Shown here piece by piece: positions 1 to 64,000 of a DNA stretch of 64,000 bases. The stretch spans positions 450,853 to 514,852 of the forward strand of contig JAMNXP010000001.1 of NCBI GenBank assembly GCA_023653095.1, read 5' to 3'. The notes beneath the pieces were generated by a model. That model saw nothing but the letters and a program-made list of their open reading frames with translations, was not told the DNA's origin and ran no database searches. The translations under genes and the position numbers were made by a program. Within the stretch, counting starts at the first letter, position 1. Each line of letters starts with the position of its first letter. The stretch is from Bacteroidia bacterium (GTDB lineage: Bacteria; Bacteroidota; Bacteroidia; NS11-12g; UBA955).

Positions 1-399
1 TACCAATTTTAAGTTCCAAGTAGCTGATAGTCCCAAGGGAATAGGAAAAATAGTTCTATGACCGTGAATGACATCATATCCCAACAACAATGGAATTCCC
101 AAACGGGTATTTTTGATGGCTTTTTCCTGAAGTTTTCTGACCGCGACTGGGGTGAAGGTATTAAACACACCTCCAACTTCACCGCGTTCAATTTTTGCTT
201 CTACATCTTTGCTTAAAACTGGGCCGGTCACATCAAATCCCACCGAAGGTAGATTCAATTGTCCAATTTTCTCATCCAAGGTCATTTTCAACATTAGACT
301 ATCAACAAATTGATTTGCTCTTGCATCAAAAGATTGTGCTTCGCCAACATTCACAAAAGACCATGCGGCAAACGCCAAAAACCCGTATTTGAAATTCAT
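1..399 (-). CDS. GH3 beta-glucosidase, N-terminal part (cut by window edge)
   Basis: Seen: an open frame on the minus strand from an ATG at 399 to the window edge (133 codons). It starts with a signal peptide ending in GEAQ, followed by LMLKMTLDEKIGQLNL and then LLLGYDVIHGHRTIFPIPLG, which is the classic start of BglX-like family 3 beta-glucosidases (substrate-pocket Asp in GYDVIHG). Known: these are periplasmic or exported exo-enzymes that release glucose from the non-reducing end of beta-glucosides. The start lies 8 bp after the stop of the GH144-type gene, so it is probably the last visible gene of the same operon. Inference: it would finish oligosaccharides made by the neighbouring endoglucanase. 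The catalytic region is outside the window, so linkage specificity cannot be judged. Confidence 0.9.
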   Translation of the reverse strand, partial: MNFKYGFLAFAAWSFVNVGEAQSFDARANQFVDSLMLKMTLDEKIGQLNLPSVGFDVTGPVLSKDVEAKIERGEVGGVFNTFTPVAVRKLQEKAIKNTRLGIPLLLGYDVIHGHRTIFPIPLGLSATWNLKLV

Positions 400-407
400 T
401 TTTATAA

Positions 408-2135
408 TTAATTTAAGTAAGGGGCCTGAAAGCCCAATTTTTTCATCCCAGATACAACCTCTGGAACCGCCGTAAAGTTTTTCCAAAGGAGTCCAGATCT
501 GTAATTTTCCATCATAACAATGATTGGACCTTGATCAATGGCCAAGAAACTATTTGCCGCCCAGCAATCGCCCACAGAGAATGCATCTACAAATCCATAC
601 TCCTTCCAAATGAGATCACCCAGTTGGTAATAAAAGAACTCTAACGCTTTAGTAGATTCATCAGGGGTATATGGAAACGAACTCAGTGCTGCAGTTGGCG
701 TTATCACTCCACGGTCATTCGTGGGTGAACTCGCCGTATAAGAATTGGGAATATCGCTAGCGGTTAGTCCCCAGCAAGAATCACTATATCCCGCTTGATT
801 CTTAGGATTATTCTTGCAATAAAGATGATTGATTTTGGAATGATTCACATTCTGCTCCCAATAATTGGCGTATTGATCTGATAGTCCGTTTGGATCTATC
901 CCCAAAAACGAATAATGTGCGAAGAAGAGAGGCCCTCCATAATCTTCTCCAAGGGGTAACTTCACCCCATAGAATGAGCGACCGTTTTTCATGCCGCCAT
1001 TTCTTGCCCATCCATTGTGATAAACATTGGCAGCCACTGGATGTGTGGGCGAACTTGCCGCTAAAACGTGGGTAATCAAGCATTCATTCCAACCCCTGAT
1101 TTGCATGTTCATGACAAATCCTTTGTTGGGACTCCAATGCCAATATAAATTGGACTCACCGTTTTTGGTGAACCAATACCAATCCACCCGATGCCAAATA
1201 GAGTCAATGGTTTCTCTGAGTTTGGTTTCTTCGGGGGACGATTGATTGAAATAATTACGTGCGGTCAACAAACCTTGAATCAGATAGGAAGTTTCTACCA
1301 AGTCTGCACCGTCATCGTTTGTTGAAAAAGCGATGGTTTTTCCTGTTGAACCGCTCAACCAATGAGGATAAGCCCCGTGAAATTGATCTGCTTTTGTCCA
1401 AAGGAAATCAGACATTTTATTCAGGTGAGATACTACCTGATTTCTAGTTAAATAGTTGCGATCAACGGCAGCAACCAATGCCATAATTCCAAAACCGGTA
1501 CCACCTGAGGTAACTAGATCACCAGAGGTATTCCTTTCGCGAGCCATTCCGCTTACAGGGTGTGCAAAATCCCAAAAGTAGCGAAGTGTTTTTCTTTGAA
1601 CTGAGTCTAACAAGTCTTCTTTTGAAATTCTAGAAAACTTAGGACTCTTATTATAAGTAGTTCTAATTTGGATGGTCAAGTGTTTATCTAAAGCAACTCC
1701 TGCCCTAGATTTAACGGTTACCGGAATAGGCAAGGTATATTTTGCAAAAAAACGCAAGGGCGACTTAGGTCTTAAGACCATGGTAGAATCGCCTTGAATG
1801 AAGGATACATTTTGTTCAACGCTGCTGACACCATTGAACATCAATTTGATGTTTTCTTTGGCAGAATTAGTGTCTAAAGGTTGTGAAAACGAGATTTTAA
1901 CTTCGGGATTAACGGAAGCATTTTTCTTTACCAAATAAATCGCTGAACCATCCCAAGTAACGCTTTGCATCTGGATGGGATATTTAGGTTCAGGTTGTTT
2001 GATAGGTTCTTTTCCGCAAGATGAGATGGCAGCTATAGAAAGCAATCCCACAGAAAAAAAGAAAACTGCCCCATTAAGAGGCAGTATTCTAAATGATTGA
2101 TTAAGCAAATTATTTACCTGCTTTTTCAAGATCAT
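408..2135 (-). CDS. GH144-type glucoamylase-domain lipoprotein (putative endo-beta-1,2-glucanase)
   Basis: Seen: a lipoprotein signal (hydrophobic stretch then AISSCGKEP), an Ig-like Big_5-type domain of about 110 residues, then a helical Glycoamylase domain with FWDFAHPVSGMARERN, TSGGTGFGIMALVAAV, DDGADLVETSYLIQGLL and ITPTAALSSFPYTP. Known: this domain (PF10091) contains the GH144 beta-1,2-glucanases of Bacteroidetes; related proteins are often called glucoamylase. The start is uncertain. The ATG at 2135 overlaps the LamG gene by 26 bp; the open frame extends to 2201; a TTG closer to the lipobox is also possible, because an intrinsic terminator lies within the first 30 codons. It sits downstream of SusC, SusD and LamG and directly upstream of GH3. 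Likely an outer-membrane or periplasmic lipoprotein cleaving glucan chains. Family call firm, substrate inferred. Confidence 0.82.
   Translation of the reverse strand: MILKKQVNNLLNQSFRILPLNGAVFFFSVGLLSIAAISSCGKEPIKQPEPKYPIQMQSVTWDGSAIYLVKKNASVNPEVKISFSQPLDTNSAKENIKLMFNGVSSVEQNVSFIQGDSTMVLRPKSPLRFFAKYTLPIPVTVKSRAGVALDKHLTIQIRTTYNKSPKFSRISKEDLLDSVQRKTLRYFWDFAHPVSGMARERNTSGDLVTSGGTGFGIMALVAAVDRNYLTRNQVVSHLNKMSDFLWTKADQFHGAYPHWLSGSTGKTIAFSTNDDGADLVETSYLIQGLLTARNYFNQSSPEETKLRETIDSIWHRVDWYWFTKNGESNLYWHWSPNKGFVMNMQIRGWNECLITHVLAASSPTHPVAANVYHNGWARNGGMKNGRSFYGVKLPLGEDYGGPLFFAHYSFLGIDPNGLSDQYANYWEQNVNHSKINHLYCKNNPKNQAGYSDSCWGLTASDIPNSYTASSPTNDRGVITPTAALSSFPYTPDESTKALEFFYYQLGDLIWKEYGFVDAFSVGDCWAANSFLAIDQGPIIVMMENYRSGLLWKNFTAVPEVVSGMKKLGFQAPYLN
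2052..2085 (-). terminator. Intrinsic terminator inside the 5' end of the GH144 gene
   Basis: On the minus strand, ACTGCC and GGCAGT form a 6-bp stem (2080-2085 with 2065-2070) with a 9-nt loop, followed by TTTCTTTTTTTCTG. It lies about 25 nt after the LamG stop codon, where a terminator would be expected, yet it is within the signal-peptide coding region of the next gene. It probably reduces read-through from susCD-LamG into the GH144 and GH3 genes. Confidence 0.6.
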
Positions 2136-2991
2136 ACAAAGATTTAACATCAGCAGCAGCCAATGCTTTATCGTAAATACGGAATTCATCCAATCCACCA
2201 TCGTAGTTTTTCATCCAACCATCAGGAGTTCCACCAGGAAGGCTTTGTTTGTAACAACCGAATACAAAACGAGTAGCGTTTTTAAATTTCAATGGTCCCA
2301 AAGGAGCACCGCCGTTTGTTGGATCATCTCCGTAGCGGTTGGTAACACCTTCTGGCATTGTCAATTCTTTACCATCTACATAAAATGCTGCTATAGAAGA
2401 AACTGCATCGTAAGAGATAGCAACATGGTGCCAGTTACCGTCACCAATTGTCAAACGGTTTTCACCACCAAGATCCATCCACTGCTCTTTCCAAGCTGGA
2501 GCATCCCATTTGTTTACATTGAATTTGATACGAACTGAATCACCAGCAGCACCAGACTCTTGCAAAACAAAAAAGTTACCAATCCAGTTAGAGTCGTTCA
2601 ACAATTGGAACCAAGACTCCGCACCATCTACGTGGTTTGTGGTTTTAATCCAAGTAGACATTGTAACTGACTGAATACCAGTTACAGCTGCACCTACATT
2701 GGTAAACAAAGCATAACCGTCGGCAGAACCCATGTATGCTTTACCTTTAGCACCATCAACAAAAGTTACATTGTTGGTAGTTCCGCTGGTAATGTTGCCT
2801 TTTGCATCTTCCACACTGTTTTCAAAAGAAAACTTTGCTACCAAGTTAGAGGCAGCAATTTGATCAGAAGTAGTGTAACCTGTGTTTCCGCCGCCATTGT
2901 CATCTGGTTCGTCTCCGCAAGATGCGAAGTTTAAGGCCAATGCGCTTACCAAAGCCATTGATCCGATTGAGAATAAATTGTGTTTTTTCAT
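2110..2991 (-). CDS. LamG/ConA-like surface glycan-binding lipoprotein
   Basis: Seen: 293 aa; lipoprotein signal with lipobox FASC near residue 25 followed by an acidic, glycine-rich linker (DEPDDNGGG) like the lipoprotein export signals of surface-exposed Bacteroidetes lipoproteins. The rest is one LamG-like jelly roll: LVAKFSFENSVEDAKGN, VTMSTWIKT, GNWHHVAISYD and a closing GGLDEFRIYDKALAAADV. No catalytic residues of ConA-fold glycosidases (for example an ExDxxE motif) are evident. Known: LamG lipoproteins directly after susD often act as surface glycan-binding proteins. It lies 21 bp after susD. Inference: holds the substrate glucan at the cell surface for the SusC/D transporter and the downstream hydrolase. 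A cryptic hydrolase is an alternative but less likely. Confidence 0.8.
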   Translation of the reverse strand: MKKHNLFSIGSMALVSALALNFASCGDEPDDNGGGNTGYTTSDQIAASNLVAKFSFENSVEDAKGNITSGTTNNVTFVDGAKGKAYMGSADGYALFTNVGAAVTGIQSVTMSTWIKTTNHVDGAESWFQLLNDSNWIGNFFVLQESGAAGDSVRIKFNVNKWDAPAWKEQWMDLGGENRLTIGDGNWHHVAISYDAVSSIAAFYVDGKELTMPEGVTNRYGDDPTNGGAPLGPLKFKNATRFVFGCYKQSLPGGTPDGWMKNYDGGLDEFRIYDKALAAADVKSLYDLEKAGK

Positions 2992-3012
2992 ATATTCAAA
3001 TTGTTAAATTGG

Positions 3013-4473
3013 TTAATATCCAGGGTTTTGAATGAGTTTACCTTCTCCTAAATCAATTTGTCTTTGAGGAATGGGAAACAATTCATGTTTACCGTCTACA
3101 AAGGGTTTTCCATGTGCTCTCATTACTTGGCCAATTCTTCCTTGTCTGCGAAGATCAAATGTTCTATCGTGCTCAAAGGCCAACTCTACTCTGCGTTCTT
3201 TCCAGATAGCTTCTCTAACCGCTGACTGGTCTGAAGATGTAAAGTCTGACAGTCCCGCTCTTTTTCTAACTATATTCAAATAATCGCAGGCCTTTGAGGA
3301 GTTTCCCAGCTCATTTTCGGCTTCAGCCGCCATCAACAATACTTCGGCATACCTGATTACTCTTAAATTTTTAGTGGTTTCATTATCGCCTTTACCCCAT
3401 GATTCGGCAATTCTACTCACATATGCCTTGTAATTGTAATATTTATTTGGGTGATTGGGATCTGTTTCCCATCCGTCCCACAAAGATTGTCCTGATGTGA
3501 TTATTGTTGCATCTTTTCTCACATCGCCGGGCTCATAGGCATTGACTAAATCCAAGCTCGGAGTATTGAAGCCCCAACCTAGTCCTCTTGCTCCAGATCG
3601 CGGAGCTTGAACCACAAAGTATCCAATGATTCCTTTTTGGGGATCCGTACCCTTGCAGTTTATTTCCCAAATTGATTCTTTCGAAAATTCGCCAATTTCT
3701 CTCCAAATATGGCTGTAATCAGCCATCAATTCATAACGTCCAGAATTAATCAAATCATCGCAATAAGCCAATGTAGACGACCAATTCTTTCTGTATAAAG
3801 CTGATTTTGCTAGAAATGCGCGTGCGGCATCGCTGGTTCCTCTACCTAAATCAACCAATTGTGTGCTTGGCAATGATAATGCCACTTGAAAATCAGACTC
3901 AATCAAATCCCAAATTTCATCAGCACTAGCTCTAACATAGGTATTGCTAATTTCTTCTTCCGTTAAAGGAACTTTATCAATCTTAGGCACACCACCAAAG
4001 CTACGGACCAAGTTGAAGTAGAAATACCCTCTCAAAAAACGAGATTCGGCAATCCATCTGTCCTTTTCGGCAGAGGGTAAATCCAATTTTCCAATATACT
4101 CAATGGCCTTATTTGCACGAGCAATTCCTTCAAAGTTGGAATTCCAGACTTCCCCAAAAGAAATAGAGGTGGGAGAGAAAAAATACCCATCCAATTGATC
4201 TTTATCAGCACCGGTATCGCCAGGATCGCTTCCTTTCTCGCTGTTATCAGATGCAATTTCAGTCATCCCCATCCAAGAGAAACTATGTGTCTCCCATGCG
4301 TAGAGCTTGTTGTATATGGCATTGACCATCTCACGTGCTGCCTGATTGGTAGTTGAAAAATAATCATTGACCGTTTGAACCCTTGGTGGCTCATCTAAAA
4401 AGTTCTTTTTACAACTCACCGAAGTCAGTGCCAAAACAGAAGCAAACGATGCGAATTTTATGGTTGATTTCAT
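3013..4473 (-). CDS. SusD/RagB-family glycan-binding lipoprotein
   Basis: Seen: 486 aa with a signal peptide and lipobox SVSCKKNFLDEPPR. SusD family marks include helical TPR-like stretches, GYFYFNLVRSFGGVPKID, AARAFLAKSALYRKNWSS, then NLRVIRYAEVLLMAAEAENEL and the C-terminal WKERRVELAFEHDRTFDLRR. Length is within the normal family range. Known: SusD caps the SusC barrel and delivers oligosaccharides into it in a pedal-bin manner at the outer membrane. The gene starts 11 bp after the SusC stop, as usual for this pair. Ligand cannot be read from sequence; the neighbouring GH144 and GH3 genes point to a beta-glucan. Confidence 0.95.
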   Translation of the reverse strand: MKSTIKFASFASVLALTSVSCKKNFLDEPPRVQTVNDYFSTTNQAAREMVNAIYNKLYAWETHSFSWMGMTEIASDNSEKGSDPGDTGADKDQLDGYFFSPTSISFGEVWNSNFEGIARANKAIEYIGKLDLPSAEKDRWIAESRFLRGYFYFNLVRSFGGVPKIDKVPLTEEEISNTYVRASADEIWDLIESDFQVALSLPSTQLVDLGRGTSDAARAFLAKSALYRKNWSSTLAYCDDLINSGRYELMADYSHIWREIGEFSKESIWEINCKGTDPQKGIIGYFVVQAPRSGARGLGWGFNTPSLDLVNAYEPGDVRKDATIITSGQSLWDGWETDPNHPNKYYNYKAYVSRIAESWGKGDNETTKNLRVIRYAEVLLMAAEAENELGNSSKACDYLNIVRKRAGLSDFTSSDQSAVREAIWKERRVELAFEHDRTFDLRRQGRIGQVMRAHGKPFVDGKHELFPIPQRQIDLGEGKLIQNPGY

Positions 4474-4484
4474 GTAGTTTTCTT

Positions 4485-7253
4485 TTAAAATTGAATTTGT
4501 AAACCGGTTAATACGGTGCGTGACGTTGGATAAATATTGAGTTCAATTCCAGCCTCTGGCGGCGCTCCCGGCAACTCAGCGGTAAATCCGCTGTAAGCTT
4601 TCAAGGTTAATAGGTTTTGACCAGTGATATAAAATCTCAATGATTTGGCTCCCCATTTGGTCTTCAATGCCTCATTGGCTGTATATCCCAAAGAGAAATT
4701 GTTCAGTCTCAAATAACTACCGCTCTCTACATAATAATCGCTGGGTTTAGGCACCCCGTTATACGCTCTTGGAACGGTATTAGATGGATTTTGCAAGGTC
4801 CAACGATTTTGAGCTACAGCATACTCTACATTGTAACTTCCGCCATATCTCACCGTCTTCTTGCCGTTGAATACCTTATTCCCGATATTACTGAAAAAGT
4901 CTATGTTTAAATCCCAATTTTTCCAAGAAAATTGGCTATTCCATCCCAAATAAACCATGGGCTGATGCGAACCCACATAGATACGATCTAAGTCGGTTAT
5001 TTGTCCGTCGCCATTTTTATCTACCAATTTAAAATCACCGGGTTGGGTTCCAAAAAGATGCGGAGCCGCGTTCACTTCGTCTTTATTCTGGAAAATCCCA
5101 TCGGTTTCATATACCCAAAACACTCCAATGGGTTGACCAGCAGCAACTCTGGTTGCAAACTCACCATTGTTCAAGCTTCCGTAGTTGGTAGGTCTTCCCA
5201 AGCCTAGATTTTCCACTCTATTTCTATTGAATGTAGCAGTTAGATTGGTGCTCCACTTCAATGCTTTGTTCTGTTTGGACCTGTACCCAACGGTCACCTC
5301 TACACCTGTATTCGAAATATCAGCAGCGTTGGTCAACATGCTATTATTGTTATCTCCAAGTCCGGCAGATAAAGGAACATTAAATAATGCGCCATTGGTT
5401 AGTTTATAATAATAATCAATGGTACCGGTTACACGTCCTCGGAAAAGTTCATAATCAACCCCAAAGTCATATTCAGAAGTTACTTCCCACTTCAAGTTGG
5501 GATCTTTAATTTCGGCGATGGTAGAACCGTTTTGAAGGTCCCCATTGCCAAAAACAGCGTTCAGTCCGGTTGAAAGTAAGGTAACAAACTCAGCGGGCTC
5601 AATTCGGTCATTTCCTACTTTACCCCAAGAAGCCCTCAATTTCAGGTAATTCAGATTTGCCGACTTCCTCAAAAACGATTCTTTGGTAAGCTCCCAACCC
5701 AATCCCAAAGAGGGGAAATTGCCCCAACGATTTTGAACGGGAAACTTCGATGAACCGTCTCTTCTCATAGATCCAGACAAAAAGAACTTATCTGCAAAGG
5801 TGTAATTGACTTTTGCTAAAAAACTCTCTCTTCTGCCATAATCAGATACAGGTCTCTGATACAATATATTTCCTTGGATGGTTGAAGTACCCGTATTGAT
5901 ATATCTATATTGAGGTGCAGATGGAACGCCATCTCGCGAAATAGCATACATCTCACCGTCGTATCTTTCTCTGGTATGTCCCGCTAAAAACTTAAACTTA
6001 TGGTCTTTATTGATGTTTTTATCATAAAACGCCAAATTATTCCATACCCAGCGATAGCCAGTATTATTACTCATGGTCAGCGTGGTTGTGTCATACCGTT
6101 GCGTAGCACTCACTCGATAACGTGTTTGGTAGATTTGGCCGTTATTATCATAAATATCCGTTCCATAGCTAGATGACAATGTCAATCCTTTTGCGAGCTT
6201 CAGTTCAGCAAAAACATTACCCATCATTCTGAAGCCAAACGATTGATCATTGGTGTAATCAAGGGTGGCAAGCGGATTGCCCACGTTATTCACGTCTGTA
6301 TAACCATAAACACCGGGTGAAATGATAGCATCATACAAGGGTGCAGCATTGTAGGCCTGCGTAAACACACTGAATGGTTTGTTGTTTGACTTGTAGTTGC
6401 TTAAATTTAGGGTATTACCCACTTTTAAAATTTTACCAATGTAATAATCGTTATTGCTTCTAATGGTTAAGCGTTCGTAATCATTTCCTTTGAGGATTCC
6501 TTCTTCTTTCAAGTAATTCACGGAAAAGAAAGAGGCATTTTTTTCACCGCCTCCAGTAATTGCGATAGAGTGATTCTGTTGCAGTCCTACTCGTGTTATT
6601 GCATCCATCCAATCGGTTTTCCCTGTAATTTGGTCTTGAGTAATTGCAAAGGTACCAGCCGCTTCATTGGAGTAATCTGTATATACATTTGGCCCCGCCA
6701 TTATTACCTTATTCGTGAGGCTTTTAAATCCAATAAAACCATCGTAACTAACCGAAGAAGTACCTCTTTTACCCGCTTTGGTGGTGATTAATATCACCCC
6801 ATTTGCAGCTCTAACTCCATAAATGGCCGTTGACGATGCATCTTTTAGTACCTCTACAGACACAATGTCTGAAGTTGCAATATTTCTGATATCATCGGTG
6901 ATGATACCATCAACCACATACAAAGGCTCTGCACCGCCTATAACGGAACCTGTTCCTCTAATTCTTACAGTTGGTGCTGAGCCAGGAGCGCCAAAATTGG
7001 TAATTTGCACACCTGCAAGTTTTCCTTGTATGGCTTGGGTAGCTGTAAGCACAGGTTGTTTCACTAAATCGGCACCCTTAACGCTACCAACAGCGCCAGT
7101 AAGTTCTTTTTTTGTGGATTTTGTGTAACCAACTACAACAACTTCATCAATTCCTTCGGCAGAAGAATCAATCTGCGTTGTTTGGGAAAATGCCTGAGCT
7201 GAGGTTAAAAATGCCGCAGCAATAAGCGATCGCTTCCAATTCATTTGCATCAT
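4485..7253 (-). CDS. SusC/RagA-family TonB-dependent transporter
   Basis: Seen: 922 aa; signal peptide ending AQAFSQ, a TonB-box-like stretch DEVVVVGY near residue 37, the plug with GVQITNFGAPGSAPTVRIRG and the SusC signature PLYVVDGII, then a large beta-barrel ending GLQIQF with terminal Phe. The usual N-terminal carboxypeptidase-regulatory-like domain between signal peptide and TonB box is absent, which makes it shorter than most SusC proteins. Known: imports oligosaccharides across the outer membrane with TonB energy, capped by SusD. First gene of the operon that runs through susD, LamG and, past a terminator, GH144 and GH3. Three ATGs lie within the first four codons; the first is used here. 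Confidence 0.95.
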   Translation of the reverse strand: MMQMNWKRSLIAAAFLTSAQAFSQTTQIDSSAEGIDEVVVVGYTKSTKKELTGAVGSVKGADLVKQPVLTATQAIQGKLAGVQITNFGAPGSAPTVRIRGTGSVIGGAEPLYVVDGIITDDIRNIATSDIVSVEVLKDASSTAIYGVRAANGVILITTKAGKRGTSSVSYDGFIGFKSLTNKVIMAGPNVYTDYSNEAAGTFAITQDQITGKTDWMDAITRVGLQQNHSIAITGGGEKNASFFSVNYLKEEGILKGNDYERLTIRSNNDYYIGKILKVGNTLNLSNYKSNNKPFSVFTQAYNAAPLYDAIISPGVYGYTDVNNVGNPLATLDYTNDQSFGFRMMGNVFAELKLAKGLTLSSSYGTDIYDNNGQIYQTRYRVSATQRYDTTTLTMSNNTGYRWVWNNLAFYDKNINKDHKFKFLAGHTRERYDGEMYAISRDGVPSAPQYRYINTGTSTIQGNILYQRPVSDYGRRESFLAKVNYTFADKFFLSGSMRRDGSSKFPVQNRWGNFPSLGLGWELTKESFLRKSANLNYLKLRASWGKVGNDRIEPAEFVTLLSTGLNAVFGNGDLQNGSTIAEIKDPNLKWEVTSEYDFGVDYELFRGRVTGTIDYYYKLTNGALFNVPLSAGLGDNNNSMLTNAADISNTGVEVTVGYRSKQNKALKWSTNLTATFNRNRVENLGLGRPTNYGSLNNGEFATRVAAGQPIGVFWVYETDGIFQNKDEVNAAPHLFGTQPGDFKLVDKNGDGQITDLDRIYVGSHQPMVYLGWNSQFSWKNWDLNIDFFSNIGNKVFNGKKTVRYGGSYNVEYAVAQNRWTLQNPSNTVPRAYNGVPKPSDYYVESGSYLRLNNFSLGYTANEALKTKWGAKSLRFYITGQNLLTLKAYSGFTAELPGAPPEAGIELNIYPTSRTVLTGLQIQF

Positions 7254-7270
7254 ATTTAAAATAACTGTAA

Positions 7271-7330
7271 CCTTGTTTTGGCTATATTGTTATTTCTGCA
7301 ATTTATATAATTGTGAGTATTACAACAAGG
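7271..7330. promoter_or_regulatory. Candidate susC control region with inverted repeats
   Basis: The 113-bp spacer between the NUDIX-like regulator and susC holds two inverted sequences: CCTTGTT (7271-7277) facing AACAAGG (7324-7330), and the imperfect dyad TTGTGAGTATTACAA (7311-7325). On the minus strand, TATAAATTG is the closest approach to a -7 box, but it is not an exact TAnnTTTG. The position directly between regulator and target suggests an operator. This is pattern evidence only. Confidence 0.25.
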
Positions 7331-7366
7331 GATTTTTGATATATAGATTGAATCTAAATATTTATT

Positions 7367-8059
7367 TTACAAATCAAAATCGTACCCTGAATTTTGGAGT
7401 TTGTAGTATTGTTCTGAATTGTACTTATAAAGTTTTGCAGGCCTATGTGTTACTGCATTTTGCTTCATTCCTGTCTCTACAATGAAGTCCATCGACAATA
7501 TTTTCTTTCTGAAATTCCGAACGTCTAATTCCCTGTCTAAGATACTCTCGTACAATCTTTGCAATTCAGTCAAGGTAAAGTATTCAGATAATAGTTCAAA
7601 TCCGATGGGCTGCTTTCTGATTCTTTGTCTTAGATTTTCTTTAGCGTATTCAATGATTTCATTGTGGTCAAACGGTAGATCTGGAATTTCATTTACCGGA
7701 AACCATTCTGCTTGCTCGGCCCAAGCTTGAGCGGAAACCATGTATCTTTCAATTCTAATGAGAGCAAAATAGGCCACTGTGAATACACGTCCGTAGGGAT
7801 GTCGGTCTACTCTACCAAAAGTTCGGATTTGATCCATAAAAATCTCTTGTAGTCCGGTAAGATTTTGCAAAACAGCATTGGCAGAAGTATTCAAATCAAC
7901 ATCCAACTGAATCAAATCACCTGGTAGCGCCCAACAATTGCGGTAAGGTTCTGCACCTCTGTAAATCAAAAGCACTTTTAAACCAGACTGATCGAATCCA
8001 AAAACCACGTTATCAACAGATACTGCAGCTTTAAAATACGATTCGATGTTGTTTGGCAT
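7367..8059 (-). CDS. NUDIX-like (NrtR/AraR-type) transcriptional regulator
   Basis: Seen: 230 aa. An N-terminal NUDIX-like domain (about residues 8-150; WALPGDLI, GRVDRHPYGRVFTVAYF) is followed by a winged-helix-like C-terminal domain (LTELQRLYESILDRELDVRNFRKKILSM, then TGMKQNAVTHRPAKLYKYN). The NUDIX box region (47-70) lacks the metal-binding Glu residues of the consensus; the REUxEE stretch is replaced by ANAVLQN, so hydrolysis is unlikely. Known: Bacteroidetes use such proteins as ligand-sensing regulators, for example AraR for arabinose and NrtR elsewhere. It is immediately upstream of susC on the same strand. Inference: it senses a sugar derived from the operon's substrate and controls the susC promoter. 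Confidence 0.85.
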   Translation of the reverse strand: MPNNIESYFKAAVSVDNVVFGFDQSGLKVLLIYRGAEPYRNCWALPGDLIQLDVDLNTSANAVLQNLTGLQEIFMDQIRTFGRVDRHPYGRVFTVAYFALIRIERYMVSAQAWAEQAEWFPVNEIPDLPFDHNEIIEYAKENLRQRIRKQPIGFELLSEYFTLTELQRLYESILDRELDVRNFRKKILSMDFIVETGMKQNAVTHRPAKLYKYNSEQYYKLQNSGYDFDL

Positions 8060-8136
8060 ATAGCGGCAAAATTTTGTTCGGCAAATATGGGTCGAAGACC
8101 ACGATTTTCAAAATAATTAGTTCATGAATTTTTACA

Positions 8137-8162
8137 TTGACCAATAATAAATTGTAATTTTG
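8137..8162 (+). promoter_or_regulatory. Candidate Bacteroidetes-type promoter for the GT2 gene
   Basis: An exact TAnnTTTG box (TAATTTTG, 8155-8162) has a TTG at 8137-8139, 15 nt upstream, which is shorter than the usual spacing of about 19-21 nt. The box ends 14 nt before the TTG start codon at 8177, implying a very short leader. Confidence 0.4.
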
Positions 8163-8176
8163 AAGGTTCATTCACC

Positions 8177-9322
8177 TTGACAAACACAATTACATTTTTC
8201 GATTTATTTCCCTTTCAAAATCATGATTGGTGGTGGCTGACTGCCGCAATCACTCCAGCTTTGATTGGATGGTTTTACTATTTCTACTACTATATATCAG
8301 TAAAACAAACGGAAGATCCACTTTCAACTGCATTCCCTCCTATCTCGGTGGTTATCTGTGCAAGAAACGCAGCCCTCATCTTAGAACGCAATCTCCCACT
8401 TTGGCTGGAGCAAGATTATCCCCAATTTGAAATTGTAGTTGTAGACGATTGCAGCGGTGATGAAACGGCTTATCTTTTGGTTAAAACGGCAGAAAGAGAA
8501 CCTCTATTAAAGTATGTATTACTTGATCCTTTGGTCATTAAAAATCAAAGTAAGAAATTGGCGCTCAGTTTGGGAATAAAGAAAGCCCAATACGAGCATT
8601 TGTTGTTAACTGATTCAGATTGTGTGCCCAGTTCCAATCAATGGATCAAACACATGTCTGCACAATTCTCTAAAAATACCTCTTTGATATTGGGTGTTTC
8701 ACCTGTTACTAGCAATTCAACTACCTTCTTGGAGAGAATAGTGCAGTATGAAAATCTCATGACCGCCATGAATTACCTAGGAATGAGCATCAAAGGGGCA
8801 CCCTATATGGGTGTTGGTAGGAATTTAGCCTATACCAAAACCCTATACAACAGTGTTGGCGGATTTTCAGCGCATCACCACATTCCCGCAGGCGATGATG
8901 ATTTGTTTGTTCAAAGTGTCGCAACTGCTAACAATACCAAAGTTGTCATTCACCCTGAAGCCTACTGTCTCACATCGGGCCCACAAAACTTCAAACATTA
9001 CTGGCGCCAGAAAATGCGCCACCTTTATGTAGGCAAATTCTATAACAGCGCTGTAAAATTCAGATTAGGACTGTTCTCTATTTCTCAGCTATTTTTTTGG
9101 ATTATTTCACTTATTTGGATTTTCGCAGGGAGTTCATTCTTTTACCCAACCATACTAATCATTATAAAATTAATTCCCGAGTGGATCATCTTTGCCCAAA
9201 AAGGAAAGCTTCTTCACATGAAAAAAGCAAACGCATTATATCCTGTTTTGAATCTGATACAATCTTTCTGGTACATTATTCTTGGCACAAGCGCCTTCTT
9301 TAAAAAGAAAATCATATGGTAG
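8177..9322 (+). CDS. Membrane-bound family 2 glycosyltransferase
   Basis: Seen: 381 aa; one N-terminal TM segment (about 18-40), then a GT-A domain with PPISVVICARN (55-64), IVVVDDCSGDE (86-95), LLTDSDC (143-149) and a late PAGDDDLFVQS plus WRQKMRHLYVGKFY, and two or three C-terminal TM segments. Known: membrane GT2 enzymes with this plan transfer sugars from nucleotide donors to lipid or polysaccharide acceptors on the cytoplasmic face. The start is a TTG at 8177; there is no in-frame ATG between the upstream stop at 8138-8140 and the conserved domain. The 3' end overlaps rsmG by 7 bp, so the two are co-transcribed. Acceptor unknown. Confidence 0.85.
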   Translation: MTNTITFFDLFPFQNHDWWWLTAAITPALIGWFYYFYYYISVKQTEDPLSTAFPPISVVICARNAALILERNLPLWLEQDYPQFEIVVVDDCSGDETAYLLVKTAEREPLLKYVLLDPLVIKNQSKKLALSLGIKKAQYEHLLLTDSDCVPSSNQWIKHMSAQFSKNTSLILGVSPVTSNSTTFLERIVQYENLMTAMNYLGMSIKGAPYMGVGRNLAYTKTLYNSVGGFSAHHHIPAGDDDLFVQSVATANNTKVVIHPEAYCLTSGPQNFKHYWRQKMRHLYVGKFYNSAVKFRLGLFSISQLFFWIISLIWIFAGSSFFYPTILIIIKLIPEWIIFAQKGKLLHMKKANALYPVLNLIQSFWYIILGTSAFFKKKIIW

Positions 9323-9942
9323 ATCATTCAATCATTGAAAATTACTTCAAAGATTTCACTGACAAACAATTGGAGCAGTTTGCCTTCATGTTTGAATTAT
9401 ACGAAACCGAAAATGCCAAAGTAAATGTCATTTCTAGAAAAGATATGGATAATTTCTATATTCACCATGTTTTACACAGTTTGGCCTTGGTGAAATTTGG
9501 GGATTTTAGCGACGCTCAAACAGTTGTAGACATTGGCACCGGCGGCGGATTTCCCGGAATTCCACTGGCCATTGTTTTTCCAGAAATTGAATTCTTCTTG
9601 GTAGATTCTATTGGAAAGAAAATACGTGTGGTTCAATCTATCGCCAATGATCTTGGACTTACTAATGTAACAGCAAGAAATTCACGTGTAGAATCACTAC
9701 CGAACAAATTTGACATGGCAGTTGCCAGAGCCGTAGCCCCATCTATTGAATTGTATCGCTGGATGTCCAAAAACTGGAAAAGACAACCCCATTTTTCCTT
9801 ATTAAAAGGGGGCGACTTGGGTGACGAGCTGAATGATCTGATTCAAGAAAACAGCAGGTTAGAAGTCAAAGTTGAATCTATTGCCTCTTTTTATTCTGAG
9901 CCATTCTTTGAAACAAAGAAGGTGGTGAATGTTGGGCATTGA
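9316..9942 (+). CDS. rsmG: 16S rRNA (guanine-527-N7) methyltransferase RsmG
   Basis: Seen: 208 aa, normal length for GidB/RsmG. SAM-binding motif I VVDIGTGGGFPGIPLAI at about 70-86, motif II FFLVDSIGKK, and VARAVAPSIELYRW in place of the usual ARAVAPL. Known: methylates N7 of G527 in 16S rRNA; loss gives low-level streptomycin resistance in other bacteria. It overlaps the GT2 gene by 7 bp (ATGGTAG). The TGA stop is immediately followed by, and shares bases with, the first unit of a GGTGATC tandem array, so the C-terminus may have been reshaped by repeat growth. Confidence 0.95.
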   Translation: MVDHSIIENYFKDFTDKQLEQFAFMFELYETENAKVNVISRKDMDNFYIHHVLHSLALVKFGDFSDAQTVVDIGTGGGFPGIPLAIVFPEIEFFLVDSIGKKIRVVQSIANDLGLTNVTARNSRVESLPNKFDMAVARAVAPSIELYRWMSKNWKRQPHFSLLKGGDLGDELNDLIQENSRLEVKVESIASFYSEPFFETKKVVNVGH

Positions 9943-10114
9943 TCGGTGATCGGTGATCGGTGATCAGTGATCAGCTCTCAGCCGTCAGCGATTTAGTTTA
10001 GAGTTTAGTGTTTAGAGTTTATACTCCCAACTATACACTCTCAGCTCTCAGAGATCAGAGCTCAACTCCCCCCTCTAAACTCTAAACTCTAAACTCTAAA
10101 CTCTAAACTCTAAA
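9941..10114 (+). repeat. Convergent-junction heptamer repeat block 1
   Basis: Between rsmG (plus) and alaS (minus), ending back to back. Read on the plus strand: GGTGATC units (9941-9975), CTCAGCCGTCAGCG, a core AGCGATTTAGTTTAGAG with further TTTAGAG-like units to about 10020, a spacer rich in CTCTCAG, then six exact CTCTAAA units (10073-10114). TTTAGAG and CTCTAAA are reverse complements, so the block can fold into a long hairpin in RNA of either strand. No open frame or T-tailed terminator was seen. It probably serves, or has replaced, 3'-end signals of both genes. Confidence 0.85.
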
Positions 10115-10124
10115 CTCGTTACAA

Positions 10125-12746
10125 TCAGCCTAACAAATTTGAAGCCGCTTCCAAAACCTGTTCAATTCCTAAAGCATTTTTACCACCTGCAGTTGCAAAG
10201 AAAGGCTGTCCGCCGCCGCCGCCTTGAATGAATTTACCCCAATCGCGAACCCATTGTGAAGCGTTCCAACCCTCTGATTGAACTAAGTTTTCGTCAATGT
10301 AAACAGATATTCCGGGCTTGGAATCAATTTCATATACCAATACAGTCACCAAATTGGAGTGCTCCTGCTTGAGTTGGAAACACAATTGTTTTGCCGCTTC
10401 GGCGTTTGGAAGTTCTACCTTTTCAGCTATGTATGAACACTTGCCCTGTTGGATTCTACCTTTTAAGAAATCTTTAACTTGTGCCACTTGCTGGAGTTGG
10501 AATTTTTCAAGTTCCGCTCTCAACTTCATATTTTCATCCAATAGCTTTTCAACCGACTCAATTACATTTTTTGAACCATTCAAAATGCCCGATAAAGCAT
10601 CTAATTGGGCGATTTTTTCGTTGTAAAACTCCCATGCTTTTTCGTTGGTGACAGCCTCAATACGTCTGATGCCTGCGCTTACAGATCCCTCGGAAAGAAT
10701 CTTAAATAAGCCAATTTCACCCGTATTTTTCACGTGCGTACCGCCGCAAAGCTCTATGGAATATTGGCGATCAAATTCAATGGCGCGGACAAATTCACCG
10801 TATTTCTCTCCAAATAAAGCCATCGCTCCCATTTTCTTAGCTTCTTCTATAGGCAAATTGCGATATTCTTTTAATGAGATATTCTCTCTAATTTTTTGAT
10901 TAACGCGTACTTCTACTTTTTGCAGCTCATCGTCAGACATTTTGCCGAAATGACTGAAGTCAAAACGCAAAGCTTTGTCGTTCACTAAACTACCCTTTTG
11001 AGCAACATGTTCGCCCAAAACCTCACGTAAAGCACTGTGCATCAAATGCGTAGCACTGTGATTGGATGAAATCATCAATCTACTGTGAGCATCAACTTCG
11101 GCAGTAAATAACTGATTGGAGTTCTTGATTACCGACTCCGTGATACAGATGTGCAGTTTGTTTTCTTTTTGGGTGTCAATGATTTCAATGCGCTCGCCAT
11201 CGTCACCTATCAACCAACCACAATCACCAACCTGTCCGCCGCTTTCTGCATAAAAAGGTGAATCACCCAACACAATTTGGGTCAGTGATTTGCCCTTTAC
11301 GGAAACGGTTCGGAATCTAGATATATCGGTTTTTACTGAGGTTTGGTCGTATCCACAAAATGTTTCTTCCGAATTTTCGTTTACAACCACCCAATCTCCC
11401 AATTCTTTTTTGGCATCAGCTTTTGAACGATTCTTTTGCTCTTGCAGCGCCGCCTCAAATCCAGCGTGATCTAATGTCAGCCCATTTTCACGAGCAATTA
11501 CATCGGTCAAGTCTATTGGAAATCCGAAGGTATCGTACAGTTCGAAGGCAACAGATCCGGCAATGTTTTTACCAGGATTCTCGGAGAAGTAATTGTTCAA
11601 ACGCTGGATTCCTGTGCTGAGAGTGCGGAAAAACGAGTTTTCTTCCTCCTTGATGACACGAGCAATAAAATCTTTCTGTTGAATGATTTCGGTGAATGAA
11701 TCTTTGAAATAATCAGCCAATTCGGCCACCAATTCATGCATAAATGCCGATTCAAACCCAAGGTAACTGTACCCGTATCTTACCGCTCTGCGAAGAATTC
11801 GGCGTACTACATATCCTGCACCTGCATTGGACGGAATTTGTCCATCGGCAATCACCATCGTTACCGCTCTTATGTGATCGGCAATCACGCGAAATGCAAT
11901 GTCTTGCGCTTCATTTTCACCGTAATTTTTACCTGAAAGAGATTCAGTTTTGCGAATGATGTATTGAAAAATGTCTGTATCGTAGTTCGATTTTTTATTC
12001 TGAATCACTCTTACCAGACGCTCAAATCCCATTCCCGTATCCACGTGTCTTGCTGGAAGATTCACCAAAGATCCATCGGCTTTACGATTGAATTCCATGA
12101 ACACATTGTTCCAAATTTCAATCACTTCGGGGTGGTCATTGTTCACCAAAGTAGCTCCGCTGAGCTGTTGTCTTTCTTCATCTGACCTAAGGTCAAAGTG
12201 AATCTCGGTGCAAGGCCCACACGGACCCGTATCACCCATTTCCCAGAAGTTATCCTTTTTATTTCCTTTTAGAATTCTTTCTGGGGATATTACTTCGGCC
12301 CAAATATCAAAAGCTTCCTGATCGAACGGAATGTTAGATGCCTCGTCACCTTCAAAAACGGTTACATACAATCGGTCTTTGTTGAGTTTGTAAACATCGG
12401 TTAGAAGTTCCCAAGCCCACAAAATAGCATCGCGTTTAAAATAATCACCGAAGCTCCAGTTACCCAACATTTCGAACAATGTATGGTGGTAATGATCGTG
12501 TCCTACTTCCTCCAAATCATTATGTTTACCGCTTACACGCAGGCATTTTTGACTATTTGCTACGCGTGTATCGATGGCATTGGCATTCCCAAGAAAAAAG
12601 TCTTTGAATTGGTTCATCCCGGCGTTGGTGAACATCAACGTGGGGTCACCTTTTACCACAACAGGAGCTGAAGGAACAATTTTATGTCCTTTAGAAGCAA
12701 AAAAATCAAGGAATTGCTTTTTGATTTCGAGGGAATTTTGGCTCAT
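10125..12746 (-). CDS. alaS: Alanyl-tRNA synthetase
   Basis: Seen: 873 aa from the ATG at 12746 (MSQNSLEIKKQFLDFFASKGH). An upstream in-frame ATG would add 22 non-conserved residues across the promoter region, so it is not used. Class II catalytic core with LMFTNAGMNQFKDFFLG, then the editing domain with zinc-site pieces HSATHLMHSALREVLG and CGGTHVKNTGEIG, and a C-Ala domain with a glycine-rich GGGGGQPFFATAGG. Known: charges tRNA-Ala and clears mis-charged Ser or Gly. Monocistronic by context: pckA upstream ends in a strong terminator and the 3' end faces a heptamer repeat block. Confidence 0.97.
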   Translation of the reverse strand: MSQNSLEIKKQFLDFFASKGHKIVPSAPVVVKGDPTLMFTNAGMNQFKDFFLGNANAIDTRVANSQKCLRVSGKHNDLEEVGHDHYHHTLFEMLGNWSFGDYFKRDAILWAWELLTDVYKLNKDRLYVTVFEGDEASNIPFDQEAFDIWAEVISPERILKGNKKDNFWEMGDTGPCGPCTEIHFDLRSDEERQQLSGATLVNNDHPEVIEIWNNVFMEFNRKADGSLVNLPARHVDTGMGFERLVRVIQNKKSNYDTDIFQYIIRKTESLSGKNYGENEAQDIAFRVIADHIRAVTMVIADGQIPSNAGAGYVVRRILRRAVRYGYSYLGFESAFMHELVAELADYFKDSFTEIIQQKDFIARVIKEEENSFFRTLSTGIQRLNNYFSENPGKNIAGSVAFELYDTFGFPIDLTDVIARENGLTLDHAGFEAALQEQKNRSKADAKKELGDWVVVNENSEETFCGYDQTSVKTDISRFRTVSVKGKSLTQIVLGDSPFYAESGGQVGDCGWLIGDDGERIEIIDTQKENKLHICITESVIKNSNQLFTAEVDAHSRLMISSNHSATHLMHSALREVLGEHVAQKGSLVNDKALRFDFSHFGKMSDDELQKVEVRVNQKIRENISLKEYRNLPIEEAKKMGAMALFGEKYGEFVRAIEFDRQYSIELCGGTHVKNTGEIGLFKILSEGSVSAGIRRIEAVTNEKAWEFYNEKIAQLDALSGILNGSKNVIESVEKLLDENMKLRAELEKFQLQQVAQVKDFLKGRIQQGKCSYIAEKVELPNAEAAKQLCFQLKQEHSNLVTVLVYEIDSKPGISVYIDENLVQSEGWNASQWVRDWGKFIQGGGGGQPFFATAGGKNALGIEQVLEAASNLLG

Positions 12747-12764
12747 TTTAGTGCTAATTTTACT

Positions 12765-12792
12765 GGCGCGAAGGCCTAAATTTTGGCGCGAA
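12765..12792 (-). promoter_or_regulatory. Direct repeat TTCGCGCC upstream of alaS
   Basis: Two copies of TTCGCGCC (minus strand; 12765-12772 and 12785-12792) lie 20 bp apart, about two helical turns, and begin 18 bp upstream of the alaS ATG. GC-rich repeats stand out in this AT-rich spacer. The spacing suits a dimeric regulator on one DNA face, but no known regulator is recognised. Confidence 0.3.
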
Positions 12793-12796
12793 GATA

Positions 12797-12826
12797 CAAA
12801 GAAAAAGGCCACACTTTCGTGCGGCC
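12797..12826 (-). terminator. Intrinsic terminator of pckA
   Basis: Minus-strand stem of 8 bp: GGCCGCAC (12819-12826) pairs with GTGTGGCC (12807-12814; one G-T wobble) around a GAAA tetraloop. It is followed by TTTTTCTTTG. Located 28-57 bp after the pckA stop codon. Separates pckA from alaS. Confidence 0.85.
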
Positions 12827-12853
12827 CATTTCCTCTCTTATAAAATAACTGGT

Positions 12854-14449
12854 TTAATTGGTTGCAGTTAATTTGGGTGCAGCAGCTTTGATTTCATCGC
12901 TAGAACCGTCAGCAAACTTCTCGAAATTATTATTGAAAAGTTCTGCCAATTTCTGACACTGTGCATCGTAAGCGCTAGCGTCTGACCAAGTATTTCTAGG
13001 ATTCAACAACTCAGCGGGTACATTTTCACAAGAAGTTGGCATCAACATTCCAAATACGGGATGTTCAATGAACTCACCGTTCAATTTGCCTTCCAATGCC
13101 GCAGTGATCATGGCACGAGTGTAGCTTAATTTCATTCTATTGCCCACGCCGTAAGGTCCGCCGGTCCAGCCAGTATTAACCAACCAAACGTTTACCTCAG
13201 GATTTTCATTCAGTTTTTTACCCAACATTTCTGCATATTTCGCAGGGTGTAACGGTAAGAATGCCTGTCCAAAACAAGCAGAGAAAGTAGCTTGAGGCTC
13301 GGTAACACCGGCTTCAGTACCAGCCACTTTTGCAGTATATCCACTGATAAAGTGATACATTGCTTGAGCAGAGGTTAACTTAGAAATGGGAGGCAACACG
13401 CCAAAAGCATCTGCCGTCAAGAAGAAAATATTTTTAGGCGCATCTCCAATAGATGGAACCGCAATGTTATCAATGTAATCTATAGGATAAGCAACGCGGG
13501 TATTTTCGGTAACTGAAATGTTATCAAAATCAACTTGGTTGGTTCCCTCGAAAAAGCGAACGTTTTCAACCAAGGCACCGTGTTTGATGGCATTCCAAAT
13601 TTGAGGTTCTTTTTCTTCGGTCAAATTCACGCATTTTGCATAACAACCGCCTTCAAAATTGAATACGGTTTTTTCAGACCAACCGTGCTCGTCATCACCA
13701 ATCAATTTTCTTTGAGGATCAGCAGACAAGGTAGTTTTACCTGTACCGCTCAATCCGAAGAAAATAGCCGTGTCGCCGTCTTTACCAATATTGGCCGAAC
13801 AGTGCATGCTCAACACTCCTCTTTCTTGAGGAAGGATGTAGTTCAATACACCAAAAATACCTTTTTTGATTTCACCTGTGTATCCGCTTCCGCCAATCAA
13901 AATGATTTTACGCTTCATGCTTACAATGGTAAAATTAGACTGACGAACGCCGTCAACTGCCGGATCAGCTTTAAATGAAGGTGCTGCAACAATCACCCAT
14001 TCAGTAGGCTGAGTGGCAATTTCAGTAGCCGATGGACGCAAAAACAGGTGTTTTGCAAATAGATTTTGGTAAGCACTTTCAGTGATTACTTGAATATTCA
14101 AACGGTACTCAGGATCTGCGCATGCATAGGCATGGCGAATAAAAACCTCTTTTGATTCCAAATGATTGGTTACCTTATTCAATAAGCCATCGAAATGTTC
14201 TTCAGATACTGGCTGATTCACAGCACCCCACCAAGCGGTGTTTTCTGTTACTGAATCTTTTACCATGAATTTGTCTTTTGGACTTCTACCGGTAAACTCC
14301 CCCGTATCAGCGGCCAAAGCATTTTGGTCGGTTAATTGTCCTTCGTTGCGCTCAAGCGCTTTTTGCACGAGTTCGTCGGTAGTTAAGTTTTCAAATACCT
14401 GACTCGCATTACTTCGAATGGCTGAAATCAGCTGTTCATTGGTTATCAT
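12854..14449 (-). CDS. pckA: Phosphoenolpyruvate carboxykinase (ATP)
   Basis: Seen: 531 aa, normal for the ATP-dependent family. P-loop FFGLSGTGKTTLSADP, then LIGDDEHGWS with the metal-binding Asp, GEFTGRSPKDKF near residue 52, and TGWTGGPYGVGNRMKLSYTRAM. Known: reversibly converts oxaloacetate plus ATP to PEP plus CO2, for gluconeogenesis or, in some Bacteroidetes, anaplerosis. It has its own -7 box (14477-14484) and a strong terminator, so it forms a single-gene unit. The ATG at 14449 matches the family start. Confidence 0.97.
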   Translation of the reverse strand: MITNEQLISAIRSNASQVFENLTTDELVQKALERNEGQLTDQNALAADTGEFTGRSPKDKFMVKDSVTENTAWWGAVNQPVSEEHFDGLLNKVTNHLESKEVFIRHAYACADPEYRLNIQVITESAYQNLFAKHLFLRPSATEIATQPTEWVIVAAPSFKADPAVDGVRQSNFTIVSMKRKIILIGGSGYTGEIKKGIFGVLNYILPQERGVLSMHCSANIGKDGDTAIFFGLSGTGKTTLSADPQRKLIGDDEHGWSEKTVFNFEGGCYAKCVNLTEEKEPQIWNAIKHGALVENVRFFEGTNQVDFDNISVTENTRVAYPIDYIDNIAVPSIGDAPKNIFFLTADAFGVLPPISKLTSAQAMYHFISGYTAKVAGTEAGVTEPQATFSACFGQAFLPLHPAKYAEMLGKKLNENPEVNVWLVNTGWTGGPYGVGNRMKLSYTRAMITAALEGKLNGEFIEHPVFGMLMPTSCENVPAELLNPRNTWSDASAYDAQCQKLAELFNNNFEKFADGSSDEIKAAAPKLTATN

Positions 14450-14476
14450 AGAAAATTTACACTATTTTTGGTAGCG

Positions 14477-14484
14477 CAAAAATA
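14477..14484 (-). promoter_or_regulatory. -7 box of pckA
   Basis: Minus-strand TATTTTTG matches TAnnTTTG exactly and lies 27 nt upstream of the pckA start codon. No convincing -33 TTG at the usual spacing was found. A second exact TATTTTTG on the plus strand (14463-14470) points toward the PAP2 gene but is about 118 nt from its start. Confidence 0.45.
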
Positions 14485-14587
14485 CCCATAAAAATCAGGG
14501 GTTGAGCCTAATTCTTCAACAAATGCCTCGTATGAATTACTCACAATTAAATTCAATTTTTTTTACAATTAATTAATACACAAAAAA

Positions 14588-15325
14588 TTGAAAACCAATT
14601 ATATAGCCTTAAACAATAAATATAAAAGTGTTTACATGACACTTTTAATATTGTGCATTAGTTTTTTCCCTTTCAAAAACAACAACAACCTACAAGCCCA
14701 AAACATAAACAGCAACATTCCCTTACATGTAGGTATCTACACGGCAAATGCGGGTTGGTATTTTATCAATCACCAATGGGAAAAGAACCTTCAACCCAAT
14801 CCACAAACGTGGACCGTTCCGGTGATTGACAAGGCAGCGGTATACAATTACAACTCTTCAGCTGTTGTAGCCTCAGACGCCAGTATAGGTGCAACATTAC
14901 TGCTTAGCGGACTTCAATGCATTGATGGAAACAAAATTGATTGGCCACACGCCAATTTATTGGCTCAAAATTTGTTTATCACAGCAAATCTCACTCAAAG
15001 TGTGAAGCTCAGCTTCCAACGAAACAGACCCTACACTCAAGGTGCTAATGGCGTCTCAAAAGGCAATGATGACTTCTATTCTTTTTTCTCTGGACACAGT
15101 TCCGTGTCAGCGGCTGCGGCAACTACAGGCCTTTGGGTGGCTTATCACACCCCAAGCTCCCAAGCACAAAAAACTATGGCGTGGACAGTTGCCGGGCTTT
15201 CGTTAACCACAGGTGTACTTAGAATTGCTGCTGGAAAACACTATCCCAGCGATGTTCTAGTAGGTTGGATTGTAGGTTCAAGTGTAGCCTTATTAAACGG
15301 TGTTATTTTTTCAGCTTCTCGCTAA
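14588..15325 (+). CDS. PAP2-family phosphatase, exported
   Basis: Seen: 245 aa with the three PAP2 motifs: KLSFQRNRP (C1), FFSGHSS (C2) and RIAAGKHYPSDVLVG (C3). An N-terminal hydrophobic stretch followed by LQAQN looks like a Bacteroidetes signal peptide. The start is either the TTG at 14588 or the ATG at 14636; the latter leaves a short signal peptide without a basic n-region, so the TTG is kept. Known: PAP2 enzymes dephosphorylate lipids such as undecaprenyl pyrophosphate or phosphatidate, or act as acid phosphatases in the periplasm. Its 3' end overlaps that of the convergent msrA gene by 23 bp. Substrate unknown. Confidence 0.85.
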   Translation: MKTNYIALNNKYKSVYMTLLILCISFFPFKNNNNLQAQNINSNIPLHVGIYTANAGWYFINHQWEKNLQPNPQTWTVPVIDKAAVYNYNSSAVVASDASIGATLLLSGLQCIDGNKIDWPHANLLAQNLFITANLTQSVKLSFQRNRPYTQGANGVSKGNDDFYSFFSGHSSVSAAAATTGLWVAYHTPSSQAQKTMAWTVAGLSLTTGVLRIAAGKHYPSDVLVGWIVGSSVALLNGVIFSASR

Positions 15326-15938
15326 ACAGTTTCTTGAACTTTTCCACCTTCTCGCCTACTACAAAAGTGCAATAAGGATTGTCTGGATTGTTGGCAAAAT
15401 AATCTTGGTGGTAATCTTCGGCATCAGAAAAATCTTTCAATGGCACAATTTCAGTGACAATTTTGCCTGTCCACAGTCCAGATTCCTCCACCGCTGACTT
15501 GCTTGCTTCGGCGATTACCTTTTGGCTATCTGTAGCGTAGTAGATCCCGCTTCTGTATTGGGTTCCAACATCGTTTCCTTGTCTATTTAACGTTGTGGGA
15601 TCATGAATTCTCCAAAATACTGTGAGTATCTCTTCAAAAGAGGTTTCTTGGGTATTGAAAACCAATTTAACCACTTCCACACATTGGGTTCGTCCGGTGC
15701 AAACTTCTCTGTAGGTAGGTTTTTTCACCAACCCATTGGAATATCCGCAACTGATAGAAACAATGCCTTTCATGTTCTTGTAAACCGCGTCTAAACACCA
15801 AAAGCACCCTCCGCCTAAAACGCAGGTATCTAGATTTTCAGATTGAATATGTTCCATTTGATTTGTTTTGATTTTTGAATTTTGGGAATTGACTGTAGTA
15901 GTACAAGCGGTCAAAATGGCCGCGAACAATAGCGACAA
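15303..15938 (-). CDS. msrA: Peptide-methionine (S)-S-oxide reductase MsrA, probably a lipoprotein
   Basis: Seen: the MsrA core with catalytic GGGCFWCLDAVYKNMKG, GTQYRSGIYY and EDYHQDYF. Before it lies a lipoprotein-like segment LLFAAILTACTTT. The start is unclear. A TTG at 15938 begins just after the stop of the upstream SUI1 gene and gives a short lipoprotein signal; the frame stays open to 16076, overlapping SUI1; an ATG at MEHIQSENL would give a cytosolic enzyme. Known: repairs oxidised Met (S form). If lipidated, it acts in the periplasm or outer membrane. The stop overlaps the convergent PAP2 gene. Confidence 0.88.
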   Translation of the reverse strand: MSLLFAAILTACTTTVNSQNSKIKTNQMEHIQSENLDTCVLGGGCFWCLDAVYKNMKGIVSISCGYSNGLVKKPTYREVCTGRTQCVEVVKLVFNTQETSFEEILTVFWRIHDPTTLNRQGNDVGTQYRSGIYYATDSQKVIAEASKSAVEESGLWTGKIVTEIVPLKDFSDAEDYHQDYFANNPDNPYCTFVVGEKVEKFKKLFSEKLKK

Positions 15939-15945
15939 TATTGAA

Positions 15946-16275
15946 TTAGCCCTTGGTTTTATAGCCCTTTGACTGTAAAAAGACCTTGATTTTATCTGCA
16001 ACGTCTCCTTGGATGAGAATGTCTCCTTCTTTGGAGCTTCCGCCCACACCGCAATGATTTTTGAGTTGTTTTTCAAGTTCTTTTAAGTCCTCCTTACTTC
16101 CTATAAATTCCTTTATGACCACCGTTGGCTTTCCGTTTCTGACTTCCCTTCTGACATACAATTTTTGTTTTTCCGGGGGAAGTGTTTCTGTTTCAGGTTC
16201 CTGATGGAGTTGTTTTAAATAATCTGAGTTTGTAGAGTAAACGATTCCCGACTTGTTTTTGTTTTTATTGCTCAT
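15946..16275 (-). CDS. SUI1/eIF1-family translation factor (YciH-like)
   Basis: Seen: 109 aa. The C-terminal SUI1 fold shows VRREVRNGKPTVVIKEFIG, LEKQLKNHCGVGGSSKEG and IQGDVADKIKVFLQSKGY, with the conserved CGVGG(S) loop. A charged, probably disordered N-terminus of about 35 residues precedes it. Known: bacterial YciH resembles eIF1 and affects start-codon selection and initiation fidelity; its precise role in Bacteroidetes is not settled. It lies 11 bp after the SDR gene and just before msrA on the same strand. Confidence 0.9.
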   Translation of the reverse strand: MSNKNKNKSGIVYSTNSDYLKQLHQEPETETLPPEKQKLYVRREVRNGKPTVVIKEFIGSKEDLKELEKQLKNHCGVGGSSKEGDILIQGDVADKIKVFLQSKGYKTKG

Positions 16276-16286
16276 ACATTCAGTCG

Positions 16287-17036
16287 TTATTTTCTATGAA
16301 TCACACCTGCCTGAGGTTGAGCTTGAGGCATTATAACCAAATCGTTGATATTGACGTGAGGCTTTCTGGTGCAGCAATAATGAACTGCGTCAGCAATATC
16401 TTCAGCCACTAAATTCTCAAATCCCTGATAAACGATCTTTGCTCGTTCTTCATCACCTTCAAAACGCACTACACTGAACTCAGTTTCAACAGCACCGGGA
16501 TGTATACCCGAAACTCTAATGCCAAAAGGCGATAATTCAATGCGCATTGCTTTGTTTAAAGCATCCACCGCATGTTTGGTTGCACAATAAACATTGCCAT
16601 TGGTGTATACTTCTTTTCCCGCAATAGAACCTATATTGACAATATGTCCTGATTGTCTCTCCTTCATCCCTCTCGAAACTTCCCTAGACATGTACAACAA
16701 TCCTTTGATGTTGGTATCTATCATGGTATTCCAATGATCAACATTACCGTCGTAAAACTGCGATAAACCCAATGCCAATCCCGCATTGTTTACAAGAACA
16801 TCAATATTCTTCCAATCTTCGGGCAGTGACTGTAACGCTTGAACTACTTGATTATTGTCTCTCACATCGAAATTCAAGGTCATTACATCGTTTTCTCCAA
16901 ACTGAGTTTGGAACCCCAACAAGCGTTCCTGTCTTCTGCCTGTGATAATGACTTTATATCCATCCGAAAGAAAACGTTCAGCACATGCTTTACCAATTCC
17001 AGAGGTTCCGCCGGTTATTAATACAATCTTTTTCAT
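16287..17036 (-). CDS. Short-chain dehydrogenase/reductase (YdfG-like)
   Basis: Seen: 249 aa, classical SDR. Cofactor motif TGGTSGIG (8-15), NNAG (83-86), catalytic Ser137 (NIGSIAG), Tyr150 and Lys154 (YCATK). TGRR at 32-35 suggests NADP(H). C-terminal segments SGIHPGAVETEFSVVRFEGD and DLVIMPQAQ match the YdfG group, whose members oxidise 3-hydroxy acids such as L-allo-threonine and serine. One bp separates it from the upstream methyltransferase gene, so it is in an operon running from gldB to msrA. Exact substrate inferred from similarity only. Confidence 0.88.
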   Translation of the reverse strand: MKKIVLITGGTSGIGKACAERFLSDGYKVIITGRRQERLLGFQTQFGENDVMTLNFDVRDNNQVVQALQSLPEDWKNIDVLVNNAGLALGLSQFYDGNVDHWNTMIDTNIKGLLYMSREVSRGMKERQSGHIVNIGSIAGKEVYTNGNVYCATKHAVDALNKAMRIELSPFGIRVSGIHPGAVETEFSVVRFEGDEERAKIVYQGFENLVAEDIADAVHYCCTRKPHVNINDLVIMPQAQPQAGVIHRK

Positions 17037-17037
17037 A

Positions 17038-17778
17038 TCATTTTTTATTGGCTGTAATAATCATGTTTGGGGTAACAACCATATTCCTTGTACTTCTGCC
17101 TGTGGCGAAAATCATCAACCTAAACCACAGTCTATAATGCAAGTACAGAACTTTCCTCAATAACTCCTTTAATGGATTTTGAACGGAAACATCTGACGCA
17201 TGAACACTGGCCGATTCAAATCCACATGCCAACATCACCTGTTGTGCCGATGAAGCATTCAAGTAATTTTCATGGGTAAAATCACCATTGGCAAACACCG
17301 ATGCAAACAAAGAATCAAGGTTAGGCGTTCTAAAAATTGCCCTACCATTGGAAGCCAATTTTTCTTGAATGAGTTTCAACAAATCAACCAATTCGTCCTT
17401 TGTGAAATGTTCAATTATATCTGTACCGACAATGACATCAAATTTTCCGGAATACGACCTGAGGAATTCAATGGCATCTCCTTCTTGAACTTCGCTCACT
17501 CCCATTTGATGTGCTACCTTGACTTGCTCTTGACTGAGATCTAGCCCCTTTAAATTTACATAACCTTTATCTTTAAGTAAATGTATTAAACTTCCTGATC
17601 CACAACCTAAATCATAAATGGATGCATCCTTTTTAACTCCTTTAAAATGGGGAAGAATTTCCCGTTGAAATCTCCACTTTTCGCGATTAAACAAGGTAGT
17701 TGCATCTGTCAAAGAAGCCCTACCGCTTTGGGTGGAATGGTAATTTGAATAAAGCGTTTCCCTGTAATTGGTACTCAT
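17038..17778 (-). CDS. Class I SAM-dependent methyltransferase
   Basis: Seen: 246 aa. Motif I IYDLGCGSGSLIHLL (about 54-68), LKGLDLSQEQVKVA (acidic residue of motif II), FDVIVGTDIIEHF, and IFRTPNLDSLFA. The C-terminal region has a basic segment RKVLYLHYRLWFRLMIFATGR that may sit on a membrane. This layout resembles methyltransferases of cell-surface or O-antigen sugar pathways and ubiquinone-type methylases, but no specific substrate motif was seen. It lies 12 bp after the thioesterase gene and 1 bp before the SDR gene. Confidence 0.8.
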   Translation of the reverse strand: MSTNYRETLYSNYHSTQSGRASLTDATTLFNREKWRFQREILPHFKGVKKDASIYDLGCGSGSLIHLLKDKGYVNLKGLDLSQEQVKVAHQMGVSEVQEGDAIEFLRSYSGKFDVIVGTDIIEHFTKDELVDLLKLIQEKLASNGRAIFRTPNLDSLFASVFANGDFTHENYLNASSAQQVMLACGFESASVHASDVSVQNPLKELLRKVLYLHYRLWFRLMIFATGRSTRNMVVTPNMIITANKK

Positions 17779-17790
17779 GAATATTCAAAT

Positions 17791-18237
17791 TTATCGATTC
17801 ATTACCGGAATATCTACCGAAGCCATGATAGATGTGCAAGTAGCAACCAACACTTTGCTTCCGTCTTCAAGGAGATCAAAAACCTGTGCTTCACAGAAAA
17901 TCAGAAATTTACCTGCCTTTACTACACGTCCTACTCCAAGTACTTTTGAACAGGTACTTGGATTCAAATAACTCACTTTTAGGTCAGCGGTAACCACATT
18001 CTTTTCTTCGTTGACCGTGGTATAAGCCGCAATTCCTGTCACGACATCGCACAATGTTGCAGTTACGCCGCCATGCATAAAACCATTTTGTTGAAGATGA
18101 TGCGTCTCAATATCCAAACTCATTTCGGCATATCCGTCATCAACGTCCTCAAGAATCAATCCCATGTGAGCGATGAAATGATTGTTTTTTAATCGTTCGG
18201 TTAAAAACGACTTCATGCTTTCCTTATCTAATCTCAT
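17791..18237 (-). CDS. PaaI-like hotdog-fold thioesterase
   Basis: Seen: 148 aa with the family motif QQNGFMHGGVTATLCDV (about 49-65), where the Asn and HGG form the active site, and the strand pattern VVTADLKVSYLNPS and CEAQVFD. Known: PaaI-type enzymes hydrolyse acyl-CoA thioesters; the acyl group varies. It follows gldB by 5 bp. There is no pathway clue in the neighbours. Confidence 0.85.
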   Translation of the reverse strand: MRLDKESMKSFLTERLKNNHFIAHMGLILEDVDDGYAEMSLDIETHHLQQNGFMHGGVTATLCDVVTGIAAYTTVNEEKNVVTADLKVSYLNPSTCSKVLGVGRVVKAGKFLIFCEAQVFDLLEDGSKVLVATCTSIMASVDIPVMNR

Positions 18238-18242
18238 AAATC

Positions 18243-19280
18243 TTATTTAATGGGGTTATACCCTGATAATCTTAAAATCTTGGTTGCATCGGTTGTTTTA
18301 AAGAGCTCATCCCAACTACAACCGGTTTCATCGATGTATTTCGATACAATTTTATACCCAACAAAATTGCCGATGAGCGGCGGACATCCCTGAGGAATTC
18401 CGGCTCCAAAGGTTTGATCACCGTATACAAAGTATCTTCTGTAAAGATTAAAATCAGTGCTGTAAAGGGCTTTTTGATCCAAAATCAACCTCCACATTTG
18501 CCCTTGATCTCGTTCCATCATCGCCCATTCATCTGCAGTGTAACCCAGATCTAAATTGGGATCGTCTCTATCCGAAATGTGCATAAGCAGCGCCCAAATC
18601 TTTCCCTCAAATACGGCCTGAGAAAGCATGTTATTTATTTTATGTTCTGCTTCAAACCTCGACTTCAAATAATTCCAAATCAATAAGGTGGGAATCTGAT
18701 TAGGGTCGTTGTAGCGCATGTAAAAAGAAGGGACATCTAGAGCCTTGTAAAGCGCAAAAGTATCGTTCATAAACATTTCCTTGCTATAACCCAACAAGGT
18801 CTTACCTTTAAACGTATCTACAAACGTATTGTAATTGCTAAATTGTGAAAAATAACCATAAAGCACTGGATCTGGAACATTGGATAATTCCGATTGAAGC
18901 CCAGCCCATTGGTTATTAAATGAATTTTTCCAATCTGAATTCAAACTGTCATGCTTTTGTACTGCTTTAAATACAGTCCTATTTACTTGCAACCAATAGT
19001 TGAACATATTGGCTATCATGGAGTCAGGATATCGCGAATATTTGGAATAGTCCATTATTTCGGAAAACCATACATCAAAAAATCGACCATGCTTGTATTT
19101 AATTCTTTTTAAATCAGATACTTGCAATGGCTTTTTAGATAATTCATTTAACTCATCCACAAAGTCAATGTGCACAATTTGTTTAGACTTAACACTGGGT
19201 TCCCCACATCCGTTCAAAACTACAAGGCCCGTGATTCCGATCCAGAAGAATACTTTATTGAAAATGTTGTTTTTTTGCAT
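18243..19280 (-). CDS. gldB: GldB-like gliding-motility lipoprotein
   Basis: Seen: 345 aa; lipobox VVLNGCGEP near residue 25. Conserved GldB features in the C-terminal third: EWAMMERDQGQMWRLILDQ, LYSTD, then PPLIGNFVGYKIVSKYIDE. Known: GldB is a lipoprotein required for gliding and for the T9SS/gliding machinery in Flavobacterium, where it neighbours gldC. Here gldC is not adjacent, but nadE, a frequent neighbour, is two genes away on the other strand. It heads a minus-strand operon of gldB, thioesterase, methyltransferase, SDR, SUI1 and msrA. Only 21 bp separate its start from the divergent barrel gene. Paralogues outside motile species exist, so gliding itself is inferred. Confidence 0.8.
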   Translation of the reverse strand: MQKNNIFNKVFFWIGITGLVVLNGCGEPSVKSKQIVHIDFVDELNELSKKPLQVSDLKRIKYKHGRFFDVWFSEIMDYSKYSRYPDSMIANMFNYWLQVNRTVFKAVQKHDSLNSDWKNSFNNQWAGLQSELSNVPDPVLYGYFSQFSNYNTFVDTFKGKTLLGYSKEMFMNDTFALYKALDVPSFYMRYNDPNQIPTLLIWNYLKSRFEAEHKINNMLSQAVFEGKIWALLMHISDRDDPNLDLGYTADEWAMMERDQGQMWRLILDQKALYSTDFNLYRRYFVYGDQTFGAGIPQGCPPLIGNFVGYKIVSKYIDETGCSWDELFKTTDATKILRLSGYNPIK

Positions 19281-19301
19281 GTAATAATCAATTAACGAAT
19301 A

Positions 19302-20075
19302 ATGAAAAAATTTGGTTTGTCGGCATTGGCAGTTTTAGCTTTGATGGCTCAATCTGAGGTTCAAGCACAAGGAACAGATAACGCGTTCTCATTGGGTTTC
19401 AAAATTAGTCCAAATTTCTCCTGGTTGAAAGTCCAGGACGGCGCAATTGAAAATGAAAATATGGGATTGGGATTTTCCTACGGTTTGACGGGCGACTACA
19501 AACTGGGAAACACTGGTAATTACTGGGCTACAGCTGACTTAATGGTAACTTCGGCGCCTGTTAGTGTTCTTCACACTGGAGATAAATTAATTCGCTCCAG
19601 CGACACGGGCGATATTTCTTACACCGGTGTAGTGTTAGACTACAAAGCACAATATTTGCAGATCCCATTGGGGCTAAAATTCAAAACCGCAGAAATGAAT
19701 GGATTGATATTTACGTTTAACGTAGGTATTGCTCCATCGTTTTTAATCAATAAAAAACTTACTACTAAAACAGATCCTGATTTATACGATCAGTACAACT
19801 TTAATTCTCACGATCCCAACAGTTCTGATCAAACCGCAACTTTGTTAGAATTTGACGGTGGCAAAAATAAAGACAGTCGTTATTCCATGACCGATAACAT
19901 TTCTAGCGCTCGTATGAGCATGGTATTAGGTGCTGGTATTGAATACCCAATATCTGGAAACTTCCGCATGACTGCCGGCGTTAGATTTGATAACGGTATT
20001 GGCGATTTCTTGAAAGACAATCTTTACAGTGCTAGACACAACTTCCTTTCCATCCAATTGGGATTGATGTTCTAA
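19302..20075 (+). CDS. PorT-family outer-membrane beta-barrel protein
   Basis: Seen: 257 aa; signal peptide ending EVQAQG, a run of amphipathic beta-strands, the family signature YLQIPLGLKFKT (about 128-139), VGIAPSFLINK and a C-terminal FLSIQLGLMF with terminal Phe. Length is normal for outer_membrane_beta-barrel proteins (PF13568). PorT itself is a T9SS protein, but the family is broad and functions are mostly unknown. The stop overlaps the nadE start (TAATG), so the two are translationally coupled. The divergent GldB-like gene keeps a possible T9SS or gliding link open. Confidence 0.8.
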   Translation: MKKFGLSALAVLALMAQSEVQAQGTDNAFSLGFKISPNFSWLKVQDGAIENENMGLGFSYGLTGDYKLGNTGNYWATADLMVTSAPVSVLHTGDKLIRSSDTGDISYTGVVLDYKAQYLQIPLGLKFKTAEMNGLIFTFNVGIAPSFLINKKLTTKTDPDLYDQYNFNSHDPNSSDQTATLLEFDGGKNKDSRYSMTDNISSARMSMVLGAGIEYPISGNFRMTAGVRFDNGIGDFLKDNLYSARHNFLSIQLGLMF

Positions 20076-21724
20076 TGAGCTCAGGATCATTGAAAATCTG
20101 CGTTCCGCAACTGAACTTTACCATCGGCGATTTTGAAGGCAACACCTCAAAAATCGCCGATGCCATTTATACGGCAAAGCAACAAAACGTTGATTTGGTG
20201 GTCTTCTCGGAAATGACCGTGTGTGGTTACCTCCCAGATGACCTGCTTGACTACCCTCATTTTATTGAGCGCTGCGAACAAAGCCTTGAAGTAGTGGCCC
20301 AAAGTTGCCAAGGTATTGCAGCTTTGGTGGGTGGAGTTATGAGAAATCCAGGAAAAGGCCGATTGCTTCAAAACGTCATGTGCTTCATGCAAAACGGCAA
20401 AATTGAACACGTCATTGCTAAAACGCTGTTGCCCACTTATGATGTATTCGCCGAAGAACGGTATTTCGAAAGCGCTAAATCTCAAGATCCATTTGATTTC
20501 AAAGGAGTGAAAATTGGCGTTGCCATCTGCGAAGACCTTTGGGATCTTTACAATGACTTTGAATATACCATATCCCCCGGAAAAGAACTGAAAGAAAAAG
20601 GGGCAGAACTCATCATTAACCCATCTGCATCGCCTTTTAACATCGGAAAGAATTCGCACAGAAATAGGGTTTTTGTTGGACAAGTAAGCAGATTTAACTT
20701 GCCTGTTCTCTATGTAAATCAAGTAGGCATTCATACTGAAGTTCTGTTTGACGGTAGTAGCAGAGCGGTTAATCCGAACGGAGAAGTTGCCATGCAATTG
20801 CCTGAATTCAAAGAAGCTACGGTCATTGTTGAGTTCGAAAATGGAAAATTCAAAGACTCTTCCACTGTATTAACCGTGGGAGATGATAGTGTTGACCTGA
20901 TGTACAGAGCTTTGGTATTTGGAGTGAAAGATTATTTCCAAAAAATGGGCTTCAAACAAGCCATTTTAGGGTCATCTGGTGGAATGGATTCGGCTTTGGT
21001 TCAAACCATCTGTTCTGATGCTCTTGGCCCTGAAAATGTTACGGCTGTATTGATGCCGTCAAAATATTCATCTGATGGTTCTGTAAGCGATGCTGAACAA
21101 TTAAGCAAAAACCTAGGTAATCCTTACCATATTCTTCCTATCACCGAGGTTCACCAAGCCTATGAAAGCACCTTGTCTCACGTTTTTGAAGGGACTTCCA
21201 TGGGTATCGCAGAAGAAAATATTCAAGCAAGATCACGTGCCGTTATTCTTATGGCCATGAGCAACAAATTTGGAAAAATCCTCGTGAACACGAGCAACAA
21301 AAGTGAACTTGCTGTTGGATATAGCACTCTATATGGCGACCTGTGTGGAAGTATATCTGTCATTGGCGATGTATATAAGACCCAAGTGTATGCCATGGCT
21401 GAATACCTCAACAAGGAAACAGAAAGAATTCCAACAAGCATATTGACGAAAGAGCCTAGCGCCGAACTCAGACCCGACCAAAAAGATTCAGATAGCCTTC
21501 CCATTTATCCTATTTTAGACGGTATCCTTCGTTTATACATCGAAGAGCGTAAAGGCAAAGATGAAATTATTTTAGAGGGGTATGATGCCTCAACCGTAAG
21601 CAGAATCATCCATTTGGTCAACGCCAACGAATACAAGAGATACCAAGCTCCTCCCATCATTCGAGTGAGCAGCAAGGCCTTCGGAAAAGGTCGTATCATG
21701 CCTTTGGTGGCTAAATATTCGTAA
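20075..21724 (+). CDS. nadE: Glutamine-dependent NAD+ synthetase
   Basis: Seen: 549 aa, two-domain form. N-terminal CN-hydrolase (glutaminase) with Glu46 (VFSEMTVCGYLPDD), Lys116 (AKTLLPTYDVF) and Cys152 (VAICEDLWD). C-terminal ATP-pyrophosphatase with P-loop LGSSGGMDSALV (298-309) and NTSNKSELAVGYSTLYGD. Known: makes NAD+ from deamido-NAD+, ATP and glutamine. The start overlaps the upstream barrel gene by one base and the MFS gene follows by 4 bp, suggesting one transcript. Confidence 0.97.
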   Translation: MSSGSLKICVPQLNFTIGDFEGNTSKIADAIYTAKQQNVDLVVFSEMTVCGYLPDDLLDYPHFIERCEQSLEVVAQSCQGIAALVGGVMRNPGKGRLLQNVMCFMQNGKIEHVIAKTLLPTYDVFAEERYFESAKSQDPFDFKGVKIGVAICEDLWDLYNDFEYTISPGKELKEKGAELIINPSASPFNIGKNSHRNRVFVGQVSRFNLPVLYVNQVGIHTEVLFDGSSRAVNPNGEVAMQLPEFKEATVIVEFENGKFKDSSTVLTVGDDSVDLMYRALVFGVKDYFQKMGFKQAILGSSGGMDSALVQTICSDALGPENVTAVLMPSKYSSDGSVSDAEQLSKNLGNPYHILPITEVHQAYESTLSHVFEGTSMGIAEENIQARSRAVILMAMSNKFGKILVNTSNKSELAVGYSTLYGDLCGSISVIGDVYKTQVYAMAEYLNKETERIPTSILTKEPSAELRPDQKDSDSLPIYPILDGILRLYIEERKGKDEIILEGYDASTVSRIIHLVNANEYKRYQAPPIIRVSSKAFGKGRIMPLVAKYS

Positions 21725-21728
21725 ATTA

Positions 21729-22889
21729 ATGAAACACTATCCGCCGGCATTTTATAGACTGTGCGCCGCAGCCCTGCTATTTTTTCTGTCGTTCAACTTG
21801 GTCATTCCCGAGCTATCTTCTATGCTCAACGATCTGAATGCACACGAATACCTAGGCTGGATCATCCCTGCTTTCTCTATCAGCGCATTAATTGCTCGTC
21901 CATTAAGCGGTTGGCTGACCGATAATATAGGTAGAAGATCTACCATGATTTTGGGTGCGGTATTCTGCATCATTGCCGGACTTTTTTATCCCTTGATTGG
22001 CAGCATCACCGCCTTTTTATTGGTCAGAGCTGTTCACGGCTTCTCCACGGGCTTCACTCCTACCGGCTTCACCACCTACACTGCTGACATCATACCTGAA
22101 TCGCACAGAGGTCGTGCCATGGGTTGGCTAGGTATGTTCAACAACGCTGGATCTAGCTTAGGATATGGCCTAGGTGCCCTCATTGCTCTTCATTTTGGAC
22201 GAAATCAAATGTTTTGGTTCAGTTCACTCCTAGGAATAGCCGCATTGCTCATCTTCTGGACACTACCTGAAACTGTTCAATCAAGCAGCAAAAGAAAATT
22301 TGAATTCAAAGCCAGCAGCCTCCTTTATTTACCGGCTTGGAAATCTTCATTGCTTATGTTGCTGGTTTGCATATCTCTGGGCTCAATTTTAACCATCATG
22401 CCCGATTACACCACCTCTTTAGGTTTTAAAAACAAAGGGGTGTTTTTAACTGTATACATTGCGTTTTCCTTGTTGGTAAGGTTGCTTTCAGGTAAAATCA
22501 GTGACTCTCTAGGTAGACCTTATTCCACTGCAATTGGTGCCGTTTTCCAGATCATTTCCATGCTATTCTTGCTTTTTCCCGTATTTAGTGTTGGATATTC
22601 TTTCTACCTCAGCGCTGCGTTCTACGGCATCGGACAAGGATTCAACGCACCTAGTCTTTTTGCTTGGGCTAGCGATGTTGCCACTCCCGAAAATAGAGGT
22701 AAAGCACTATCCACAATTTTCATTGCGTTAGAGACTGGTGTAATCATTGGCGGATTGATGGCCGGCAAAATCATTACCCAATGGAAACTTAGTTATGATT
22801 GGGTATTTGGAATGAATCTAGCCACCTTTGTTTTGAGCTTGCTCTTTAGTTTGATTTTTATCGCTAAAATCAGATCCAATCAACGATAG
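21729..22889 (+). CDS. Major facilitator superfamily transporter
   Basis: Seen: 386 aa with about 12 hydrophobic segments. The loop 2-3 signature RPLSGWLTDNIGRRSTMI, PESHRGRAMGWLGMFNNAGSSLGYG and the second-half copy GKISDSLGRPYSTA mark an MFS carrier of the drug-efflux or YfcJ-like type. Known: proton-linked export or import of small molecules; specificity unknown. Coupled to nadE by spacing only. The last 10 bp overlap the convergent glucosaminidase-like gene. Confidence 0.85.
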   Translation: MKHYPPAFYRLCAAALLFFLSFNLVIPELSSMLNDLNAHEYLGWIIPAFSISALIARPLSGWLTDNIGRRSTMILGAVFCIIAGLFYPLIGSITAFLLVRAVHGFSTGFTPTGFTTYTADIIPESHRGRAMGWLGMFNNAGSSLGYGLGALIALHFGRNQMFWFSSLLGIAALLIFWTLPETVQSSSKRKFEFKASSLLYLPAWKSSLLMLLVCISLGSILTIMPDYTTSLGFKNKGVFLTVYIAFSLLVRLLSGKISDSLGRPYSTAIGAVFQIISMLFLLFPVFSVGYSFYLSAAFYGIGQGFNAPSLFAWASDVATPENRGKALSTIFIALETGVIIGGLMAGKIITQWKLSYDWVFGMNLATFVLSLLFSLIFIAKIRSNQR

Positions 22890-23458
22890 TTGAAGTTATC
22901 TAACAGCCAAAATACATCTCTCAACCATTTATCGTACACATTGTAAGACCCATGGATGTGTCGTACGAATTCCTTTTCATTCTTGGGATATCGCTTGTAT
23001 TTTCGGTAAAATGAGCCCTCCATGTAGTCCATATAGTACTGAAAATCAAGCATACTCTCGTACCAATTCTCGTAAACGCTGTAATAACTGTATCCCCTTC
23101 TGATGGCTGTGGTTTTTCTTTTCTGGGGATATCTCATCCCAACCAAATTGTAATACTTCAAAGCATAGACCGAAGTTTGTCCGTCGCTCCCACTTTCCTC
23201 TATCTTCAATACAGTAAATAATTTAGCCCACTTACCAAGCACCAATTTGGCTACAGTATGTATTTGGCTAACTTTAGGAATTTCATAAAGGGGTAATTCC
23301 AAACTATCAGCATATAAAAATGAATCCGAAACCACCACTGCATTGATTTCTTTGGGTAATCCATGAGGACGTTTGAGCTCTGGATTAAACTTAAGGGTGG
23401 CAAAACATAAAACTGTGGCCGCAAAAAAGAGAACGATATTTCTGAAATACTGAATCAT
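22880..23458 (-). CDS. Glucosaminidase-like exported protein
   Basis: Seen: 192 aa; N-terminal TM or uncleaved signal (8-22), then a glucosaminidase-type (GH73/Bax-like) domain: VLKIEESGSDGQTS with the candidate catalytic Glu, YALKYYNLVGMRYPQKR matching the usual NLFGI(K) motif, and YENWYESMLDFQYYM. Known: this fold hydrolyses N-acetylglucosaminyl links in peptidoglycan. The start codon shares a base with the dnaG stop (TAATG on the minus strand), so it is coupled to dnaG. Shorter than most such enzymes; activity is not certain. Confidence 0.7.
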   Translation of the reverse strand: MIQYFRNIVLFFAATVLCFATLKFNPELKRPHGLPKEINAVVVSDSFLYADSLELPLYEIPKVSQIHTVAKLVLGKWAKLFTVLKIEESGSDGQTSVYALKYYNLVGMRYPQKRKTTAIRRGYSYYSVYENWYESMLDFQYYMDYMEGSFYRKYKRYPKNEKEFVRHIHGSYNVYDKWLRDVFWLLDNFNYR

Positions 23459-25383
23459 TAATATCTCGTGACCACGGCACCGATTTGTTTAGCCAGCTCT
23501 AATTTTTTAGTGTTTAAATAGACTATAAATTCCAAAATATCTTCGGGGTTTTCTTCAGGGTCATTGAATTTTTTTTGTTCTTCAATGATGAGTTCTTCAA
23601 TTTTGGTACGTCTGAGATGCAAGAAGACGTCTATTATCTCTTGCATAAAGTTATCCTCTTGTTGCTTAACATAAATCAAGTTGCTTTCAAAAGCAGTTGA
23701 CAACTTGTTATCTTCACTAAAAATATCTGCTGCAAACGAAACAATCTTTGAATCTAAACTCCTGGTAAAAAATTCTAAAGGCAACCAATTTCGAGAATCA
23801 TAATGATCTAGAATGTGTTTGATAATGTATTTCGTTTCTTCGTGTTTAAACTGAAATAATTCCTCCTTTGAATACTCGTCTAATATAAAATCGGCCACAT
23901 TTTTCCCTTCCGAAAATGGCTTTCCCCCGTACAATAGAAGCAATCTAAGAAGGGCCTTTTCTTGATAAATATCAGTAAGTTGCGCAGTTCTTATTACCTC
24001 GTTTTCAGGTTGAATGTGATTGATGATTTGGGTTACTTCATCAAGTAATTGCTTTTGTTCATTCTGCTGTACTTTCCTTAGCTCTTTCCCTAACTCCGTA
24101 TAAATGAGATCACTGCTGATATCAAAAATATGCTCAAGTTCCTTAATGAGTACGTCTCTTTTCAGTGGATCGCCTATCAGCGATACCGACTCAATAATGT
24201 CTCGGATAGCATCTGATTTTTTCAAGGGATCATTCTGAGTTCCCTCTAACAAGAGTTTTGCTTTGAACGTAATGAAGTTCTGTTCGTTTTGATCTAAATA
24301 ACTTTTAAATCCTTCTGGACCCAACTTTTTGCAATAGGAATCAGGGTCTTCCCCTTCGGGCATAGGCACTACGCGAACATTCAGTCCACCTTCAAGAAGC
24401 AAATTAATGCCTCGCATAGAGGCCTTCATACCTGCAGTATCTCCATCATAAATGATGGTGGTATTGTCGGTAAAACGCTTAATTAACTTGATTTGACCGG
24501 GCGTTAGCGCGGTTCCGCTGCTAGCCACAGCATTGGTAATTCCCGATTGGTGCAAGGTCATCACGTCTGTGTAACCTTCCATCAAATACGCTTTATCTTC
24601 CTTTCTGATGGTTCCCTTTGCTTGGAAAAGCGCAAATAAGAAATCGCTTTTCTTATATAACAAAGTTTCCGGCGAATTCACATATTTGGGGGCCTTATCG
24701 ACCTTTCCCATGATTCGGCCGGCAAACCCCACCACCTTACCTGTAACACCCAGCAATGGGAAAATGACTCTGTTTCTAAATAAATCGTAATAACTTCCGT
24801 CTTTATCGCGCTGCTTGATCAATCCAGCACTCAGAAGAAACTCTTCGCTGTAACCTAGTTTTTTAGCCTTTTGATAAAAATCGTCCCATCCAGACGGTGA
24901 GAAACCCAAATTCCAATATTTTATGGTTTCTGGAGTGTAACCTCGTTCCCTGAAATAGGGCATTGCAACGGTTTTTCCTTCTTCAGATCTATGCAGTTGT
25001 TCTTGAAAAAATTCCAGTGCGAAGTCATTGGCAGCCTGCAGGTTTTCCTTTTCTCTTTGGGACTGCATTTCGGCATCTTTGTTTTCGGAATTGGTTTCCA
25101 CCAAATCAATGCCATATCTTTTTGCCAATTGTCTTGCCGCTTCGGTAAAGGTAAGATTGTCAATATCCATCATAAACTGAATGGAGTTCCCTCCTTTCTG
25201 ACAACCAAAGCACTTGTAAATCCCCATATTGGGGGTCACTACGAAGCTGGGTGTTTTCTCATCATGAAACGGACAATTGCCTTTGTAACGAGATCCGGCC
25301 CGCTTCAACTTTACATAATCACCTACTACGTCTTCGATGACGGCAACTTGAAGTAAATGATCTACAGAATTCGGACTAATCAT
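23458..25383 (-). CDS. dnaG: DNA primase
   Basis: Seen: 641 aa from the ATG at 25383; an in-frame ATG 15 bp further upstream lies in the promoter side and is less likely. Zinc finger CPFHDEKTPSF and YKCFGCQKGG (CHC2 type), then TOPRIM with EGYTDVMTLHQSG, ASSGTALTPGQIKLIKR and IYDGDTAGMKA (DxD metal site), PEGEDPDSYCKK. A divergent C-terminal helicase-binding domain follows. Known: makes RNA primers at the fork with DnaB. It has a good promoter (25396-25427) and is followed without a gap by the glucosaminidase-like gene. Confidence 0.97.
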   Translation of the reverse strand: MISPNSVDHLLQVAVIEDVVGDYVKLKRAGSRYKGNCPFHDEKTPSFVVTPNMGIYKCFGCQKGGNSIQFMMDIDNLTFTEAARQLAKRYGIDLVETNSENKDAEMQSQREKENLQAANDFALEFFQEQLHRSEEGKTVAMPYFRERGYTPETIKYWNLGFSPSGWDDFYQKAKKLGYSEEFLLSAGLIKQRDKDGSYYDLFRNRVIFPLLGVTGKVVGFAGRIMGKVDKAPKYVNSPETLLYKKSDFLFALFQAKGTIRKEDKAYLMEGYTDVMTLHQSGITNAVASSGTALTPGQIKLIKRFTDNTTIIYDGDTAGMKASMRGINLLLEGGLNVRVVPMPEGEDPDSYCKKLGPEGFKSYLDQNEQNFITFKAKLLLEGTQNDPLKKSDAIRDIIESVSLIGDPLKRDVLIKELEHIFDISSDLIYTELGKELRKVQQNEQKQLLDEVTQIINHIQPENEVIRTAQLTDIYQEKALLRLLLLYGGKPFSEGKNVADFILDEYSKEELFQFKHEETKYIIKHILDHYDSRNWLPLEFFTRSLDSKIVSFAADIFSEDNKLSTAFESNLIYVKQQEDNFMQEIIDVFLHLRRTKIEELIIEEQKKFNDPEENPEDILEFIVYLNTKKLELAKQIGAVVTRY

Positions 25384-25395
25384 GATGAAGAACAT

Positions 25396-25427
25396 CAAAT
25401 TTAAGGTTAATTTGCATATCGAACCAA
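25396..25427 (-). promoter_or_regulatory. Promoter of dnaG
   Basis: Minus strand: TTG (25427-25425), a 21-nt spacer, then the exact box TAAATTTG (25403-25396). The box ends 12 nt before the dnaG ATG, so the predicted leader is under about 10 nt. Both elements and the spacing fit the Bacteroidetes primary sigma factor. Confidence 0.6.
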
Positions 25428-25441
25428 CTCAGAACATCCAC

Positions 25442-26620
25442 ATGTTAGAGAAAATCAAAAACCGAGCACAGGAACTTTTACCTCGATTAACAGAAATACG
25501 CCGCGACCTGCATACACATCCGGAACTTTCATTTGAAGAATTTGAAACTCAGAAAAAAGTGGAAAATTACCTTCAAAACGAACTTGGATTAAAAACCCAT
25601 CGAATTGCCAATACGGGTGTAGTTGCTCTCATTGAAGGTAAAAATCCCTCGAAACGCGTCATTGGATTGCGCGCAGATATGGATGCTTTGCCCATTGTGG
25701 AAGTCAACGACGGACGTCCCTACCGAAGCCAAAACGAAGGCGTCATGCATGCCTGCGGTCACGATGCCCACACAACCTGTTTATTGGGGGCCGCAACCAT
25801 TCTGAACGAAATGCGCGAATCATTCGAAGGCACGGTAAAACTAATTTTTCAACCCGGCGAAGAGAAAATCCCTGGCGGCGCCAGCCTCATGATCAAAGAT
25901 GGCGTGCTCGAAAATCCAAAAGTAGACATTATGATTGGTCAACACGTAATGCCCTTTTTGGAGACCGGACAAGCGGGCTTCAGAAAAGGTCTTTACATGG
26001 CCAGCGCCGATGAACTTTACATCACGGTCAAAGGTAAAGGCGGACACGGTGCTTTACCTCATTTGGCCGTTGATCCTATTTTGATTGCTTCTCACATGAT
26101 TGTGGCCTTACAACAAGTGGTTTCAAGAATTGCACGTCCCACCATACCCAGCGTTCTAACCTTCGGAAAAATCACCGGAATGGGCGCAACCAACGTCATT
26201 CCAAGCGAGGTAAAAATTGAAGGTACGTTTAGAACCTTAGACGAGGCTTGGCGCGATGAGGCACACAAACGAATGGTTGAAATTGCCAAAGGAATCGTAG
26301 AAGGAATGGGTGGTGAACTTGATTTTCAAATTGCCCGGGGATATCCATTCTTAAAAAATGAAGAGTCCATCACAGAAAACTGCATACTCGCCGCAAAAGA
26401 ATATCTAGGCGAATCTCAAGTAAAAGAGTTAGACATTTGGATGGCCGCCGAAGACTTTTCCTACTTCTCTCAAGCAGTACCCTCTGTTTTTTACCGATTA
26501 GGAACAGGAAATGCAGAATTAAAAACCAATATCAGCGCTCACAACTCAGCATTCAACATAGATGAGGCGGCCTTAGCGAACGGCGCTGGAATGATGGCGT
26601 ACCTTGTTTTTGGGGTTTAG
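25442..26620 (+). CDS. M20-family amidohydrolase (hippurate hydrolase/carboxypeptidase type)
   Basis: Seen: 392 aa from the ATG at 25442. The frame is open to 25382, but the first 20 residues are not conserved and overlap the dnaG start, so the later ATG is preferred. Motifs: RRDLHTHPELSFEEF, RADMDALP, HACGHDAHTT (metal ligands), FQPGEEKIPGGA (catalytic Glu pair), and a late MAAEDFSYF. Known: M20D enzymes remove the acyl group from N-acyl amino acids. Divergent from dnaG. The stop codon is directly followed by ten TCTTTGG units. Confidence 0.92.
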   Translation: MLEKIKNRAQELLPRLTEIRRDLHTHPELSFEEFETQKKVENYLQNELGLKTHRIANTGVVALIEGKNPSKRVIGLRADMDALPIVEVNDGRPYRSQNEGVMHACGHDAHTTCLLGAATILNEMRESFEGTVKLIFQPGEEKIPGGASLMIKDGVLENPKVDIMIGQHVMPFLETGQAGFRKGLYMASADELYITVKGKGGHGALPHLAVDPILIASHMIVALQQVVSRIARPTIPSVLTFGKITGMGATNVIPSEVKIEGTFRTLDEAWRDEAHKRMVEIAKGIVEGMGGELDFQIARGYPFLKNEESITENCILAAKEYLGESQVKELDIWMAAEDFSYFSQAVPSVFYRLGTGNAELKTNISAHNSAFNIDEAALANGAGMMAYLVFGV

Positions 26621-26905
<285 letters not shown>

Positions 26906-26936
26906 GTTCTCAATGTTCCCGGCACAGCCGTCAATC

Positions 26937-27335
26937 TCACGCCCCAATCACACTGCATAACTGCTCAACAGCTGCATCCCAAATGGAAGCCGACATTTCA
27001 GCTTCGTCAGGATAAACCATTTCAGTGATGACGAGTTCTATATCACCCGTAATTTCATCTTGAGAAATTTTGAACTCAAGAAAATCGCCAGGTGAGCCGA
27101 TTAAATCAAATTTTACCAATTTACCTGGAATGTTTTTGGTGAGTTCGGCATTATATTCCGTACCATCGTCCCAAGAAAACTTAAAAGAAGCGCCACCTTG
27201 AACGTCAACATGATCTGCAAACCAACTTTGCAAGCCTGAGGGAGAAGAAATGTATTGGTAAAGAATTTGAGGCGATGATCTCAGAGAGTATTCAAGCTCT
27301 AATTTAGATTTTTTTTCGATGACTTTTTTTGACAT
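26937..27335 (-). CDS. START-like (AHSA1/SRPBCC-fold) domain protein
   Basis: Seen: 132 aa from the ATG at 27335 (MSKKVIEKKSKLELEYSLRS); the frame is open to 27371, but the earlier part is not conserved and includes the ribosome-site palindrome. Features: SPQILYQYISSPSGLQSWFADHV, SFKFSWDDGTEYNAEL, FLEFKISQDEITGDIELVITE and a C-terminal helix. Known: a Bacteroidetes START-like family of unknown function; the fold binds hydrophobic ligands. Unusually for this phylum, a perfect AGGAGG stands at 7-12 nt upstream of the ATG. Function unknown. Confidence 0.8.
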   Translation of the reverse strand: MSKKVIEKKSKLELEYSLRSSPQILYQYISSPSGLQSWFADHVDVQGGASFKFSWDDGTEYNAELTKNIPGKLVKFDLIGSPGDFLEFKISQDEITGDIELVITEMVYPDEAEMSASIWDAAVEQLCSVIGA

Positions 27336-27347
27336 AGGAGGCCTCCT
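27336..27347 (-). promoter_or_regulatory. Palindromic Shine-Dalgarno site AGGAGGCCTCCT
   Basis: A perfect 12-bp palindrome directly abuts the ATG of the START-like gene. Its first half is the full SD core AGGAGG with 6-nt spacing to the ATG. Its second half, CCTCCT, is the anti-SD sequence. Strong SD sites are rare in Bacteroidota, so this site may decide the start and be specially regulated. Confidence 0.55.
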
Positions 27348-27407
27348 TTCTTGCAAACAAAACAAAATCATTGACTTTTCAAAATAAATTCGACTTAACT
27401 TCTCATG

Positions 27408-27415
27408 TATATTTG
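27408..27415 (+). promoter_or_regulatory. -7 box of the PAP2/GT39 operon
   Basis: TATATTTG matches TAnnTTTG exactly and ends 9 nt before the ATG at 27425, so the transcript would be nearly leaderless. No -33 TTG at normal spacing is obvious. Confidence 0.4.
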
Positions 27416-27424
27416 TGAATTGAC

Positions 27425-28030
27425 ATGTCTGCCAGAAACTATTTCATCATTGTTGCCCTAATTATTGCTCCTTTTGCACTTTGGGCAGGAATTTTTGGGT
27501 TTGATGAGACCACTAAGTATTTATTGAAATTTCACCATTCATGGCTAGATACCATTTTTTCTCGAATCACACTTTGGGGAGAATGGCCTATGGTTGTTGT
27601 TACATTACTCTTTTCTGTACTGATGTTTCGATGGAAATCATGGCCTTTCTTCCTGGCTTTTGCAGCTGAAGGACTCATAACTCAAGGACTAAAACTTTGG
27701 TTCAATTTGCCTAGACCATCGGTCAAATTCCCAGAACTCATGCGGCATATTGATGGGGTTAAATTGGTACAATGGAAAGCTTTTCCTAGCGGACACACGG
27801 CCGCAGCATTCTTCGGAACAGGCATCATCATCTACATTTTAGATAAATTAGAAACACCAAAATCACTTTCAATTTCCATTGTTTTCCTTGCATTTTTGGT
27901 GGGTTACAGTCGAATATATCTCGGACAACACTCTGTAGAAGATGTTTTATTTGGGGCTTTTTTAGGTTCTCTACTTTCCTTCGTATTTTTGTTTTACTTT
28001 GACCGTTCAAATGCGGCTAAATTGGCATGA
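27425..28030 (+). CDS. PAP2-family membrane phosphatase
   Basis: Seen: 201 aa with about five or six TM segments and the full PAP2 set: LWFNLPRPSVKFPE (C1), AFPSGHTAAAF (C2), SRIYLGQHSVEDVLFGA (C3). Known: integral PAP2 enzymes with the active site on the periplasmic side act on lipid phosphates such as undecaprenyl pyrophosphate or lipid A. The 3' end overlaps the GT39 gene by 4 bp (ATGA), a strong sign of coupling. Inference: together they modify a lipid-linked glycan or lipid A, as in ArnT systems. Confidence 0.9.
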   Translation: MSARNYFIIVALIIAPFALWAGIFGFDETTKYLLKFHHSWLDTIFSRITLWGEWPMVVVTLLFSVLMFRWKSWPFFLAFAAEGLITQGLKLWFNLPRPSVKFPELMRHIDGVKLVQWKAFPSGHTAAAFFGTGIIIYILDKLETPKSLSISIVFLAFLVGYSRIYLGQHSVEDVLFGAFLGSLLSFVFLFYFDRSNAAKLA

Positions 28031-29724
28031 AAAGACTTCCTGTACACTTGCTTTTGACCGCGGTCACTTTGATTTTCACCTTGTCAGGGTTGAATTTAAC
28101 CGCCCTTTTTGATTGGGACGAACTCATTTTCGCCGAATCGGCAAGAGAGATGGTAGTTTCAAACAATTGGCTCTACAATCAAATTGGCTTCGAACCATTT
28201 TGGGAAAAGCCTCCGCTTTTCATTTGGTTACAGGCCCTTTCTTATTCCGTATTCGGACAATTACAAGCATGGGTTTTTAAGATTCCCAATGTCTTAGCCG
28301 CGGTAATTGTGGTGAATTTCGCCTATCATTTTGGAGATAAAATGGGCAAACGAATGCTGGGTGCATTTTGGTCTCTTTCGCTACTTTTAACCTTCATCCC
28401 CTTTATTTATTGGCGTTCAGGATTGATAGACCCAATATTTAACCTATTCATTATCATGGCTTTGTACCAATGGCACAACATTATGCAGGCTTACCTCAAG
28501 GAAGAACGCACCCCATTGTATTATCTACTTTTGGGTGTTTTCTTGGGACTCGCATTCCTTACCAAAGGACCAGTAGGTATATTGATAACGGGATTGGTTA
28601 TTCTTATTGTAACCATCCATAACGGTAAATGGCACTTGATTTTCACCCCTCAAATTTTATTGTCTTTCTTGGGATTATCACTCATTCTGTCCATTTGGGT
28701 TTTGCCTCTTTTGCAATCAAATGGTTCTGAATTTTTTGTGAAATTCTTCCAATATCAAGTTGATCTCATGCAGGGTCAGTATTTTGAATGGCACAATCAG
28801 CCTTGGTACTACCATATTGTTGTGTTATTTTTCCTTGCCTTCCCTGCTTCGGTTCTTGGTTTGCCTCACCTTTTCAAAAATCGCATTATGGATAGAAACG
28901 TGGAAGATTGGCATTCCATCATGCGCGTTTTATTTTGGGTTGTATTGATTTTCTTCAGCATTGTATCTACAAAGCTTATTCATTATAGTTCTTTGTGTTG
29001 GTGGCCACTCACCTACTTTGGAGCTTACCAAGTGTATGTAGTACACACCAATCGATGGAAATTCCCATACGCATTGAATTTAGGCGTCTTCTTATCTGGA
29101 TTAGGAATTTCAGCGGTTCTTTGGGCTATTCCTTTAGCGGTGACATACAAGCCCTTCATTTCCATTTTGAATTTAAAACTTGACCCATTTACTTCGAGCA
29201 TCCTCTATGACGCTCCCATTTGGAATTGGACAGTGTTCATTCCTGCATCGCTGTTCACGGTTTGGTGGTTGAATTGGATGCTACTTTCCCTTTTAAAAAA
29301 ATCTCCCTCTCCTGCCTATTTATTTGTTATTAGCGGACTTACATCATTAATGACGAGTATTACCTTACTTCCTGTCGCTTCAGAATCTTTACAAGGAAAT
29401 CTCAACAAGATGATCAAATCTGAAGTTTCGAAAGGTCATTTTCTTGAAACTTGGTACTTCAAAACCCACGCGCTCTATTTTTATGGTCGTTTCACTCCCG
29501 ATGATTTCAAAAGGCTCAATCCCGAGTGGCCAGCCCAAAAAAACGAATGGTATCCCAAGCAAACCAACAGAAGATCTCATGCTCAAAATCCATCCAAAAA
29601 CGGAAATAATATCAGAATAATCACTCGCTGTGATTGGGAAGCAGACTATTTCTTTGCTGAAAAATTCACCCCTGAAAAACAGCTTTCTGGATACATCCTT
29701 TGGAAACCAAAAACCAAGCATTAA
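28027..29724 (+). CDS. GT39-type (ArnT/PMT-like) membrane glycosyltransferase
   Basis: Seen: 565 aa; N-terminal ALFDWDELIFAESAREM with the catalytic acidic pair in the first periplasmic loop, then FWEKPPLFIWLQALSYSVFG, LAFLTKGPVGI and 10 or more TM segments, ending in a soluble domain of about 110 residues. Known: family members move a sugar from a polyprenyl-phosphate carrier to lipid A or proteins in the periplasm. Overlap with the PAP2 gene suggests a joint job. Acceptor and sugar are unknown. Confidence 0.88.
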   Translation: MKRLPVHLLLTAVTLIFTLSGLNLTALFDWDELIFAESAREMVVSNNWLYNQIGFEPFWEKPPLFIWLQALSYSVFGQLQAWVFKIPNVLAAVIVVNFAYHFGDKMGKRMLGAFWSLSLLLTFIPFIYWRSGLIDPIFNLFIIMALYQWHNIMQAYLKEERTPLYYLLLGVFLGLAFLTKGPVGILITGLVILIVTIHNGKWHLIFTPQILLSFLGLSLILSIWVLPLLQSNGSEFFVKFFQYQVDLMQGQYFEWHNQPWYYHIVVLFFLAFPASVLGLPHLFKNRIMDRNVEDWHSIMRVLFWVVLIFFSIVSTKLIHYSSLCWWPLTYFGAYQVYVVHTNRWKFPYALNLGVFLSGLGISAVLWAIPLAVTYKPFISILNLKLDPFTSSILYDAPIWNWTVFIPASLFTVWWLNWMLLSLLKKSPSPAYLFVISGLTSLMTSITLLPVASESLQGNLNKMIKSEVSKGHFLETWYFKTHALYFYGRFTPDDFKRLNPEWPAQKNEWYPKQTNRRSHAQNPSKNGNNIRIITRCDWEADYFFAEKFTPEKQLSGYILWKPKTKH

Positions 29725-29744
29725 CAAACTCTTATCGTTAAAAA

Positions 29745-29776
29745 TTTGCTTTTTTAGGTTTCCCCGCCTACTTTTG
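29745..29776 (+). promoter_or_regulatory. Promoter of the arginase-family gene
   Basis: TTTG (29745-29748), a 20-nt spacer, then the exact -7 box TACTTTTG (29769-29776). The box ends 11 nt before the ATG at 29788. Best-matching Bacteroidetes promoter in the window. Confidence 0.65.
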
Positions 29777-29787
29777 ACTCACTCCGT

Positions 29788-30729
29788 ATGAAGTATGACA
29801 GTGTAAGTTTAGTAGTTTCAGATTGGGAATACGGAGCAGCAACGGCCGGCACCTCTAAAGGTCCTGATACCCTCATTGAAGTCTGTTCAAATTCCCAATT
29901 ACCTTATTTTACCTATTTGCAAAAGGTATATGTATCTCAAAATTTGGACGATTGGGATGTCAACACCATTCAATTGCCTTATTTAAAACGTGGTGTTCCC
30001 TTGCTCAACCACATGCGCAAACTCGCTGACGCCATAGAATCCATTCGTATAGACAATAAAAACATCGTTTTACTCAGTGGTGATCATAGCAATGCAGTGG
30101 GAGGAATTGCTGGTTTCTGCAGAAATATTGATAGTCAGCGTGCAGGAATTGTTTGGATTGATGCCCATCTAGACCTTCATTCTCCTTATACTTCACCGAG
30201 TGGAAATGTCCATGGGATGGCCTTAAACACAGCTCTCCAAACAGATAATTTATCCCATAAAGAGAGAGACATTGACCAACGTTGTTTTTCGTTGTGGAAT
30301 GAATTAAAATCTCTTAAAAACAACGACTGCATTCCTGCATCCAACATCGTTTTTATAGGCATAAGAAGTTACGAGGAGCAAGAAGTGGCTCTGGTTTTAG
30401 ATGAAAACATTAAAGTCATCTACGCCCATGAAATTCACGAAAAAGGAATTGAATGGGCCATAAATGAAGCACAAAACCACCTTCAAGATAAAATTGACCA
30501 CCTATATGTCTCTTTCGATGTAGATTCCCTAGATCCCGAAATCTCTAGAGGCACAGGCACCCCTGTTGAAAACGGATTACAAAAAGATCAAGCCATAAAG
30601 CTCCTGACCCATTTCTATCAACTTCCCCAAACCGAAATCCTCGAAATCACAGAAATTAATCCATCCTTAGACACTGACAACAAAATGTGTAAGGCAGTAT
30701 GTGAGATCATGGGAGCAGTTATTGGTTAA
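29788..30729 (+). CDS. Arginase-family ureohydrolase
   Basis: Seen: 313 aa with all binuclear manganese motifs: GDHS (98-101), DAHLDLH (125-131), SGNVHG (138-143) and SFDVDSLDPE (242-251) followed by RGTGTPVENGL. SGN(L/V)HG and GTGTP with the downstream Glu are arginase-like rather than agmatinase-like. Known: arginase splits arginine into ornithine and urea. It has its own promoter. No neighbouring ornithine or urea genes are present, so the pathway role is open; formimidoylglutamase or agmatinase are less likely alternatives. Confidence 0.85.
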   Translation: MKYDSVSLVVSDWEYGAATAGTSKGPDTLIEVCSNSQLPYFTYLQKVYVSQNLDDWDVNTIQLPYLKRGVPLLNHMRKLADAIESIRIDNKNIVLLSGDHSNAVGGIAGFCRNIDSQRAGIVWIDAHLDLHSPYTSPSGNVHGMALNTALQTDNLSHKERDIDQRCFSLWNELKSLKNNDCIPASNIVFIGIRSYEEQEVALVLDENIKVIYAHEIHEKGIEWAINEAQNHLQDKIDHLYVSFDVDSLDPEISRGTGTPVENGLQKDQAIKLLTHFYQLPQTEILEITEINPSLDTDNKMCKAVCEIMGAVIG

Positions 30730-30763
30730 CGGCTTTGCCTGAGACATTGGGACTGTGGGACTC

Positions 30764-30868
<105 letters not shown>

Positions 30869-30880
<12 letters not shown>

Positions 30881-31909
30881 GTTTCCCAACAAAAACTCAA
30901 CAGTATCTACTCCATCGGCAAAATCAGATAAAAGTGGGTATTGAGAAGTTCCTAATGGAAGTATGTTTGAAATTTCAGGTATCGCTTTCAAACTTGAAAC
31001 CACACATTGTATGACGTCTTTATTATGAGTGAGATCTGCTGAGACCTCTTGAATATCATTATAATAAGAGTAATTCAATACACCCACAGGTGAATGAATT
31101 TGAGTACGTTCATTCATTAGGATATAGCCAGCATCAATGTGAGGATCTAAATTCATCAATAACAAGGCCTTATGGTAATTATAGTTGTTGGCGTACTTGT
31201 TATGAAACAGGGTATCGGCAAAATGTTGTTCCCATACATCAAAAAGTGGCTTGAATTCAAATCCAACAGGAAGAAAAACCTTGGTAACATTCCTACAACC
31301 CAATCCGAAGTGTTGAAAAACATCCAATCCTAAATTAATATAATCATTCTCATTGAGTTGATCTTGGGGACCTAAAACGGCTACGCTATTTCGATTGTTT
31401 CTTAAAAGATGAGGTATGTGTCTGAAGTAATATTCGAAATATCGGGCAGAATTGTTATTACCCGTTGCGATTGCCGCATCAATTCCTTTGAGTTGCTCAA
31501 CAATTTCAATGGCATTCCAAATTGAGTTTTGTTGAAGCTGTGCGGTCCAATCGGAAATTACCCATTTCATGAGTGTCTCATCGTCAGAGGATGGCTTAAG
31601 CCACACGGTATAACCACATAAAACGCCACATAAAACATCGTGAAGTCCCACCAACGGAATATTACCCGCAGCAATGATTCCTAATTTTTTATTGGCGTTT
31701 TCATTTACACTTGAGAAGTCATAAAATTTCAGCCACTCGGAAGACGTTGGATCATTTAATGAATGTATCCATCCGTCCAAAGCAACCGTAATATTTTTTT
31801 GAGTAAACCAAGGATTCTTGATTTCGGCAAACCGCAAAACCTCCTCTTGTTGTGAGAGTTTTTCAATGGATTGCTTGAGTAGCTGAAGAATCTGATTTTC
31901 TCTTACCAT
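30869..31909 (-). CDS. LuxC-like acyl-CoA reductase
   Basis: Seen: 346 aa; Rossmann-type LGIIAAGNIPLVGLHDVLCGVLCG (84-107 approx.), VAVLGPQD, and the catalytic cysteine region DVFQHFGLGCRNVTKVFLP. Known: an NAD(P)H-dependent acyl-CoA reductase family common in Bacteroidetes and related to LuxC, reducing long-chain acyl-CoA to aldehyde; its physiological role there is not clear. The last residues GDR and the TGA stop are encoded by GGTGATC repeat units, so the C-terminus has been rewritten by the repeat. The -7 box ends only 4 nt before the ATG. Confidence 0.85.
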
Positions 31910-31913
31910 TCTG

Positions 31914-31943
31914 CAAAGATACGACCGCTAAAATGTAACTTTG
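31914..31943. promoter_or_regulatory. Divergent near-leaderless promoter pair
   Basis: Minus-strand TATCTTTG (31921-31914) ends 4 nt before the acyl-CoA reductase ATG (31909). Plus-strand TAACTTTG (31936-31943) ends 6 nt before the outer-membrane protein ATG (31950). Both match TAnnTTTG exactly. The two start codons are 40 bp apart, so -33 regions would overlap each other and neither has a clear TTG. Confidence 0.5.
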
Positions 31944-31949
31944 CGTAGT

Positions 31950-32666
31950 ATGAACTCAAAATCGGGGTTATTTTTTGCGATTTTCGCAACTCTATCGGCA
32001 GCGGCATTTGGACAAAGCAAATGGTTTATAGCTGCTAACGCAGGCGCAGTTGTTTCTCGAACATCCACCGGCGATACCCTTGCTAATCCATTCACCACAC
32101 GCAACCGAGGTAGCGTATTTGGCTACCTACAAGGAACTTACGACTTAAGCAAAGCGAGCTCATTGAATTTCAAATTAGGATATTTAGGTACTGGATTTAG
32201 AATCAATAACGACACCATGCCTGCCAATGGCATGATTAAGCAGCCCGTAAACATATTGAGCACTTCGCTGGGTATATCTTTTAGACAGAGGTTCAGCACG
32301 GGTAGTTTCATCACTGAAAACTTCGGAATTGCTTTAAATCAACAACTTGGAGGGAGTTTGACAGATACCATTTACAACCAAACCAAAAACGCTCGTTACC
32401 GTATCATCAATGAAAACTTGGTCAAGACTTTTCCTGCTTTTTACTTGGGATTTGGGATGGGTGGAAACACCGAAGAGGGCCACAGATACGAATTCACTGT
32501 TTCCTACCAGCAACCTTTTGCTACTGCACGCCAAATGCGCGTAGAATATGGAGAATTTTACAACCAGAACTTCCCATTAACCTTCCGAGGCGGAAATTTA
32601 CAAGTAGGATTCACTTTCTATTTCAATTTTGGGGCGTTGGAGAAGTCGCAAGAGTATTTTTATTGA
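31950..32666 (+). CDS. Predicted outer-membrane beta-barrel protein
   Basis: Seen: 238 aa from the ATG at 31950; a TTG 9 bp earlier is part of the -7 box and is not used. Signal peptide ending AAAFGQ, alternating amphipathic strands (GSVFGYLQGTYDL, SSLNFKLGYLG, ITENFGIALNQQLGG, YEFTVSYQQPF) and GNLQVGFTFYFNFG near the end. No defined family recognised; it resembles small Bacteroidetes barrel proteins of unknown role. The gene is followed directly by repeat block 4. Confidence 0.7.
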   Translation: MNSKSGLFFAIFATLSAAAFGQSKWFIAANAGAVVSRTSTGDTLANPFTTRNRGSVFGYLQGTYDLSKASSLNFKLGYLGTGFRINNDTMPANGMIKQPVNILSTSLGISFRQRFSTGSFITENFGIALNQQLGGSLTDTIYNQTKNARYRIINENLVKTFPAFYLGFGMGGNTEEGHRYEFTVSYQQPFATARQMRVEYGEFYNQNFPLTFRGGNLQVGFTFYFNFGALEKSQEYFY

Positions 32667-32669
32667 GAT

Positions 32670-32782
32670 GGTGATCGGTGATCGGTGATCGGTGATTAGA
32701 CGGGAGCGATTTAGTTTGGAGTTTAGAGTTTAGAGTGTAGCTCTCACCTCTCACCTCTCACCTCTCAGCTCTCACCTCTCAG
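32670..32782 (+). repeat. Convergent-junction heptamer repeat block 4
   Basis: Between the barrel gene (plus, stop at 32666) and the last gene of the eCIS minus arm (stop at 32814). Order: three GGTGATC units plus a variant (32670-32697), the core AGCGATTTAGTTTGGAG with TTTAGAG units (32705-32735), then six CTCTCA(C/G) units (32741-32782). Same order as block 1. TTTAGAG-like and CTCTCA-like halves are partly complementary. Confidence 0.85.
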
Positions 32783-32813
32783 CTATCATCTATCCCCATT
32801 TCAACCCATTTGG

Positions 32814-34844
32814 TTATAATGAATTTGTAACAGACAATCGTTTTTCAATGAGTTCTTCACCAGAGCCAGAAATTGCTTCTTCTGCAGATACTCCTATTTT
32901 CTGAGAGATGTTGAATGCATCAAATGCCTCTTTTTCTATATCTGATGGTTTTTCTGATTCTGAGGAAGGCTCTGCAGCAGGTGCAGCAGGTGCAGCAGGT
33001 GTAGAATCGGAAGGCGCAGCAGGGGCTGCTGAACTTTGAGCACTAATTAATGGATTTATAGTAGCCTCGGTTGCTGATTCTACCGCAGGAATGTCTGCGG
33101 CAGCTGGAATAGCTGTTAAAGGCTTTTTTCTACCCCAATTGCTCCAAAACTTTGGTTTGGCCGCTGCAGCTGCTTTCTTTTGACTTGCTTTTGCATCGGC
33201 CGCAGCTTTATCATCGGCGGCTTTGGCATCTAACATTTGTTTTACTTTTCGAACAGCTGCTGTAATTCCTAAAATACCGCCTACTGATTTAAGTGCGTCT
33301 TTTATTCCTCTTGCAACGGAAAATTTGGATTCTGCTTTTGGGTCTCCTGCTTTTTCCCGTTTTTGTTCTAATCGGGTTTGTTTGATTTTTTCTAATTCAG
33401 ATTGAGATTTTTTGATATTGGCATTTTGAGCCCTTTTTTTGTCTCTTAAAGCTTTCTTTTCTTTTTCAGCTTTTTTCCTGCTTTTTCTCCTATTCCACCA
33501 TTTGCTTCCAAACCAACCCGATTCATCCGGTTTATTGGCTTCATCTATTGCTTTATATTCTCCGGATAAATCTTCATACCAATTATCCTTCCGCATTTGG
33601 GCTTTGGCATCACTTGTTTTTTTATTGTCTGACCAACTGCGATATATCTTCGAAGCGGCCATACCACCACCAATAATGCCCCCTGCAATTAACAATGGGA
33701 TTCCCGCCCCGGCAACAGTTCCTACAACAGCTGCTGCAACACCCAATGCACCACCTGTAAATTTCAGTGCTGAAAACAGTCCCCTTTGAATTTTCTTATT
33801 TTTTGCAAACTTATGCCAACTTCTACCTTTGTCCGTTAAGGGTTTAAATCCCCAACCTTTAATCCAATTTGTAGCATCCGTTAAACCAAATTTTAACGCT
33901 TGCGCCGCTGTAAGCCCACCTATTAGTCCACCATAAATATTTGAAGTGGCTAAAAGTCCGGCACTTAGTGCATCATTGGAAACAGTAGCTGCAGCAATTT
34001 TAGTACCACCGCTGATAGTTTGATAAATCCCAGATCTAACCGAGTTTATCCCTGATTCAGCAGTTTCATTACCCAAAGTTACACCTGCTGCGTCCTTCGC
34101 AGTCACCGTTCCATCTGGATTAACCACCTTTTTAGATGCAGCCTTAGATCTTTTAAAGCCATCGGAAATATCCATTATTCCTGTTCCAATCGAAACTGCA
34201 CCCATTGCACCCGTCAAGCCGCCTCCAACAGCGGCGCCAGTTCCTAGTTGACTGGCTGCAGTGTTGTAATCGTGTCCTGTACTCGATGAAAAATCACCCC
34301 AGGTATCCACTTTTAAAGCTTTATTAGCTGAACTCACACCTTCAATACCCGCGCCAAAAGCACTTCCAACTAATTCACTTGCCTTAGAATCACCCGCCGC
34401 CGCCGCAATAGTAGTTCCCCCTAAGGCAGCAGAAGCTAAGCCAGCACCTGCGATTGTTGTTGCTCCCAACTTACCCGTTCCCCGTGCAATTGCATTTGTT
34501 ATCGCTGTTCCACCTGACCGGTTAGCAAATACTTTTCTATTGGGATTTAATGCATTATCATAAAAGTCATTCAGGTCGGGATTAGCTTGACTACCTTCCT
34601 TTGCTTGAGGCTTTTGTTCAGGACTTGCTCCAGCAACTGACATTGTAGTTGCAGACATGGCTGCGGAATCTGAATCTAACTTTGGGTCAGCGCCATCAAT
34701 CGAACCGTCATTTAGTGGAACAGATAATTTAGGTGATGCTTCCGCAGCCGATATTGCCGCACCTTCGCCTACAGGGGCATCAACTTCCGCGCCTTTTAAT
34801 TCTGATTCATCCGTTGTTGCTGCCTGTTGATGTCCTTGTATCAT
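32814..34844 (-). CDS. eCIS-associated glycine-zipper protein B (candidate cargo or accessory)
   Basis: Seen: 676 aa, no known family. Acidic low-complexity N-terminus (1-90), then at least four Gly/Ala-rich hydrophobic stretches (for example AGAGLASAALGGTTIAAAAG, and near 375 GVAAAVVGTVAGAGIPLLIA), a basic region with coiled-coil-like KKAEKEKKALRDKK, the segment SKFSVARGIKDALKSVGG, a Pro/Ala linker and a conserved tail EEAISGSGEELIEKRL. It is a paralogue of the next gene upstream, 85 bp away. No signal peptide. Known: glycine-zipper helices occur in membrane-inserting proteins and toxins. Inference: a membrane-active cargo or a handling partner of the nearby ATPase. Function not established. 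Confidence 0.7.
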   Translation of the reverse strand: MIQGHQQAATTDESELKGAEVDAPVGEGAAISAAEASPKLSVPLNDGSIDGADPKLDSDSAAMSATTMSVAGASPEQKPQAKEGSQANPDLNDFYDNALNPNRKVFANRSGGTAITNAIARGTGKLGATTIAGAGLASAALGGTTIAAAAGDSKASELVGSAFGAGIEGVSSANKALKVDTWGDFSSSTGHDYNTAASQLGTGAAVGGGLTGAMGAVSIGTGIMDISDGFKRSKAASKKVVNPDGTVTAKDAAGVTLGNETAESGINSVRSGIYQTISGGTKIAAATVSNDALSAGLLATSNIYGGLIGGLTAAQALKFGLTDATNWIKGWGFKPLTDKGRSWHKFAKNKKIQRGLFSALKFTGGALGVAAAVVGTVAGAGIPLLIAGGIIGGGMAASKIYRSWSDNKKTSDAKAQMRKDNWYEDLSGEYKAIDEANKPDESGWFGSKWWNRRKSRKKAEKEKKALRDKKRAQNANIKKSQSELEKIKQTRLEQKREKAGDPKAESKFSVARGIKDALKSVGGILGITAAVRKVKQMLDAKAADDKAAADAKASQKKAAAAAKPKFWSNWGRKKPLTAIPAAADIPAVESATEATINPLISAQSSAAPAAPSDSTPAAPAAPAAEPSSESEKPSDIEKEAFDAFNISQKIGVSAEEAISGSGEELIEKRLSVTNSL

Positions 34845-34929
34845 AATTTATTGTTAAATTAAGGCTGATTATTTATTCCTTAAAAATACAATATTAAGAA
34901 AGAACCATTAAAAATTCTCAACAATGATT

Positions 34930-36957
34930 TTACAAAGAATTCGTTACTGACAACCGTTTTTCGATGAGCTCTTCACCAGAACCAGAAATTGCTTCTTCTG
35001 GAGTAACTCCAATTTTCTGAGATACATGAAATGCATCGAATACCTCTTTATCATCGTTTGACGGTTCTGACGGGCTTTTATCTTCAGTAGAGTTCCCTTC
35101 TGCTGGTTTAGCTGTCGCCGAATCTTCAGCAGCAGCCGGTTCAGCAACATCACTCGGAGATGGAACCATTTGTGCTGCAGCGGCAGGTTGTTCGGTTGTA
35201 TTAGGTGCAATTGGCTTGGGTACAGCTGGTACAAGAGCCGGTGAAGTAGTTTTTTTACCCCAATTACTCCAAAAATAGGATTTTTTGCTAGCTGCAGCTT
35301 GCTTTTCAACCGCATTGGCTGCAGCAGCTGCTTTATCCTGATCTTTCTTTTCAAAAGCTTTAGTATCTAACCATTTGTCTACTTTCTCAACTATTTTATT
35401 AATATTTTCACCTGCCGATTTTAATTTGTCCTTAATTCCTCTTGCTACAGAAAATTTCGATTCCACATTTTCATTACCATCTTTATTTTCATTACCAGCT
35501 TTATTTTTATTACCAGCTTTGGCTCTTTTTTGGGCAAGTTGAGTTTCCTTTATTTCTTCTAATTCCTCTGTTGAACCCTTTTTGATTTTATTTTCGTCCG
35601 GTATTTTAGGTTCACCGGATTCTACAGTCTTATTACTTTGATTAAGGAGTCTGCGTGGATCAAACCATTTTTTCTTGTTTTTCTCGGATGTATATTCTTC
35701 ATTATATCTTCCATCAGCCCTCATCTTGGCCTTTGCCGCACTTATTTTTTTATTATTTGAATAGCTCCTATAAAATTTTGCGACACCCATCCCACCGGCA
35801 ATCACAGAACCTGCAAGCAATAATGGTATACCCGCACCTCCAACCGTGCCCAAAACAGCAGCAGCAATGCCCAAACCTGCGCCTACCATTTTTAGGGCAG
35901 ACAATGCCATTCGTTTATTTTTTTTACTATTAACGAATTTATTCCAACTCTTTCCCAAGTCAGAAAGGGGGGTAAATTTTCTGTTTTTCCATTTTCTTTT
36001 TGCCTCCTCAAAAAACATTTTCCCACCCTGATAAAGTGAAACAACAGAACCAACAGCACCAAATCCACCGGCAACACCCAAAGCAGCCGCGCTTCCTGTG
36101 GCTGCAGCGGATATTTTTGAAGCCCCGCTAACCATACTGCCAACGCCTGAAGCTATACTTTGTATACCGTTCCATTTTGATTCAGTGCCCAAAGTGACAC
36201 CGGCAGCATCTCCATTTTTTTGGGCTGCTTTTTCTCGTTTTTTCCCATAGAACCAATCAACTCCCCCTGCAATTGTGGATATGAGGCCTGATCCAGCGGA
36301 AAGTGCACCTCCGATGTATGCTCCCAAACCTAATTTACCAACACCCTTATTGTAATTATGGCCTTTTGAAATTCCTTGATTGCCATTCCAAGCATCAGAA
36401 TTAGCCCATGATCCCACATTCAAAGCATCCTTTCCAGCACTGATACCATCAGTACCTGCGCCGAATGCACTGCTAACTAATTCATTTGCCTTAGAATCAC
36501 CTGCAGCCGCTGCAATATAGGTTCCTGTTGCGGCAGCGCCCCCTGCACCTAGTCCTAAACTACTTATTTTACCAAGGAAATTTATTATTCTTGTGCCAAA
36601 AGACCTATTTGCATTGGCCTCAGCATCAGGATTTATATATTTATTTACAACTTCGGCAACTGCAGGTGTTAATTTTTTAGTTTTTGGTTCTCCCTCAGAA
36701 CTATTTGCATTGGCCTCAGCATCAATTGGAGTGGGATTTGCAGTTTTATCTGCCACTGAACCACCAGCATCACCAACTCCGGCTACCGAAACAGGTTGTT
36801 TTTGTATACCTTTTGCAGCGTTACGGCCAGAACTTATTTCCATAGAACCAAGGGTAATCGCATTAAATTCCTGAGTCGAAGCAAGTCTACTCAACAGTTC
36901 GACTGAATGATCTTGTAAAGCATGTTCTTCTTTTTTTTCATCGTGTACTGCAACCAT
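34930..36957 (-). CDS. eCIS-associated glycine-zipper protein A (paralogue of B)
   Basis: Seen: 675 aa, same plan as protein B: variable N-terminus (1-110), AAAAGDSKANELVSSAFGAG matching B almost exactly, GLISTIAGGVDWFYGKKREK, a long glycine zipper GAGLGIAAAVLGTVGGAG then IPLLLAGSVIAGG, a basic Lys/Asn/Gly-rich hinge with AGNKNKAGNENKDGNEN-type repeats, SKFSVARGIKDKLKSAG, a Pro/Ala-rich linker and the shared C-terminal tail. It starts 4 bp after the stop of the second AAA+ gene, so they are co-transcribed. Inference: substrate or partner of that ATPase. The shared tail following an unlike linker looks like a selected signal. Confidence 0.7.
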   Translation of the reverse strand: MVAVHDEKKEEHALQDHSVELLSRLASTQEFNAITLGSMEISSGRNAAKGIQKQPVSVAGVGDAGGSVADKTANPTPIDAEANANSSEGEPKTKKLTPAVAEVVNKYINPDAEANANRSFGTRIINFLGKISSLGLGAGGAAATGTYIAAAAGDSKANELVSSAFGAGTDGISAGKDALNVGSWANSDAWNGNQGISKGHNYNKGVGKLGLGAYIGGALSAGSGLISTIAGGVDWFYGKKREKAAQKNGDAAGVTLGTESKWNGIQSIASGVGSMVSGASKISAAATGSAAALGVAGGFGAVGSVVSLYQGGKMFFEEAKRKWKNRKFTPLSDLGKSWNKFVNSKKNKRMALSALKMVGAGLGIAAAVLGTVGGAGIPLLLAGSVIAGGMGVAKFYRSYSNNKKISAAKAKMRADGRYNEEYTSEKNKKKWFDPRRLLNQSNKTVESGEPKIPDENKIKKGSTEELEEIKETQLAQKRAKAGNKNKAGNENKDGNENVESKFSVARGIKDKLKSAGENINKIVEKVDKWLDTKAFEKKDQDKAAAAANAVEKQAAASKKSYFWSNWGKKTTSPALVPAVPKPIAPNTTEQPAAAAQMVPSPSDVAEPAAAEDSATAKPAEGNSTEDKSPSEPSNDDKEVFDAFHVSQKIGVTPEEAISGSGEELIEKRLSVTNSL

Positions 36958-36961
36958 TACT

Positions 36962-38278
36962 CTATTTTTTTAATTCCTCCGTAATACATTGTATCAGAAT
37001 CTTTTGGGAAATGACTCCATTGTTATGACCCAAAGCTCTGAGACTTGCTTGCTTTACAATATTAACTATTTGACCACCAACTACTAAATAATCTTTTGCG
37101 ATTTTTTTCAGATCTATGTCAGAATCTAATAAAAGATCAAGATTTAGGGCTTTCTGCCAAAGTTCCAAACGATGAGTGTCATCGGGAGTTTCGAAGTAAA
37201 TCATTTTTTGGAAACGTCTTAAAAATGCTTCGTCTATGGAACTTTTTAAGTTGGTTGCCAATATGACCACACCTGGGTGGTCTTCAATCATTTGAAGTAG
37301 AAATCCCACTTGTTGATTGGCATATTTTTCATTGTTTCCGCCTGAGGTAGTTCGTTTTCCAAACAATGATTCTCCCTCATCAAAGAAAAGAATCCAACGC
37401 TTGTTTCTGGCCTGTTTAAAAAGATTGGCTATGTTCTTTTCGGTTTCGCCAATGTACTTACTTGACAATTGAGAAAGGTCAATTCTGTAAACGTCTAAAC
37501 CGTGTTTCTTCCCCAATAAACCAGCCACTAAAGTCTTTCCAGTGCCCGATGGCCCATAAAACACTGCCTTGTATCCAGGTTTTATTTTCTTCCTCATTGA
37601 CTCGCTAGAAAGTAACTGATTTTCAAATTCGAGCCAATATTGAAGATCTTTGATCTGGTTCAAAACATCCCCCGAAAGAACCAAATCCTCCCAATCCAAA
37701 TTCACCTTCACCAAATTAGCAGGGAAATTTGCGCTGTAATCCGGCTTATTGGCTACACCAGTGGTCAATAGATCGAAAGTATCACGGGTGAGTTGAATTT
37801 TTTGATAGGTAATGGGGAAGTTTTCATTATCAGATACGAACTCTAAAAATTCATTATTGAATAACTTGTGTTCCGGGGAAATGACATCCATGACCGATAA
37901 GCGTTCGTTCAAATCTCCGTTGGTCAAAATGTAAATGGCAGTCTCTCCCGTGGGTATGAAACCCGTTTGATTTCTAATCAAGACACCGCCAAAACGAGCA
38001 TTATCAGGGTGTTTATCTTTAAGAGCACGGATAATAGGTTGAAAAATATCGGGTTTGAGAAAAACTGCGGCAGCAATTAAAAAGACGCCTCGTTCAACCC
38101 CATTCAGGCTCAAATTAGTTACAAAATCAGAGTAATATTCACCAGAAATCAGTACAGGTGGTTGAATGGCACCGTGATGTTCAATTTGATCTTTAAGTTC
38201 ATCTGAAGCCTGGCCCAATTGATAAAGAATGATATTCTCGAGCCACTTTAAGTCGTTATTTAGGGATGTATTATTCAT
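36962..38278 (-). CDS. Second AAA+ ATPase of the eCIS (Pvc15-like)
   Basis: Seen: 438 aa. N-terminal family-specific domain (1-190), then an AAA+ module: Walker A GPSGTGKT (242-249), pore-loop region SSKYIGETEKN, Walker B ILFFDEGE (296-303), sensor 1 VVILATNLK, arginine-finger region FLRRFQ. Walker B has Gly where the first ATPase has Ala. Known: Pvc15/Afp15-type ATPases are needed for assembly or cargo loading of extracellular contractile particles. It overlaps the 1050-aa gene by 8 bp and is followed after 4 bp by glycine-zipper protein A. It is clearly a paralogue, not a copy, of the ATPase at 41428-42756. Confidence 0.9.
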   Translation of the reverse strand: MNNTSLNNDLKWLENIILYQLGQASDELKDQIEHHGAIQPPVLISGEYYSDFVTNLSLNGVERGVFLIAAAVFLKPDIFQPIIRALKDKHPDNARFGGVLIRNQTGFIPTGETAIYILTNGDLNERLSVMDVISPEHKLFNNEFLEFVSDNENFPITYQKIQLTRDTFDLLTTGVANKPDYSANFPANLVKVNLDWEDLVLSGDVLNQIKDLQYWLEFENQLLSSESMRKKIKPGYKAVFYGPSGTGKTLVAGLLGKKHGLDVYRIDLSQLSSKYIGETEKNIANLFKQARNKRWILFFDEGESLFGKRTTSGGNNEKYANQQVGFLLQMIEDHPGVVILATNLKSSIDEAFLRRFQKMIYFETPDDTHRLELWQKALNLDLLLDSDIDLKKIAKDYLVVGGQIVNIVKQASLRALGHNNGVISQKILIQCITEELKK

Positions 38279-41200
38279 CGGAGTCAGGTTCTTTATTTAA
38301 GACGGCTATTTCTTGGTCTGTTCGAATAATTCTTTGCTTTTCATCTAACATAGCTTGATATTTCAATAGAAAATCTGTTTTAACCGTGTCAATGGTTGAT
38401 ATATTATCAGGGTCTAGAATTTCATTTATTTTGTTAGCCACCGCTCCCAATTGACCGTATTCGGAAATATAACGTTGTTTAATATCTTCGAATTGGGCTT
38501 TCTTAGTTCTTAATTGAATTAACTTTTGAGAATAATATTTTATTGCTTTGTCTCGGTCACCCAAGAATCTGGCAATTTTTCGCCGAGGAGGATTTGCCTT
38601 CTTTAGTTCATTTTGATCAATTTTGTTTTGTAAATTTTCAATTTCCCGATATTCTCGTTCAATTTTAGAAGGACTATATTTATTCTCCAATGCTTCATCA
38701 ACCTTTTGCAAGAATCTAGTTTTCTTATTGAGAAGAGTAGGTTTTTCAACACTTGAACCCTCTTCCAAATTTAAATTTTCAACACCCGCATTTAAATCTG
38801 TTCCATCAATAATTGCCTTTAATTCATCATAAGTGGTTGCAAAGTGATTTTCCTCAGTTGAAAATGGAGATTCCTCATTTACAGGTTTCTTTCTTGCGAA
38901 TAATCCCAATCCACCTGTTTTACTGATTTCTTTCTTTGATTTCGACAAAATATATTCACCTTCACCAGAGGTCGTTCCCATATTCCATTCAAAAAGCTTC
39001 TTTTTATATAACTTTTTGTTAATGAATAAAAATCTAGCATTAACCTCTGCACTTCCTTGTAAAATGGCATCGGCGGAATATCCGTAATTCAGTTTTAAAA
39101 CTGACATGGTAAATTTGTCTCCGTCTTTAGTTAGCTGTGAATAATCTAGTTTTGCATCTCCAACAGCCTGCAAGACTCCACTTAAATATACACCTCCTGA
39201 TATCCCTACTAAATAAGGTATACCCGCACCAGCGCCGGCTCCAACTTTCGCCTCAACACTTCCTTTAATTCTTGCACCTGCGAAATAATTTGCTTGACCT
39301 TTTTTAAAGGCAATCCCAGCAGTAAAATCACCTTCAATTTTCCCAATTAATTCAAATGAAGCGAAGACATAAATACCCCCAGGCGGCACAATTGGAAATT
39401 GAAATTCAAATCCCGTCTCCGCAGAAATTGAAGGCAAAGGAGCTTTAACTTTTGCTGAGCCACCAGTTACCTCTGGTTTCCAATTATTTTCTTTAGCAAA
39501 CTCAAGATCTACTTTAACAGTTCCCTCAACTCCAAAAAACTCAGCAGAACCGCCAATACCTATTACCTGAACCTTATAATTTTTAGTGGGACCATGAATT
39601 TTAAACGTGGGAACTGCCACCTTCACACCATCTACAATCTCAAATTCTTCCTTGTCTGACACCGTAATTTCAGCCACATCCCAGTTGAATCTTGGTGTAC
39701 CCTTGGGGTCAAATGAAAAATCTGTAATCTTCCCGCTTCCCGTTCCCAAATGAGGAATATCGTGAACATCAATAGAAGCTTCACCTACCTTCAATGTTCC
39801 GCTCTCATAGTTAATTCCAACCAATTTGAGGTCCACATGTCCTAAAATTCCTTTTGCAGATGCATGTCCGTCTTTGATAGAAAAATGATAGTCTCCATCA
39901 ACGTACGACACTCCCACTGTTCCACCAACCTCAAATCCTTCTAAGTGCAGTCCTAAGCCAACATTGACGTCTAAATTTATCAATGAACCTTTCTTTTCGA
40001 TAAATCCTTTAAAACCATTAATTTTAAAAACATCTGCTATGTTAATTTCGCCATCATAATTCAGTTTGAGTTGTGTAAAATCAAAATCTCCATCATAAAT
40101 GGATAAATTGGTAATTTCACCACCTATTTTATGTCCATAAACTTCCAATTCTAAAACAGCGGAATTCACTATAATCCTATCTCCTGACGTTGCAGCTGCG
40201 ACATCCAAACCTGAAAACGATGCATAGAAATTATTTTTCCCACCAAATTGCAATGACGCATTCAAGTAACCCAAATGCGATTTCATGTTATTAACAATGC
40301 CTCTTTTTTCTTTATCATCACCCGTAAATGGAGCTTTAACAGCATCCTTGACTTGATCTAACAACGAATCACCACCCTCAGGGTGAGCCAAAAGCCATTC
40401 ATCAGCAATACCAATGATTGATTTTGCCTCAGAAATCAACAAAAAAACTCCAACTACATCTGTTTTAAGCGATTGGGTTTTTGTCGTATATTCAGCATAT
40501 TTTTCAACCAGAATTTGATAGGTGCTTTTTTCTCCCGTGAGGGCCTCTTTCACTTTTGCATTTAGTCCAATATTGGCCTCAGGCCGCATGACCAAAGCTT
40601 TCTGGTCTGCATTTACCAACTGAATGATTTGCCTAATGGAAGCTTCTTTTGTTTTATCGTTTTCCGTTTTATTCTCGGGATGCTTGTACAGCCAAGTATT
40701 TGCCAAATCTAAAATCTCCGCCTTCAAGGTGCTTTTTTGATCACTTTCCGGAGGTAACTGCTGGAACTTTTCGACCTTCTTTTGAATTTGGGAGAATGTA
40801 GTATTGAAACCCCAACCGCTTTCACCTTTTAAAATAATTGCATTGGCAGATGTACTTAATTCAGTTTTTTTCTCGGTTTCTTTTTCGGGGGATGCTAATT
40901 CTTTAGATATCTCTATTTCTTTTGCTTCAGCAAAGGACAATACGCCTTTAACTGATTCAAACTTTTCATCTTTTTTATCAGAATGACTGCCTATCCATTC
41001 GTTACACAAAGAGATTAATTTTCGGAGAACAATGCTCTTTCGGTCGTTGTCTGTTGCCTTCTCAAACTCAGCTTGTGCCTTTTCGATACGGGCGAAATTG
41101 GTATCTAAACCAAAAAAACCTTTGAACTTAGCTAGGGTGCTTTTCTCCCCTACCAATTTGGGCATAGATTTTGGGACAACACTTTTATTCTCAGTCATAG

Positions 41201-41423
41201 ACTCTTCTGATTTTTCCTGCGATAATTCAGAAGATTGATCTGACATACTTATAGATTCATCGGGTGATAAAGCTTCCGATTCAGAAGATGTATTGGGTAA
41301 TCTATTTGAAATGGATACCACGTCAGGAGAAGGTACATCAGATTGAATATCAGAAACTTGAGATTTCTTTCCCTCTAAAGAAAGTGTTCCTTGTTGTTCC
41401 AATAAATCATTCTCAGTTCCCAT
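38271..41423 (-). CDS. Large beta-rich eCIS-associated protein with three helical repeats (candidate cargo)
   Basis: Seen: 1050 aa, no known family recognised, no signal peptide. Residues 1-90 are Ser/Glu-rich. Residues about 95-395 hold three repeats of about 100 residues with the motif [ND]xWLxxHPE: NEWIGSHSDK (141), NTWLYKHPEN (242), DEWLLAHPEG (341). About 395-830 is a long beta-strand region alternating with glycine (GGEITNLSIYDGDFDFTQLK, GSVEAKVGAGAGAGIPYLVG). About 880-1050 is charged and coiled-coil-like. The gene sits between two AAA+ genes, 4 bp after the first and overlapping the second by 8 bp. Inference: a particle cargo or cargo-handling protein. No DUF4157 HExxH motif was found. 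Confidence 0.7.
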   Translation of the reverse strand: MGTENDLLEQQGTLSLEGKKSQVSDIQSDVPSPDVVSISNRLPNTSSESEALSPDESISMSDQSSELSQEKSEESMTENKSVVPKSMPKLVGEKSTLAKFKGFFGLDTNFARIEKAQAEFEKATDNDRKSIVLRKLISLCNEWIGSHSDKKDEKFESVKGVLSFAEAKEIEISKELASPEKETEKKTELSTSANAIILKGESGWGFNTTFSQIQKKVEKFQQLPPESDQKSTLKAEILDLANTWLYKHPENKTENDKTKEASIRQIIQLVNADQKALVMRPEANIGLNAKVKEALTGEKSTYQILVEKYAEYTTKTQSLKTDVVGVFLLISEAKSIIGIADEWLLAHPEGGDSLLDQVKDAVKAPFTGDDKEKRGIVNNMKSHLGYLNASLQFGGKNNFYASFSGLDVAAATSGDRIIVNSAVLELEVYGHKIGGEITNLSIYDGDFDFTQLKLNYDGEINIADVFKINGFKGFIEKKGSLINLDVNVGLGLHLEGFEVGGTVGVSYVDGDYHFSIKDGHASAKGILGHVDLKLVGINYESGTLKVGEASIDVHDIPHLGTGSGKITDFSFDPKGTPRFNWDVAEITVSDKEEFEIVDGVKVAVPTFKIHGPTKNYKVQVIGIGGSAEFFGVEGTVKVDLEFAKENNWKPEVTGGSAKVKAPLPSISAETGFEFQFPIVPPGGIYVFASFELIGKIEGDFTAGIAFKKGQANYFAGARIKGSVEAKVGAGAGAGIPYLVGISGGVYLSGVLQAVGDAKLDYSQLTKDGDKFTMSVLKLNYGYSADAILQGSAEVNARFLFINKKLYKKKLFEWNMGTTSGEGEYILSKSKKEISKTGGLGLFARKKPVNEESPFSTEENHFATTYDELKAIIDGTDLNAGVENLNLEEGSSVEKPTLLNKKTRFLQKVDEALENKYSPSKIEREYREIENLQNKIDQNELKKANPPRRKIARFLGDRDKAIKYYSQKLIQLRTKKAQFEDIKQRYISEYGQLGAVANKINEILDPDNISTIDTVKTDFLLKYQAMLDEKQRIIRTDQEIAVLNKEPDSDE

Positions 41424-41427
41424 GATA

Positions 41428-42756
41428 TTAAGACCTCATGTACTTACCTTGTTTTTGAAGTTCCCTTTTTATGGACTTTTCTAGGGATATCGGATCAACT
41501 ACCGTAGACTTTTGTTGCAAACATCTGTATACACATTCCCTAATTACGTTTGCAATCATCCCCCCAGTCAACTCATAGCTTTGACTTAATTTCTTATAAT
41601 CAACATGAAACTCAATGGGAGAATTTGGCAATTTGGTCATACTTGTCCACAATAAAAATCGTTGATCTTCATCGGGAATGGAGAAATTAATGATGTTTTG
41701 AAACCTGCGTGTGAAGGCATCGTCTATGACCGTTTTTAAATTCGTAGCAAGAATTACTATCCCGGAATAATCTTCAATTCGCTGGAGCAAATAACCCACT
41801 TCTTGATTTGAATATTTATCGTTGGATGAATTATTATTTCCTCGTTTGCTGAAAAGTGATTCAGCTTCATCAAAAAAGAGAATCCAATTTTTATTTTCAG
41901 CTTGCCGAAAAACCCTTTCTAAATTCTTGGCCGTCTCTCCAATGTATTTTGAAACCAATTGTGAAACATCTACTTTATAAACATCTATACCTAATTTTTT
42001 TCCGAGTAAAACTGCTGCCATTGTTTTACCAGTGCCTGAGGGCCCATAAAACAGTGCTTTGTAACCAGGTTTGAAGATATTCCCAAATCCCCAATGATTA
42101 TAAACTTGGTCTTTGGTATTCTGCCAAACCTCAATCAAATTCAGTTCATGAATTACCTCATCAGCAAGTATTAAATCTTCCCAATTCGAATTGGTGCTTA
42201 CTAATTTTGCTGGGAATTCGGAATTAAAATCAGGTTTATTTATGGGTTGATTGAGCAGCAGTTCCCTGTAGTCGCCAGAAATATCGACTGTTTTATTGAA
42301 AAAATGACTCTCATCAGATTCGACTTGAATAATTTCATGTTTTAAGAGCCATGATTTACCGTTGAATAGTTCATAAACTAATGTGCGCTCCTCAATGGAA
42401 CCATCTGTGAATAAAAACACTACGGTTTCTATTGTGGGTTTAAAATAATGATTGGAATCTGACTTGCCTCCTAAATTCTTGCGGTCTTGAAATTGCAACT
42501 TGTACTGAAGGAGAAAATCAAGCATTAACGGATAATAGGCATATACAAAACCCAGTAATAATGCCCCTCTTTCGATAGATGAAAACTGGTAATGCTTAAT
42601 TAAATCATGGTAATAATCAAATTCTTGGCTCTCTTTTTCAATGTTATCCCAAGATACATCAACTGGTATTGTATGTCCAGCTGCAAAAAGTTCAACTTTT
42701 TGTTGAATTAGATTTTCTAAATCCAGAAGGTCTTTTTGAAGTTGAGCAGATAACAT
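41428..42756 (-). CDS. First AAA+ ATPase of the eCIS (Pvc15-like)
   Basis: Seen: 442 aa. N-terminal domain (1-185) with FSSIERGALLLGFVYAYY, then AAA+ with Walker A GPSGTGKT (238-245), SKYIGETAKNLERVFRQAE, Walker B ILFFDEAES (292-300), IVILATNLKTVIDDAFTRRFQ with paired Arg (350-351), and a helical lid ending at 442. Known: the conserved ATPase of Pvc/Afp-type systems. It is the first gene of the minus arm, divergent from the particle operon across 124 bp. Context suggests it serves the 1050-aa protein that follows 4 bp later. Confidence 0.9.
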   Translation of the reverse strand: MLSAQLQKDLLDLENLIQQKVELFAAGHTIPVDVSWDNIEKESQEFDYYHDLIKHYQFSSIERGALLLGFVYAYYPLMLDFLLQYKLQFQDRKNLGGKSDSNHYFKPTIETVVFLFTDGSIEERTLVYELFNGKSWLLKHEIIQVESDESHFFNKTVDISGDYRELLLNQPINKPDFNSEFPAKLVSTNSNWEDLILADEVIHELNLIEVWQNTKDQVYNHWGFGNIFKPGYKALFYGPSGTGKTMAAVLLGKKLGIDVYKVDVSQLVSKYIGETAKNLERVFRQAENKNWILFFDEAESLFSKRGNNNSSNDKYSNQEVGYLLQRIEDYSGIVILATNLKTVIDDAFTRRFQNIINFSIPDEDQRFLLWTSMTKLPNSPIEFHVDYKKLSQSYELTGGMIANVIRECVYRCLQQKSTVVDPISLEKSIKRELQKQGKYMRS

Positions 42757-42846
42757 GATTCGAAAATTGGCTGAAACGGCAGCAAATTACAACATTCGAT
42801 GCAAAGAAGTTGATTAGAGAATCGTTTTTTTTACCAATGGTATTAC

Positions 42847-42873
42847 GAATTCAATATGAATTCATTAGGTTTG
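42847..42873 (+). promoter_or_regulatory. Operator-like palindrome and -7 box at the head of the eCIS particle operon
   Basis: A perfect 17-bp dyad, GAATTCA-ATA-TGAATTC (42847-42863), is followed 2 bp later by the exact -7 box TAGGTTTG (42866-42873). The box ends 7 nt before the ATG at 42881. The dyad occupies the place of the -10 to -35 spacer, where a bound repressor would block the promoter. It lies in the 124-bp divergent region and could also act on the minus arm. Confidence 0.5.
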
Positions 42874-42880
42874 CGAATGA

Positions 42881-43243
42881 ATGAATCCAGATAATTTTTT
42901 CAGACAAATGGAATTGCGTACGGAACGCGAACTCTACAGACGGAGTTTCAAAGCCGCTGCTCAAAGCCAAGACGCGATGTTTGAAAAATTCCAAAACAAC
43001 AAAAAAGAAGCCATGAAAAGGGCTGTTGCCAGAGAAGTAAAATGGTTCTTCATCACCTTGTTATTGGCACCCATATTAGCGTTTGGATTTTATTATTTAT
43101 TCGCGCAAATCATTCCAAACACTATCATTGATCTTGCTATATATATGGAGGGTGTTGAAACCGTCTACCTTTTGTTGGCAGTATTTTGCTTTGTTAGCAT
43201 ATATCTAGCTAGAATTGTAATTTGGGCAGTTAAGCGGAGTTAA
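42881..43243 (+). CDS. Small two-TM protein, first gene of the eCIS operon
   Basis: Seen: 120 aa. A charged, helical N-terminal half (LRTERELYRRSFKAAAQ, KKEAMKRAVAREVKW) is followed by two TM helices (about 50-73 and 88-113) with a short acidic loop and a basic C-terminus. No known family. An out-of-frame ATG 4 bp upstream ends after 5 codons. It sits 2 bp before the Pvc16-like gene, so it is in the operon. Inference: could hold the particle or an assembly step at the inner membrane, which is not expected of a freely released eCIS. Confidence 0.7.
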   Translation: MNPDNFFRQMELRTERELYRRSFKAAAQSQDAMFEKFQNNKKEAMKRAVAREVKWFFITLLLAPILAFGFYYLFAQIIPNTIIDLAIYMEGVETVYLLLAVFCFVSIYLARIVIWAVKRS

Positions 43244-43245
43244 TT

Positions 43246-43809
43246 ATGATTTTTGAGGTTGTAAATGCTATAAGCAAAGAGTTAAATCTACACCTCAAAT
43301 ACCAGTTTGGTAGCACTGAAGATTTAGTGATATTTTCAAATATTTTAGATTTAAACGGTGGAAAAGCTTTGCAGCAAGATAATACAGTTCATTGTTTAAT
43401 CTTAAAAATTGAAGAAGATAGAACCCTCAATAAAACCGGAGGTTACAGAGGCCCAAGTGCACCAACTCCAAGCTTGTTTAATGCACACGTGATTTTTGCA
43501 GCAACACATTCAGGCAAGCAATATCCAGAGGGTGTCAATCTGATTTCACGCGTTTTGGAATATTTTGTTCAAAACCAGACATTAGATTCTACAAAAATTG
43601 AAGGTTTACCTGATAGTATTGACAGACTGACTGTAGATTACTTGTCTTTCGAATACAACGAATTGAGCAACGTTTGGAGTACTATAGGCACTAAACTTTT
43701 GCCTTTTGCTGCTTACAAAATTGGATTTATTCCCGTTCAACCCACAAGTTCTCTTGGTTCGAAAATTGAACGCATTTCTGGTTTGGGCACTAATCTTAAT
43801 CAAAAATAG
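43246..43809 (+). CDS. DUF4255 (Pvc16-type) tail-terminator protein
   Basis: Seen: 187 aa matching DUF4255: N-terminal MIFEVVNAISKELNLHLK, NTVHCLILKIEEDRTLNK, FNAHVIFAATHSGKQYPEGV, and LTVDYLSFEYNELSNVWSTIG, which is the most conserved part. Known: Pvc16/Afp16-type proteins cap the sheath-tube end distal to the baseplate and stop tail growth. It is the first structural gene of the operon. Firm family call; role taken from Pvc and Afp particles. Confidence 0.88.
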   Translation: MIFEVVNAISKELNLHLKYQFGSTEDLVIFSNILDLNGGKALQQDNTVHCLILKIEEDRTLNKTGGYRGPSAPTPSLFNAHVIFAATHSGKQYPEGVNLISRVLEYFVQNQTLDSTKIEGLPDSIDRLTVDYLSFEYNELSNVWSTIGTKLLPFAAYKIGFIPVQPTSSLGSKIERISGLGTNLNQK

Positions 43810-43814
43810 TTGGT

Positions 43815-44639
43815 ATGAGAATTGTACCGTGGCTGATTATTGATTCAAAACACCCTTTTTACAAAAGCGGTAAAATGGAGTTTTTGGAAATCTTCCCCAG
43901 CAATTCTTCTCGTGAATGGCTAACAAATCACCGGAATTTCTTTAAATCTGTTGAAGGAAAATTCATCATTTCATGCAGAACCGCAGATCAAATCAATCCC
44001 GAGATTGAATCGCATGAACAACCTTTATCCCTTCATTTTTATCTAGGCACAAAAGACCTCAATTTTAGTTCATTTACAGATTGCTCTGATAAGCCTTTAC
44101 ATTCGCATTCGCTGAATTTAGACATTGATATTCAATCAGATGAAGACAATTATAAAGAGATCAACATTAAAGATGCAAACGTTATTGAAGGGGTAAAACC
44201 TATTTCACTTCCGTCGGGTTATTTTAAAATCGGTGAATTAAAAATTAATGTTCATTCAATTACAAAATTTATAAAAAACAATATTTCAAAGGGTCCCACA
44301 AATATTTTCATAAATGCACATGTAAAATCTTATCAACTCGTTTACGCAATTGACAAGTCTGGAAATCCCGAATTGATGCCAACTGAGATAGTTGAAGAAT
44401 CCGGAATTACGACCTTCAACCAAATTGAAGTGGATAACTCAAGTCATACATTTTTCGCTTCTCAGAATGAAATTGGTATCGATAAATTAAGCCTTCTAGA
44501 GTGTGTACCCTACAGACTACAAGGCAACAATACCAAAATAAAACTCAAGTGCAAGGTCCCCAGATTTGGGATTTTAAACATTTCGAAATCCCCAAGTTAT
44601 CCACATTCACCCATTTTGCTTCAAGAAATAAAATATTAA
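43815..44639 (+). CDS. Unknown protein encoded between tail terminator and sheath
   Basis: Seen: 274 aa, mixed beta-rich, no signal peptide, no TM segment, no motif recognised. Features: N-terminal MRIVPWLIIDSKHPFYKSG, an acidic middle (DIDIQSDEDNYKEINIKD), and a C-terminal half LECVPYRLQGNNTKIKLKC. It starts 5 bp after the Pvc16-like gene and ends 63 bp before the sheath, so it belongs to the operon. By position it could be a particle-end or sheath-associated component specific to this eCIS lineage. No function is claimed. Confidence 0.6.
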   Translation: MRIVPWLIIDSKHPFYKSGKMEFLEIFPSNSSREWLTNHRNFFKSVEGKFIISCRTADQINPEIESHEQPLSLHFYLGTKDLNFSSFTDCSDKPLHSHSLNLDIDIQSDEDNYKEINIKDANVIEGVKPISLPSGYFKIGELKINVHSITKFIKNNISKGPTNIFINAHVKSYQLVYAIDKSGNPELMPTEIVEESGITTFNQIEVDNSSHTFFASQNEIGIDKLSLLECVPYRLQGNNTKIKLKCKVPRFGILNISKSPSYPHSPILLQEIKY

Positions 44640-44644
44640 TTGTA

Positions 44645-44652
44645 TAGATTTG
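44645..44652 (+). promoter_or_regulatory. Candidate internal promoter and A-rich leader of the sheath gene
   Basis: TAGATTTG (44645-44652) matches TAnnTTTG exactly, with a TTTG at 44625-44628 at short 16-nt spacing. A 50-nt leader rich in A (runs of A at 44669-44695) follows. A-rich leaders favour translation in this phylum. The tube gene leader (46580-46610) has a similar A-rich make-up. This fits the need for many sheath and tube copies. Confidence 0.4.
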
Positions 44653-44702
44653 CGTTTTCAGTGCTTTAAAAAAAACAATAAAAACCTAACATTTTAAATA
44701 AT

Positions 44703-46571
44703 ATGGCGAATTACAAAACCCCTGGTGTTTACGTTGAAGAAATCTCCACGTTACCACCTTCAGTCGGACAAGTGCCTACTGCTGTACCTGCGTTTGTGGG
44801 GTACACAGCAAAGGCCATCAAAGGAGGAGCATCGATTCGTAATCAAGCGGTGCACATCTCTTCTATGCTTGATTACGTTGATCATTTTGGAGGTGGATAC
44901 GTACCATCCGAGATTAACGTTTCTTTAAACTCTTCCTTACAAGTTGAAGGAATTAAATTGGACAAATCTTTCTACTTGTACGATGCAATCAGAATGTTTT
45001 TCGCCAATGGTGGTGGAGAGTGTTATGTTGTAAGCGTTGGTGGTTACAATGACGATATTGAATTCGAAGCTTTACAAAATGGTATTGATGCTTGCAAACG
45101 CGAAAATCAACCTACTATTTTGGCTTGTCCTGATGCAGTGTTACTTAGCAAATCAGATCAGTGTTACAGCTTACAGCAACAAATGTTGATGCAGTGTGCT
45201 ATGATGCAAGATCGTGTAGCTGTGTTAGACGTTTACGAAGGTTATATCCACAGAAAAGATAAAGATGTTGTTTTGAACTTTAGAAATGGTGTAGGTGTGA
45301 ATAACTTGAAATACGGTGCTTCATACTACCCATGGGTTTACAACGCATTGCCTCACAAATACAATCACGAAACCATCAAAATCAAAGTTGGTGATGATGA
45401 TAAGCGTTTAGAAGAAATTTGTTCTCACCCTATTTCAGTGAAAAACTTGAATATGGCAGTATCAGATTACGCCAAAGTAAAAGGTTATTCTGACGAAAAA
45501 GATTACAAAACTGCGCTTACTGACATTTTAGACAACATCAACGGTGATGCTGCTGATTACAATGGTGGTGCAAGTTACTTGGCTGGTGAATTGAAGGCAT
45601 TGTACGATTTCGCTACTAGTTTCTTCAACAGCGCTGCTGTTGCAAACGAAATGAGTGTGAAAGTTAATGCTAGCTCCAAGTTTGCTGGATTATTGAAAGA
45701 ATTCGCAAGCTTCGATGCAGCTGCAGGTTCAGGTGCATTTGATGCTGGTGCTTACCCTACTCTTGATTTGGGTGATGCTTCTCCAAACGCTGCCATTGCT
45801 GGTGCTGAGCAAGAGGAAATGAAGAATAAGTTGATGAAAGATATGCTTTACAAGTTGGGTGTTGATTTGAGAAACATCATGGATAGCATTTTGGAAGATG
45901 CAGAATCTATCAAAATCAACTTGGGCAAAATCGCATTTGACTACAACCCATTGTTGCAAAACATTGTTAATGAAATCTACAAAGAATTGTCAAAAATCCC
46001 ACCATCAGGTGCAGTTTGTGGTGTGTATGCCATGGTAGATAACCAACGCGGTGTTTGGAAAGCTCCGGCAAACGTAAGTCTTGCAACTGTTTCTAAGCCT
46101 ATCGTGAAAATTGATGACGCTCAACAAGAAGATTTGAACGTTGACGTAATTGGCGGTAAATCTGTAAACGCTATCAGAAGCTTTACTGGTAAAGGTACTC
46201 TAGTATGGGGTGCTCGTACTTTAGCAGGTAACGATAACGAATGGAGATACATTTCAGTTCGTCGTTTCTTCAACATGGTTGAGGAAAGCATCAGAAACGC
46301 AACAGGTTGGGCAGTATTTGAACCCAATGATGCTTCTACTTGGATCAGAGTTAAGGCAATGATTGAAAACTATTTAACCAATTTGTGGAAAGCGGGTGCT
46401 ATGGCAGGTGCTTCTTCAGATCAGGCTTTCTTTGTGAATATTGGAATGGGAACAACCATGTCTCAAGTTGATATTCTTGAAGGAAGAATGAACGTTGAAA
46501 TTGGTATGGCTGTAGTTCGTCCTGCTGAATTCATTGTGTTGAAATTCTCTCACAAAATGCAAGAGTCTTAA
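44703..46571 (+). CDS. eCIS contractile tail sheath protein
   Basis: Seen: 622 aa. N-terminus ANYKTPGVYVEEISTLPPS and AVPAFVGYTAKA are typical of phage and eCIS sheaths. The C-terminal core starts near residue 432: IPPSGAVCGVYAMVDNQRGV, then WKAPAN, LVWGARTLAGND, RRFFNMVEESI and FEPNDASTWIRVKAMIENYL. Between them lies an Ala-rich helical insertion, about residues 255-425. Known: polymerises around the tube and contracts to drive it. Only one sheath gene is seen, whereas Pvc and Afp particles have several, so this particle may use a single sheath type. Confidence 0.95.
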   Translation: MANYKTPGVYVEEISTLPPSVGQVPTAVPAFVGYTAKAIKGGASIRNQAVHISSMLDYVDHFGGGYVPSEINVSLNSSLQVEGIKLDKSFYLYDAIRMFFANGGGECYVVSVGGYNDDIEFEALQNGIDACKRENQPTILACPDAVLLSKSDQCYSLQQQMLMQCAMMQDRVAVLDVYEGYIHRKDKDVVLNFRNGVGVNNLKYGASYYPWVYNALPHKYNHETIKIKVGDDDKRLEEICSHPISVKNLNMAVSDYAKVKGYSDEKDYKTALTDILDNINGDAADYNGGASYLAGELKALYDFATSFFNSAAVANEMSVKVNASSKFAGLLKEFASFDAAAGSGAFDAGAYPTLDLGDASPNAAIAGAEQEEMKNKLMKDMLYKLGVDLRNIMDSILEDAESIKINLGKIAFDYNPLLQNIVNEIYKELSKIPPSGAVCGVYAMVDNQRGVWKAPANVSLATVSKPIVKIDDAQQEDLNVDVIGGKSVNAIRSFTGKGTLVWGARTLAGNDNEWRYISVRRFFNMVEESIRNATGWAVFEPNDASTWIRVKAMIENYLTNLWKAGAMAGASSDQAFFVNIGMGTTMSQVDILEGRMNVEIGMAVVRPAEFIVLKFSHKMQES

Positions 46572-46610
46572 TTAAATCCTTTGTAAAACTAAAAATTTAA
46601 AAAATAAATC

Positions 46611-47042
46611 ATGGCAAATCCAGATTATCCACTACCAAGGTTTCACTTCCGTGTTACCTTTGACAGCACTGTAATCAATTGCAGCGAAGTAACCGGATTG
46701 AATACCGAACTAGACGTGATAGAATATCGCGATGGTGCAAGTGTTGAATTTAGCACTCAAAAAATGTCAGGACTTAGAAAGTTTGGTGATATTGTAATCA
46801 AAAAAGGTGTTTTCCAAGATCACGTTGAATATTGGGATTGGTACAATGCAGTTCAAATGAACAACCCTGTTCGTAAAACTGTTACCATCGAACTTCTCGA
46901 TGAAACCCACTCTCCTATTATGACTTGGGCTTTGACCAATGCTTGGCCAAAGAAAGTGGAAAACCCAGACTTGAAGTCTGATGCAAGTGAAGTAGCGGTT
47001 GAAACCATCACCCTAGTTCACGAAGGTTTGAGTTTAGCTTAA
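46611..47042 (+). CDS. eCIS inner tube protein (gp19/Pvc1-like)
   Basis: Seen: 143 aa, T4 gp19 tube family: YPLPRFHFRVTFDSTVINC, SEVTGLNTELDVIEYRDGAS, KKGVFQDHVEYWDWY and MTWALTNAWPKKVENPDLKS. Normal length. Known: hexameric rings stack to form the tube that is driven out by the sheath. An A-rich leader lies between the sheath stop and this start. The next gene is a longer tube-fold protein. Firm call. Confidence 0.95.
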   Translation: MANPDYPLPRFHFRVTFDSTVINCSEVTGLNTELDVIEYRDGASVEFSTQKMSGLRKFGDIVIKKGVFQDHVEYWDWYNAVQMNNPVRKTVTIELLDETHSPIMTWALTNAWPKKVENPDLKSDASEVAVETITLVHEGLSLA

Positions 47043-47064
47043 TTTTCATTGATCTAATTCAATA

Positions 47065-47802
47065 ATGTTTCAAAGTCTACCGGTAAATGCGTTTCATTTT
47101 AAGGTAGACTTTATCTTTCCCTTGCCGTCAAAATCCCTCGATGCCCGATTTGAAAGCATCGAGGGAATAGGCAAGTCAATTGTCGCAAAGAAACCAACCG
47201 ATGCAAAAGGGGCTGAAAACACCGTTGCATTGAGTTCTGCAGTTGAACTGCAAAAGGGTGAATTGACCCTGAAAAGAGGGTTAATTCCAGGATCATATTT
47301 GATCGATTGGTTCGAAATGAACATCACCCTCAAAAAACGCATTCCCATACCCATTGTGGTGAGTGCTTTAGACGCTAATCATACTCCCATTTATTCTTGG
47401 TTTTTTTATAACGCCTACCCTATCAGATGGGAAACAGGTGGATTTAATGCCATGTCAGGTAAATACATTACTGAGACCATTGTCATTCAATATGATTGGT
47501 ACAAACAAGTGAATATGCAAACGGGCATATTTAGCGCAGTGGCAAGTGCTGCATTAGGTGCAACCAACTATGTGGCAGATGCTGGATCTAAAGTAACCCA
47601 AGCAGGTGCTCAAGTGGCCAAAAGTGCTGTTGATGGAGCTACTTCTATTGCTAAAACAGCTGTCGCCCCAGCTACAAATGCCATTAAAAAAGGAGTAGAT
47701 ACCGCAACCGATGCAATTCAAGATGGCGCAAATATTGCTTCGAAAAAAATTGAAGAAGGTGTAAAAAATACAAATGATGCCATAGAAGAAGCTTACGAAT
47801 AA
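47065..47802 (+). CDS. Second tube-fold protein (Pvc5-like) with alanine-rich helical tail
   Basis: Seen: 245 aa. Residues 1-150 are a gp19-like tube fold (NAFHFKVDFIFPLPSKS, RFESIEGIGKSI, LKRGLIPGSYLIDWFEM, SWFFYNAYPIRWETGG). Residues about 155-245 form an added tail of amphipathic Ala/Thr/Asp/Lys repeats (AGSKVTQAGAQVAKSAVDGA, TDAIQDGANIASKKIEEGV) of LEA or apolipoprotein style. Known: Pvc5-like proteins join baseplate hub and tube. The tail is not expected in the minimal family and could line the tube lumen or bind cargo. 22 bp after the tube gene. Confidence 0.85.
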   Translation: MFQSLPVNAFHFKVDFIFPLPSKSLDARFESIEGIGKSIVAKKPTDAKGAENTVALSSAVELQKGELTLKRGLIPGSYLIDWFEMNITLKKRIPIPIVVSALDANHTPIYSWFFYNAYPIRWETGGFNAMSGKYITETIVIQYDWYKQVNMQTGIFSAVASAALGATNYVADAGSKVTQAGAQVAKSAVDGATSIAKTAVAPATNAIKKGVDTATDAIQDGANIASKKIEEGVKNTNDAIEEAYE

Positions 47803-47808
47803 TATTTT

Positions 47809-47994
47809 ATGACAGAAATTAAAAAATTGGTTATAAAGGCATCCATTAGATCATCCACAGAAGTTGATCAAACGGGTAATAAACAAATTACTCAGGAACA
47901 ATTATTAGCTGCTCTTGAAGAATTAAAGTTCCAAATGAGCAGTGACATAGACAAACGGATAAACAGTGTATTATCCAAGAAAATGAAAAAGTAA
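47809..47994 (+). CDS. Small DUF5908-type eCIS protein (Pvc6-like)
   Basis: Seen: 61 aa: EIKKLVIKASIRSST near the start, then a helix LLAALEELKFQMSSDID and a Lys-rich end. Size, position between the Pvc5-like and LysM genes, and the E(I/L)(K/R)(K/E)L(V/I)I(K/R) start fit the DUF5908 family, which is constant at this place in Bacteroidetes eCIS loci. Role unknown. 6 bp after the previous gene. Confidence 0.75.
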   Translation: MTEIKKLVIKASIRSSTEVDQTGNKQITQEQLLAALEELKFQMSSDIDKRINSVLSKKMKK

Positions 47995-47999
47995 CTTTG
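47992..47999 (+). promoter_or_regulatory. Candidate internal promoter box before the LysM hub gene
   Basis: TAACTTTG (47992-47999) matches TAnnTTTG exactly, overlaps the stop of the DUF5908-type gene and ends 4 nt before the ATG at 48004. It would give a leaderless transcript starting the baseplate half of the operon. Confidence 0.35.
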
Positions 48000-48003
48000 T
48001 GGT

Positions 48004-48750
48004 ATGCTTCCAGGATTAAGCACCTTCAATAGTTTCCAAATAACTGCCTACAAAGACGTAGATTGTACATCTTCCGTTTTCCCAAAAGCAAAAGGTATGA
48101 TTGCCTTTGATTTTATGAAAATGATGTACAAGTTCTCGTTCAATCCTAATTCCCTTGAAATCAAATCTTCCAATCAATTTAACCTTCTGCAACCTACCGG
48201 TTACAGCGGAATAAATCCGAAATTTATCGCTCAAAAACCCAAAATCCTTTCGGTTGAATTGGTTATTGATCCAGGTGCGGAACCTAATTTCATGTATTCT
48301 CTCTCTACCGGATTGCCGGCTAGAGAATCGTTGCTTTCTCTCGGTGATAGAATTCAAATATTTGAAGATTTAGTTGGCTATGAATCTACAACCCATAGAC
48401 CCCATTATTTACTTTTGAGTTGGGGAGATACCATCAACATGAAAACGACTATCAAAGAATATAAAATAATTTATGGTCGATTTGATGAGAATGGAAAACC
48501 AACTCGTGCCCACATTCAAGCAGATTTTTTAGAAGTGATTTCTGCAAAGGCCATGCTCACAAAGCAAGGCAGGCAATCGCCTGACGTCAGCCATATGGTT
48601 GAAGTCATGGAAGGCGATACTCTTCCGAGTTTATGCAAGAGAATTTACGACAACCCAAATTATTACGTCGAAATCGCAAAAATCAATCAATTAAAATCGG
48701 TTAGAAACCTTAAAGTGGGGCAAAAATTGTATTTTCCTCCTTTGAAATAA
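48004..48750 (+). CDS. LysM-domain baseplate hub protein (Pvc7-like)
   Basis: Seen: 248 aa. The N-terminal 190 residues form a tail-hub domain (FDFMKMMYKFSFNPNSLEIK, KPKILSVELVIDPGAEPN, HYLLLSWGDTINMKTTIKEY) and the last 50 residues are LysM (MVEVMEGDTLPSLCKRIYDN to LKVGQKLYFPP). Known: Pvc7 and T4 gp53-like proteins use LysM to join wedge and hub. It lies 6 bp before the spike gene. Firm call. Confidence 0.92.
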   Translation: MLPGLSTFNSFQITAYKDVDCTSSVFPKAKGMIAFDFMKMMYKFSFNPNSLEIKSSNQFNLLQPTGYSGINPKFIAQKPKILSVELVIDPGAEPNFMYSLSTGLPARESLLSLGDRIQIFEDLVGYESTTHRPHYLLLSWGDTINMKTTIKEYKIIYGRFDENGKPTRAHIQADFLEVISAKAMLTKQGRQSPDVSHMVEVMEGDTLPSLCKRIYDNPNYYVEIAKINQLKSVRNLKVGQKLYFPPLK

Positions 48751-48756
48751 TGTACC

Positions 48757-50523
48757 ATGTTTGGAGCCACAGTAAAAGATCATGAAACCGCCTCGGTTGA
48801 ACTGAGCATCAAAGGTAAAGTTTCAACTTTATCCAATCATGTGGTGAAAGTTGAAGTTTCAAAGCAGACCAATAAAATTTCGAGAGCCCAAATTTGGATT
48901 CTTGACGGTGATGTTGCTCTTCAAAAATTTGAACTTTTTGAACAAAACTCTTTTGATATTGGAGATGATGTCATCATCAAAATTGGCGGAACTGTTACCG
49001 GACTTAAACAAGTTTTTAAAGGTATGGTTAGCGGTGTTGCCTCAGAAGTGGCCACTAACAACAGTTTCTTAGTGATTCATTGCGCTGATAAAGCTTTGGG
49101 AATGACTAAGGGTAGAAATACTAAGATCTTTCTAAAGAAAAAAGACGATGCCATCATTAAAACTTTAATTGGCAACACTTCCGGACTTACTCCTAAAGTA
49201 GATACTTGTTCCATTGAACACGAGAAAATGGTTCAATATGGAATCAACGATTGGGATTTTATGCTCATGAGAGCTGAAGCCAATGGATTTTTAGTTTTTA
49301 ATTCAGACGGCGAAGTTGCGGTAAAAAAACCGGTTTTGAGTGGCTCACCAACGGGTACGTATTCATACGGTAAGGAACTACTTACTTTCGAGAATCATTC
49401 TTCGGGTGAACCTGCTCTGACTGAGATCAATTTTACTCGATGGGATTATGACACCACAAATGTAAAGGCGGAGAAATCAGACACGACTACCAAATTATTA
49501 ACTCCAGATGGTGTCAAATTCGATAAATTAAAAGTGCTTGGCAAGCCTACGGCAAAAGTGGGTTTCTTTACTTCTGGTATTCACAAAGCCAATCAATTCA
49601 AAGAACTGCTCAATGGAAAGGTCATTCGTTCTTTATTGGCTTCTCAGAAGGGACAGGCCACCATTTTAGGTGATACCACGGTAGTATTGGGTGATATTTT
49701 TGAAATCAAAGGATTAGGGAAGCTTGGAGGAAAATTTCTCTGCTCGGGCATAGAACATACCATGGAAGATGGTCTATTTACCACTACCCTGTCTTTTGGA
49801 ATTGATGAATATTCTCATTGGGAAAGATTTCCTTCGTTGAACAACGATTTTGTGGCGTCTACCGTAGGAACCATTCATGGCATACATCTGGGCACAGTCA
49901 ATAAGTTGGATGGTGATCCTAACTCCCAAATGAGAATTCAGGTTAAATTACCTGTGTTTGGAACTGATGCTTTGGTCTGGGCAAGATTGACTTTTCCTGA
50001 CGCGGGCAAAGCTCGTGGAATGTTTTTTGTACCTGAAAAAAACGATGAAGTAGCTGTTTCGTTCATTGATGGCGACCCTAATCAACCCATTATTCTTGGT
50101 ACATTATATAACAAAAGTAATACGGCACCCTACACCATAGATGCAAAAAACAATAAGCGAGCTATTGTATCTAAAAATAAAGTAACCATAGAATTTGACG
50201 ACGAAAAAAAGAACTTGACGCTGAAAACGCCAGGTGGTAATTCCATTTTATTCGATGATGCAAAAGGAATTACCTTAAAAGATAAAAATGGAAACAGCAT
50301 AGAATTGGGAAGTGCAGGCATTTCCATAAAATCATCAAAGGAAGTTAAGGTTAGTGGTTTAAAAGGTATTGCATTAGCGGCCAGTGGTGGACCAGTGAAA
50401 ATTTCTGGTTTACAAGTTGAGGGCGAAGCTAAAACTACCTTGAAACTTGCGGGAAAAGCTACGGCCGAGGTAAGCGCATCAGGTATTTTAACTATTAAAG
50501 GTGCATTAGTAAAAATTAATTAA
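48757..50523 (+). CDS. VgrG-like central spike protein (Pvc8-like)
   Basis: Seen: 588 aa. gp27-like hub domains (1-370; WDFMLMRAEANGFLVF, GKLGGKFLCSGIEHTMEDG), a gp5 OB-fold (about 375-460; GIHLGTVNKLDGDPNSQMRI, WARLTFPDAGKARGMFF, GDPNQPIILGTLYN), then a triple-stranded beta-helix with repeats (NLTLKTPGGNSILFDDAKG, ITLKDKNGNSIELG) to the end. No C-terminal effector domain is fused. Known: forms the trimeric spike that carries the PAAR tip. 14 bp before the PAAR gene. Confidence 0.95.
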   Translation: MFGATVKDHETASVELSIKGKVSTLSNHVVKVEVSKQTNKISRAQIWILDGDVALQKFELFEQNSFDIGDDVIIKIGGTVTGLKQVFKGMVSGVASEVATNNSFLVIHCADKALGMTKGRNTKIFLKKKDDAIIKTLIGNTSGLTPKVDTCSIEHEKMVQYGINDWDFMLMRAEANGFLVFNSDGEVAVKKPVLSGSPTGTYSYGKELLTFENHSSGEPALTEINFTRWDYDTTNVKAEKSDTTTKLLTPDGVKFDKLKVLGKPTAKVGFFTSGIHKANQFKELLNGKVIRSLLASQKGQATILGDTTVVLGDIFEIKGLGKLGGKFLCSGIEHTMEDGLFTTTLSFGIDEYSHWERFPSLNNDFVASTVGTIHGIHLGTVNKLDGDPNSQMRIQVKLPVFGTDALVWARLTFPDAGKARGMFFVPEKNDEVAVSFIDGDPNQPIILGTLYNKSNTAPYTIDAKNNKRAIVSKNKVTIEFDDEKKNLTLKTPGGNSILFDDAKGITLKDKNGNSIELGSAGISIKSSKEVKVSGLKGIALAASGGPVKISGLQVEGEAKTTLKLAGKATAEVSASGILTIKGALVKIN

Positions 50524-50537
50524 TAAATTCGCTCATC

Positions 50538-50837
50538 ATGCCACCAGCAGCTAGAGTTACCGATATGCACACTTGCCCAATGCAAACACCTGGAATCGTA
50601 CCCATTCCTCATGTGGGTGGGCCTATTACTGGTCCAGGAGCCCCTACCGTTCTGATTGGAAATATGCCAGCGGCGGTTATGGGAGATATGTGCGTTTGTG
50701 TGGGTCCACCAGACAGCATCGTAAAAGGTTCTGCAACCGTTCTTATCTGTAATAAACCTGCAGCTCGAATGGGTGATACCACTGCACATGGTGGCTCACT
50801 TATGAGTATGTGTCCCACAGTGTTAATTGGAGGTTAA
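50538..50837 (+). CDS. PAAR-repeat spike tip protein (Pvc10-like)
   Basis: Seen: 99 aa: PPAARVTDMHTCPMQTPG, then repeated PTVLIGNMPAAVMGDMCVC, ATVLICNKPAARMGDTTAHG and CPTVLIGG. His and Cys at the metal-binding places (H12, C14, H79, C89 region) are present. Known: a sharp zinc-bound cone at the spike tip. No fused toxin domain. The stop overlaps the next start (TAATG), so it is coupled to the gp25-like gene. Confidence 0.95.
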   Translation: MPPAARVTDMHTCPMQTPGIVPIPHVGGPITGPGAPTVLIGNMPAAVMGDMCVCVGPPDSIVKGSATVLICNKPAARMGDTTAHGGSLMSMCPTVLIGG

Positions 50838-51250
50838 TGATGGAACAAGATGATTTGGCTTTCTTAGGAAAGGGACTTCAAATGCCCTTCCAGATAAATC
50901 CGTCCACCGGAAAAACAGAAATGATTAGTGGGGCTGAAAATATTGAAAAAAGCATCCATGTGATCATGTCAACAAAGCCTGGTGAGAGATTGTATCACCT
51001 TGATTTTGGAATAGATTTAACTCCCCTACTATTTGAACCCGCTGATGAAGCAACTTTAAAAGAAATTGAAACCAGAATCATTGATGGTTTAACTCAATTT
51101 CAACCTCAAATCATTCCGGAATCAGTAGAATTTAAAATAAATGCTTTGGAAGGTGTAGTTTTGATTGATGTTAAATTCACCATTCGAGCAACCAATACTC
51201 GCTCGAATTATGTTTATCCCTTCTATTTAAAGGAAGCTAATCAAGATTAA
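50837..51250 (+). CDS. gp25-like baseplate wedge protein (Pvc9-like)
   Basis: Seen: 137 aa from the ATG at 50837, which overlaps the PAAR stop by one base; a second ATG follows immediately at 50840. Features: LGKGLQMPFQINPSTGK, ENIEKSIHVIMSTKPGERLY then HLDFGIDLTPLLFEPA, the family-typical EPR-like motif (here KPGERL), and VLIDVKFTIRATNTRSN. Known: T4 gp25 family, forms the wedge core that starts sheath assembly. Normal length. Firm call. Confidence 0.95.
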   Translation: MMEQDDLAFLGKGLQMPFQINPSTGKTEMISGAENIEKSIHVIMSTKPGERLYHLDFGIDLTPLLFEPADEATLKEIETRIIDGLTQFQPQIIPESVEFKINALEGVVLIDVKFTIRATNTRSNYVYPFYLKEANQD

Positions 51251-51254
51251 TTCA

Positions 51255-54200
51255 TTGAGTTGGGATAGGAACAATATCAGATTTGAGTCGAAATCACAAA
51301 CCTCTGTTAAACGAGAGCTTGATGTTTCACATTCGCTGATATCTCCACTATCTAAAGACGATGTTATTGAATCTCTGTTGCATCTGTCAAAACAAATAAC
51401 GTATTACAACAATAAAGGTAAGAATGACGGTAGTATTCACCGTTTTTTCTCCAACAATTTATCTTTGGTTCTTGCCGCTGTATTGAGTGAAGAACTAGGG
51501 AAGTCTATTTTTGACCTTAGAGATATCATTAAACAGGTAGAAAATAGATGGATTCAAGGTCTTGATGTATTAAGAAGTCAGCGTGCTTCAACGTACAACT
51601 TGATTTATATTCAATTAGACCACCTAGAGGTGCTCAAAAATGCCTCTATCGCGCAACAATCTGAAATTCAAGAACTCATTCCGAGTTTTCATGAATTGGT
51701 AAATTATTACCAAAAGTCTCTCAGTCATTGGTATGAATTTGATGTTATTTCACAAAAGAAAAAGTTAAATCTCAAACTCAATGCGCTGACTGTATTTTCT
51801 ATCGAATCGTCTAAAAAATCTCTAAATTCTTTAGCTTGGTTCCAAAAAATCAAACTACTGAAAAAAGACATTGATGTAATTGAGTTAATTTGGGGTAAGA
51901 TTAAATTAGAAGCCAAATTGGTTCTCGACAATTTAATTGAACAACGTTCTTTAGACCCAATAGCCGCTATTGCCCATATTACGGGCGATATGGTAAATAA
52001 AATGGGCAAAATGTACGCCGACAGGGTATTGGATGGCGTAGCTACATTCTTTTTAGAAAAGAGGGCGGGTATTTCAAAGTTTGATTTTGTTCCTGATACG
52101 TTATTTGCAAAATACCTTTGGAACCCAGATTCGGTGGGGAGGTCACTATCGCCGGGTACTTCATTTGCATTACGAGCAAAATCAAATCCTGAAATAACTC
52201 TTCATGGTGAATTAAATGACTTCATTCAGCTGAATAATCAAACCATACTTAAAAAAGTTTTGGTGGTAAATTCGGAAGGTATTCTATCTAAGACACAAGA
52301 TGACGCCATTCATATCAATACTGAGTATCCTTCTAAATTTCGACTAGATCAAACCAAAAAAACAACAGATCATCAAATTTCTCCCTTTTATTTTCAGATT
52401 AAAAGCCCCCTTTTTGGAATCCAAGGAAATGTTCTGAAATGGACTATAGGTATAGAATTTGATTACTTTGTATTCCAGCGAATTTATAAGGCTATTTTTG
52501 ATTCACAACCCAATTTAAAACAAGTTTACGGCGAAGACTCTCAAAGTACAGTCATAAAGAATTGGATCTTTCCGTCGCTAGCAATTTTCTATCAAACTTT
52601 AGATGGGATAGAATATGAAATCCCCTTGAGTAGAATAGAACTCAGTGTATTTCTTGATAAAGCTACCGAAAAAAGTTCTCTTTCCTGGTCAATCATCATT
52701 GATGGCGATAACCCTCTACCTCTGGTAAATTCTAATGGTGATGTAGAACTAAGATTTAAATTAAAACGTGACTTTTTATACAGTTACGGATTTTTCAGCC
52801 ACAATAAACTTAATCGGATACTCGTAAATATTGATGTTCTCTCTTTGGGGGATGTTCAGGTTTACAACGATTTTGGAAAAATTGAACCTTCAACCCCGTT
52901 TAACCCTTTTGGCACTAAACCTGAATTGGGTTCAAGGTTCTTCATTGGGCACCCCATGCTTTTTTCCAATGCGCTAAACAATTTAAAAATAACTTGGCAG
53001 TGGTATGGTTTGACTGATGCCGAAGGAGGACTTTCTGATCTTTATAAGAAATACGGTTTAATTGAGTCAGACGATGATTTCATGGTTGCGGTAAGTGCAT
53101 TGAGATCTGGCACATGGTTTCCAGAAACAGAAAGACAATTAGTACCATTATTTGCGAGCGACCTTTCGGAATCTCACCCTATCGATTCGAAACCAACCGT
53201 TTCCAATATTAGACGAATCAATGAAATTGATTTGCTAAAATTAGATTTAAACCGCCCTCAAAAGTCCTTCGAAAACCTAAAAGAACCTTTTAAATCTAAA
53301 TACGGTTATCTCGCTCTTGAACTAGTAAGTCCGGTGGGCGCATTTGGTCACGGTAAGTTTTCCGAGAACCTTCAAAAAAAGGTAGGAAACCCCAAAATGA
53401 CTGAGTATTTGCCTGAACCTTATACACCCACGTTAGGCAATTTAGTCATCGATGCATCTTTGCAAGAATCAATTACTTCCAAAGATTTCAAAGATCGCAT
53501 CAGCAGTTATGGAATAGATCATTTCATTTTAAATAAAGAAGCTAGTTATAATGATGGATTGATGCCTCAAGACAATCACAAAAGCGCTATTTATCTGAAT
53601 TTATCGGAATTTTCAAATACTTCGGCAGCTTTGTTCTTTGAGTTACCATCATTTAGAAGCGGTAAAAGCATAGAATCTCCTAAAGAATGGTATTGGTATG
53701 ATTCTTCTCAACTTAAATGGAACAAAATAGTTGAAGAGAATATTGTTAAAGACGATACTTTAAACTTCGAAACTTCGGGGCAAGTTCTCATCCAGAATTT
53801 AACCCAATCTGAAGAATTACCATGGATTAAAGTGGTTTCACCGTTTGATACTTCTTTGAGTTGGGTTAAGAATATTGATACACAAATCATCAAATTAGAA
53901 CTCACCGAAAATCCCTTATTTGACAAGAAAATCACGCTTACAAACCTAGAAATACCAGAGTTTTTGGGTGAAGTAATTAGTGAAATTGCACCCTATCAAC
54001 AAAAAGACCTTTATCCTGTAAATTTATTTAATAATAAAACTGCTCTTTATTCATTTCAATTTAGACTTCAGAATAAAATCAGTAGTTTCAAAGATTTAAG
54101 GGAATTTTTATTGGTCAAATTTCCCAAAATTCAAGATTTATTGGTTCTCAGTCACAAAGACGAAGAAGAAAATTGGATGGGCGGACTGGTGAGAGTAGTT

Positions 54201-54869
54201 GTAATTCCAAAATCTGATATTTCACAATTGATGAAGGCGGAATGGTCGCGTTTAACCAGTAAAGAATTGCGAATCATTGAACATTTTCTGAATTCTAACG
54301 CTCCTTTGGGATGTAAATTTCAAGTAGAAAATCCCATTTATGAAGAATTGATCATCAAATGTAACATCACCATTGCAGCTGGAATGGATAAAGCAGAAGC
54401 GAGAGAAAAATTACACCGTGTTTTATTGGAAGGTACATTGGAACAAACGGGAGCTATAGAAACTGGATTTTCCTTCGGTAAGTCGTTGTATAGTTCCAAA
54501 TTACTCTCCATATTAAGAAGCCAAAGTTTTGTCACTTCAGTGACCAATTTTGCTGTTTATACGCGCTTTGATGATTATCTAAAACTTCCGAGTGAATTTA
54601 ATAGTTTAAATTATCAAGTTGATCCTTCTAAAATATCACACGTTTTAATTCCAAGCAAAAAACACTTGTTAGATATAAAAGATGCTAATAAACACGCTTC
54701 TGATGGTATTGGAGTTTCAAATATGACGTTGGAAACTGATTTTTTGGTTGATAGACTGCAAGACTTCAAGCTTCGCAAGGGAGTTGGTAAATTAAAAGTA
54801 GGATATACATTTAAAACCGAAAAAAGTAGTAATAATCAATCCAAACTACCAAAAATCATAAAAATATAG
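51255..54869 (+). CDS. Large baseplate wedge protein (Pvc11-like)
   Basis: Seen: 1204 aa, starting with a TTG at 51255, 4 bp after the gp25-like stop; no ATG is near. The middle has LALELVSPVGAFGHGKFSEN and LPEPYTPTLGNLVIDA, and the C-terminal region has baseplate-J-like IIKCNITIAAGMDKAEAREK, LHRVLLEGTLEQTGAIETGF. Known: Pvc11/gp6-type proteins form the wedge arms of the baseplate. Long linker regions explain the size. The family call rests on position and these motifs. Confidence 0.85.
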   Translation: MSWDRNNIRFESKSQTSVKRELDVSHSLISPLSKDDVIESLLHLSKQITYYNNKGKNDGSIHRFFSNNLSLVLAAVLSEELGKSIFDLRDIIKQVENRWIQGLDVLRSQRASTYNLIYIQLDHLEVLKNASIAQQSEIQELIPSFHELVNYYQKSLSHWYEFDVISQKKKLNLKLNALTVFSIESSKKSLNSLAWFQKIKLLKKDIDVIELIWGKIKLEAKLVLDNLIEQRSLDPIAAIAHITGDMVNKMGKMYADRVLDGVATFFLEKRAGISKFDFVPDTLFAKYLWNPDSVGRSLSPGTSFALRAKSNPEITLHGELNDFIQLNNQTILKKVLVVNSEGILSKTQDDAIHINTEYPSKFRLDQTKKTTDHQISPFYFQIKSPLFGIQGNVLKWTIGIEFDYFVFQRIYKAIFDSQPNLKQVYGEDSQSTVIKNWIFPSLAIFYQTLDGIEYEIPLSRIELSVFLDKATEKSSLSWSIIIDGDNPLPLVNSNGDVELRFKLKRDFLYSYGFFSHNKLNRILVNIDVLSLGDVQVYNDFGKIEPSTPFNPFGTKPELGSRFFIGHPMLFSNALNNLKITWQWYGLTDAEGGLSDLYKKYGLIESDDDFMVAVSALRSGTWFPETERQLVPLFASDLSESHPIDSKPTVSNIRRINEIDLLKLDLNRPQKSFENLKEPFKSKYGYLALELVSPVGAFGHGKFSENLQKKVGNPKMTEYLPEPYTPTLGNLVIDASLQESITSKDFKDRISSYGIDHFILNKEASYNDGLMPQDNHKSAIYLNLSEFSNTSAALFFELPSFRSGKSIESPKEWYWYDSSQLKWNKIVEENIVKDDTLNFETSGQVLIQNLTQSEELPWIKVVSPFDTSLSWVKNIDTQIIKLELTENPLFDKKITLTNLEIPEFLGEVISEIAPYQQKDLYPVNLFNNKTALYSFQFRLQNKISSFKDLREFLLVKFPKIQDLLVLSHKDEEENWMGGLVRVVVIPKSDISQLMKAEWSRLTSKELRIIEHFLNSNAPLGCKFQVENPIYEELIIKCNITIAAGMDKAEAREKLHRVLLEGTLEQTGAIETGFSFGKSLYSSKLLSILRSQSFVTSVTNFAVYTRFDDYLKLPSEFNSLNYQVDPSKISHVLIPSKKHLLDIKDANKHASDGIGVSNMTLETDFLVDRLQDFKLRKGVGKLKVGYTFKTEKSSNNQSKLPKIIKI

Positions 54870-54927
54870 AACGAAAATTGCTAATAAAAACGGTTTATAC
54901 AGATAATGTTATTAATTTCACGCAGTT

Positions 54928-55632
54928 ATGGGGTCCCGTCGCAGATCTGAATTAAAAAACTATTTCATCAAGGGAAGAATCCCAAAAGAAGAAGATTTCC
55001 AGGATTTGATTGATTCTACCGTGAACTTAGTTGACGATGGCATTGAAATCAATGATTCAGAAGGACTTGTAGTCTTTACTAAAGAAAATCACTCCGCTAT
55101 TTCTATCAAAAGCCACGACGAAGAGAGTGAGGCCTTTTGGAGAATTAAAGTGGAAGATGAGCGTGACCATCAAGTACTGAAATTCAAGCACAGCATGAAT
55201 GAATCTCCTGTGTTGAGTTTGAGTAGTTCAGGTTCTGTGGGTATAGGTATTGACGATCCATTGCATACCTTAGATGTAAATGGTACCGTTGGTTCTCATG
55301 GAAGAATAAACTATTACCGGTTCGGCGAAGTGCCTGCTGACGGACAATGGCACTCCATTGTGGAAAATCTAGAAAGCTATTCTGCCTTTGAAGTTATTGC
55401 AAATTGCGGTGAAAAAGGTGCTCACGCTATGACCCATGCAATTGCGCTTTGTACCTTTGGTAAAAGCAAAGGAGGTATTAATCAAACTCAAAACTTTTTT
55501 GGTAGATCAAGAAATAGGATTCAACTCAGATGGGACGGCGATTATTTCAAATACAACTTACAAATAAGAACCATGCGTCCATATGCTCGTGAAACCGTTA
55601 TAAAATACCATGTAGGATTGCTATGGCAATAA
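54928..55632 (+). CDS. Tail-fibre-like protein
   Basis: Seen: 234 aa. N-terminal SELKNYFIKGRIPKEEDFQD and LIDSTVNLVDDGI is a motif common before Bacteroidetes fibre domains. Then SSSGSVGIGIDDPLHTLDVN matches the VGIGTxxPxxxLdV fibre repeat, followed by a C-terminal beta domain of about 125 residues (GQWHSIVENLESYSAFEVIA, TVIKYHVGLLWQ). Known: fibres in eCIS bind target cells. It is short for a Pvc13-type fibre, so it may be one part of a composite fibre. The 3' end overlaps the 59-aa gene by 10 bp. Confidence 0.75.
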   Translation: MGSRRRSELKNYFIKGRIPKEEDFQDLIDSTVNLVDDGIEINDSEGLVVFTKENHSAISIKSHDEESEAFWRIKVEDERDHQVLKFKHSMNESPVLSLSSSGSVGIGIDDPLHTLDVNGTVGSHGRINYYRFGEVPADGQWHSIVENLESYSAFEVIANCGEKGAHAMTHAIALCTFGKSKGGINQTQNFFGRSRNRIQLRWDGDYFKYNLQIRTMRPYARETVIKYHVGLLWQ

Positions 55633-55802
55633 AGGAAAATACCGAATTTCAAATCACCATAACCGCCAAGGAAATTAACATCATTCTTGATGGACTTGCA
55701 AACCAACCTTACAAAGTGGTGCATCCACTGATTGAAAAAATACACCTTCAAATCCGCAATCAGCAACAATCAACGTCAATAAAATCCCCAGAAAAAGGGT
55801 AA
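55623..55802 (+). CDS. Small 59-aa eCIS protein
   Basis: Seen: ATG at 55623 to TAA at 55800-55802, 59 aa, overlapping the fibre gene by 10 bp and ending right before the ATG of the Pvc12-like gene, a tight operon fit. Content: FQITITAKEINIILDGLA, then ANQPYKVVHPLIEKIHLQI and a polar Ser/Lys tail. The LxxQPYKVVxPLIxKI pattern resembles small conserved proteins near Bacteroidetes tail fibres. It could be a fibre chaperone or attachment protein; function unknown. Its size makes it easy to miss. Confidence 0.75.
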   Translation: MAIKENTEFQITITAKEINIILDGLANQPYKVVHPLIEKIHLQIRNQQQSTSIKSPEKG

Positions 55803-58334
55803 ATGGCTATGGATGAAGAATTGGAAAACTACTCCATCGACATCGAAACAGTAATTCCCGAAGAATTTGACCTGATCAAACTCAGAGAGGAAGCCATAAG
55901 AAAAGTACAAGCTTATAGTGGTGTAATTTGGACAGACCACAACATTCACGATCCTGGTATTACCGTTCTAGAACAAATTTGTTTTGCATTTGCCGATATT
56001 GCTTTTCAATTTCAAAAACTCAAAGATCCAGATCAATTAGAGCAGTTCTTATCTGCAAATAGTTTCCTAAGTCCCGATAAGCTCATCACCCACAGTGCTT
56101 TTCTTACTTTTGCAGACTTCACAGACCGATTGTTGGAACACCCGCACATTTACAAGGTTTTCTACATTCCTTCGCTGTCAAATCCATGCGCTTCTGGGGT
56201 CTATGATATCATTGTTTTTAGCGATAACTTCACCTCTGATTTAGAATTAGAGCAATTCATCAATGAACTCAAGGAAGGTGCAAGACCCATTTGTTCTTCT
56301 ATTCAAGGAATTCATTTTCCGCCCTACAGAGAAGTTACCATTAACATTGATGTAGAAATTAAAAATCACGATAACTCCCAAAAAATTGCCCATTCTTATT
56401 TTGGACAGGCCATGGATTTTCTTCGCGGGGGACAAACAACGGCTGATTTTTCCAATTCTCGTATTTTTAATGTAAGCACTTTTTCTAAAAAGGTCTCTTT
56501 TGAACTTCAATCTGCTGATTTAGTTACGGCTGTCAATCAGAATGAATACACCCAGAACATTAGAAATATTTCCATCAAAGACCCTGAATTTAACTTTGTT
56601 TGGACTTTAAAATATCAACAACCCTTCCGTTTAATTCTCAACCCTAAAAGTAAAATTAATTTATTTACAGGCAATAATTTGGTTGAGAGTTTGACATTTG
56701 ACGAGGTTGAAAGAATCAATATCCAAGAAAAAAACACCGTAAATCAAAAGGGCACTAACGATAATCAACCCGATATCGAAATGGTTGAATATTCGTCAAT
56801 ACAGAAAGGTTTACCGTCGTTTTTTGACCAAGAAAAGGAATTGTGGGGTGAAATTAAAGAACAAGACGCCTCTGGTTTGCAGTTAAAAGGTGTGTTAACA
56901 GTTTTTGATTTGATTATATCAAAGTTTATTTCTGATTTAGAACAATCTTTTGATATACTCAATCAACAAACCTCTAATTTAACCAAACTTTCGCAAAGAA
57001 TATTAAAGGAAATTCCTGGTTTAGAATATGTTTGGGCAGATTTTAATGATAAATACGATGCACAAATAGCTGAAAATAAAAAAGACAGTGCTAATCGATT
57101 TACTCAATGGAAATTATATTTAGGTGACCATAAAAACAACCTACATGAGCTAGTTAGTCATACCTATAGATCTGAAAGAGATACTTTTGAAAAAAGGAAA
57201 AATACCTACGCTTTTCTTTTACATCTTTTCGGATTTGACTTTGATCTTATTAGGGATTTTAAACCCGAACTTACCTTAGAAGACGAAACCAGATACTACG
57301 AATCAATCCTTTCATTTTGGTTAAAAAACAGAAACCAACGTATACATACCGTCAATTCTACAGGTTTATGCTTGGTTCGACCTTCTAATCAAGGATTTGC
57401 TGGGCTAATGAGTACTTTATTGAATTACAACTTTAAAACCGTTGAATTTGTAAAGTATTTGGAAAGTATTTTTAAATTAATTCAAGTTGAAAATGGCACA
57501 TCCATTGAACTTAAACAAGATTTTGATTCCTTCGTTTATTGGGGAAGAAGTGCCGAGAATTACATCACCAATTCCGAAAATGTAACTCAAATTGTCAATG
57601 AAAAATTCAGTTGTATTGGCACCCTGAATACCCTCATTGATGAAGAACAAAAAAAAGAAATTACTTCCAGAGTTAAATATATTCACGATATAAGCGAAGG
57701 CTTTTTACTCATTGAACATTTTGAACTCACTCCGCACATCAATGAACCTGTTTTTGGTTGTCAAATTCACCTGAATGACTATATCATTTTCTCTCTTGAC
57801 TCAAAATATCTTTTAGCAGATATCTATGAGATTTTAAATAAACTTGAAATTGCTTTAAACTCTGAATCTTATAAATTCAATGTTCTATCTGTTGGAAGAA
57901 AACAGTTTGTTAATATCATTGAATTTGATTTCAATCAATTGCAAATCCAAAAGTTCTACAGTACTCGAAAAGAAGCAGAAAGCGATCAAGAGCAGTTGAT
58001 TAAACTCTTAAAACCAGATAATTTCAAATACCAATTTTTTGACAATCAGTATTTTAAATTTGGGAATGTCATTGACCCATACAGCTTTACATTATCACTA
58101 GTGTTTCCTGATTGGCACAGTTCAAGTTTCAAGAAGGAAGATAAACAACGTATCTTAAAACTCATTGACGATATCACCCCACCCCATTTGATTGTCAATC
58201 CAATTTGGCTTGATCCTTTTGATTTTCAGTTGTTGTTGGCGAATTTAAAAGACTTTTACATCAATAAATTTTCCTCTAGTTTAGAAAATAGTAGAACTCA
58301 AATACTGGAAATCTTGCTCAAACAAGATGATTAA
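55803..58334 (+). CDS. Baseplate protein (Pvc12-like)
   Basis: Seen: 843 aa. N-terminal IWTDHNIHDPGITVLEQICF with ADIAFQF is the Pvc12/baseplate-J family hallmark. It is followed by beta-rich wedge domains and a C-terminal FPDWHSSSFKKEDKQRILKL then PPHLIVNPIWLDPFDFQLL, like the end of Pvc12 proteins. Known: partner of Pvc11 in the baseplate wedge. It starts right after the 59-aa gene and ends 11 bp before the tape measure. Confidence 0.88.
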   Translation: MAMDEELENYSIDIETVIPEEFDLIKLREEAIRKVQAYSGVIWTDHNIHDPGITVLEQICFAFADIAFQFQKLKDPDQLEQFLSANSFLSPDKLITHSAFLTFADFTDRLLEHPHIYKVFYIPSLSNPCASGVYDIIVFSDNFTSDLELEQFINELKEGARPICSSIQGIHFPPYREVTINIDVEIKNHDNSQKIAHSYFGQAMDFLRGGQTTADFSNSRIFNVSTFSKKVSFELQSADLVTAVNQNEYTQNIRNISIKDPEFNFVWTLKYQQPFRLILNPKSKINLFTGNNLVESLTFDEVERINIQEKNTVNQKGTNDNQPDIEMVEYSSIQKGLPSFFDQEKELWGEIKEQDASGLQLKGVLTVFDLIISKFISDLEQSFDILNQQTSNLTKLSQRILKEIPGLEYVWADFNDKYDAQIAENKKDSANRFTQWKLYLGDHKNNLHELVSHTYRSERDTFEKRKNTYAFLLHLFGFDFDLIRDFKPELTLEDETRYYESILSFWLKNRNQRIHTVNSTGLCLVRPSNQGFAGLMSTLLNYNFKTVEFVKYLESIFKLIQVENGTSIELKQDFDSFVYWGRSAENYITNSENVTQIVNEKFSCIGTLNTLIDEEQKKEITSRVKYIHDISEGFLLIEHFELTPHINEPVFGCQIHLNDYIIFSLDSKYLLADIYEILNKLEIALNSESYKFNVLSVGRKQFVNIIEFDFNQLQIQKFYSTRKEAESDQEQLIKLLKPDNFKYQFFDNQYFKFGNVIDPYSFTLSLVFPDWHSSSFKKEDKQRILKLIDDITPPHLIVNPIWLDPFDFQLLLANLKDFYINKFSSSLENSRTQILEILLKQDD

Positions 58335-58345
58335 ACACTTCGTTT

Positions 58346-61300
58346 ATGCCTAAAAAGCTAACCATAAACGAACTAGAATTAAAAATTGACATTCCAAATT
58401 CCCTGATCTGGAACGATGGTTTAGTGCAAATACTCAAAAAGGGTATTGAAGATGCTTTTGATCAAATCAATTCCAAAAATCAAATCTTCAAAAATGATGG
58501 CATAGATTTCATTGAAATTGACTTGGGAACCTTGTCGAGTATAGATGAATTCACAGATGCATTGACAAGAGAATTGTGGGTGACTTTTGCCCCATATTTT
58601 AAAATTTTAGACTCTGAAAATTCATCCGCAACGTTGTATGATCTTTTCAAGTCGCCAAAAAAAAACAATCAAACGTATGAAGTATGGTCCTATTTGAATT
58701 CATCATTTGAATTCAGTGCACAAAATATTGAGGAATTAATAAAGAACTGGGAACAAAATTCAGTTTTAAGCTTATCTGATATACATGAATTGATGATTCA
58801 GCTCTTGGGAGATGAACTATCTGGAGAACTCATTTCATGGTACCGCAAGAATTTTGGGGAAACGGTTGATCCCAACTTGCTCAAATTATTCCTACTTTTA
58901 TTTCAAAGAAAAAGGAACAACTTATCATTCAATAACATCACATTATTTGAATCAATTTTTGAATTATGGTTTAAAAAAGATATTTATTTACTTCTTTTCC
59001 ATTCAAAAAACGGGCCTTTTGAAGAGAAATTATTACATCTAATTTTATCTAGATTATCTGATGATGAAATCATGGAAATCAATCAACAAGGATTTTTTCA
59101 AAGCATCATTAAAGGAAACAGTTTAGATTATCAAAATCTCACAAAAGTCTGGCAGAAAAGACTCATTCAAACCTATTCTCTTCAAAAAGCAGATGATTTT
59201 CTAACTGAAACTCTACCCATTCAATGGACAAATGCCACAGGAAAAAAATCTTATCAGGAACTAGAGTTTTTCTTACATCTCCTCGCCTTTTTGAATATTT
59301 CTCCCAACCGAAAACTATATTCAATTGCCATTCAGGCCGTTCTATTAGGGAAACCGTTTAACATCTCAGAATGGATTATTCATTTCTTCGAATTGGTTTA
59401 TCCTGAACTGCCTGGTGAATGGAGAAATCCAAAACGATTTGAAGAGCAAATATACTTTCAGTTATCTCAGTACAGCGAAGGGAAAAAGTCCATTAAATCA
59501 ATTTCAGAATATTGGCTTTGGATAAAACAAAGCGATATCTTTATGGTACTTTGGAATAAAAGTATACCATCTGCATTAAAAAGACTATCCCTAATTTCAG
59601 AATATCTTTATCAGAGTGCAACGGTAAATCCAAAATACCCGTGGAAAAAACGCCTATTTCCAACCACTAATTTATCACCCAATATCTCCAAAGATGCTCC
59701 TAAAGTCATTGAAATCCTGATAGGTGACATTAAAAGTTGGCTAAATGTTACCACTCCATTTTCAACAACGAATTATTCTGATAAAGAAATATTGCACATT
59801 CACTTGGTTGTAGGTGAGATTAAAAGTCTTCTATTTGACTTTGAAACTTTCCTAATGATTTTATCAAGGTACTACAACCGCTCTGAAGGATGGTGGCGCG
59901 AATGGGTATTTACTTCGCCCATTCAAAAACAGAATTTGTTCAATATTTGGCGAGATACTGTTTTACAAATTCAAAAACTTGAACAAGTGGTTACCCTAGA
60001 AATAGCCGAAAGGGAATACCTCAAAAACAACGACCTCAATTTAAACGTAGATGAATCGAGTGAAATTCTCAATATAAAGGCGAATGAGAGCATCGAGTTG
60101 CTATACAACCAGATAGAAGACTTCAAAAATTGGCTAACGGAAGAAGAATGGGGCGTACTTCAAAAGTTCATTGAAGAACAAAGTTCCGAAGCAGCTCAAT
60201 TCAAACTAAAATTTAAGTCCATCGAAAATGCACTATTGGTTTGGTTTGCACATTGGAAAACCACTTCAGCCTTAGAAGTCCCAATCAAAATCCAAACGGT
60301 TCACAGAACGTTCCAAATTCAATGGTGGAGAGAATTATCTAAAACATCGCAATGGCTCAATATCATTTTAAGCAGTCACCATGTTACCAATTCTCCTCAA
60401 TATGATTTTTTATTAAAAATCAGCAAGGCTCTTTTAACCTTGATCCAGTGGAATTTAGATGAGGAATCAATTTCTCTGGATCCATTTCAAAATAATTTCA
60501 TTTGGATTCTCGAAAATCAGATCCGAGCAAATATTAAACGCCTTCAATGGCAGCGTTCAGAAATTTCTTTGGGGACATTCTTTCAAACGGAGGAATTTCA
60601 AAAAGCCATTAATGATATCGCCCTACTACTGAACATCCCAAATGAATTGCCAAATAAACAAGATGACATTGAGCTCGGCAATTACGCTTTGTTGGAAGTT
60701 CAATATTCCCAAGATTTAAAGGTTATTGCTAGAGCCGAAGAAGTTTCTACACTGATTTTAAAAATAGACCCACTGGATGATAACATCGACCCTATTCTAC
60801 CCGGTTTATACATAGATGTTGTGGCTTTGGTTAAGGACCTTTTTCGCATTTTGACGCAATTTGATGTCGAGAAAAAGAGTCCTTGGTTGATAAAAATCAA
60901 TCAATTGATTACAAACCATTGGGCCAATTTAAACGGATTCACCATTTTGGTTGTGGATGAATCTATTTTAAAAATCTTGACCCTTATAAAATCAAATTCG
61001 CAGAATTTCTTTCAGAACTTATTGCTGTCAAAGACGTTCCTACGCGGAATTGAAAAGCTTCTAGAATATTCTGTCCCCAAAAATCAGCAACTTTTATCAC
61101 TTCGCAACGAGATTGTATTAGCAACCGTAAAAACAATTGAAGGTCTAGAGGAGATAAAATTGGATTATGCCAATTCGGTAGACAACAATGAACCGCATCC
61201 TGAAATAGAATTATATTCACTGCAAAGTCTTTTTGAACAAATTGGATGGGGTAATTTGATTGACGTCTCTGAAACGATTAAAGAAATCACTTTAGATCTT

Positions 61301-64000
61301 GATCAATTTAAAGCGTCGAAACAATTCTGGGAACTGTTCTTGAAACAAAATTCTGAGATGATTCATGTTTTAAAGAAACATCCGCAAAGAAATGAATGGA
61401 TTAAAACACTTTCTTTAAAAACAGAACAAGGAATTAAACGTCTGAGCGATCTATTTTCTTTAGAAACCTCTGTAGATTGGTTTAATACCATAGCTGCTTA
61501 TGGCTGGGAAATGCATGAAAATTCTATTTGGGACTTATCCCTTTTCATTAAAAATGAACACTCCAGCAATTCACAATGGGTTTTTATTGATGGTATTAAA
61601 CAACTGTTATTTGAAGTTCAAACCCCATTGACTAAAATCCAATTTCTTCAATTAGTACTAAAAGTATACCGGAGAATAGAGCCCAATTTAGGAATTGTTC
61701 AATTAGCAAAATTTACCAATCTATTTCAAGAGTTACTTGAATTCTCAGACAATGAAAAAGAATTTGTTAGAATTGAACATGACCTCCCCAAGGTTGAGGA
61801 AAAAAGTACAATAAAAGAAATCCCACCGCTAGAAAACTTTAATAACACCACTGAATTTGATTTACAAACAATAGAACCCTCATTGTTTTATTGGGCATTA
61901 GAACATCCAAACATAACAGAAACAGCACTTGAATCCACTTTGAATTTAGTTTGGGAAAATTGGCTGAATAAGAATTCTAAATTGAAAAAAAGATTGGTAA
62001 AAGGTGATTTAGTAAATAAATGGAAAACAGAAATCTCTAATTTTATGTGGAACCACTACATAAATTCGAGTGAACCTTTAAGCCAAAAATTGAACTATTT
62101 CGTGCCCATGGCACAAACCTTTGCTCATTGGAAAAGTACTTACCAATTGCCGTACACCTTACAAATAAGCAATGTAAAACCCATAAATTGGTTAGAATGG
62201 TTAAACACGGTAAAGACGCCAAATTTCCTAAAACAAGCTACAAAATTTAGCGAAATCAGTGACCCACTCAAAGAAATTAACTCAGAAGTCTTGGGCAAGT
62301 CAAAAATCAAAAAGGAAAACACACCAATAATAGAAAAGAAAGAAGCCCCATATCCAAGCTTTTTCAATGAGTTGAATTGGGAGGTTTTAGGTCCAAATGA
62401 TGCGTCACCGACTTATATTGTATACCTGATATCTGCTTATAAAGAATGGAAATCAGCCTTTTTAGAGATGGATGGGGACCTAGTTTCTGAGAGTTTCAAA
62501 GAACAATTATTCCTGGTCACACTGGTAAGCAGTGAAACCCGACTTAGTCAATTCATTGCTACCATTTTTAATGGTTGGGAACAACAATCAGAATTTATAT
62601 CCTTAGAAATAAAACAAGCGTTAAAATCAACCATCCTATTTATTCATGATGAATTAAAAAAAGTGATAAAATCCACCCCCAATGAAAATGAGTTATTCCA
62701 AACATTGGTGGCATTGAGAATATATCATGCATTATTTGGTTCAAATACAGGATTGTTTTATCAAAAGGAGTGGCACACATCCATTATTCAAAAAATCAAT
62801 GAAGAATCCAATCAGACATCTGAGAGTGCAAAAGAACTGATTGCTGAATTTTTCCAGAATTTAGAGAAGAAAATCAGTTATTCGCTGTTAACAGAGAGTC
62901 ATGAATGGTACCATAAATTAGAGCAAGTCAATACCTTAACGACGGCGCCGGTGAGCGGAATTCTTGCTTTGTTCGAAATAATATTTAATGAAATATCTGG
63001 TTCATCAAATACTGAAAACACATCTTTTCAACATCCTATTCAAGAAATTGATCAGTGGTTACATCAATTGCGAAAATTCAGTTTTAATCAGTGGTTGCTA
63101 GATTATTGGCTACCTAAAACAGTGATTCGTTATTCAGAAATCCAAGGAACCAATCAAGAGATGGAAGATTTGGTGATTTTCGAAAATTGGACACTGAATT
63201 TTTTACAACTTTTTGAAAGAGGCCCACAAAAACATGAAGGGAGCCCTATTGAACAATTGCTAGTTTCTTTAATCAAATCTCAGAAAAAAGAATACACAGA
63301 AACAGCCACTGATGAGGTTAATAAATTCAAAACCGAAGTGCGTGAAAAACTAAATGAGCTTTGGAAAAGGGAAATTGAGCCCTTGCAACAGACTCAAAAG
63401 TTATTGACCGATCCAGTTCAAAAAGAAATCTTAAAATTACAGGAATTAGGTGAGAGAATAGAAATACCCATCAAAGTAAACTTTGAACAGAAAAAGGCTT
63501 CGGTTAATGAGCAAATTAAATCAGAAATCAATCGTGGCACCAGATATACGGCCAATTTATGTGGTATGATGTTGCTTGCTCCATTTTGGGGTACTTTATT
63601 TAGACGATTGGAATTGCTCGAAAAAAACGAATTTAAATCATCGGAGCATAAATTATTGGCCTATCAAACCATTCTTGCCATTGCAAGAATTGAAGAAGAA
63701 ACGCCTTTAGAGCTTCAAGATCTAATTCCCAGAATTATAGTTGGTATTCCACCGGAAAATGAACTTAGTGGTTTGCCTGTGCTAACTTCAGCACAAATTG
63801 AAGAAATTACCAAATTCATTTCAGCCGTTAGAAGTCAATGGCCGGTGATGATCAATTTTAGCAACCGCGGATTTATTGAATCTTTCCTATTGAGAAGAGG
63901 AACCGTTTGGAAAGAGTCTGACAGCAAATGGATGATTGAAGTTGAAGGGTACGGTTCAGATATCATCATGCAAACTCTTCCTTGGGGATATGCCACCATG
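58346..64000 (+). CDS. eCIS tape-measure protein (Pvc14-type), 3' end outside window
   Basis: Seen: an open frame of 1885 codons from the ATG at 58346 to the window edge. The start KKLTINELELKIDIPNSLIW is the typical beginning of the family. Near the edge is its hallmark C-terminal domain: NLCGMMLLAPFWGTLFRRLE, LLAYQTILAIARIEEET, VGIPPENELSG, GFIESFLLRRGTVW and IIMQTLPWGYATM. The rest is helical with many Trp-anchored repeats. Because the family's closing motif is already reached, only a few residues should be missing. Known: sets the length of the tube. The unusual length predicts a long particle. Confidence 0.93.
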   Translation, partial: MPKKLTINELELKIDIPNSLIWNDGLVQILKKGIEDAFDQINSKNQIFKNDGIDFIEIDLGTLSSIDEFTDALTRELWVTFAPYFKILDSENSSATLYDLFKSPKKNNQTYEVWSYLNSSFEFSAQNIEELIKNWEQNSVLSLSDIHELMIQLLGDELSGELISWYRKNFGETVDPNLLKLFLLLFQRKRNNLSFNNITLFESIFELWFKKDIYLLLFHSKNGPFEEKLLHLILSRLSDDEIMEINQQGFFQSIIKGNSLDYQNLTKVWQKRLIQTYSLQKADDFLTETLPIQWTNATGKKSYQELEFFLHLLAFLNISPNRKLYSIAIQAVLLGKPFNISEWIIHFFELVYPELPGEWRNPKRFEEQIYFQLSQYSEGKKSIKSISEYWLWIKQSDIFMVLWNKSIPSALKRLSLISEYLYQSATVNPKYPWKKRLFPTTNLSPNISKDAPKVIEILIGDIKSWLNVTTPFSTTNYSDKEILHIHLVVGEIKSLLFDFETFLMILSRYYNRSEGWWREWVFTSPIQKQNLFNIWRDTVLQIQKLEQVVTLEIAEREYLKNNDLNLNVDESSEILNIKANESIELLYNQIEDFKNWLTEEEWGVLQKFIEEQSSEAAQFKLKFKSIENALLVWFAHWKTTSALEVPIKIQTVHRTFQIQWWRELSKTSQWLNIILSSHHVTNSPQYDFLLKISKALLTLIQWNLDEESISLDPFQNNFIWILENQIRANIKRLQWQRSEISLGTFFQTEEFQKAINDIALLLNIPNELPNKQDDIELGNYALLEVQYSQDLKVIARAEEVSTLILKIDPLDDNIDPILPGLYIDVVALVKDLFRILTQFDVEKKSPWLIKINQLITNHWANLNGFTILVVDESILKILTLIKSNSQNFFQNLLLSKTFLRGIEKLLEYSVPKNQQLLSLRNEIVLATVKTIEGLEEIKLDYANSVDNNEPHPEIELYSLQSLFEQIGWGNLIDVSETIKEITLDLDQFKASKQFWELFLKQNSEMIHVLKKHPQRNEWIKTLSLKTEQGIKRLSDLFSLETSVDWFNTIAAYGWEMHENSIWDLSLFIKNEHSSNSQWVFIDGIKQLLFEVQTPLTKIQFLQLVLKVYRRIEPNLGIVQLAKFTNLFQELLEFSDNEKEFVRIEHDLPKVEEKSTIKEIPPLENFNNTTEFDLQTIEPSLFYWALEHPNITETALESTLNLVWENWLNKNSKLKKRLVKGDLVNKWKTEISNFMWNHYINSSEPLSQKLNYFVPMAQTFAHWKSTYQLPYTLQISNVKPINWLEWLNTVKTPNFLKQATKFSEISDPLKEINSEVLGKSKIKKENTPIIEKKEAPYPSFFNELNWEVLGPNDASPTYIVYLISAYKEWKSAFLEMDGDLVSESFKEQLFLVTLVSSETRLSQFIATIFNGWEQQSEFISLEIKQALKSTILFIHDELKKVIKSTPNENELFQTLVALRIYHALFGSNTGLFYQKEWHTSIIQKINEESNQTSESAKELIAEFFQNLEKKISYSLLTESHEWYHKLEQVNTLTTAPVSGILALFEIIFNEISGSSNTENTSFQHPIQEIDQWLHQLRKFSFNQWLLDYWLPKTVIRYSEIQGTNQEMEDLVIFENWTLNFLQLFERGPQKHEGSPIEQLLVSLIKSQKKEYTETATDEVNKFKTEVREKLNELWKREIEPLQQTQKLLTDPVQKEILKLQELGERIEIPIKVNFEQKKASVNEQIKSEINRGTRYTANLCGMMLLAPFWGTLFRRLELLEKNEFKSSEHKLLAYQTILAIARIEEETPLELQDLIPRIIVGIPPENELSGLPVLTSAQIEEITKFISAVRSQWPVMINFSNRGFIESFLLRRGTVWKESDSKWMIEVEGYGSDIIMQTLPWGYATM

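What the first reader, a model, noticed from the sequence alone, without database searches (positions are those of the whole stretch)
32814..42756. Divergent arm of an eCIS with two different AAA+ ATPases, each linked to its own candidate cargo
Pvc/Afp-type loci typically carry one Pvc15-like ATPase. Here two paralogues, with clear differences (Walker B DEAE vs DEGE, unlike N-terminal domains), are interleaved with large unknown proteins: ATPase 1, then the 1050-aa beta-rich protein; ATPase 2, then two glycine-zipper proteins. Gaps of 4 bp and an 8-bp overlap show one tightly packed operon. The simplest reading is two ATPase/client modules feeding one particle, which would allow selective loading of two cargo classes. 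The role as cargo is inference.
Basis: partly seen in the sequence, partly recalled or inferred. Interest (0 to 1): 0.82.

Follow-up and report, generated by a model that had tools for sequence, protein, structure and literature searches.

The report
Injection particle with two loading motors
A lake bacterium's phage-tail-like injection machine carries two related ATP-driven motor genes where relatives normally carry one, each beside its own candidate cargo, and one motor and its neighbour were lost together in a sister species, which suggests motors dedicated to different cargo.

Summary
An apparently complete extracellular contractile injection system (eCIS) has a divergent five-gene arm: ATP1, p1050, ATP2 and two tandem Gly/Ala-rich paralogues (gaps 4, -8, 4, 85 bp). 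A second ATPase in the locus is rare: 0 of 80 related loci, and of 35 ATPase-bearing genomes among 324 of the class only the window's shows two side by side. ATP1 and ATP2 are sister clades of an old duplication. In 8 lineage loci ATP1 and p1050 are both present (5) or both absent (3); in one genome a ~4.2-kb deletion removed both and left a scar. Distant p1050 kin lie beside single eCIS ATPases, one in an eCIS_core (cargo-marker) protein; a Gly-rich module also occurs in an eCIS_core protein. eCIS_core itself is absent from all 8 lineage genomes. Best reading: a loading ATPase duplicated and specialised, ATP1 for p1050, ATP2 for the Gly-rich proteins. Linkage is shown for ATP1-p1050; loading, selectivity and cargo role are inferred. 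Corrections: DEAE/DEGE does not separate the paralogues, the N-domains are homologous, and ATP2's neighbour varies.

The parts
41428..42756 (-). ATP1: N-domain plus single AAA+ domain ATPase of the eCIS ATPase family, 442 aa; in this lineage found only with p1050
   Evidence: PF00004 E 1.4e-27; clade of 5, support 100/99
38271..41423 (-). p1050: candidate cargo; hydrophilic N-terminus, repeated helical units (by eye), strand-rich middle, helical C-terminus (by eye)
   Evidence: No credible Pfam hit; kin in G104, G105, G107, G099 and, remotely, G213 and G226
36962..38278 (-). ATP2: paralogous AAA+ ATPase, 438 aa, present in 8 of 8 lineage loci
   Evidence: PF00004 E 3.2e-26; clade of 7, support 100/99; G099 holds its first 151 residues at a contig end
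34930..36957 (-). glyA: Gly/Ala-rich candidate cargo with a conserved C-terminal tail of about 37 residues
   Evidence: alignment A3; relatives in G104, G105, G103, G099
32814..34844 (-). glyB: tandem paralogue of glyA (45% identity), near-identical C-terminal tail
42757..42880 (.). 124-bp divergent intergenic region between the arm and the eCIS core
   Evidence: sigma-70 scan of the arm at chance level
42881..64000 (+). eCIS structural genes: 120-aa membrane protein, Pvc16_N, p274, sheath, two tubes, CIS_tube/LysM, spike, PAAR, gp25, two large genes in baseplate position, 234-aa protein, CIS_TMP gene that ends 51 bp past the window
   Evidence: no Pfam hit for p274, 51255-54869 and 55803-58334

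Best explanation
One eCIS-loading AAA+ ATPase was duplicated in this lineage and the copies specialised. ATP1 forms a two-gene unit with the large protein p1050 and most likely recognises, unfolds and threads it into the particle. ATP2, the copy kept in every locus, does the same for the Gly/Ala-rich proteins (and for another protein family in two genomes), perhaps through their conserved C-terminal tail. Shown: the two paralogous clades, the packed gene order, co-presence and one co-deletion of ATP1 with p1050, intact catalytic motifs and strong purifying selection in both ATPases, and remote kinship of both client types to modules in eCIS_core proteins. Inferred: that the ATPases load, that the clients travel in the tube, and that each motor is selective.
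For: ATP1 and p1050 both present in G000, G104, G105, G107, G099 and both absent in G102, G103, G062. G103, whose core is 88-100% identical to G099's over seven proteins, lacks 4232 bp and keeps only the 3' 89 bp of p1050 and the 5' 112 bp of ATP1; ATP2, the 179-aa gene, the Gly-rich gene and the core remain. Order ATP1-p1050-ATP2 in 5 of 5 two-ATPase loci. Both ATPases keep GPSGTGKT, FFDE, ATN and RRF (motif roles recalled) with dN/dS 0.03-0.05. N-domains diverged most, 24-30% against 48-53% in four genomes. p1050 kin: G213 (1850 aa) abuts that genome's single eCIS ATPase; G226 (1336 aa) carries eCIS_core PF13699 (2.8e-9) and is the third gene after the single ATPase; matches score 95.0 and 57.2 bits against at most 2.9 and 3.5 in 300 shuffles each. 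The Gly-rich profile matches a G418 protein that has two eCIS_core domains (1.7e-7; 33.3 bits against at most 5.8 in 500 shuffles). p1050's first 50 residues rank 3 of 58 ORFs for hydrophilicity, a trait of eCIS signal peptides (PMC11297309, passages). Pvc15 is an experimentally supported loader (PMC11495950; abstract and sections).
Against: Neighbouring genes can be lost together without a functional tie, and only one deletion is visible, in a draft genome. p1050-type genes live with a single ATPase in G213 and G226. ATP2's neighbour is not constant. Other signal-peptide traits are not met: p1050 has no aromatic residue in its first 50, and glyA/glyB rank 16 and 23 of 58. Known eCIS signals are N-terminal, so the C-terminal tail as a signal is a guess, and its profile alone finds no convincing match outside the family. 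The G418 protein lies about 390 kb from that genome's eCIS ATPase. No usable structure, no interaction or particle data.
Confidence: 0.55

Rival explanations
1. ATP1 and ATP2 form one mixed hexamer: ATP1 is an accessory subunit that widens the substrate range of the ATP2 ring, so there is one motor, not two.
For: AAA domains remain 48-53% identical and share the motor motifs. In this lineage ATP1 is never seen without ATP2.
Against: ATP2 is the only copy in G102, G103 and G062, so its ring does not need ATP1; the mixed ring would still have to explain why ATP1 goes with p1050.
Confidence: 0.2
2. p1050 and the Gly-rich proteins are not cargo but accessory parts (adaptors, collar or cage proteins, membrane factors), and the ATPases assemble or recycle the particle.
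For: No toxin or enzyme domain is detected; loci without p1050 exist, so it is optional, as an accessory could be.
Against: Remote kin of both modules lie in eCIS_core proteins, the domain of the tube-lumen cargo Cgo1/Cgo2 of AlgoCIS (PMC8894135, passages). Protein evolution is fast (dN/dS 0.13-0.39 against 0.03-0.04 for sheath).
Confidence: 0.15
3. The pairing is an accident of adjacency: an old local duplication with a neighbour gene, no specialisation; both ATPases load everything.
For: One visible deletion; the other absences (G102, G062) may be one or two losses. In G213 and G226 a single ATPase accompanies a p1050-type gene.
Against: Both copies are under strong purifying selection and the split seems older than the ATP2 radiation (AU p 1.8e-5 against nesting), unexpected for a redundant copy.
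Confidence: 0.1

Closest known systems
Pvc15 of the Photorhabdus virulence cassette (Cis15/Afp15 homologues)
   Same: AAA+ ATPase accessory gene of the eCIS operon; Pvc15 associates signal-bearing effectors with the particle (PMC11495950, abstract, sections 3.1 and 3.2 and Discussion read).
   Different: Pvc15 is about 700 aa with N, D1 and D2 domains. Here 438 and 442 aa with an N-domain and one AAA domain, the size class of 80 of 80 relatives (429-524 aa), and two per locus.
AlgoCIS of Algoriphagus machipongonensis with cargo Cgo1 and Cgo2
   Different: Cgo1/Cgo2 carry DUF4157 (eCIS_core); none is found in the 8 lineage genomes.
Bacteroidales injection systems (BIS)
   Same: Bacteroidota eCIS with an FtsH/ATPase gene and a DUF4157 gene in the cluster (PMC7394362, passages).
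   Different: DUF4157 cargo and another layout; a second ATPase is not mentioned in the passages seen.
eCIS_core (PF13699, DUF4157) effector family
   Same: Remote kin of both client modules lie in such proteins (G226 1336 aa, G418 1289 aa).
   Different: The window clients lack the domain itself.

Membership tests
eCIS (extracellular contractile injection system) | Sheath, tubes, CIS_tube/LysM, spike, PAAR, gp25, Pvc16_N, tape measure and ATPase in one cluster | tested here: met
   Pfam hits; the two large genes in baseplate position have no Pfam hit
eCIS (extracellular contractile injection system) | Released, contracting particle | not testable with these tools
   needs purified particles
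eCIS ATPase (Cis15/Pvc15 type) | Homology to ATPases of eCIS loci with intact motor motifs | tested here: met
   alignments and tree with 78 rows; 57 of the 80 loci show an eCIS structural gene or tape-measure-like end
Pvc15 proper | N-D1-D2 architecture with degenerate D1 | tested here: not met
   single AAA domain, 438 and 442 aa; Pvc15 architecture
Pvc15 proper | Selective cargo loading | not testable with these tools
   biochemistry needed
eCIS_core/DUF4157 cargo | PF13699 domain | tested here: not met
   absent from p1050, glyA, glyB and from 8 of 8 lineage genomes, 6 of them at least 90% complete
eCIS cargo with N-terminal signal peptide | Strongly hydrophilic first 50 residues, some aromatics near the start, disorder | tested here: inconclusive
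   hydrophilicity: p1050 rank 3, glyA 16, glyB 23 of 58 ORFs; p1050 has no aromatic residue in its first 50; disorder not computed
Glycine-zipper proteins | Pfam glycine-zipper match | tested here: not met
   no family at E 0.1 for glyA/glyB

The most novel reading that the evidence does not exclude
A single contractile injection particle is fed by two client-dedicated AAA+ motors that arose by duplication of one generalist loader. The motor and its cargo (ATP1-p1050) form a plug-in module that can be deleted as a unit without touching the rest, so cargo choice is set by the ATPase rather than by the particle.
Probability: 0.42. Interest if true: 0.82.

Novelty: new variant of a known kind. 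Interest (0 to 1): 0.62.

Why it matters
Evans and Waterfield (PMC11495950, Discussion) leave open whether the key to cargo choice lies in the signal peptide, in the ATPase of the operon, or in both. A locus with two diverged ATPases, two unlike clients and one particle, plus a sister genome that lost one ATPase-client pair, is a natural experiment for that question. It also points to client families without the eCIS_core domain, a marker that effector searches use (PMC8213781 and PMC11297309, passages).

Tried and rejected
Walker-B DEAE/DEGE as a mark of the two paralogues: rejected. ATP1 nested with the ATP2 of five genus members: rejected by AU test, p 1.8e-5, but the alternative was named after the first tree was seen and the ATP1 branches are long. 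p1050 or the Gly-rich proteins as known families: no credible hit in Pfam, NCBIfam, PHROGs or PDB sequences. Viral contigs as a source of p1050 or Gly-rich kin: none. p1050 in phage records: none. A plasmid search with the G226 protein found only places over its first 172 residues, mostly annotated DUF4157. Two searches with an alignment that included G226 and G213 added only matches to the first ~200 model positions, which I take for the G226 eCIS_core part. A fold of p1050 residues 380-845 from one sequence gave mean pLDDT 36 and was not used for fold searches. The Gly-zipper-like 415-aa protein of G226 as kin of glyA: not supported (-0.4 bits). The 154-179-aa proteins as one family: a profile of the three genus members finds G226's weakly (E 0.0012) and G062's not (E 2.3). 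The C-terminal-tail profile finds nothing convincing outside the family. Promoter and terminator scans of the arm are at chance.
Full report
What is there. The window lies in a 2.04-Mb draft genome (75% complete). From 42881 rightwards runs an apparently complete eCIS core; its tape-measure gene ends 51 bp past the window. To the left, divergently, run five genes with almost no spacing: ATP1, p1050, ATP2, glyA, glyB. By eye, the genes right of the tape measure do not look like eCIS cargo, so the left arm holds the likely cargo.

How unusual are two ATPases. In 80 of 80 one member of the family is found, in 0 of 80 a second over 100 bits. Of the 80, 60 have at least 9 kb on both sides, 57 show an eCIS structural gene or a tape-measure-like C-terminus, 47 both; L060 and L073 are G062 and G102. 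In 324 genomes of the class (E 1e-70; at most 5 candidates scored per genome) 35 have the ATPase and 10 of these have two or more. In 9 of the 10 the listed copies lie on different contigs or 775 kb apart; only the window's genome has them side by side. In the order, 10 of 108 genomes carry CIS_tube and all 10 carry the ATPase at E 1e-30 (an eleventh match, in G006, is a fragment in a 180-aa frame).

Lineage comparison. Eight genomes (G000, G099, G102-G105, G107, G062) share the 120-aa gene and this ATPase type. ATP2 is in 8 of 8 (in G099 only its first 151 residues, at a contig end). ATP1 is in 5 of 8 and p1050 in the same 5, always in the order ATP1-p1050-ATP2. After ATP2 stands a Gly-rich gene in G000 (two copies), G104 and G105; a 179-aa gene and then the Gly-rich gene in G103; a 588-aa (G102) or 633-aa (G062) protein that the Gly-rich profile does not match. 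In G099 the 179-aa and Gly-rich genes are on another contig; in G107 the contig ends.

The co-deletion. G099 and G103 are close (sheath 99%, tube 100%, p274 88%, Gly-rich 84%, ATP2 fragment 96%). Between ATP2 and the 120-aa gene G103 has 351 bp that hold, at 92% identity to G099, the last 89 bp of p1050 and the first 112 bp of ATP1; 4232 bp of G099 are absent between them. So G103's ancestor had both genes and lost most of both, while ATP2, its neighbours and the core stayed; one deletion is the simplest account. It is one event in a draft genome, adjacency alone makes co-loss of neighbours likely, and the absences in G102 and G062 may be one or two further losses.

Trees. With 92 rows ATP1 (5) and ATP2 (7) are clades (SH-aLRT 98-99) and sisters (98). 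A careful tree of 28 chosen rows gives 100/99 for each and 99/98 for the pair; grouping ATP1 with the ATP2 of five genus members, leaving G102 and G062 outside, is rejected (AU p 1.8e-5). I named that alternative after the first tree and ATP1 branches are long, so a duplication before the ATP2 radiation is likely rather than certain.

Sequence. Both ATPases keep the motor motifs (their roles are recalled). N-domains differ more (24-30% in four genomes) than AAA domains (48-53%). dN/dS: ATPases 0.030-0.053, sheath 0.031 and 0.036, p1050 0.128 and 0.203, the 179-aa gene 0.147, p274 0.171, Gly-rich 0.301-0.388 (dS is 1.3-1.6 in the G000/G104 pairs other than sheath). Across six Gly-rich proteins 13 of the 38 invariant columns fall in the last 35 residues, so the C-terminal tail is the most conserved part; that it is a recognition signal is a guess.

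Links to cargo. A profile of five p1050 proteins, run on 395 genomes of the class, matched the window's and two others. In G213 an 1850-aa gene matches over 352 positions (6.6e-25) and abuts, convergently, the genome's only eCIS ATPase at E 1e-40. In G226 a 1336-aa gene matches the helical unit (6.4e-7) and the strand-rich region (1e-14), begins with an eCIS_core domain (2.8e-9; DUF4157 plasmid hits), and is the third gene after the single ATPase, behind a 415-aa protein with a sub-threshold Gly-zipper match and a 174-aa protein. Residue shuffles score at most 3.5 bits against 57.2 (G226) and 2.9 against 95.0 (G213). The 415- and 1336-aa proteins share an N-terminal DNRPEA motif, but the 415-aa protein is not kin of glyA by profile (-0.4 bits), so G226 shows a p1050-type client and another Gly-rich protein with one ATPase, not the same pair. 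The seven p1050-type genes found here all lie within three genes of an eCIS ATPase. A profile of the Gly-rich proteins, run on 395 genomes, matched one further genome, G418, in a 1289-aa protein with two eCIS_core domains (1.7e-7), with 33.3 bits against at most 5.8 in 500 shuffles; the match is in the Gly/Ala-rich middle, the tail does not match significantly, and the gene is about 390 kb from that genome's eCIS ATPase. eCIS_core is in 0 of the 8 lineage genomes, 6 of them at least 90% complete, and in G060, G011, G226 and G418 but not G213. So this lineage seems to use clients of such modules without the usual marker domain.

Mechanism. Pvc15 work shows that an eCIS ATPase associates signal-bearing effectors with the particle (PMC11495950; outline with abstract, sections 3.1 and 3.2 and Discussion). 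By analogy one ATPase once served all clients; after duplication ATP1 came to go with p1050 and ATP2 kept the rest. This explains why in these loci ATP1 is not found without p1050 or ATP2, why ATP2 is in every locus with changing neighbours, and why the pair can vanish while the core stays. It is not proof of selectivity: a mixed hexamer, or adjacency without specialisation, remain open.

Print. In the held library I found no report of two ATPases in one eCIS locus: search listings (20 of 53 papers listed), and passages of PMC8894135, PMC8213781, PMC12210884, PMC7394362 and PMC11297309. The dbeCIS paper itself was not read, and subscription papers are mostly not held.

Verdict. A real and, in what was sampled, rare gene arrangement, with good evidence for one motor-client unit and suggestive evidence for the other: a new variant of a known machine, worth testing because it separates ATPase choice from particle choice.

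Noticed in passing
window 42881-43243: A 120-aa protein, hydrophilic then by eye with two membrane spans and a basic tail, opens the structural genes in 8 of 8 lineage loci (58-97% identity to the window's); it could be a holin-like release factor or a membrane anchor.
   Followed up: partly
window 43815-44639: p274, between Pvc16 and sheath, evolves faster than its neighbours (65% identity to G104 against 92% and 97%; dN/dS 0.17) and has no Pfam hit.
   Followed up: partly
L050 6391-6930, L054 9875-10414, L049 3896-4405, L055 8263-8727, L151 14140-14664: Small proteins (154-179 aa) beside eCIS clients, one faintly YbjN-like (E 0.028); possibly client chaperones. The three genus members and G226's may be kin, G062's is not supported. 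None in the window.
   Followed up: partly
L051 13315-15081 and L055 8739-10640: Another protein family (588 and 633 aa) stands next to ATP2 in G102 and G062; its C-termini also look alike.
   Followed up: partly
L055 12134-16818: In G062 other genes (one looks like alanyl-tRNA synthetase, by eye) lie between the ATPase arm and the eCIS core.
   Followed up: no
genomes G276, G295, G331, G405: Four or five eCIS-type ATPases on separate contigs of one genome, so probably several eCIS loci.
   Followed up: no
L011 11584-16019 (right of the window): A 1015-aa gene with a P-loop and WD40-like end (by eye) overlaps a 468-aa gene; may be a conflict system.
   Followed up: no
window 54928-55632: A 234-aa protein with a GSVGIG...LDVNG pattern that I recall from tail fibres; possible receptor-binding part.
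   Followed up: no
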